Virus record (IMG/VR): IMGVR_UViG_3300033233_000168
Location: 1-23,257 of that record
Length of the DNA: 23,257 nucleotides
Direction: 5' to 3' (one strand)
Source: a virus
Shown here: one piece after another, positions 1 through 23,257 of the stretch
How the letters are laid out: each line of letters starts with the position of its first letter
How positions within the stretch are numbered: the first letter of the stretch is position 1
Notes under the pieces: generated by a model
Told to the model about the DNA's origin: nothing
Databases searched by the model: none
Seen by the model: only the letters and a program-made list of their open reading frames with translations
Position numbers and translations under genes: made by a program

Positions 1-1408
1 CTGCCACCGTCGCCAGCGGCTTCGGCTTTTCAATGTTCTGGGTTCGAGGTTCAGGGTTCGACGGTTCTTCCAGCGGCGGCTTCTCCGCCGTCAGCTCGTC
101 AATCGTGCGCTGCAACCCGTGCTCGTAAAGAGTTGCCGGCGGGGCCACTGGCGTCCCCTTCTCAGCCGCCGCCGGCGGAGTATTGGGAAGCTGACGCGGT
201 TCTGTAGGCTGAGACGCCGAAGGTTTATCCGGGACGAAACTGGCGGGTGCCTTCCCCTTTTGGGAAGTGCCGCCTAGGCTGATTTCGCTGCCACCGCCCT
301 CAATGCCGAGACTCTTGAAAAACTCTGGGGCAATCCGCGCCTCGGTCTGGCTGGTCGTCACGCCTTGGCGCAATGCCTGTCCGGGTGCTTCCAACTCGGA
401 ATTGATCTGGCGCACCAAGTTCAACTCTTCCGGCGTGGCTTCACCCGTGTTCGCCCGGCGGTAGATGTCTTTGACTTCCGACGCGCTGTAGCTGGTCCCG
501 TCGCGCTTCAACGCCACCTTGGAAACCAAATCCTTGAAACGTCCCTCGGGCAGCTTGCTGACGCGCTCGCCCATCATGCCCATGATCAGCATGGTTCCGA
601 CGTTGCTCGAAAAGTCGATCCACGCTTGCGGGCGTTGTTCGGGTGGTAACCGGCTGATTGTAACCAAGCCATCAGCGCCGACGACGCCAGCGCTTCCAAA
701 CGCCTGGCCAACGTGATTCAAGACGGCGGCCGCGGTGGCGTTCTGGACGCCCGATTGCTTCGCTACCGCCTCGACGATGGCGCCGGAATACTTGCCCACT
801 TCGGGCAGGATGGCACCGATGACGGCTTGCTTGGGGTCAATCGCCTTGTCGCTGGATATACCAAAGGATAACCCGCCGCTCATGGCTGGAGCCATTCCTC
901 CGGCGGTCATGCCCGACATGAGCGCCAGCCGCGGCGCCGACTCGGCGAGTCCGCCCAGACCTTTGACCGCGACTTGCTGGTAGCCGGGTAGCAGCCGCGT
1001 CATTTTATCGACGGGCATCTCTTCGCCGTTCCAGCCGGCGGAAATGTTCTCGAATGGCGCTTCGGGTGTGATCGCTTCGCCCCCAACTAGAAGGTTCGCC
1101 GTGTCCGCCAGCGCGCCCTTGATGACTCTCCCGCTGGTATCCAGCGTCCGTCCGGGGGCAAGCAACGCCGCGCGTGCCGATTCCCGCTCGGATTCGCTGG
1201 GTTGGTTTGCCTGAAGTTCCGCCAAGGTCCGGTCGCTGGACGGGTCCACCATGCCGGATTCCATCAAGGACCGCCCGTAAGCCGTGGCAATCGGGTCCAG
1301 TTCTATCGGGGCGGGTTCGTCGGCAACGAAAGATTTCGGCGCCGCTGCCTCATCATCCGGGATGAAGCTTTTGGGCTGATCCGGGATGAATGTTTTGGGT
1401 GTGCTCAC
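1..1408 (-). CDS. N-terminal part of a very long virion/ejection-type protein (3' end beyond the window)
   Basis: An open frame of 469 codons runs without a stop from a GTG at 1408 to the left edge, so the gene is truncated by the window. GTG was chosen because it overlaps the stop of the upstream gene as GTGA. The protein opens with a short repeated motif: TFIPD at residues 6-10, SFIPD at 14-18, SFVAD at 26-30, and again SFVPD at 390-394. Residues about 147-215 are rich in Gly, Ala and Met, with amphipathic or weakly hydrophobic stretches, and residues 266-281 are similar; this would suit membrane contact. After residue 380 it becomes a Pro/Glu/Lys-rich linker. It is the last gene visible in the late block, where T7 has gp15/gp16 and N4 has its virion RNA polymerase. 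I infer a DNA-ejection or internal virion protein; the visible part shows no enzyme motif. Confidence 0.75.
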   Translation of the reverse strand, partial: MSTPKTFIPDQPKSFIPDDEAAAPKSFVADEPAPIELDPIATAYGRSLMESGMVDPSSDRTLAELQANQPSESERESARAALLAPGRTLDTSGRVIKGALADTANLLVGGEAITPEAPFENISAGWNGEEMPVDKMTRLLPGYQQVAVKGLGGLAESAPRLALMSGMTAGGMAPAMSGGLSFGISSDKAIDPKQAVIGAILPEVGKYSGAIVEAVAKQSGVQNATAAAVLNHVGQAFGSAGVVGADGLVTISRLPPEQRPQAWIDFSSNVGTMLIMGMMGERVSKLPEGRFKDLVSKVALKRDGTSYSASEVKDIYRRANTGEATPEELNLVRQINSELEAPGQALRQGVTTSQTEARIAPEFFKSLGIEGGGSEISLGGTSQKGKAPASFVPDKPSASQPTEPRQLPNTPPAAAEKGTPVAPPATLYEHGLQRTIDELTAEKPPLEEPSNPEPRTQNIEKPKPLATVA

Positions 1409-2265
1409 TCAATTTTGCTCCATCCTTCGGGCAATGTGTCGCTGGCGTCCACCGTGCCACTTTCGCCGTTTGGCCCTTTCACCTTCACCCGCTGGCCGCC
1501 CGGTTCCGCGCCGGTTGTTCCACGTGGAACAGCGCTGGAAACCCGCGTTGTGACGTTGGTTGTCTTGGTGATCGGCGTGCCGACCCGGGCGAACGGGCCC
1601 GGCGGTGTTTCTTTGACTGAAGTCGTAGTGCTTCCGGTAGGGGCGGGGGCGCCCTTGAGGAACTGTTTGCCGCGCTTCACAAACTCTTGCCCGCCTGGAC
1701 TGGTGAACACTTCCGGTGTGGCGCTGTCGGTCTTGAACACGTCAATACCGTGCGTGGTTTTCATGTCCGTAGCGAATTTGTTCGCCGCTTCCGGATCCTG
1801 AAAGCTGAACTGGGCGCCGCCGACGTTGAATTGTGCCGCAAAAGCCTTCTTGTTGGACACCTGAAGCTGTTTCCCGGGGAATTTCTTGGCGTATTCCGAC
1901 TGCATAGCGGCGAGTTGTTCCGGCGTCCCGGTCAATGTCATGCTCGTGCCGCTCACTGGGTCGGTGACGTCCGCCTGAATGTGCGGTTGCATCGCAAGAT
2001 TCAGCCGCTTCTCTTCCCGATCACCGCGCGCCTTCGAATCTTGATCGAGGCGGGTTTCGCGGTCAGTAGCCAAATTGAACCGGCGATTCCCCTCTGTCTC
2101 CATGCGATCCTCGCGCTGCGTTTGGGTATTGCGCATCTCGCGCTCCATGGCGAGGCGCTGGGCTTCCCGATCGTTGATGACGCCCTGTTGCTTGCGCCGT
2201 TCAAAACCTTCACCCACGCCTGTAATGGCGTTGTTCAACATTTCCCAGTCTCGATAGTTTGGCAT
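1405..2265 (-). CDS. Coiled-coil internal virion-like protein, 286 aa
   Basis: Residues about 15-95 are very rich in Arg, Glu, Gln, Asp and Lys with many ER/RE pairs and few hydrophobics, which predicts a long charged helix or coiled coil. Residues about 96-200 look like a small globular domain, and the C-terminus is a Thr/Pro/Gly-rich tail. The start ATG lies 13 bases after the upstream stop with a weak GAGG element in front; the stop overlaps the next gene as GTGA. No catalytic motif is visible. Its place between a paralogous pair of internal-virion-like genes and the very long last gene suggests an ejection or internal core component, but I do not recognise the family and the role is inferred from position only. 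Confidence 0.8.
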   Translation of the reverse strand: MPNYRDWEMLNNAITGVGEGFERRKQQGVINDREAQRLAMEREMRNTQTQREDRMETEGNRRFNLATDRETRLDQDSKARGDREEKRLNLAMQPHIQADVTDPVSGTSMTLTGTPEQLAAMQSEYAKKFPGKQLQVSNKKAFAAQFNVGGAQFSFQDPEAANKFATDMKTTHGIDVFKTDSATPEVFTSPGGQEFVKRGKQFLKGAPAPTGSTTTSVKETPPGPFARVGTPITKTTNVTTRVSSAVPRGTTGAEPGGQRVKVKGPNGESGTVDASDTLPEGWSKIE

Positions 2266-2278
2266 GGTCGTGTCCTCG

Positions 2279-3343
2279 TTATCCGAAAGCGCCCGCCTTG
2301 CCCGCCGCGCCGGCGGTATTGATCAGCGCGCTCAATCCCGCCATCCACTGGTTGGGCTGGCTCATGGCGGCATTGTAGCCGGTCACCGCATTGGCGCCTG
2401 CCTGAGCCGACGTGTTCCCGCTCATCACCGGCAACGCCTGTCCGTTGACCTGTGGCGTTGGACCGTTCTGCGCGCCGCTAAGGCTCGCGAACTGGCTTTG
2501 CGGTGTGACGCCGTTGACTTCAGAACTCAGGTTGGCCATGTCCTGCTGGCGCCGGCGATAATCAATGTCCTCGGGGGTAGCACCGCTCGACGCGAACGCC
2601 AGCGCCTTGCGCCGGGCTGCCGCCGCCCGCGCGTTGCCGGCTGAACCTGTGGTCAATGGCTGGGCGTAGTCCGCGCCCTGCCCGCCGCCACCGCGCGCGC
2701 CCGTCGCTTCCGCCACTGCCCGATCCAGCGTTTCGCGGTCGAACTGGTCCAGCCCGCTGCCGGCCTTGAGCTGGTCGCCTACTTGACGGTCCAGTAAATC
2801 GGATACGGGGTGATTTGGTTCCCGGTTTGCCTGTTCACCAATCAACTCGTGCATCCGCTGCCGGGCCGCGAAGCTTTCCGGGTCCGCCAGCTTTTCCTGC
2901 GCCAAAGCCGAGTCGATAAATTGGGAGTCGTATTTTTTCGACAACGCCAGCGAGTTTGCGGCGTTTTGTTCCGCCAGTTTTCCCTGTGTGTCGGCGGTGC
3001 CGTAACCCTTGAAACTCACGGTGTATTTGCCATTGGATCCAATCCCGGATGCCAGGGCGCTTTTGATGTGCTCCCGCAGTCCGGAAAATTCTCCGCCGCG
3101 TTGAAACATCGGGCTCGCGAGCAAATCTGCCGCTTTGACACCGGGCGGCAACGCAAACGTGTAGTCCTCGCCCTTGGCTGCTGCCGCTTCCATGCCGCGC
3201 AACCATGGTAGAAGCTGGGCTTTGGCGTTCGACAACTGCCGGCTGCTCGATGCCAGGTTGGGCTGGTTCGGTTGGCCCACGCCGGCCGCGCTCATCCCCA
3301 TACTGATCCCGGTCAGTCCCAAGCTGACAATGGCCATACTCAT
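2279..3343 (-). CDS. Internal virion-like protein, 354 aa, paralogue of the gene at 3840-4829
   Basis: The start ATG at 3343 overlaps the upstream stop (ATGA) and has a textbook AAGGAGG nine bases upstream, so longer in-frame extensions are rejected. The first 22 residues are rich in Met, Gly, Ser and Leu and mildly hydrophobic. The middle is helical and charged; the end is Gly/Ala/Asn-rich. The segments TPEDIDYRRRQQDMANL (256-272) and SQFASLSGAQN (283-293) match SPEDVEYRRIQQALSNL and TAQFASVSGAQN in the gene two places upstream, in the same order and near the same relative position, so the two proteins are homologous. Composition and position fit podoviral ejection proteins such as T7 gp14. 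The family call is inferred; the paralogy is visible directly. Confidence 0.82.
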   Translation of the reverse strand: MSMAIVSLGLTGISMGMSAAGVGQPNQPNLASSSRQLSNAKAQLLPWLRGMEAAAAKGEDYTFALPPGVKAADLLASPMFQRGGEFSGLREHIKSALASGIGSNGKYTVSFKGYGTADTQGKLAEQNAANSLALSKKYDSQFIDSALAQEKLADPESFAARQRMHELIGEQANREPNHPVSDLLDRQVGDQLKAGSGLDQFDRETLDRAVAEATGARGGGGQGADYAQPLTTGSAGNARAAAARRKALAFASSGATPEDIDYRRRQQDMANLSSEVNGVTPQSQFASLSGAQNGPTPQVNGQALPVMSGNTSAQAGANAVTGYNAAMSQPNQWMAGLSALINTAGAAGKAGAFG

Positions 3344-3843
3344 AACCGTTTGCCTCCTTCCAAAGCGGGCAGATGCGCCTTCAGTGATTCCATCACCGTT
3401 TCCGGGGCGCCCTTCAGATATTCCAAGTAAGGAGCTGCGCTGACTTTCTCGACGATGGATTGAGGGTCGGTTCCTTCCGGCCACGGTCCGGGATGAAACG
3501 TCGTCCAGATGGTGTCCTCAAGAATCAGCAGCAAGCGTTGGGTTCCGGGGCGTGTTATTCCGGTGTAAGGCGCCTTGATATTCTGCCAGCCTCGATCCGG
3601 ACACCAAACGTCGCACTCGCCCTTGCTGACCACAAAAGGGTGCGTCGTCCGGTGAACGCGGGACACCACGATGGTGCCCTTGGGCATGAAGATTTCCCGA
3701 ATATACATCCCGGGAGTGAACCGATGAACGAGCGGCATGTTGACGTGGAAATCTTTCGCCGCGAGCGCCGCCTTCGTAAAGCGATCAAGCTTTTCCTGGT
3801 CTGCGACCTTTGGCAAAACTGGCGTTAAAAGGGTGGTATTCAT
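3340..3843 (-). CDS. Small cupin-fold protein, 167 aa
   Basis: Residues about 40-120 have the alternating hydrophobic/turn pattern of a single cupin barrel. IREIFMPKGTIVVSRVHRTTH places histidines at 64 and 68, followed by a conserved-looking KGECDVW turn (74-80). A second strand set includes APYTGITRPGTQRLLLILED and ends at H117 in TTFHP. The first cupin motif, G(X)5HXH(X)3-4E(X)6G, is only approximately met, so metal binding is possible but not assured. The protein has about the usual length for small stand-alone phage cupins that occur in tail and ejection gene blocks. It overlaps both neighbours by ATGA and separates two paralogous virion-like genes. A structural or sugar-binding role is as plausible as an enzymatic one. 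Confidence 0.75.
   Translation of the reverse strand: MNTTLLTPVLPKVADQEKLDRFTKAALAAKDFHVNMPLVHRFTPGMYIREIFMPKGTIVVSRVHRTTHPFVVSKGECDVWCPDRGWQNIKAPYTGITRPGTQRLLLILEDTIWTTFHPGPWPEGTDPQSIVEKVSAAPYLEYLKGAPETVMESLKAHLPALEGGKRL
3353..3359 (-). promoter_or_regulatory. Strong ribosome binding site (AAGGAGG) for the 354-aa gene
   Basis: AAGGAGG on the minus strand sits nine bases before the ATG at 3343 and lies inside the last codons of the upstream cupin gene. It is the strongest Shine-Dalgarno sequence I found in the window and settles the start of the downstream gene. Confidence 0.8.
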
Positions 3844-4829
3844 TGCTTCGGTCCCATCGCACCCGCCGCGTATTGCGTCGGGTTATAGCCCGGCCACTGC
3901 GGTCCCATCGCACCCGCCGCGTATTGCGTCGGGTTCACGGTTGGTTGCGTCCCCCAGATGTTCATCCCCGCGTTGAATGAATTCAATCCCAGACTCAGCC
4001 CGCTCGTGAACGGGTTCGCCTGTTGCTGGTTCGCCTGATAGATGCCATTGGCGAAGTTCACGCCAGTCTGTCCCGCGTTCGGATTCGTCGCCGCGGGCGT
4101 CTGATAGTTCACCGGGTTGAATGGCGCCCCCTGATTCTGCGCCCCGCTCACGCTCGCAAACTGCGCCGTTGGGCTCTGCCCGTGCGTGAACGCGCCCAGG
4201 TTGGACAAGGCTTGCTGGATGCGGCGGTATTCCACGTCCTCGGGCGATACGCCGCTCTTCACGTAGTTTAAAGCCTCGTCCTGCTGGTTGGTGCGCAGCG
4301 TGTCTGCCGCGTTGACAGTGGCGGTCGCTTCCTCGGCGGCTGGGGCGTTGCCTAAGTAGATGCCTTTGCTGACCTGATGACCACGGACGCCCTGCTGGAC
4401 TTCCTCGGTCATCTGCTTGTCCATCTTGCCAGCGGTCTGGAGCATCCCTGTGACTTGCTGTTGCAAGTCCTCGGCCATGGGCCGGTCCGGATGCGCCTGC
4501 GAGTCGGATAGAATCCGGTCGAAAAGGTCTTTCCGAGCCGCGTAACCATTGGGGTCGGACTGTTGCAGGTTGGCCAGCCGTTGCTTGATGAACTCCGGGC
4601 CGTAATTCGCCTGGATGTCCAGCATCGTCTGCGCCATCGCATCCGAGATGGCCGCGCTCTGGTCCGCGTTCCCCAGCCCGGTGAAGTCGTATTCCTTGCC
4701 GCCAATGGTCGCCTTGCCGCCCGTCTGGGCGAGGCTGTTGATCATCCATTCAAACGGGAAGTTGGCCGCATCCGCCTGGATGCCGGCAATCGCCGCCTTG
4801 TTGGGATCTGGAATTGATGGACTGCTCAC
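3840..4829 (-). CDS. Internal virion-like protein, 329 aa, with C-terminal 17-residue repeat
   Basis: The GTG at 4829 overlaps the upstream stop as GTGA and is preferred over a TTG six bases earlier. Residues about 60-150 are helical and charged (LANLQQSDPNGYAARKDLF near 85-103). The rest is Gln/Asn/Ala-rich, ending in two copies of NPTQYAAGAMGP 17 residues apart, encoded by a 36-bp identical direct repeat. Two blocks, SPEDVEYRRIQQALSNL (195-211) and TAQFASVSGAQN (221-232), are shared with the 354-aa protein downstream. Low-complexity Gln/Asn/Ala composition and the position after tail-tube-like genes fit an ejection or internal virion protein (T7 gp14-like place). The function is inferred; no enzyme motif is seen. 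Confidence 0.82.
   Translation of the reverse strand: MSSPSIPDPNKAAIAGIQADAANFPFEWMINSLAQTGGKATIGGKEYDFTGLGNADQSAAISDAMAQTMLDIQANYGPEFIKQRLANLQQSDPNGYAARKDLFDRILSDSQAHPDRPMAEDLQQQVTGMLQTAGKMDKQMTEEVQQGVRGHQVSKGIYLGNAPAAEEATATVNAADTLRTNQQDEALNYVKSGVSPEDVEYRRIQQALSNLGAFTHGQSPTAQFASVSGAQNQGAPFNPVNYQTPAATNPNAGQTGVNFANGIYQANQQQANPFTSGLSLGLNSFNAGMNIWGTQPTVNPTQYAAGAMGPQWPGYNPTQYAAGAMGPKQ
3849..3884 (-). repeat. 36-bp direct repeat, copy near the gene's 3' end
   Basis: These 36 bases are identical to 3900-3935. The period is 51 bases, exactly 17 codons, so the duplication keeps frame and encodes NPTQYAAGAMGP at the C-terminus of the 329-aa protein. Confidence 0.95.
3900..3935 (-). repeat. 36-bp direct repeat, copy nearer the gene's 5' end
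   Basis: Identical over 36 bases to 3849-3884. Full nucleotide identity, including third codon positions, suggests a recent duplication or ongoing slippage or recombination rather than an old protein repeat. Confidence 0.95.
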
Positions 4830-5251
4830 GAGCAAAACCTTTCCATGAATGTTGGTTCGTATTCAACCAAAACCGGCCTGGCCGCGCGCTGGCGGAACGC
4901 AAAGAAGCGTTTCACAAAGGGCCAGCGCCGCCGGGCCTGACGGAACATCTGCCGGCACGCCGCGCGCGTCCCTACCACTTCCCGCACCATCAAAGCTTCG
5001 CCCGGCGGAACCGGATGCCAGTTGAATTCCGCCGTTTCCGTTCCCGGTTGAAACGGCCACGCGAATCCCACGGCCTCAATCGCACCGCTTCCCGGTTCCC
5101 GGACGACGAATATCGTGCCAGCCAGCGCATGAAAACCCACATAAAGGAAAGTCGTGGTTCGACTCCAGCCACCGAAACACTTCCCCGCGTGGCCCAGGCA
5201 GAACTCCGTGACTTCGTGGACGCGCTCCCAAAATGGCTGTAATTCGTTCAT
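4826..5251 (-). CDS. Small virion-region protein, 141 aa, possibly GNAT-like (T7 gp13-position)
   Basis: ATG overlaps the upstream stop (ATGA), and the stop overlaps the next start (GTGA). The order of elements resembles a compact GNAT fold: an N-terminal helix (QPFWERVHEVTEFCLGHAGK), two beta strands with a turn (TIFVVREPGSGAIEAVGFAW), a later strand-helix containing VREVVGTRAACRQMFRQA, and a final PVLVEYEPTF strand. The usual acetyl-CoA loop (Q/RxxGxG/A) is not clearly present, so activity is doubtful. It lies between the tail nozzle-like gene and the ejection-like genes, exactly where T7 has gp13 (138 aa, small internal virion protein). I am confident it is a gene, less so of the GNAT resemblance. 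Confidence 0.75.
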   Translation of the reverse strand: MNELQPFWERVHEVTEFCLGHAGKCFGGWSRTTTFLYVGFHALAGTIFVVREPGSGAIEAVGFAWPFQPGTETAEFNWHPVPPGEALMVREVVGTRAACRQMFRQARRRWPFVKRFFAFRQRAARPVLVEYEPTFMERFCS

Positions 5252-6873
5252 GTTTCTTCGTTCAACGGGTTGATGAAAGCCGCCGCGCTCACGTTCTTCA
5301 ACCAGAACCAGCCGAATGGCGCCGCCGTCTCGATCTTCACATACGCCTCGTTGAAATCGATCAGTCCGCGGATGTTCTCCGTGATGGTGATGGGGCCGGA
5401 ACTCGCCAGCAGGAACGGCATGGTGCCTTCACCCAAAATGTCACCTTCCTGGGTGAATACGCCGGTCCAGTTCTTGATCTCAGCGTTGTCCGCAATCCAC
5501 GAAACCAGCACCGCGCTGTTGCCCGCGCTGAACTTCAGAATGGTGGTGTCGCCCGTTTTGGTCGTGATGGGCTCGTTGAAGAGCCAGCTCTTCGGCCATA
5601 CCTGCGTGGGATAGCCGACGGCGTTGTCCGTGTAGGTGCTGTCCTCTTTTTCCAACGTCGGCGTATCTTTCCACTGGTTCACGTAGCCGGTCGTGTCACC
5701 GAACACCAGTTTCGGGATGCCGAGGAAGCGGGTTACTTCCACACACAACCCGTTCCAGTTGGTCCATAACCCCAGCCACTTCCGCAACCGGCCATTCCAG
5801 ACGATTACCGCGTTGTTCGTCGCGCTCCCGTCGATGGGGACGAAGAAAAGCGCCAATTCCTGATACTTCTTCGCCGTGATGCCCGCCCAAGCCGACTGGT
5901 TGATCCGCGCGATGATGCTCTGGATCGGCTGGCTTAGGGTGTCGCCCAGTTCCCACTGGCCCGCCGCCGCCTGCATCCGTTGCACGCTCCGGATCCCGTC
6001 TTGGGCCATGAAAAGGATGTCGTTCCCGTAATTGCACCAAGCATCGCGACCGACACAGCCTATCCCCTCGGCAATCGGCGTCAGTTCCGCCGCGCTGAAA
6101 GCGCTGACCGTGCCGAAAAGTCCGTCTGAAACCGGGTTGGTGTCCACCAGCCAGATGGAATTGCGCTTGAGCACAGCCATGATATTCCCCTGCATCTTGC
6201 CAAGGGACACGATGGGATCCCCGTCACCGGTGCCGATCCGGAAACTGCGCTTCGTCCAGTCCCATTGGCCGGCAGAGAAGTCCAAGAGGTTGCTGACGTA
6301 GATGGTATCCGGAGCCGTGGCGCGCCCGGCGGCAAACATCCGGACCGTGTGCCACAGCAGAATGGTGGCGTCGCCAGGGCAATCGGCGTTCGTGCTGCCC
6401 GCCGCCGTGAATGCCGCGCCGTCGTAAATCGCCGCTTGGCCGTCGCCGTAAGCCAGCAGCAGCTTGTCGATGCCCTGCGCCATCGCCAGTTTGGCGTCCG
6501 CCGTGGGGGCAAAGCTGGCCGGCTTGGCCGCCGTAATGTCCGTCCACGCCCCCGCCTCATACTTGCCAATCCCGAAAGCCCCGGTGATGGTCAGGGCGGC
6601 AATAAGTTGGTGATAAGTCGGCGTGTCGAAATACTTGAGGCTCCGCGCCACTGTTGTTCCCAAAATGGGAAGCGTTGAAACCGTAGGGATTGCGTCCGCG
6701 CCGGGTCGCGTGCGCGCCTCGTAATTGTCCCGCACGAGCACGTTCAATAAGTGCTGGCATTGGTTGGGGTCGATCAGGGTGGACCGATGGAACGAGTTTT
6801 CCCCGCCGGAAAAGTCCTGTTGAAATTCCCAGCTTAGAACGTCGTCGAGTTGCTCATTTGATAATGATGGCAT
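5248..6873 (-). CDS. P22 gp10 / T7 gp12-like tail nozzle protein, 541 aa
   Basis: The N-terminal stretch around residues 21-58 (FSGGENSFHRSTLIDPNQ, then LLNVLVRDNYEARTRPG) is the type of opening seen in podoviral tail proteins of the P22 gp10 / tail tubular B group. The body contains repeated blades suggestive of a beta-propeller, for example LLLAYGDGQAAIYDGAAF, DTIYVSNLLDFSAGQWDW, NIMAVLKRNSIWLVDTN, NDILFMAQDGIRSVQRM, and NNAVIVWNGRLRKWLGLWTNW. Length is in the normal range for these proteins. It would form the distal tail tube/nozzle that plugs the portal-adaptor channel. It follows the adaptor-like gene by three bases and overlaps the next by ATGA. The exact subfamily is uncertain. Confidence 0.8.
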   Translation of the reverse strand: MPSLSNEQLDDVLSWEFQQDFSGGENSFHRSTLIDPNQCQHLLNVLVRDNYEARTRPGADAIPTVSTLPILGTTVARSLKYFDTPTYHQLIAALTITGAFGIGKYEAGAWTDITAAKPASFAPTADAKLAMAQGIDKLLLAYGDGQAAIYDGAAFTAAGSTNADCPGDATILLWHTVRMFAAGRATAPDTIYVSNLLDFSAGQWDWTKRSFRIGTGDGDPIVSLGKMQGNIMAVLKRNSIWLVDTNPVSDGLFGTVSAFSAAELTPIAEGIGCVGRDAWCNYGNDILFMAQDGIRSVQRMQAAAGQWELGDTLSQPIQSIIARINQSAWAGITAKKYQELALFFVPIDGSATNNAVIVWNGRLRKWLGLWTNWNGLCVEVTRFLGIPKLVFGDTTGYVNQWKDTPTLEKEDSTYTDNAVGYPTQVWPKSWLFNEPITTKTGDTTILKFSAGNSAVLVSWIADNAEIKNWTGVFTQEGDILGEGTMPFLLASSGPITITENIRGLIDFNEAYVKIETAAPFGWFWLKNVSAAAFINPLNEET

Positions 6874-6876
6874 CGC

Positions 6877-8103
6877 TCAAATCCAGAATCCACCGGAGCG
6901 GCCGGGGCCGAAATAGGCATCCCCCGCGCCACCGTCGGGGATGAAACGTGAATTATGCGCCGCTTGGACCGTCTCCAGCAAAGCCAGTTCCTTCAACAAC
7001 GCCGCGCCTTCCTGATAACACGCCTGCGCCTTGTTGATCTGCCGGCGCCGGTGCCACAGGTCGCCCAGCGCGAGCGCAATCAGGCAGTTGTCGAGGTTTT
7101 TGATCTCGGGTTCTTCAGAGTCGAGCGTCAGGGGCGTAAACTTCTTTTTCCCGAGCACCTTCAGCGTCGTTACAATGCTGGGAATGCTGAAGAGCCGGAT
7201 GCGCTGGTAACTCGGGCTGCGGGTGTCCTTCAAAGCCAGTGTTCCGCCAGCAGCTTCACCTGAAAATTGAGGGTTTAAGGAAAACTCCGAAGTGTCCGCC
7301 TTGAAAATGCTTTCGATCTCTATCCGGGCGTCGCCGGTCTTGGCCACGGTTGGCACGGGTAATGCCACCGCGCCCACTTTTACCCATGTTCCCAGCGGAA
7401 CTTGTAGAACGGCAGAGTCGCCCGCCAGTTCGATTTCATACTTCGGTTGGCCGTTGATAACAATGGTCCACCTTTGAAGCGTTGGGTTTATAACTTCAAC
7501 GCCGATGGCTGCCGTCGCGCTCTTCCGGTAGTAATACACGCCGTCTCCTTCATTGCCGTAAATGTAGGTTCCGTTGGCCGCCGCGGTTCCGGCACCGGAT
7601 ACAACCAACCCACCGTTGGGCGTATCGTCCAAGTAATTTACGGCGGTTAATGCCAGCGTGTCCACATGGCGAACGCCTGCGGTGTCGCGCCACGTGATCT
7701 TGGCGGTTCCTGTTGAAAGTTCCGTCTGAAGTCCGACGAAACCCCGCCACACAAACCAAACCGGGCTCAACAAGCTGAATTCGTAGGGCGCCCCGGTGTT
7801 GGTGAACTTGTCAAAATCCTGCCGGTAATAGTCCTCCAGTCCATGCACCCGGACGCTCCGGTCCGCCGTCCGGATGGCGACTACCCGGTCGATCACTTCC
7901 GGCAGCAACACAATCCCCTCGGCGTTGTCCGCGTTGGCGGGATCCACCACCACGTTCACCATGACCAGCGAATCCTTCCACAGATAGGAGTTGTAGATGA
8001 GTTCGTAGCGCTTCGAGAGGAACAGCTTCGCCGCCGCGATGTCGGCGGTGCCGATCATCTGGCCCTTCGTGCAAACGTAGCTGGTTAGATCAGCGAGGTT
8101 CAT
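6877..8103 (-). CDS. Head-tail adaptor / tail tubular A-like protein with inserted domain, 408 aa
   Basis: ATG at 8103 overlaps the upstream stop (ATGA); a longer in-frame extension upstream lies wholly inside the tail-fibre gene and is rejected. The N-terminal helical region (AAKLFLSKRYELIYNSYLWK, residues 24-43) and the C-terminal helix-rich end with ALGDLWHRRRQINKAQACYQE (about 355-375) look like podoviral adaptor or tail tubular A proteins. Residues about 163-245 look like an inserted domain: VVSGAGTAAANGTY, a VYYYRKSA strand, RWTIVINGQPKYEIE, and a final GTW. I recognise that pattern from other phage tail proteins. T7 gp11 is only about 196 aa, so the extra length is mostly this insertion. 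It lies directly upstream of the nozzle-like gene, the usual order. Role inferred. Confidence 0.75.
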   Translation of the reverse strand: MNLADLTSYVCTKGQMIGTADIAAAKLFLSKRYELIYNSYLWKDSLVMVNVVVDPANADNAEGIVLLPEVIDRVVAIRTADRSVRVHGLEDYYRQDFDKFTNTGAPYEFSLLSPVWFVWRGFVGLQTELSTGTAKITWRDTAGVRHVDTLALTAVNYLDDTPNGGLVVSGAGTAAANGTYIYGNEGDGVYYYRKSATAAIGVEVINPTLQRWTIVINGQPKYEIELAGDSAVLQVPLGTWVKVGAVALPVPTVAKTGDARIEIESIFKADTSEFSLNPQFSGEAAGGTLALKDTRSPSYQRIRLFSIPSIVTTLKVLGKKKFTPLTLDSEEPEIKNLDNCLIALALGDLWHRRRQINKAQACYQEGAALLKELALLETVQAAHNSRFIPDGGAGDAYFGPGRSGGFWI

Positions 8104-9296
8104 GGTCGGGCATAGACTTTGTAACGCCAATTTGCTGCCGTCGGGTTCATGTCCGTCCCGCTGCCCGTCGGAATGGCCGGCGAGGCGGAGTAACACCGGA
8201 TCACAATGTTGCTTGAATTGGCCGTCAACGAATAATTGCCAACGGTGTAAGATGACCGCAGCAGCCCCTCGATGGAAACCTCGTCGCCGGCGACAAAGGG
8301 CGAATCGTTCGTGAAACACAATAAAACCGCCCGCACCTGCGTGGGCGTCACGCCCAAGCCATGTGTAAACGTCCGCGTCACCGTCGAAAGAAAATTCGTG
8401 TTTGTGGAAACATACGACGTGACCGGCACCGCGTTCGTGAACCAGGCCAGCAACGCCCCCAACGTCATCGTATTGTTGGTGTGCTGCTGTTCGTCTTGAA
8501 ATGGAATCAGGTCGCCCGCCACCAGCGCCGTCACCGTGATGTTGTTTGTGAACAACAGGGTGTTGGTTCCGAAATAGAGGTTCGTGACTGGCGTAACCCC
8601 GAGAAACCCCCAGATGTTCGTTGCCAGATTGGTGCTCAAAAGTGTCTGCGGCTGGAACACCTGCCGATATACATGCGGCACGAGCTTGTTGGTGCCCAGA
8701 TTTCCGACCATGCCGTTCAGGAAATTTGAATAGGTGATCGAACATGGGTTGCCGTTGGTATCCCAGATCATGGTGAACGGCTGGTTGTTCGTGCTCGTCG
8801 GGTCCGGCACGCTCCCATACAGCGGTAGGTTCTGGCCGTTCGTCGTTGCGAACACCAGGTTGCTGACAATCACGCTGCCCGCGCTGCTGGCAATCAGGTT
8901 GGAGAACGCCACCTTGCCAAACACACCGTTGGTCGGGTCATACAGCAAAAACAGGTCATACCCCGCCACCGTCGTGTAAGTGCTCTGGTCCGTGATCAGA
9001 TGGTAGTTCTGTAGTAACGCTTGATTGCCATTCAACTTGTGGAACGTGCCTGACGAGCCAGACACGACAAGCATTGTGTCGCCCGCCACCAGATTGGTCT
9101 GCGACACCTTGCCCGTGTAGAACACCGGCTGGATGCTCGCATCGCTCACGAGTTGCAGCAGCTTGGCGGAAGTCAGCCGCTGGCCGTCCTGGATCTGGTT
9201 GGCCCCGGTGCCGATGGAGAGCCCCGGCGTGATGTCCGTGGCCAGCGCCGGCAGGGCCAACGACAACAGCAAGGTTAGAGTATTACGCATAAGCAT
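8100..9296 (-). CDS. Tail-fibre-like protein with N-terminal signal peptide, 398 aa
   Basis: The N-terminus is a clear Sec signal peptide: basic n-region (MLMRN), hydrophobic core TLTLLLSLALPALA, likely cleavage after ALA at about residue 19. A fibre-like region follows (GQRLTSAKLLQLVSDA near 38-53), then an Asn/Thr-rich body. Residues 307-368 contain THGLGVTPTQVRAVLLC and VAGDEVSIEGL, a C-terminal tail-fibre domain type I recognise from other phages. Start could be ATG 9296 or ATG 9290; both keep the signal peptide. It precedes the adaptor and nozzle genes, so host attachment is the best guess. A signal peptide is not expected on a virion protein assembled in the cytoplasm, which is the odd point here. 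Confidence 0.78.
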   Translation of the reverse strand: MLMRNTLTLLLSLALPALATDITPGLSIGTGANQIQDGQRLTSAKLLQLVSDASIQPVFYTGKVSQTNLVAGDTMLVVSGSSGTFHKLNGNQALLQNYHLITDQSTYTTVAGYDLFLLYDPTNGVFGKVAFSNLIASSAGSVIVSNLVFATTNGQNLPLYGSVPDPTSTNNQPFTMIWDTNGNPCSITYSNFLNGMVGNLGTNKLVPHVYRQVFQPQTLLSTNLATNIWGFLGVTPVTNLYFGTNTLLFTNNITVTALVAGDLIPFQDEQQHTNNTMTLGALLAWFTNAVPVTSYVSTNTNFLSTVTRTFTHGLGVTPTQVRAVLLCFTNDSPFVAGDEVSIEGLLRSSYTVGNYSLTANSSNIVIRCYSASPAIPTGSGTDMNPTAANWRYKVYARP

Positions 9297-9339
9297 ATTT
9301 TCTTGTTAACCGCTCAATCCCCGTCGTCCCCCGGCATGT

Positions 9340-9540
9340 TCAGCCCGTGGGAGGCTGGGAAGCCGGTTTGCTCGGTTGCCACGCCGCCGTCTTGAACATA
9401 GCTTCCTGCCGCGCGTCCAGCGCCGCCTCTTCCTCGGGCGTCAACTCGCCGCGCATCCGCTTCTCGTTCAAATACGCCAGTATCCGGTCGGTGATCGTCA
9501 TCGCCCCGTCGAGGATGGCGATGGCTTCGAGGATGGGCAT
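9340..9540 (-). CDS. Small helical protein, 66 aa
   Basis: Starts at ATG 9540, with AAGGAAG five bases upstream. A GTG at 9564 that overlaps the previous stop (GTGA) would give 74 aa and cannot be excluded. The sequence has a helical first part (PILEAIAILDGAMTITDRILAYLNEKRMRGELTPEEEAALDARQE) and a Pro/Ser-rich end. There is no membrane segment. It closes the presumed lysis region. I do not recognise the family. Confidence 0.65.
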   Translation of the reverse strand: MPILEAIAILDGAMTITDRILAYLNEKRMRGELTPEEEAALDARQEAMFKTAAWQPSKPASQPPTG

Positions 9541-9560
9541 GGTTTCTTCCTTTGGGTTGT

Positions 9561-10205
9561 TCACGTTGTTCCTTTCGGCTGGTAATAGTTCCGGGCCTGT
9601 TCCAACAAATCCTGCAAAGTCTTGATCGCCGCGCGTGTCGCATCGGCATTAGGCTCGTTCCGCAGCGCCTTGTAAGTCCGCGTGGCCGCCTTGAGTTCGC
9701 GCAGATACGCCGGCCCAAACTCCCGCACCAGATCCGCCGCCGCGGTCACGTCCTGGCCCACGGCCGCGCGGTTGCGGTATTCCCATTGCACAAAGGCATC
9801 CATCGAATCGCCGGCAGTTTGCGTCAACGCCTCGGCCTGCACTACGAGCGGGTCCGCCCCAGGCGCAATGCTCCCCTTCGGCACCAGGCAGCCCGTGGCG
9901 CCCAGTGTCAACGCCAGCAACCCGCCGATGATCCAGACGGGCGGACGAAACGGCGGCACGCTGCCACCGGCGGCGGGCGGATCATCCTCCGCTGGCGGGA
10001 TGGGTGATTGCTTCAGGTAGGCCAGCAGGCCCACGAGCGCCCCGCTCGCGAACAGCACCCCCACCTGTTTCAAATTCAAGCCGCCGATGTTCGCGCCCGC
10101 CGCGTCAGCGATGCCGATGCCAATGGCCGACATGCCGCTCGTGGCCCCGCCCGTAACGACGGCGGCGATCAGTCCGCGAATCCAGTTGTTCACTTTGTTT
10201 GTCAT
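9561..10205 (-). CDS. Holin-like membrane protein fused to a lipoprotein module, 214 aa
   Basis: Residues 7-66 resemble phage holin-type proteins: WIRGLIAAVVTGGATSGMSA, a second helix around KQVGVLFASGALVGLLAYLK, ending in the KQSPIP turn. A Pro/Asp-rich linker follows. Then VWIIGGLLALTLGATGC (90-106) has the form of a lipoprotein signal with lipobox ATGC at C106, and a helical charged domain of about 105 residues follows. An in-frame GTG at residue 83 (base 9959) preceded by GGTGG could start a separate 132-aa lipoprotein. The N-terminal part would permeabilise the inner membrane and the C-terminal part could act as an outer-membrane spanin-like lipoprotein. Both roles are inferred. An AAGG element lies 10 bases before the main ATG. 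Confidence 0.72.
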   Translation of the reverse strand: MTNKVNNWIRGLIAAVVTGGATSGMSAIGIGIADAAGANIGGLNLKQVGVLFASGALVGLLAYLKQSPIPPAEDDPPAAGGSVPPFRPPVWIIGGLLALTLGATGCLVPKGSIAPGADPLVVQAEALTQTAGDSMDAFVQWEYRNRAAVGQDVTAAADLVREFGPAYLRELKAATRTYKALRNEPNADATRAAIKTLQDLLEQARNYYQPKGTT

Positions 10206-10218
10206 GTTCGTTTGCCTT

Positions 10219-10428
10219 TCACTTCTCGATGATTTTACCCACCAGCCAGATGACCACCGCCGCGCCGCCCACGACGCCGGCGATCTTCACCGTCAAACTC
10301 TGCCGCCACTTTTCCAAGCTCGACACGCGCTGCATCAGTCCTTCCTCCTGGTAATTCTCATTACCGAGCAAGGCCCGTTTGATGTCTGCCACGTCCTGTT
10401 TAAGCTGTTCCATGTCGTTCGCGTCCAT
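10219..10428 (-). CDS. XhlA-like small membrane protein (holin accessory), 69 aa
   Basis: An N-terminal charged coiled coil (MEQLKQDVADIKRALLGNE, then QRVSSLEKWRQSL) is followed by a single C-terminal transmembrane helix (KIAGVVGGAAVVIWLVGKII) and a short basic tail. This arrangement and length match XhlA-type proteins that act with holins in phage lysis. It starts within the end of the preceding 66-aa gene (29-base overlap) and lies directly upstream of the holin-like/lipoprotein gene. Role inferred from architecture and neighbours. Confidence 0.75.
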   Translation of the reverse strand: MDANDMEQLKQDVADIKRALLGNENYQEEGLMQRVSSLEKWRQSLTVKIAGVVGGAAVVIWLVGKIIEK

Positions 10429-10600
10429 GTGCCCTTTCGCTGTTCATCCATTCGATTAACTGCGTCTCGCTCCAGAAGCGCCGCGCAAACTCCCGCATGT
10501 TCGCCGCCGCCGTCCGCATCTCCGCCAGCCGCCGTTCATTCCGCCGGTCCACCTGCTGCCCGTATTCGCGCAATAAACATTCCGGGTGGACCACGATCAT
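10400..10600 (-). CDS. Small basic helical protein, 66 aa
   Basis: Starts at the ATG that overlaps the stop of the 42-aa gene (ATGA at 10600-10597). A longer in-frame reading is rejected because that extension lies over the 42-aa and lipoprotein genes. The protein is rich in Arg and Glu with a long predicted helix (GQQVDRRNERRLAEMRTAAA) and no membrane segment. It sits in the chain of overlapping small genes leading into the XhlA-like gene, so it may belong to the lysis region. Family unknown. Confidence 0.65.
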   Translation of the reverse strand: MIVVHPECLLREYGQQVDRRNERRLAEMRTAAANMREFARRFWSETQLIEWMNSERAHGRERHGTA

Positions 10601-10725
10601 CGCCTCACCTTCCGCCTGAACTCGCGCAATGCCTCGCTGCCCTGCTTGGAAATTCCAAAACCACAGGCCAGCGCGGCGGCGAGCTTCACCGCGATCTGTT
10701 TCCACGTTGGTGCGGCTTTCGTCAT
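10597..10725 (-). CDS. Very small protein, 42 aa, one weak hydrophobic helix
   Basis: ATG at 10725 overlaps the lipoprotein stop (ATGA), and its own TGA overlaps the next ATG (ATGA), so it fills the gap between two better-supported genes exactly. It has a Lys/Trp start (MTKAAPTWKQ), a weakly hydrophobic helix IAVKLAAALACGFGI, and a basic end (REFRRKVRR). It could be a small membrane-associated protein. The main support is the perfect stop/start tiling; there is no recognisable family. Confidence 0.55.
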   Translation of the reverse strand: MTKAAPTWKQIAVKLAAALACGFGISKQGSEALREFRRKVRR

Positions 10726-11117
10726 CGCCGCACCCTTCCGTTGAAATCCGTGTGTTCCCCGTAGAACATGCCGGCGTAAAAGTCACAATTCGACACCACC
10801 ACCGGCACCGTGCGCGGCCAGTGCGTATTGCCCAGGCACACCCGCCAGTCATTCGTGCGCTCCCAAACCACGGACCACGGCCCCGTCACCACGTTGGAGT
10901 AGTAGATGCGGCTCTGCCGCTCCGGCACCACCTCGATGTAATCCATCGCCACCGTGATGGCGCCTGCCGTGGACCGCGAGCCGTCCCGGCTCGCGGCGGG
11001 TGGTTCAACCAGTGCATTACGCTGCTGTTCCTTAACTTTTCCGCCCAACGGATGCGCAAACCATGGCGCGGAACATCCGCACAGCAGCAGCAACAGACAT
11101 GAAAGGATGCGCGTCAT
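10722..11117 (-). CDS. Small predicted lipoprotein, 131 aa
   Basis: The N-terminus MTRILSCLLLLLCGC is a lipoprotein signal with lipobox LCGC, making Cys15 the acylated residue. The mature part has a polar Arg/Ser-rich linker, then strands around MDYIEVVPERQSRIYYS and VTGPWSVVWERTNDWRVC, ending FYGEHTDFNGRVRR. ATG overlaps the stop of the protease-like gene (ATGA). It would be anchored in the inner or outer membrane. Position just before the holin-like genes makes an outer-membrane spanin possible, but it lacks the Pro-rich look of Rz1 proteins. It may instead belong with the secreted proteins upstream. Confidence 0.72.
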   Translation of the reverse strand: MTRILSCLLLLLCGCSAPWFAHPLGGKVKEQQRNALVEPPAASRDGSRSTAGAITVAMDYIEVVPERQSRIYYSNVVTGPWSVVWERTNDWRVCLGNTHWPRTVPVVVSNCDFYAGMFYGEHTDFNGRVRR

Positions 11118-12295
11118 GGGTAGTAAACTGGATAGTCGCTCAAGTCGAAATACGTTGGCTGGTAGTCGTTTGTGTTGAGCCCAGCGGAAATGGTCATCGC
11201 GTTCATATCGTTGATGAAGTTCGTCGTGCTCAGAAGCGTCCCGCTTGTCCCCTGAAAGTTCACGAGGTTCGTTCCGTGAATAAAGAAGTCTGGGTTCCCG
11301 CTGTCACCGCCGACGTGCATCCCGTGGTTGTCGAAAATCAACATCCCTTGGCTACCGAACCTTCCGTGCTGGCAGGTTTCAAACCACGCTTCCGGAAAGT
11401 TGATGCTCGTCTTTCCAGTCGGCATCTTCGCAAAGAAATTCGTGCTCACACACACTTTGATTGGTTGAACCGTGCTTGGCAGGTCTGCGTTGAAAAATAC
11501 AATGCAGTAATCGTCCTGAGTCAGTGCGTTGAGATTGCGCGAACGACAGTCAGTAACGAACATCGAGTTCGTCGCGCCGTCGCTCCCTACAAAATAAACA
11601 TATCCGTTCGTCGAGTTCCCTCCGAAGACGTGGCCAGCAGAGTAGGCGTGCCGTTTCGTTATCGCTGTGAACTTCCAAGGGAAGCCATTGTTGCCTTGAA
11701 GCGAAGTCATCTGAGACAACGCGGTGTATCCGTGTTTGCCGAAGATGACAGAGTTCGTGTGCCACTTCCACCCGTTCGCGGCGATGGAGTCCCAAAGAAT
11801 TCCGTCACGCCCCGCGTTCGTGATCGCAACGATGTTCGTGTAAAGATCGTTCGCCAAGGTTCCCGAGACGAAGTTAGAGAACGTGTTGATCGTCGCGCCG
11901 CCGGTAGTTGTTCCGATGCTCAAAGAACCGGCACACGCAACATCGAATCCGTTCGTGTTGCGAAGCGAATAGCGATACCGGAACACGCCGTTCGTCTTGT
12001 AAATCGTTCGACCACCGGTGAACTCGGCAACGTCCGGCGTAAAGTTGTCGAACCCGATGAACGTATAGTTCGATGCAGCCGTGAATGAGTATTGATCTCC
12101 TGTCGTCGCTCCGGTCAGCGTCGTCACTGAATAGACAACTCCAACGTTCGTGTTAGGCCATGAGACGTTCGTCGAAGCTGCATTAGCCAGGACAGGCCCA
12201 TCGCCGACGCTCGTTATGGTCGGGATGACGCCCTGGTCCTTGAAGGAGCTTCCCAAGAACGACGCGACTGCCGCCGCTATCAAAAAGAATTTCAT
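11114..12295 (-). CDS. Secreted protein with chymotrypsin-like triad motifs, 393 aa
   Basis: A short signal-like N-terminus (MKFFLIAAAVASFLGSS) is followed by an Asn/Thr-rich beta region to about residue 200. Then come three motifs in the order of the S1/chymotrypsin fold: a His motif AITKRHAYSAGHVF (His222, compare TAAHC), an Asp motif TQDDYCIVFF (Asp261/262, compare the nDIALLKL strand) and a Ser motif VGGDSGNP (Ser332, compare GDSGGP). The gaps of about 40 and 70 residues are somewhat shorter than in trypsin (45 and 93). Cysteines at 250, 264, 282 and 308 could form disulfides, which fits export. Start overlaps the previous stop by one base (TGATG). It could be an active protease or a degenerate protease fold used in attachment; I cannot tell which. 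Confidence 0.75.
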   Translation of the reverse strand: MKFFLIAAAVASFLGSSFKDQGVIPTITSVGDGPVLANAASTNVSWPNTNVGVVYSVTTLTGATTGDQYSFTAASNYTFIGFDNFTPDVAEFTGGRTIYKTNGVFRYRYSLRNTNGFDVACAGSLSIGTTTGGATINTFSNFVSGTLANDLYTNIVAITNAGRDGILWDSIAANGWKWHTNSVIFGKHGYTALSQMTSLQGNNGFPWKFTAITKRHAYSAGHVFGGNSTNGYVYFVGSDGATNSMFVTDCRSRNLNALTQDDYCIVFFNADLPSTVQPIKVCVSTNFFAKMPTGKTSINFPEAWFETCQHGRFGSQGMLIFDNHGMHVGGDSGNPDFFIHGTNLVNFQGTSGTLLSTTNFINDMNAMTISAGLNTNDYQPTYFDLSDYPVYYP

Positions 12296-13275
12296 CAGCG
12301 GAGAATTTGAATGTTACCCCGAAGGCCGGTGGCGTTCGTGTTGAAATCGTTTGTCGTCAGCGCCGTGATATTGAAGACATAACCCGGAGCCACGGCGGTC
12401 AATGCAGAGCCGGTCTTGGTGAAGTTTTGAGAGGTAACGAGGACGCAATTCGATGTTCCGAAGAACCCGGAGCTCGCATTCACCGCGTTGAACTTCGGCG
12501 CTGTGAAAGAGAAGAACAAGTTAGTGCTGCCACTCCCGCTCCCGGACGTGGGTTTCATTGACAAGCTCTGCCGAGCCGAGACGTAGAACTCATTGACCAC
12601 ATTTGAATAAGTCCCGGTTGTTGTCCTGAAAGTCATACCGCCGGAAAGTTTGTCGCAACTATAGTAGATTTGATTCGAGAAGTTCAGCCCGTTGTAGGCC
12701 GCAGTCTCAAAGACGACACCCGCTGCTGTAGCGATTTGTCCTTCCTTAACATCAATCAACGCGAAGCAATTCGTCGCTCCATATAAGGTGACGAGATCGT
12801 TCGTGTGCGTAAGCCTGCCAGAGATGTAAAGCGAGGTGGTTGAGTTAGTCGCACCGAGAAAGAACGGTATCGCGCTACTTCCTGAGAGAAAAGTGCCGTC
12901 GTTGAAATACCAATTAACGCCCTGCTTGCCGAGGCCGCTCTCCGAGAACGTCCCGCGCACCGCATAGATCGTCTGGCCGTTCGTTGCGATGGTCTGGGCT
13001 TTGGTCAATGTCGCGTAAGGCCGCGAGGATGAGCCGGTGCCCGTGGTATCACTTCCACTAACCGCATCTACATAAATCACGTTCAAAGACAACGATGCCA
13101 CCCCCACCCACCCCGCCAGCGTCGCCGGCGTGACGGGGTTAATGGCGTTCACGCCCGCGTTCACTTCCGCCTGGGTCGCCGGGTTCGCGCCCGCGTTCGG
13201 TCCGGTCTGGATTCCGGCGCCGCACAACAATGGCAGTGACAGCAGCGTGGCCAGCGTGGCAATTATCGTTTTCAT
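12295..13275 (-). CDS. Tail-spike-like protein with signal peptide and DUF1565-like beta-helix start, 326 aa
   Basis: A hydrophobic signal sequence (MKTIIATLATLLSLPLLCGAG) opens the protein; Cys18 is followed by Gly but preceded by Leu, so a lipobox is doubtful. Next comes a phage-fibre motif, ATQAEVNAGVNAINPVTPATL (33-53). Then IYVDAVSGSDTTGTG plus RPYATLTKA (67-93) follows, the hallmark of DUF1565/pectate-lyase-type right-handed beta-helices. The remaining 230 residues are Ser/Thr/Asn/Gly-rich strands consistent with a beta-helix or fibre. The ATG is four bases after the upstream stop. Fibre motif plus beta-helix suggests a receptor-binding or glycan-degrading spike, but no catalytic residues could be assigned. 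The combination with a secretion signal is unusual. Confidence 0.75.
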   Translation of the reverse strand: MKTIIATLATLLSLPLLCGAGIQTGPNAGANPATQAEVNAGVNAINPVTPATLAGWVGVASLSLNVIYVDAVSGSDTTGTGSSSRPYATLTKAQTIATNGQTIYAVRGTFSESGLGKQGVNWYFNDGTFLSGSSAIPFFLGATNSTTSLYISGRLTHTNDLVTLYGATNCFALIDVKEGQIATAAGVVFETAAYNGLNFSNQIYYSCDKLSGGMTFRTTTGTYSNVVNEFYVSARQSLSMKPTSGSGSGSTNLFFSFTAPKFNAVNASSGFFGTSNCVLVTSQNFTKTGSALTAVAPGYVFNITALTTNDFNTNATGLRGNIQILR

Positions 13276-13279
13276 GGCG

Positions 13280-13666
13280 TCAATTCTTCTTCAGCACCTG
13301 GATGCTCACCGCCGCCGGCGCCAGCCCCAGCGTAGCCGCGTTCGTGCTCACCTTGACCACGCACGCATCAAGGTCCACGCCGTTCAATCCGAGGTCGAGG
13401 CTGTAATAGCCCGCCTGCGGCACGGGAAAGCTGAAGGTTGGCGTCGCGCCATTCGTGGCCCCCGCCGAGGTCTGGAAAATCTGGATGTAGTTCGTCCCCG
13501 TCACGGACGAGTTGTAGCCCAGCACGCTGTAAACCTTGCAGGGCGCCGTGCTGACGGTCAGTGAGTTGGTCAGCGCCGCGTTGCCACGGACGCCCACCGG
13601 TTGGTTCTGTGCCGCCATTGGCAGCGCCAAGGCCAGCAGGAAGAGGATGAGAAAGGGAGTTTTCAT
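13280..13666 (-). CDS. Secreted beta-rich protein, 128 aa
   Basis: ATG at 13666 overlaps the upstream stop (ATGA); a GTG nine bases upstream is less likely. The signal peptide is clear: MKTPFLILFLLALALPMAAQ, with cleavage near MAA-Q. The mature part is a run of strands typical of a small jelly-roll or immunoglobulin-like domain (KVYSVLGYNSSVTGTNYIQ, then FPVPQAGYYSLDLGLNGVDL) with two cysteines that could pair. I have a sense of similar NSS..YIQ..F...PVP patterns in small phage head-region proteins, but cannot name a family. It could be a decoration or surface protein. Confidence 0.7.
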   Translation of the reverse strand: MKTPFLILFLLALALPMAAQNQPVGVRGNAALTNSLTVSTAPCKVYSVLGYNSSVTGTNYIQIFQTSAGATNGATPTFSFPVPQAGYYSLDLGLNGVDLDACVVKVSTNAATLGLAPAAVSIQVLKKN

Positions 13667-13857
13667 ATGTTCCACGTCTTTTTGAGTTGTTTTACCGAGA
13701 AACCCGCCTGCCGGGCGATACTCCCGGCAGACTGGGTTTGTTCAAGTTGCTTCAGCGCCCGGGGTATGGCCACGTCCGGGCTCGTGGGATCCTTGGACCC
13801 TTTGAACCCGGGCGCCTTCCCGCTGGCAATGATTTCCGCAATTCGGCCCATGATCAC
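13663..13857 (-). CDS. Small protein with possible helix-turn-helix end, 64 aa
   Basis: GTG at 13857 overlaps the previous stop (GTGA); ATG at 13851 would give 62 aa. The stop overlaps the next ATG. The N-terminal half is a Gly/Lys/Pro-rich region (SGKAPGFKGSKDPTSPD), and the C-terminal SAGSIARQAGFSVKQLKK resembles a helix-turn-helix. It is too short to be sure of DNA binding. A strong inverted repeat lies inside its coding sequence. Function unknown. Confidence 0.6.
   Translation of the reverse strand: MIMGRIAEIIASGKAPGFKGSKDPTSPDVAIPRALKQLEQTQSAGSIARQAGFSVKQLKKTWNI
13700..13739 (-). other. Two-part hairpin inside the 64-aa gene
   Basis: CTGCCGGG (13708-13715) pairs fully with CCCGGCAG (13723-13730) around a 7-base loop. 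After a small internal loop, AAACCC (13700-13705) pairs with GGGTTT (13734-13739). It ends 34 bases before the start of the secreted 128-aa gene and has no U-tract, so it is more likely an RNA structure affecting translation or decay than a terminator. Confidence 0.55.
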
Positions 13858-14195
13858 ATTCCGGCCTGCACGGCCATGGAGCGCAAATCCGCGCCTTCCT
13901 GCATTTCGTTGTCCGGCGCCGGTTCGGCGGCTTCATCGTCGATGGGATTGCCATTCACCGCGCTGACTTTCACGTAGGCGGTTTCGCCCTCGATCCGGGT
14001 CACGGTGGCGTCCACCGTGAAAGTGACCGCATCGCCTTCCGCCGGCGTCTGCACCTGTTCCTTGTCATCCGGCTGGGCCAGTGACTTCAGGGGCACGGCA
14101 ACTTCGCCCGCTTGGGCGGTTGGCATCGCCGGCATCGGGGCCGGTTCGGCGCCCTCGTCGGGGATGGTGGGTAATTGATCTTCTTCGCCTAACAT
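13854..14195 (-). CDS. Acidic, Pro/Ala-rich small protein, 113 aa
   Basis: The first 45 residues are Glu/Pro/Ala-rich and probably disordered. Residues about 55-85 form a compact beta pattern (DAVTFTVDATVTRIEGETAYVKVSAVNG), and the end is acidic again. ATG at 14195 lies after a strong hairpin in the 65-base gap; the stop overlaps the next start (GTGA). There is no signal peptide, unlike its neighbours. Size, acidity and position after the capsid gene would suit a head-completion or decoration role, but I do not recognise a family. Confidence 0.65.
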   Translation of the reverse strand: MLGEEDQLPTIPDEGAEPAPMPAMPTAQAGEVAVPLKSLAQPDDKEQVQTPAEGDAVTFTVDATVTRIEGETAYVKVSAVNGNPIDDEAAEPAPDNEMQEGADLRSMAVQAGM

Positions 14196-14209
14196 ATTGG
14201 TTTCTTTCA

Positions 14210-14240
14210 GGCGCCCGGCTGGTGGCCAGTCCCGGGCGCC
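14210..14240 (-). other. Strong GC-rich intergenic hairpin
   Basis: GGCGCCCGG (14210-14218) pairs with CCGGGCGCC (14232-14240). Inside it CTGG (14219-14222) pairs with CCAG (14226-14229), leaving a three-base loop and a two-base bulge. It lies between the 215-aa secreted-protein gene and the 113-aa gene. No U-run follows on the minus strand, so factor-independent termination is doubtful; mRNA end protection, a processing site or partial attenuation is more likely. Confidence 0.65.
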
Positions 14241-14260
14241 GCTTAGGGTTCAGAATTCCG

Positions 14261-14908
14261 TCACTGGCCGGCGCTGAAGAAACGGGCACACGCCCCGTTG
14301 ATGCTGCTGTTGGTCCCGCCGGTGATTTCAAACACGAGCGGTTTGCCCGGTTCGCCGGCGTAAATACCGGGACCGTTCAGTTCCTTGGTCGCCACGCCAA
14401 CCGGGATGTTACCACTTGTGGTGAGCGGCCAGATAACGTCTTGAAGGGCGTTGGTGGTCGCCACCGTGGTGACAAGGTTGGTTCCACTCACAGCGGCACC
14501 GAGGATACGTCGGTCGAACAATCCGGTTGCCTTGTGGTAGATCAGGATGATGCCGCCGTTGGTATTGAACCCGGATGCGGCCTGCGTCATCGAGTTCGTG
14601 ATGTTCACGTATGCCGTGGTGCCCAGGTTGGTGTTGTTCACAAAGCACGGTTTACCGGCTGTGTAGAACTGAACCTTGCCCGCGGCGGTATCGCTCGTGG
14701 CATTGATATAGGTCAGCACTGGCAGGGCGGGCGTGACGCTGGCGGGAACTGCCTTCCCGGTGTGCGGCACCACGGCCCAACTGAGTGTGCCCGTTCCGTT
14801 GCCGACGCCCGCCCAGATGCCAGTGTCGGCAGCGTGAACCGGTTCGGTGATGAGGAATGAAGCCACGGCCAGGCAGGCCGCGGCGAGGATGTTCAGAGTC
14901 TTTTTCAT
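14261..14908 (-). CDS. Secreted protein encoded directly after the capsid gene, 215 aa
   Basis: ATG at 14908 is chosen because the protein then begins with a perfect signal peptide (MKKTLNILAAACLAVASFL, cleavage after VHA at about residue 26). A TTG at 15001 would add 31 polar residues in front of it and overlap the capsid stop, which is less likely. The mature protein is Thr/Asn/Gly/Val-rich beta structure (TLSWAVVPHTGKAVPASVTP; VFEITGGTNSSINGACARFF at the end). Strong hairpins on both sides suggest it has its own mRNA segment. The place after the major capsid protein is where decoration proteins are often found, but a signal peptide does not fit that. Family unknown. Confidence 0.7.
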   Translation of the reverse strand: MKKTLNILAAACLAVASFLITEPVHAADTGIWAGVGNGTGTLSWAVVPHTGKAVPASVTPALPVLTYINATSDTAAGKVQFYTAGKPCFVNNTNLGTTAYVNITNSMTQAASGFNTNGGIILIYHKATGLFDRRILGAAVSGTNLVTTVATTNALQDVIWPLTTSGNIPVGVATKELNGPGIYAGEPGKPLVFEITGGTNSSINGACARFFSAGQ

Positions 14909-14946
14909 ACGTTTGTCAGATTTGAATTTCAGTTTTGGTTTTGGTT

Positions 14947-14968
14947 GGGGCGGGATTGCTCCCGCCCC
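14947..14968 (-). other. Perfect 9-bp hairpin with GCAA tetraloop downstream of the capsid gene
   Basis: GGGGCGGGA (14947-14955) and TCCCGCCCC (14960-14968) pair without mismatch around a four-base loop that reads GCAA in the minus-strand RNA, a stable GNRA type. It begins 25 bases after the capsid stop. The following RNA is A/C-rich with no U-run. Likely roles are protection of the capsid mRNA 3' end or attenuation that lowers downstream expression. Confidence 0.7.
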
Positions 14969-14993
14969 TTCAATCAATTCGCGCTTGGTTGGC

Positions 14994-16136
14994 TTAGACA
15001 AACGTGCTCTTGCAGCGGGCCACGACGAGCCGCGGGGTGTCCGTCGTCTCGTTGGTTTTCAGCAGGCCCGCCTGGTAAAACGCCTTCCAGCCGAAGGTGG
15101 TTTTCTGGTTCAGGGGATCCGCCTTGTCCGCCTTGTCGAGGATGATCATGCTCGGCGCCTTGGGATCCGAGCCCGCCCGCATCCCGCTCAGTTTCGGGAC
15201 GCCGAAGGCTTCGGCCCCGAGGTAGAGACAGGCGTAGATGTTGTCGGACACCGTATCGCTCGGCGCATAGATGCCGTAGCCGGTGGACTGCTCGATGAAC
15301 GGCGACTGGTTCTCGAAGAACCGGCAGCCGTCCAGCTCGAATTCAACCCACTGGTCCAGCGTGCCCGCAGCCCGGTTGTTGTTGTAGATGGCCGAGGCAA
15401 TCCACGTGGCTTCCTGGCGGAGGTCCGCCATGATCTCGGGCGGCAACCCGCACATATACTTGCCGTTGATCATCGGGACGCCGGGCTTGCCCGCCACGCC
15501 CTTGAGGCGGGTCACGCAGCCGATGTGAAAGGCGCGCGTGAACTTGGCGTTGCTGTTCGACAACGCCGCCAGGGTGGCGAAGTCGTTCGCGCTGTTCAAC
15601 GTGTTCGCCACGCCGGCAAAGCGCTCAAAGCTGCCGTTCGAGTTGAACATGGTCGCCTGCGCGGCCGGGATTGAGTTGGGAGTGCCATCCGCGTCCGCCA
15701 CGCCAGGGCTGGAGCAAATCGCGTGCGAACACACGAAATCGAAGTCCAGCGCCGCGTCCGCCGCCATCGTCTTGGTGTTGATCTGGAGCGTGTCAAACAG
15801 GTCAACCGCCCGGGTGATGTCCGAAACACTGGACAGGTCGCCGCGCTGCTTGAGCTGGATGTCCACGTAACCGATCGGGGCACCCTCGGTTTCGTCCGGC
15901 GGCAGGCTTTCGCTCAGCGCGCGGGGTCCGCTGGTGGCCGTGCCCTTCTTCGCGCGACGCGGCCGGAAGAACCGGATGGTGTCGCCCGCCGAGTTGGCCG
16001 GGAGTTCCTTCGCCACACCGAAGGTGCCGAGACGAAGGTTGTAAATCAGCTCCTTCAGGAGCTGACGTGAAAAGTATTTCTGCTGACGATCCGCAAAATC
16101 CGCCGGAGCGGTTGTAAGAATTTTGGCTGCGCCCAT
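14994..16136 (-). CDS. Major capsid protein, N4-gp56-like family, 380 aa
   Basis: The N-terminal pattern is that of the N4 gp56 group: TTAPADFADRQQKYFSRQLL (8-27), KELPANSAGDTIRFFRPRR (43-61) and, after a variable loop, GYVDIQLKQRGDLSSVSDI (89-107), with helix VDLFDTLQINTKTMAADAALD (111-131). Length is typical of HK97-fold capsid proteins. It directly follows a scaffold-like gene and precedes a strong hairpin, as expected for the most heavily expressed structural gene. No clear Shine-Dalgarno sequence lies before the ATG. The protein would assemble the icosahedral shell. The family call rests on motif reading; the capsid role is well supported by order and length. Confidence 0.85.
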   Translation of the reverse strand: MGAAKILTTAPADFADRQQKYFSRQLLKELIYNLRLGTFGVAKELPANSAGDTIRFFRPRRAKKGTATSGPRALSESLPPDETEGAPIGYVDIQLKQRGDLSSVSDITRAVDLFDTLQINTKTMAADAALDFDFVCSHAICSSPGVADADGTPNSIPAAQATMFNSNGSFERFAGVANTLNSANDFATLAALSNSNAKFTRAFHIGCVTRLKGVAGKPGVPMINGKYMCGLPPEIMADLRQEATWIASAIYNNNRAAGTLDQWVEFELDGCRFFENQSPFIEQSTGYGIYAPSDTVSDNIYACLYLGAEAFGVPKLSGMRAGSDPKAPSMIILDKADKADPLNQKTTFGWKAFYQAGLLKTNETTDTPRLVVARCKSTFV

Positions 16137-16165
16137 AGTTCAGGCGCGAAGGCGTTACCGGTCCC

Positions 16166-17257
16166 CTAGCCCATTGCCACCGCTGTGTTCCGCAGACTGG
16201 CGCCCTCTTCCTCGTCGGTTTTGGGCGTGTCGTGTTGCAGATTGGCGGGGGCACTGGTGCCGCCGCCGGGCGATGTAAGAGCTTCGAGTTCCTTAACCTT
16301 CGCTCTCAGTTCGCCCAGTTCTTTATTCAGTCCTGGCACACAAGCGGCCGCAGCTTCCGCCGCTGTCAACCGCGCCGCATGGTAGATCAACACCGGATGG
16401 TCCTTCACTTCCAGTCCCGACTGCCGGGCCGCCTGGATGTGGGCTACCACCGTCTTGTTGAGTTCGGATCCCTGCTTGAACACGTCGGGCCAGCGTTTGT
16501 TGGCTTCCATCGTGTAATCCCGCAACGACTGTTGCCGGGACTGTTCGAGCTTGGCCGCGTCCGGGTCGGGGTTCTCACGCTTGTGTTGCGCCTCGGCCTT
16601 CAACTGGCCGGCCAACTCTTCGTGATAGGCTGCCTTCTTGCGCAGTCCTCCGGCATCCGAGCGCAACCGCTTTGCCTCGTCATACCGGTCCGCCTCTTCC
16701 GCCGCCGCCGCCCGCTTCTCAAGTCCGTCCGCCTGTAGTTCGAGCGTGGCCGCCTTCTCCGCGTTGACCGCACTCCCTTGTTCATACTGTTCCGGGGTGT
16801 AACGGTTCGCGGCTTTGGCTCGTTCCTGCTCGAATTGCTGACGTTCCCGGGCATGATAGTCGCGCTCGGCCTTGAATTGATCGCGCTCCTGTTGAAACGC
16901 GCTCTTTTCCTCGTTCAACTTCTTCCAACTGTCATCACGCCGGGCTTTGTCGCGGGCAAACGAATCTTTCGCTGGGGCCGCCGCAGGTCTGTCCCCGGGT
17001 TTCGGGGCTTCTGCGGTCGGGGAATCCTCTACCTTGGGCGTGGCTGTCGCGTTTGGATCAGCCGCCGCTTGTGTGCCGTCTGGTAAATCACCGGGCTTTG
17101 CTTCTGCCGGTTTGGGCTGAGACTCCGGTTGACGAGTCTGGGCTTCAACCTCCCGCTGTTCGAACGCTTCTGTCGGTGGTGGAGTCTCCGCGGATTCCGC
17201 GGCATCCAACAGCTTCATGGCGTCAGCCACATCGGGTAATTCAGCTATTCCGGGCAT
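16166..17257 (-). CDS. Scaffold-like protein, 363 aa
   Basis: Residues 1-95 are Pro/Glu/Ala-rich and probably disordered. Residues about 100-250 form a long charged coiled coil (KLNEEKSAFQQERDQFKAER, RQQFEQERAKAANRY, KAATLELQADGLEKRAAAAEE). The C-terminal third has helices and another short coiled coil (NKELGELRAKVKELEAL, about 310-327) and ends in a disordered tail. This composition and the position directly before the capsid gene are standard for a phage scaffolding protein, which organises procapsid assembly and then leaves. There are no protease motifs, so self-processing is not indicated. The start ATG is eight bases after the upstream stop. Confidence 0.82.
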   Translation of the reverse strand: MPGIAELPDVADAMKLLDAAESAETPPPTEAFEQREVEAQTRQPESQPKPAEAKPGDLPDGTQAAADPNATATPKVEDSPTAEAPKPGDRPAAAPAKDSFARDKARRDDSWKKLNEEKSAFQQERDQFKAERDYHARERQQFEQERAKAANRYTPEQYEQGSAVNAEKAATLELQADGLEKRAAAAEEADRYDEAKRLRSDAGGLRKKAAYHEELAGQLKAEAQHKRENPDPDAAKLEQSRQQSLRDYTMEANKRWPDVFKQGSELNKTVVAHIQAARQSGLEVKDHPVLIYHAARLTAAEAAAACVPGLNKELGELRAKVKELEALTSPGGGTSAPANLQHDTPKTDEEEGASLRNTAVAMG

Positions 17258-17265
17258 AGGCTTGG

Positions 17266-17682
17266 TTAGAACGATCGACGGAATTCAACCGGCATGGCGT
17301 CGTCCTGTGCGCCACCGGTTGTATCGGTTTTTGCGGCTGTATCGCCAGCCGCTTGCGAAAGCATCTTGTCACTGGCCAGATTGAACTGGAACAGGAGCAT
17401 TTGATTCATCCCGTAAGCCTGGGGGCTGCCGCTGTCGCCGGCGCACTCCTTCAGGGAAGCAACGTGAATCTCGCTGCCACAGACTTTGACCAGCTTCCGG
17501 CCCGTCTGACTGGAAAGGAACGAACGGAGCGCCATCACGTCCGACTGTTCCCACTCTTCGAACTCAGGCAGAATCTCGAACTTGGCCGGACGTGGTTGCG
17601 CCGCCGGAGATGGTTCCGGCGGCGCTTCGACACGGTTGCGCAGTTTCAACCACTTGCAGAATGATTGGAACAAGTTGCGCAT
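17266..17682 (-). CDS. Head-region small protein, 138 aa
   Basis: A basic start (MRNLFQSFCKWLKLRNR) leads to a Pro-rich linker. A compact middle follows (FEEWEQSDVMALRSFLSSQT, then RKLVKVCGSEIHVASLKECA), then a Met/Gln-rich helix and a Thr/Gly/Asp-rich end. The middle part, with YGMNQMLLFQFNLASDKMLS, recalls the small helical proteins often encoded between portal and scaffold that may contact capsid or portal, but I cannot name a family. It lies six bases after the preceding stop and eight bases before the scaffold gene. Confidence 0.72.
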   Translation of the reverse strand: MRNLFQSFCKWLKLRNRVEAPPEPSPAAQPRPAKFEILPEFEEWEQSDVMALRSFLSSQTGRKLVKVCGSEIHVASLKECAGDSGSPQAYGMNQMLLFQFNLASDKMLSQAAGDTAAKTDTTGGAQDDAMPVEFRRSF

Positions 17683-17688
17683 GACGAC

Positions 17689-18132
17689 TTACGATTGCCG
17701 CCGGCGCCGCTGTTTGTCAACAGGTTTCAGCGCCGTGGGTTCATCTTCCACCAAAGCTTTCGCCCGCTCGATGTCCTCGGCGGTAGCCGGAGAGGAATCC
17801 ACGGCGCGTGGTGATTCAGACGCTTCCGCTTGAGCCATGCGCTTATCCTCTTCGATCTGCCGTTGCTCGGCTTCCTCTTGCAGCCGCTTGCTCTCCGCAA
17901 TCTGGTCGAGGCGGTTGCGCTCAGCTTGGGTGGCGCGCGCTTCGCCGTCCCGTTGAATGTCCTCAAGATTCACTTCGGTGGGGAACGTGAACCCGGTTTT
18001 CTTCGCCGGATCGTCGAACACGATGACGATGTTGTCCCCGTCCAGCACCGTGCTGTTCACGTGATGATTGGGCGGCAGGGCGTCGTAAATACGGTTCAAC
18101 ATCAGCGGCAGGACAAGTTTGAAAAGACTCAT
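17689..18132 (-). CDS. Head-region coiled-coil protein, 147 aa
   Basis: ATG overlaps the portal stop (ATGA). The first 55 residues are hydrophobic and globular (SLFKLVLPLMLNRIYDALPP; DNIVIVFDDPAKKTGFTFP). They are followed by a Glu/Arg/Gln coiled coil (ERNRLDQIAESKRLQEEAEQ) and a basic tail ending RRRRQS. There is no enzyme motif. Coupling to the portal gene suggests a role in head assembly. Family unknown. Confidence 0.75.
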   Translation of the reverse strand: MSLFKLVLPLMLNRIYDALPPNHHVNSTVLDGDNIVIVFDDPAKKTGFTFPTEVNLEDIQRDGEARATQAERNRLDQIAESKRLQEEAEQRQIEEDKRMAQAEASESPRAVDSSPATAEDIERAKALVEDEPTALKPVDKQRRRRQS

Positions 18133-20003
18133 ATGGTGGGCGGTTGTTCAGGTTGCGGTTGTTCCATGCCCGGCATGGCCGGCGGTTGTGGGTTCTCCAT
18201 CTGGGTCAACATCTGCTTGATCTGCTTGGCCGCGGCAGGGTTCTGCTGCTGCAACATCTCCAGATGTTGGGCCAGGTGTTCCTGCACACGCTGGCGCGCG
18301 TGTGGATCCACCGGCGTAGCCAACTGGCCGCACGCATGTAGCCAGTCGATCAGCGCCTTGATTCTCGAAGCGTGGTCCTCTTGGGGCTGGACCGTGGCCG
18401 GGAATGGCGGTTTGCCGGCTCCCGGCGCCAGCAACGAGTTGACCTCGACCACTTCGTCCTCGTATTCGGTGGCCCCGCGCAGATTCGACGGGACAAAGGC
18501 TTTCAACGCGGTCGGTCCGTCGAACGCCTGGAGAGCCTTCTTCGTCAGCACTTCCTGATTCACGTTCGGATCACCTTGGAAAGCCTGCTTGGCGGACATG
18601 GCCTTGTTGAAGCGCAATCCCGGGTTCCACGCATCCGGCGCGCCGTCGAGAACGATCAGGTATTTGTCATGCAACGCCTGCGGTGAAAGTTTCCCCGTCT
18701 TGCCGCTGGCGTAGAAAGTGAAGTCGCGTTCCTTGAACTGGCATATCATGCCCCACAGATGACGCCCGAGCCGGGTGTTGTCCTCGCGGAACAATGCCGC
18801 ATCGTCACTCGTCCCCGTCTGTTGCAACGCGCCGATCCGGTTGTTCTCGGTGGCCGTGCGCTTCGTCCCGCCGCCCCCACCGTCGCCGCGCGTAATACCA
18901 AAATCGGGCACCTGGGAAATCTCTTCGCCCATCTGCCGCGTGAACATGATTTCTTCGTCATAAGAAATCGGGGGCGGACCCTGTTGCACGCCCTTGATGT
19001 TGCCGGGAATGTATTCGCCCGGCTGCCAGCGGTAGTTCGCCGCGTTGACGATCTCTTTCTCGCCCGTGTAAATAGGACGGTTGGCAAACGTCATGGCATC
19101 CGCCTTCTCGTTCCACACCTTGGTCCCGTATTGCTCGAACGGCGCCAGCAGTTCGGCGATGCCGCGCGCCGCATACCATCCCTCATCGCTCTTCACTTCC
19201 ATCACGAAGTCGAAGAACGGCAGACTGACCTTGCCTTGCACCTTGTAGGGCACCCCGAACGGCTTCCTTATGTCGACGTCCGGCGCCATCGGGCAGTAGG
19301 TGTTCACCGTCCAGCCGCCGCCCGTTTTGGTGTAGTGTTCAAACAGGAGGCACTGTCCGGGCTGCCTGGAGAACGCAATCCCCTCGCGCAGCCGGATTTC
19401 CTCATTCCACAGTCCCAAACTCTGAAAATCCTTGCTGCCTTTGATTTTGTCCACCGTGGCCGCATCCGTCGCGTAACGCCGGTCGAGGCGCTTGTAACTC
19501 TCGACGGTCATGGGACGAACATGCACAAACTCGTCCGCATCCTCAAACCCTCGCGCCTCTTGGGGCATGATGATGTGGATGGGGTGGATGTGCTCGAACT
19601 TGAACTTGTAACCGTCCAACGGGTCAATCGTCGCCTTCAGGATGCCGCGCCCGTAGAGCCTCCGCGCGTCCATCACACTCCGCATCTTGCGAATAAAATC
19701 GGTCTGGGTGGTCAACTGATAGGTGAGATAGTCAGCGGCCGCGTCGGTCATGTCCTCCAACTGGTCCACCAACGACGTGAACGAGTAGATTCGATCCGCG
19801 CCCGTCAACTGGCCGGCGTCAAACGGCTTCAGCTTGCGGATGGAATTGTCGATCAGGGGCAGATGACCGTCGGCACAGCCCGGAAACGGCTTGCTCTGCC
19901 GCGGCAATCCTTCGTGCCGCATCCGGTAGTAGAGCCGGGCCTTGTTCTCCCAAACGAGGCGTTCGGTCAGCATCCGCACCGCGTTGTCGAGGAGTTGCTT
20001 CAC
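18129..20003 (-). CDS. Portal protein, podovirus type, 624 aa
   Basis: The length (624 aa), all-helical N-terminus (TERLVWENKARLYYRMRHEG), the middle wing/stem sequence (DYLTYQLTTQTDFIRKMRSV; ARRLYGRGILKATIDPLDGY) and a Gln/Pro/Met-rich C-terminal tail fit portal proteins of large podoviruses. Position between terminase and scaffold/capsid is the standard one. The dodecameric ring would sit at one vertex, act as the DNA channel for packaging and bind the tail adaptor. The start is uncertain: GTG at 20003 lies only five bases from the 3' end of the tRNA gene and has no Shine-Dalgarno sequence. ATG at 19973 (614 aa) is the alternative. Confidence 0.87.
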   Translation of the reverse strand: MKQLLDNAVRMLTERLVWENKARLYYRMRHEGLPRQSKPFPGCADGHLPLIDNSIRKLKPFDAGQLTGADRIYSFTSLVDQLEDMTDAAADYLTYQLTTQTDFIRKMRSVMDARRLYGRGILKATIDPLDGYKFKFEHIHPIHIIMPQEARGFEDADEFVHVRPMTVESYKRLDRRYATDAATVDKIKGSKDFQSLGLWNEEIRLREGIAFSRQPGQCLLFEHYTKTGGGWTVNTYCPMAPDVDIRKPFGVPYKVQGKVSLPFFDFVMEVKSDEGWYAARGIAELLAPFEQYGTKVWNEKADAMTFANRPIYTGEKEIVNAANYRWQPGEYIPGNIKGVQQGPPPISYDEEIMFTRQMGEEISQVPDFGITRGDGGGGGTKRTATENNRIGALQQTGTSDDAALFREDNTRLGRHLWGMICQFKERDFTFYASGKTGKLSPQALHDKYLIVLDGAPDAWNPGLRFNKAMSAKQAFQGDPNVNQEVLTKKALQAFDGPTALKAFVPSNLRGATEYEDEVVEVNSLLAPGAGKPPFPATVQPQEDHASRIKALIDWLHACGQLATPVDPHARQRVQEHLAQHLEMLQQQNPAAAKQIKQMLTQMENPQPPAMPGMEQPQPEQPPTI

Positions 20004-20008
20004 AGGAA

Positions 20009-20083
20009 TGGTTGCAGGGGTTGGAATTGAACCAACGACCTCAAGGTTATGAGCCTAGCGAGCTTCCACTCCTCCACCCTGCA
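20009..20083 (-). tRNA. tRNA with CAU anticodon, initiator-like (fMet-type)
   Basis: A complete 75-nt cloverleaf is encoded including the terminal CCA. The acceptor stem TGCAGGG/CCCTGCA has 7 pairs, with T1 opposite A72. The anticodon loop is CTCATAA. The T stem GTTGG/CCAAC is perfect with loop TTCAATT. Initiator-like features are A11:U24 in the D stem, the D-arm and variable-loop text shared with bacterial tRNA-fMet (GGTCG after the anticodon arm), a weak 1:72 position, and two of the three G:C pairs at 29-31/39-41 (A29:U41, G30:C40, G31:C39). Odd points are mismatches at 13:22 and 28:42, and U1:A72 in place of the usual C1xA72 mismatch. It is probably a phage-carried initiator or an elongator-Met/Ile variant. 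It sits in an 97-base gap between the terminase and portal genes. Confidence 0.92.
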
Positions 20084-20100
20084 TTTAAGTTGCGAAGTCA

Positions 20101-21555
20101 TCAGAAATACCGCCGTTCTCCACCCACTTCTGAACCTTCCTGTTCGTTCTGTCTAGCAAATTGTTGCGCCTGTTCGATCAGGTTGAACGACTTTGCCTGC
20201 GGCGCCGGCATCATGCAGCACAACACCGCGTCCGCTTCGTCCGGGCTTTCGCCTGCACGTTTCTTGTAATCCTCCTTCTTCTCGATCTCAAGCAGTCCGC
20301 TGGAATTCACCTTGCCCTTACGCCCGATAATCTGCGCCTTCAAGTCCGGGTCATTGGGAAGAATGACCGCGCACCGCTTGATCTTGGCAATCCCCTCGCC
20401 CCATGCCTCGGCAATCTGGTTGCGGTAGCCTTGGTTGTAACGCTCTTCGCTGCCGCCGTGGAATTCGTTGATCTTCCAGTCGAGTTCATGCAGCCGGTGA
20501 ATCATCGGCAACCCAAGTCCATCGCCGTCACCGCTGATGTGGCTAGCGTCCAAGCGGTCTGACTTCTGTAGAGCGACAAACTCACGCAGAAAACCGCCCA
20601 CCGCGCTCATGGTGTCCCGTTCAACCCATTTCTTCGGGATCCTCACCCGGTTCCCGCGCCGATGGCCGATGACGTTCTTGTCCCGTCCCGCCGCGAAGTC
20701 ACAAAACGCATGTTGGTCACCATCGACAAACGGGGGCGGGTTTTCAAGGCACCGGTCATACTCCGTGAGGCTAATCAGCGCGTCCTCGACGATGTTGGTG
20801 AAGTTTCCGAATACCGTTGACTGCACAAACGGGTTGGCCTCGCCGTGCTTATCAATCAACCTTTCGATCGCGCCACGGTTCAGCCACCAGCCATCTTCTT
20901 CCAAGCATTCCATGCGGGAAATCTTGTGGTGCGAGTAGTGAGCGACGTTCTTCGTCTCCATCTCGTAAAACGATCCTTCCGGACTTCCCGGTGAACCGGT
21001 GGCCAGAAACCAAGTGGGGTTGCAACGATCTTCCGCGGCCTGACAAATCTCCCGGCTGACGCCTTGGCATTCGTCAATCGCGATGAACAAGGGCCGGTCC
21101 ACGTCCTTGTGGTAGCCTTGAAAGTAATGTTCGTCCTTGGTGCTGACGCCGCTGTAGGCATGGGTCCACTGCTTGGTGCGCTCATCGTAGCGCTTTATAC
21201 CGGTTGCCTGGAATTCCCACTTAGCAGGACTGAACAGATGCGCGTAGCCCTTCAGTGCCGGGATTAGCTGGTCCTCAATCTGCCGATAAACGCCGGCAGT
21301 GGACACCGCCACGGCATTACGGATCTCGATGGCGTAGAGAATGGCCGCGCACAACACGCGCCGCGTCTTTCCCACTTCGTTGGCGCATCGGTTCACGACG
21401 CGCGAACCGTCCCGGCTGAAGATGTCCCGCAACACCGCGGCTTGCTTCGGGTGCAGCTTCATCCCCAGCCGCTCCTCGGCGTAGCCGTCCGGCGTGGCCA
21501 GCCGGCGCGCCTTTGCTTGGAGCGCTTTGTCCGACATGGCTTGCTGCGGGTCCAT
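20101..21555 (-). CDS. terL: Terminase large subunit, 484 aa
   Basis: The ATPase domain shows a terminase-type Walker A, CANEVGKT (57-64), Walker B LFIAIDE (156-162) and the coupling motif ATGSPG (186-191). The RuvC-like nuclease domain shows CDFAAGRDKN (Asp286), SGDGDGLG (Asp343/345) and SPDEADAV (Asp439/442). Start ATG 21555 was chosen because GGAG lies 11 bases upstream and it follows the 87-aa gene by two bases; a 47-residue extension upstream lies over that gene and is rejected. The protein cuts the concatemer and drives DNA into the procapsid through the portal. Family length is normal. Both active sites look intact. Confidence 0.93.
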   Translation of the reverse strand: MDPQQAMSDKALQAKARRLATPDGYAEERLGMKLHPKQAAVLRDIFSRDGSRVVNRCANEVGKTRRVLCAAILYAIEIRNAVAVSTAGVYRQIEDQLIPALKGYAHLFSPAKWEFQATGIKRYDERTKQWTHAYSGVSTKDEHYFQGYHKDVDRPLFIAIDECQGVSREICQAAEDRCNPTWFLATGSPGSPEGSFYEMETKNVAHYSHHKISRMECLEEDGWWLNRGAIERLIDKHGEANPFVQSTVFGNFTNIVEDALISLTEYDRCLENPPPFVDGDQHAFCDFAAGRDKNVIGHRRGNRVRIPKKWVERDTMSAVGGFLREFVALQKSDRLDASHISGDGDGLGLPMIHRLHELDWKINEFHGGSEERYNQGYRNQIAEAWGEGIAKIKRCAVILPNDPDLKAQIIGRKGKVNSSGLLEIEKKEDYKKRAGESPDEADAVLCCMMPAPQAKSFNLIEQAQQFARQNEQEGSEVGGERRYF

Positions 21556-21557
21556 CG

Positions 21558-21821
21558 TCAGTTCTTCTCCGGTGCTTCCGGCTTGCGCACAAAGTTTGGC
21601 ATGGGTCCCGTGTGCATCTTGGGCACTTCGCTGGCCCCCAGCTTGGCCGCGATCATTGGAATGGCCTTTTTGATCAGGTTGGAGAGTTCGAAGCAATAGG
21701 CGATTTCGCCCCGCGTGGCCAGCGCTCCTGGCCCGAACACGTTGCCGCCGTTGTCGGTGGTTTTCACGCCGACACCGACGTCGCCGTTGATCGTTTCCGT
21801 TATGGTGATCTCAATTTTCAT
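21558..21821 (-). CDS. Small protein between terminase subunits, 87 aa
   Basis: ATG overlaps the TerS stop (ATGA), and the stop is two bases before the TerL start, so the gene tiles exactly between the terminase subunits. The N-terminal strand pair KIEITITETINGDVGVGVKT is followed by a Gly/Asn turn, a helix (EIAYCFELSNLIKKAIPMIAAKL) and a Lys/Pro-rich end. I do not know the family. Position suggests a packaging accessory role. Confidence 0.75.
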   Translation of the reverse strand: MKIEITITETINGDVGVGVKTTDNGGNVFGPGALATRGEIAYCFELSNLIKKAIPMIAAKLGASEVPKMHTGPMPNFVRKPEAPEKN

Positions 21822-22327
21822 GCGGTTTGTTTCACAATTTGCTTGGCAATCTCGACGGCCAGCGCATCGAACGCGCCGGCGCCGTTCGGGTCCGTCAATA
21901 CCTGCTCGTGCTTATCCTTCCACTTGTCCGGCATCCGGTTCTTCATAAAGAAGCGCACCGTGCCCGGGTCCGGCGGGAAGTATTCCAAGTAAGTGTGCTC
22001 GAAACTTTCCCCCTCGTGCTGGAAGATTTTTACCGCAGGCCGAGTGTAACCCATCACCAGATCGAACACCCTGGCCGCGGCCTTTCCGTTCGCTGGCATC
22101 TTCCCCGCCTCAATGGACTGTAAAAACTTGGTGTGTTTCAGCTTCCAGTTGTTGAATGTTTTTTCGCAAACACCAAAGAATCCGGCCATTTCCTTATCCG
22201 TGTAGCCGGCGACGGCAAAGCCAAACACCATCGTGGCATATTGGGCCCGGTAAGCGGTCGGTCGTCCTTCTGGCTTCGACGCTTTCGCCTTCCGCCGGCG
22301 GCGTTTGTTGGTGGGGGCGGCACTCAT
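21818..22327 (-). CDS. terS: Terminase small subunit, 169 aa
   Basis: A basic N-terminus (NKRRRRKAKASKPEGRPTAY) leads to a helix-turn-helix around residues 30-62 (AVAGYTDKEMAGFFGVCEKTFNNWK), then a central helical region and a C-terminal part with RFFMKNRMPDKWKDKHEQ. These are the usual elements of phage TerS proteins: DNA recognition followed by the oligomerisation part. The length is typical, and it lies one small gene upstream of TerL. It would bind the packaging site and regulate TerL. ATG overlaps the stop of the replication-like gene (ATGA). Confidence 0.87.
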   Translation of the reverse strand: MSAAPTNKRRRRKAKASKPEGRPTAYRAQYATMVFGFAVAGYTDKEMAGFFGVCEKTFNNWKLKHTKFLQSIEAGKMPANGKAAARVFDLVMGYTRPAVKIFQHEGESFEHTYLEYFPPDPGTVRFFMKNRMPDKWKDKHEQVLTDPNGAGAFDALAVEIAKQIVKQTA

Positions 22328-23112
22328 TTGATCAGCCCGGCATACCTACGGGTTAAGTCTTTCAGCGCCGCTCCGCGAGACTTATTTGCGCGCCATTGAT
22401 CTTTGTGTATCTCGTCCAGCAGCGTGTCTAGCGCGCGTTCCAGTTCGTCCGGCATCTTGCGGACCCAGTTCTTCCGCCAGTCACCACCCCAGTTCACCAT
22501 GTCCTCGTCGCCCACAAACTGGCGGAGAGATTCCATCAAGGCGCCCTCGCGCGCGGGAGATAACTGTTTGACAGAGTTTAACTGTTCAGTGTTTAACTGC
22601 TTTATAGAAGCTTTACAGTTAACTGGTGGCGTCCGTGTTCCCATTTTGGGAACATCGGCGGTTCGGACTGGCAGGGCTGCGTTTTCGGCGCTGGTTTCCG
22701 AAAGAGCCCGGTCCAAACAGGGACCGGGCTCCAACAGTTCACCTTGAATTTGCCCGCAGGCACACTCAATCGCGGTCAACAAACTGGCCATCTCTTCGCG
22801 TAAGTAAAGCCATTTCACGTTCCACCCGCCGAATTCTGGGTATACCAGAATTTCCCAGCCTTCGTGCTCCGCCTTCACGGTGACGATCCGCGCACCCTCC
22901 AGCTCCGCCACGACTTCCGCCATGTGATTGGCCCCGATCTTCAGCGTCCGCAGCGCCGCTGCGCGTAGCGCGTTGCTGAACACGCAGCGGGTCCGACGCC
23001 GCATCAGCGTGGTCTTGATGAAGAACTCGGCCAGGCGTCGCGCGCGCCCGCTTAAATCAGCGCGGTCCAAGTCGCCCCGCATCCGCGCCGCCGTTCGTGG
23101 CCAGTCAATCAT
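22324..23112 (-). CDS. Putative replication initiation protein (lambda O-like layout), 262 aa
   Basis: ATG at 23112 overlaps the stop of the upstream gene (ATGA); a start 15 bases upstream is less likely. Residues about 25-95 have the helix pattern and wing of a winged helix-turn-helix (SGRARRLAEFFIKTT; AALRTLKIGANHMAEVVAELEGARIVTV). The linker 164-186 contains the repeated peptide QLNT/QLNS/KQLS. The C-terminal part (GGDWRKNWVRKMPDELERAL, then NKSRGAALKDLTRRYAG) resembles the end of some phage replication proteins. The linker is encoded by an AT-rich repeat cluster with the rare-looking Leu codon TTA. Lambda O has this same plan, with the origin inside the gene. It could instead be a regulator. 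The replication role is inferred. Confidence 0.6.
   Translation of the reverse strand: MIDWPRTAARMRGDLDRADLSGRARRLAEFFIKTTLMRRRTRCVFSNALRAAALRTLKIGANHMAEVVAELEGARIVTVKAEHEGWEILVYPEFGGWNVKWLYLREEMASLLTAIECACGQIQGELLEPGPCLDRALSETSAENAALPVRTADVPKMGTRTPPVNCKASIKQLNTEQLNSVKQLSPAREGALMESLRQFVGDEDMVNWGGDWRKNWVRKMPDELERALDTLLDEIHKDQWRANKSRGAALKDLTRRYAGLIK
22560..22625 (-). repeat. AT-rich iteron-like cluster inside the replication-like gene
   Basis: Four copies of a CAGTTA(A/T)-type element occur in the minus-strand reading. Plus-strand TTAACTG lies at 22578-22584, 22593-22599 and 22619-22625, and ATAACTG at 22560-22566. The two middle copies form a 15-bp tandem sharing CAGTTAAACnCTG. The rightmost copy is a palindrome (CAGTTAACTG). 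The stretch is AT-rich in otherwise GC-rich coding DNA. It may be a replication origin or a protein-binding array. Confidence 0.6.
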
Positions 23113-23257
23113 GGAATGGTTGCACAAACATTGTGCTGCGCTGCGCGTATGTGGTGGATTACGTGTAGAAGGCCGGTTCTATGGCCGTCGAGCCACAGCA
23201 CTCTTTCCCATTCTCCGTGCTCGCGGGCGCTTATCTCCGCGCCGTCGTCATCTAGCA
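23109..23257 (-). CDS. 3' end of an unidentified gene (5' end beyond the window)
   Basis: An open frame enters from the right edge and ends in a TGA that overlaps the next ATG (ATGA). The 48 visible residues include REHGEWERVLWLDGHRTGLL and VIHHIRAAQHNVCATIP. The stretch is too short to assign a family. The stop/start overlap, which is the rule in this block, is the main support. Confidence 0.6.
   Translation of the reverse strand, partial: LDDDGAEISAREHGEWERVLWLDGHRTGLLHVIHHIRAAQHNVCATIP

Follow-up and report, generated by a model that had tools for sequence, protein, structure and literature searches.

The Locus

The window, by which we mean the whole stretch of DNA that was analysed, is a virus record of 23,257 bases; it does not belong to a larger assembly, and all of its genes lie on the minus strand. 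Read in virion order, these begin with the small and large terminase genes, tRNA-Met and the portal, scaffold-like and capsid genes, continue with a block of leader-bearing genes, and end with tail-tube-like, nozzle-like and two ejection-like genes; several of these roles were assigned from position and size only. The major capsid protein (MCP) gene (14994..16136) matches the major head protein family phrog_1357 at 2e-17, which may correspond to the N4-gp56 capsid family. No long-tail gene is recognisable in the window, which points to a podovirus-like particle. On the tail side, the block is followed by two leaderless genes whose roles derive from position: the tail-tube-like ttA (6877..8103) and the nozzle-like g541 (5248..6873), the latter supported by synteny and by matches to phrog_578 (head closure, 0.05) and phrog_5107 (1.5e-15). 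The window also encodes g167, which has a short-tail-fibre match.

Directly after the capsid gene lies sp215 (14261..14908; 215 aa) with the Sec leader MKKTLNILAAACLAVASFLITEPVHA^AD. The small leaderless protein g113 (13854..14195) also adjoins the capsid gene, and HMM matches to it occur downstream of the MCP gene across the wider family, in both the clade and the sister phages described below. The small HTH-like ORF g64 (13663..13857), which in relatives stands directly before sp128 or sp398, overlaps with its 3' end the start of sp128 (13280..13666), a 128-aa beta-sandwich protein with a Sec leader for which leaderless orthologs exist. The spike- or fibre-type protein sp326 (12295..13275; 326 aa) has a Sec leader and occupies a variable, receptor-binding-like slot, and sp393 (11114..12295; 393 aa) carries a weaker leader, MKFFLIAAAVASFLGSS-FKDQ. 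These are followed by the predicted lipoprotein lp131 (10722..11117; 131 aa; MTRILSCLLLLLCG^C), by g69 (10219..10428), a lysis-type protein with a coiled coil and one C-terminal transmembrane (TM) segment that has a homolog in contig L004 and matches phrog_5225 (6e-5; function unknown), and by g214 (9561..10205; 214 aa), in which a holin-like half is fused to a lipoprotein half. The last gene, sp398 (8100..9296), encodes a 398-aa tail-fibre-type protein with the Sec leader MLMRNTLTLLLSLALPALA^TDITPG and lies directly before, and overlaps, the tail-tube-like gene. All ORFs named in the original prediction for this DNA are present where it placed them, on the minus strand.

Export Signals in the Window

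Leaders were identified with a rule-based caller that looks for a positive n-region, an uncharged hydrophobic core, small residues at -3/-1 and no long TM segment. Five Sec signal peptides had been predicted, and those of the 215, 128, 326 and 398 aa proteins are clear: the strict caller returned all four, together with lp131 as a lipoprotein. The fifth, sp393, has the weakest leader of the block and passes the looser rule alone; the features of Sec export and signal peptidase I cleavage (n-region charge, hydrophobic core, small -3/-1 residues) that the caller finds in the others are weak there. The predicted lipoprotein is borne out, since lp131 has the bacterial pattern of a hydrophobic leader followed by the lipobox cysteine (LCG^C). 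The description of the 214-aa protein as a holin-like part plus a lipobox also stands, with a holin-like N-terminal half, a second TM segment and then a borderline lipobox (ATG^C). Leaving g214 out of the count, leaders are found in 6/11 genes inside the block versus 0/16 outside, where the caller returned none (Fisher p=0.0016). When the cassette proteins were shuffled over their whole length, the rate of false calls was 0.7%.

Recurrence in Related Phages

Relatives were gathered by capsid, fibre and nozzle searches; those with capsid identities of about 35-90% form the clade around the window. As proposed in the original prediction, related phages were surveyed for the block, and 17 contigs were found to carry leaders at corresponding positions in the gene order. 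Downstream of the capsid gene, the strict caller finds leaders on 45/186 genes in the 17 clade contigs versus 0/147 in the more distant sister phages (p=4e-13); upstream, it returned 3/84 calls in the clade and 7/218 in the sisters. The true clade figure is at least 45, since the simple gene caller overlooked several visible leaders, such as those on sp398 of L044 and sp128 of L004. Given this recurrence in relatives, which is better evidence than the enrichment within the window, the leaders are not due to chance.

The sp215 family occurs in the clade only and has a leader in every member found. Leaders are likewise present on sp398 in 13/13 clade members where it was seen and in the spike slot (sp326) in 11/11 tabulated contigs, while the slot comparable to lp131 holds small exported or lipoprotein genes. 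At loci L093-L114, which were excluded from the leader counts, the apparent leaders 'MRPKTATIMVIAV...' and 'MKNTKTTLAGVG...' were judged to be false positives, the former a g113-family N-terminus and the latter a holin-like TM segment. Contig L086, with an MCP about 28% identical, has several leaders downstream; sp398 is not recognisable there. Searches of isolate phages by tblastn gave no match with sp398; with the MCP they gave matches of about 24% only, from gut contigs where the block is absent.

A Leader in Front of a Tail-Fibre N-Terminus

Searches of all ORFs with profiles built from mature parts only revealed sp398 homologs in eight sister contigs. These are leaderless and mostly start with 'MP-DLSRGHTY', 'MP-DLTGGTTF' or 'MS-DINRGFTF'. 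At the predicted cut, clade sp398 proteins read '...ALA^T-DITPG', '...IRA^Q-DITAG', '...ASA^G-DITPG' and '...LDA^Q-DLTQG'. The leaderless N-terminus at M-P-D-L coincides with the clade cut site, and cleavage at the predicted signal-peptidase site would therefore leave a protein that begins as the leaderless homolog does. A plausible cleavage site precedes the sp398 module in nearly every sequence. Because the gene order portal-scaffold-capsid-...-sp398-tail tube-nozzle is identical in the clade and the sisters, sp398 and its leaderless homologs are positional orthologs.

For the leaderless homologs, matches were obtained to tail-fibre PHROGs (28766, 892 and 863; up to 1e-22) and to the tail fibres of cultured cyanophages, such as that of S-CBP4. 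The tail-fibre homology of sp398 is indirect, running by profile to the leaderless homologs and from those to the fibre families, with matches partly outside the shared N-terminal module; sp398, sp128 and sp215 themselves gave nothing reliable against Pfam, PHROGs or PDB sequences. The tail-fibre or beta-helix motifs predicted for two of the exported proteins were thus recovered, for the 398-aa family through its leaderless homologs and for the 326-aa protein through phrog_4577 ('tail protein', 3e-6), a weak DUF1565 match and a beta-helix-like start. Judged from these N-termini, the sp398 leader is an addition placed ahead of what is an ordinary fibre start.

A single change of sp398 leader state appears on the capsid tree, separating 13 proteins with a leader from 8 without. 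The tree was made by a quick method and is unrooted, with an SH-aLRT of 92, not starred, at the deep split; for this unrooted tree, comparison with ordinary phages makes it natural to read the change as a leader gained, not lost. Leader residues in the sp398 family are only about 21-47% identical and the leader property is retained: residues drift, hydrophobicity and cut site are kept, and in most pairs synonymous sites have reached or come close to saturation. Conservation within sp398 is highest just behind the cut, as expected if the module still docks to the tail. In L009, L017 and L034 the interval from the leader ATG to the sp398 module contains no start codon, so the fibre must be made with its leader there. 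The idea of a leaderless form translated from an internal start was rejected, as no such start codon is common to the clade. Charged residues make up 9.2% of leader-bearing versus 16.7% of leaderless sp398, and 7.5% versus 12.9% for sp128, relatedness among the sequences being ignored in both comparisons. In composition, the leader-bearing versions of both proteins have the low charge of secreted proteins.

Other Proteins of the Block

Among sp128 homologs, a leader is present in 10 and absent in 29, with three changes of state on the capsid tree. Leaderless homologs occupy the same place in sister phages, and several clade members are leaderless too. AlphaFold models sp128 as a small beta-sandwich (pLDDT 86) and sp215 as a beta-rich protein at low confidence (67); Foldseek matches of the models were unspecific jelly rolls (query TM <0.5) and were set aside.

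In relatives, proteins in the sp326 slot share a conserved start and have unrelated distal parts, that of L007 being a GDSL lipase with a tail-fibre match. Retention of leader and short motif with exchange of distal parts is how receptor-binding slots evolve. Further leader-bearing proteins occur in L006, inside the tail-tube gene and with LamG-like and virion-protein matches, and in L004, where the protein looks like a calcineurin-type phosphoesterase. The only match of sp393 among 368 verrucomicrobial genomes is weak; it links the distal part of sp393 to a leaderless protein encoded in the tail module of a prophage, and a host origin of the fibre genes was rejected on this account. The two halves of g214 occur as stand-alone genes in L007 and L086. 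As late operons commonly encode exported accessory and lysis proteins, lp131, g69 and g214 require no special explanation.

Host and Spread of the Trait

The host phylum is likely Verrucomicrobia: clade member L011, apparently the same virus as L008, is in a metagenome bin of that name, the best isolate matches of the large terminase (TerL) are Akkermansia phages (27-33%), and a 254-kb contig from a genome of the same phylum holds a distantly related provirus. The hosts of this uncultured clade are probably soil Verrucomicrobia.

SignalP predicted no signal peptide in the 52 proteins of verrucophage P8625 (PMC4642752). With our rule-based caller, the annotated structural proteins of the Akkermansia phages Chambord and Chantilly carry no leaders, a call on the Chantilly terminase being likely false. 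T7 lacks the leader block, and control phages show isolated calls on TM or spanin proteins. The block is a trait of one clade and is not general for Verrucomicrobia phages. The suggestion that phages of this host group have a system not described before accordingly holds for one podovirus-like clade; it does not extend to P8625, Chambord or Chantilly.

A Proposed Route: Export, Trimming and Docking at Lysis

Export signals on tail-fibre-type proteins are real, conserved and unusual in this clade, and the sequence features described above strongly suggest that the block proteins are actually exported and their leaders cleaved. We propose that fibre- and spike-type virion proteins gained cleavable Sec leaders in one clade and are exported, trimmed and docked to virions at lysis, a reading to which we give a probability of just under one half. 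Late in infection, fibre proteins would be made with a leader and exported by Sec, signal peptidase I would trim them back to the ancestral start (...A^xDITPG), and the matured proteins would gather in the periplasm. Once holin and endolysin open the envelope, cytoplasmic virions would meet the concentrated fibres, whose N-terminal module would then dock onto the tail. That exported fibres meet virions at lysis, and dock after it, we infer from the retention of the N-terminal module and of the gene position.

Three options had been put forward for the leaders: fibre assembly through the periplasm, coating of the host surface, and membrane anchorage in the virion. The first is the best supported, by the cut sites, by the conserved module and by the placement of the leader, which ends exactly where leaderless tail-fibre homologs begin; the docking it entails remains the conjectural part. 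Coating of the host surface leaves the retained N-terminal module unexplained, and plain Sec export ends in the periplasm. Counted against our own explanation are the clade members with a leaderless sp128, and we found no precedent for post-lysis fibre docking in tailed phages. With slightly less confidence we advance the view that this clade exports by Sec a conserved head-proximal protein as well as its tail fibres, finishing its virions outside the cytoplasm, when the cell lyses or later, in a two-compartment assembly.

Alternatively, the exported proteins could have ceased to be virion parts and act in the periplasm or outer membrane, much as T5 Llp or lambda Lom-type envelope proteins do. 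There they would either hide receptors, and so guard against superinfection and against the loss of progeny on debris, or break down surface polymer ahead of lysis. Sec export delivers to the periplasm, lipoproteins and exported beta-rich proteins share the operon, and the cargo includes enzymes such as the GDSL lipase. We nevertheless consider this unlikely, as the best conserved part of sp398 is the module it has in common with leaderless tail fibres, the order of genes beside the tail genes has been preserved, several clade members have an sp128 that lacks a leader, and the virion would need other receptor-binding proteins, for which g167 is the sole candidate.

Quite improbable is an uncut leader that serves as a membrane anchor or targeting segment, on the virion or for tail assembly at the inner membrane. 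Weak cut sites in some leaders, including that of sp393, could reflect such a role; small -3/-1 residues recur right before the conserved module in the sp398 family, however, and the fibres of sister phages need no anchor. The predicted virion anchors are thus disfavoured by the conserved cleavage sites. That the hydrophobic N-termini have no export role and represent chance, neutral extensions or prediction artefacts is highly improbable: although all calls come from a rule-based caller that also makes isolated calls on TM or spanin proteins of control phages, it made none in 147 outgroup genes, several gene families are affected, the mature parts are low in charge, and the leader start codon is obligatory in several contigs.

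Tailed phages are taken to assemble wholly in the cytoplasm, with lysis as mere release, and an assembly route outside it would be new if shown. If export and docking occur as proposed, receptor-binding proteins would stay apart from particles until lysis, which bears on fibre folding and on how new particles avoid receptors inside their own host. Leader gain or loss on orthologous proteins provides a natural experiment that makes the question testable.

Comparison with Known Systems

A literature search, weak for subscription journals, found no report of Sec leaders on tailed-phage tail fibres. What has been published points in the opposite direction: phage-encoded hypervariable target proteins have no signal peptides (PMC6199706), and lytic rumen phages encode 0-2 signal peptides per genome (PMC5723332). 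P8625, Chambord and Chantilly resemble the present clade in having hosts in the same phylum, the Akkermansia phages also being the best isolate TerL matches, but their structural proteins lack leaders and P8625 is a siphovirus.

Signal-peptide or lipobox proteins encoded in or near late genes include T5 Llp and lambda Lom and Bor. lp131 fits that kind; these are, however, accessory envelope proteins and not tail-fibre homologs. The filamentous phage coat proteins pIII and pVIII are virion proteins made with Sec-type signal peptides, but belong to unrelated virions that are extruded through the membrane, whereas the clade described here is a tailed dsDNA phage group with holin-like genes. Ordinary podovirus tail fibres such as T7 gp17 have no signal peptide and assemble in the cytoplasm. 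Leaderless sp398 homologs match such fibres and stand, as sp398 does, ahead of the tail-tube and nozzle genes; in the clade, sp398 departs from this usual, though not strictly defining, absence of a signal peptide and bears a Sec leader before the same N-terminus.

Leader-bearing genes, those with a predicted Sec-type signal peptide or lipobox at the N-terminus of the product, also occur outside the clade of 17 contigs around the window. The distant relative L086 (major capsid protein about 28%) carries a series of them at 12237-19127, and despite this series no counterpart of sp398, the tail-fibre-type protein with a predicted leader, could be recognized there. Leaders on such genes may extend beyond the clade, or may have had two separate origins. 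A distant provirus, L118/L119, lies on a 254.6-kb contig of G102, a genome from the phylum of the presumed host (Verrucomicrobia), and shares with these phages a terminase (28%), a portal (24%) and a nozzle-like gene. Its capsid-to-nozzle interval showed no gene with a leader.

Within the window, g214 (9561-10205) is a fusion of a holin-like half and a lipoprotein half, and stand-alone homologs of the halves are found in L007 (11790-12035) and L086 (12237-12707). Predicted exported proteins of about 200 aa are encoded close to the lysis genes in four relatives (L006, 5460-6086; L007, 12032-12625; L017, 6872-7465; L019, 6282-6905). Judged by eye, they resemble outer-membrane proteins, and they may serve in lysis of the outer membrane or in exclusion. 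On L020, which is the same contig as L006, a leader-bearing LamG-like gene is inserted in a tail-tube-like gene, which is thereby split into two ORFs (8409-11313).

The small ORF g64 (window 13663-13857) has an HTH-like end, and in some relatives the start of such ORFs is FmdB-like. In clade contigs g64 overlaps the start of sp398 or of sp128, a small protein with a predicted beta-sandwich fold and a predicted leader. In-frame g64-sp398 fusions are present in L021 (7147-8514) and L022 (7818-9068), and an ORF similar to g64 (L048, 14426-14749) lies upstream of a leaderless fibre homologous to sp398. Perhaps g64 acts as a fibre chaperone.

Between the terminase and portal genes of the window lies a tRNA-Met (CAT; 20009-20083), which is 87-88% identical to stretches of two phage records of ~635 kb.

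Follow-up and report, generated by a model that had tools for sequence, protein, structure and literature searches.

A solitary initiator-type tRNA gene between the terminase and portal genes of a virus in IMG/VR

A tRNA gene at the terL-portal junction

The window analysed here is the whole of a 23,257-base IMG/VR virus record, a single contig. ARAGORN detected exactly one tRNA gene in it, at 20009-20083 on the minus strand, with CAT at position 33. Read from 20083 to 20009 on that strand, the gene is TGCAGGGTGGAGGAGTGGAAGCTCGCTAGGCTCATAACCTTGAGGTCGTTGGTTCAATTCCAACCCCTGCAACCA. The tRNA model of Rfam (RF00005) scores it at 58.6 bits against a cut-off of 29, and the E-value of 1.6e-10 rules out a chance cloverleaf. 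The cloverleaf with encoded CCA noticed in a preliminary description of this DNA is therefore real. The features of the region are listed below.

21818..22327, minus strand: terminase small subunit (TerS; PHROG phrog_309, 1.8e-34)
20101..21696, minus strand: terminase large subunit (terL; PHROG phrog_2, 3.6e-12), given from the TTG start of the longest ORF; the true start may be further in
20084..20100, minus strand: 17-nt leader, from the terL stop to tRNA position 1
20009..20083, minus strand: initiator-type tRNA gene (tRNA-fMet, CAU) of 75 nt with a short 7-nt D loop, as called from ARAGORN, Rfam, class columns and profiles
20049..20051, minus strand: CAU anticodon, in the loop CTCATAA, which is the same in 37/37 host initiators compared (see below)
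20009..20011, minus strand: encoded CCA, 5 nt before the portal GTG start
18129..20003, minus strand: putative portal protein, GTG start at 20003 (weak Pfam SU10_portal match, 0.0029; at least 116 viral relatives)
14994..16136, minus strand: major head protein (PHROG phrog_1357, 2.3e-17)
5248..6873, minus strand: amidase-type lysis protein (PHROG phrog_5107, 1.5e-15)

From the terL stop (20101) to the portal GTG (20003) there are 97 nt, most of them taken up by the tRNA, with 17 nt remaining on its 5' side and 5 nt on its 3' side. The tRNA lies on the same strand as the late genes. The name "portal" was assigned from the weak Pfam match together with the gene order TerS-TerL-X-...-MCP and the conservation of this block in relatives, and the start position of the gene is kept in two of those relatives (L003 and L009). 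That the tRNA stands alone in the window, inside the late operon and between terL and portal, had been proposed previously and is supported by ARAGORN, by the PHROG match of TerL and, more weakly, by the portal call.

No sigma-70-like promoter was found near the tRNA and no terminator of its own was detected; two terminator-like matches sit on the opposite strand. The 17-nt leader had no convincing match upstream of other initiator tRNAs, so its source was not found. We considered a prophage attachment site in a tRNA gene and rejected it, as the tRNA is complete and lies within the head operon, and no integrase occurs among the 18 window ORFs scanned against PHROGs.

A longest-ORF rule, which inflates the number, gives GTG or TTG starts to 6 of the 23 main ORFs. 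Such starts do exist, as the preliminary description stated, but its word "many" is less well supported. A clear ribosome-binding site is missing from most genes in the window. Between 1405 and 23127, only 5 of the 18 large ORFs scanned have a PHROG match of known function (TerS, TerL, major head protein, a tail protein and the amidase).

Class of the tRNA

Because the loop CTCATAA is common to elongators as well, a CAU loop is not diagnostic alone. The comparison set for the window tRNA held 37 initiators and 18 CAU elongators, all distinct, from genomes of Verrucomicrobiota and Acidobacteriota, the two phyla that make up the host set. Class separation is best at columns 11:24, 12:23, 3:70 and 31:39. 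At all four the window tRNA is in the initiator state (A:U, G:C, C:G and G:C, respectively), which matches 36-37 of the 37 host initiators and none of the 18 elongators. A11:U24, in place of Y11:R24, is found in every host initiator and in no host CAU elongator. G2:C71, C3:G70 and A73, which are formylase and MetRS elements, are present together with the anticodon; we took these elements, and those for Ile, as listed in PMC9976931.

Position 1:72 holds U1:A72, a weak pair, consistent with the absence of a strong 1:72 pair in initiators. U1-A72 occurs in 66/4438 bacterial initiators (1.4%) versus 3/5179 elongators (0.05%), and initiator tRNAs show high CCA templating (PMC5143459). Of the three G:C pairs typical of initiators at 29-31:39-41, the window tRNA has two; the third pair is A29:U41, as in 18 of the 37 host initiators.

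Profile scores separate the classes widely. The window tRNA scores 70.6 bits with the initiator profile and 19.1 bits with the elongator profile. The difference of 51.5 comes at the bottom of the span for host initiators (51.8 to 66.7), the training set of the profile. The values for independent viral initiators (38.2 to 64.4) bracket it, and those for elongators (-66.9 to -49.4) are distant. As controls, E. coli fMet, Met-e and Ile2 were all classed correctly.

An elongator tRNA-Met is rejected by these scores and by A11:U24 and G12:C23, where the elongator has C11:G24 and U12:A23. A lysidine-type tRNA-Ile2 is likewise rejected: in place of the Ile elements C4:G69, U12:A23 and C29:G41, the window tRNA has A4:U69, G12:C23 and A29:U41. 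By columns and profiles, then, the window tRNA is an initiator and neither a Met elongator nor Ile2. The preliminary description had called it initiator-type and had named Ile2 or elongator Met as outcomes that would refute this; neither was obtained. Its base calls (A11:U24, G30:C40, G31:C39, U1:A72, A29:U41, G13xG22 and U28xU42) were also right.

Relatives, host and origin of the insertion

The closest relatives, L003 and L007, have 80% (TerL) and 84% (portal) amino acid identity to the window, and their terL and portal genes are 6 nt apart. In L009 (TerL 67%, portal 63%) the two genes overlap by ATGA. ARAGORN detected no tRNA in the loci of the relatives, and neither did Rfam in 27 related records, 17 of which exceed 35 kb. 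The tRNA is thus in no relative, which rules out a conserved family trait. Since the site is empty in relatives, some of which are fragments, the tRNA is most likely a gain in the lineage of the window after its split from the closest known relatives. We found no closer viral copy and no second phage with the same tRNA, in a search from which records near the window may be left out. With a single contig and no second phage carrying the tRNA, conservation under selection cannot be shown. The phage group itself is poorly sampled: isolates are few, and the viral relatives of its portal number at least 116.

The insertion broke the close terL-portal spacing that the relatives keep, and with it any translational coupling between the two genes. 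This raises the possibility that the tRNA acts in cis, with RNase P and 3' cleavage cutting the late mRNA in two, so that portal would be uncoupled from terL and begin with a 5-nt leader. The placement and orientation are perfect for such a role, as the portal GTG follows the CCA by 5 nt. However, any tRNA would serve and an initiator in particular is not needed, the relatives do without a tRNA, and most genes in the window have no clear ribosome-binding site anyway. We give this explanation very little chance.

The host phylum is likely Verrucomicrobiota, judging from sequence similarity. Two MAGs hold portal relatives, one from Verrucomicrobia (55%) and one from Acidobacteriia (43%), though MAG contigs can be misbinned. 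The best cellular matches of the tRNA are at 87% in Verrucomicrobiota and 83% in Acidobacteriota, and the top TerL match among annotated phages is an Akkermansia phage (32%). Chromosomal tRNA-fMet genes of Verrucomicrobiota (e.g. L138, L141, L140) share A11:U24, G12:C23, A29:U41 and U1 with the window tRNA, as well as GG:CC adjoining the anticodon loop and, in one order, the 75-nt form with a short D loop. They are 86-87% identical to the window tRNA, which differs in having G13xG22 and U28xU42. None of the genomes sampled (288 from Verrucomicrobiota, plus 137 from one order, and 149 from Acidobacteriota) held an exact donor.

U1:A72 and A29:U41 had been described as departures from tRNA-fMet. 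Within this clade they are ordinary: the Verrucomicrobiota initiators fetched commonly have U1:A72 or U1xU72, and commonly A29:U41. Several of these also share the short D loop that makes the window tRNA 75 nt long, and 75 nt is the length of most initiator matches in one order. It should also be noted that the chromosomal initiators of Verrucomicrobiota (e.g. L140, L138) are of two forms, one of 77 nt with U1:A72 and C73 and one of 75 nt with U1xU72 and A73, both of which depart from the textbook C1xA72.

Predicted fold, phage parallels and possible roles

The real oddities are the two mismatches, which the preliminary description had placed at 13:22 and 28:42 and which we confirm as G13xG22 and U28xU42. 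G13xG22 occurs in 0/37 host initiators. Non-pairs at 28:42 also occur in 0/37 and are rare among 44 viral initiators. The cloverleaf of the window tRNA has a predicted energy of -19.6 kcal/mol and the best alternative fold is 9.1 lower, in calculations that ignore modified bases and magnesium. The same gap has a mean of 0.4 and a maximum of 4.5 in the 37 host initiators, and 1.0 and 6.2 in the 44 viral initiators with CCA. With G13xG22 and U28xU42, the predicted cloverleaf is thus weaker than that of every host initiator compared.

Such a weak core would mean either reduced efficiency or early decay. A chance-captured initiator tRNA that is losing its fold and has no useful role would explain two uncompensated stem mismatches and the absence of the tRNA from all relatives. 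Yet the mismatches lie outside the acceptor stem (7 bp), T arm, anticodon loop and CCA, all of which are intact, and this favors a working tRNA. In addition, U28xU42 is a single substitution, leaving the anticodon stem one base off that of common viral initiators (GCAAGG...CCTTGAGG, e.g. L215 and L238), and the tRNAs of phage Sf14 are also less stable than those of the host (PMC12482277). We regard a decaying passenger as possible but unlikely.

Initiator-type tRNAs were found in 40 and at least 120 stretches in two scans of viral contigs. These counts are lower bounds, as the patterns were strict, and some of the loci may represent host DNA or attachment sites, being close to an integrase or the end of a contig. 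ARAGORN confirmed at least 154 viral loci, and in at least 93 the initiator was the sole tRNA of the fetched stretch. A tRNA-Met resembling that of the window is carried by many annotated phages. In the available part of PMC12429752, Sinorhizobium phiLM21-like prophages are likewise mid-sized phages with a solitary tRNA-fMet; unlike in the window, a terL-portal location is not reported there. The earlier view that a lone initiator-type tRNA is unusual in phages therefore does not hold. On these sequence comparisons, the phage initiator tRNA is a known kind; its terL-portal position is rarer and recurs in unrelated phages.

That recurrence is seen in two Erythrobacter phages, ZS04 (L396, PV416405.1, 3000-3076) and vB_EliS-R6L (L397, KY006853.1, 2500-2576). 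In each, an unannotated tRNA of initiator profile lies in sense orientation between terL and portal; according to the R6L paper, a tRNA was not detected in that phage (PMC5463345). As in the window, 28:42 is mismatched (A.A in both). Unlike in the window, the gap is longer and holds an extra ORF, and the tRNAs have C11:G24 and C1xA72. No similarity of the TerL and portal proteins of these phages to those of the window was detectable. In ZS04 the tRNA is followed, by eye, by a terminator-like GC-rich hairpin with a T run. Two further loci are partial parallels: L345 has a sense-strand initiator tRNA (9708-9780) directly downstream of terL, and L412 has one (5147-5221) directly after portal, which is not exactly the terL-portal junction. 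Their terminases are not close to that of the window.

The shared 28:42 mismatch would fit a back-up initiator, with an altered anticodon stem that hides the phage tRNA as VapC-type host nucleases cut the host's own initiators. Cleavage of initiator tRNA by VapC enzymes has been described (Winther and Gerdes 2011, Lopes 2014, both cited by PMC10264068). However, the known cut is in the anticodon loop, which is unchanged in the window tRNA, and the loop-escape signature that PMC10264068 describes is therefore missing. Phages are also reported to tend to avoid tRNA-fMet where VapC cuts the anticodon (PMC10264068), and two independent cases of the mismatch at terL-portal are too few to build on. 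We consider this reading improbable. Its broader form, that unrelated phages repeatedly put an initiator tRNA with a stem weakened at 28:42 between terL and portal, where it would be made late and survive nucleases that destroy the host initiator, appears to us highly improbable.

The explanation we find reasonably probable is that the window carries a captured tRNA-fMet gene that is co-transcribed late, matured and used as a working initiator to supplement initiation. A tRNA-fMet gene would have entered the terL-portal junction in the lineage of the window and would share the late transcript. Release of the tRNA would fall to host RNase P and 3' processing, with CCA already encoded, and host MetRS would charge it before formylation. 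It would then add to the host initiator pool while structural proteins are made. The two stem mismatches probably make it somewhat weaker than the host's own tRNA, and its position would matter only by giving late expression.

Phage tRNAs are usually explained by codon supply. This is inapplicable to an initiator tRNA, which serves start codons and not a codon class. The other explanations, namely initiation supply, RNA processing and replacement of cleaved tRNA, can therefore be tested cleanly in a phage whose sole visible tRNA is an initiator. Our survey indicates that initiator-type tRNAs are common in phages and that annotation can miss them, as in Erythrobacter phage R6L.

Among 89 ORFs flanking viral initiators, we found one TerL (L345), one portal (L263), two major head proteins (L222, L334), one head protease (L291) and two other virion proteins (phrog_1623); these counts have no elongator control set and we claim no enrichment for head genes. 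"Portal" matches of six members to phrog_15528 were discarded because an equal number of members match NUDIX families, and they look like a shared NUDIX domain. The initiator tRNAs at L222, L334, L291, L263 and L310 are solitary and have head-gene neighbors.
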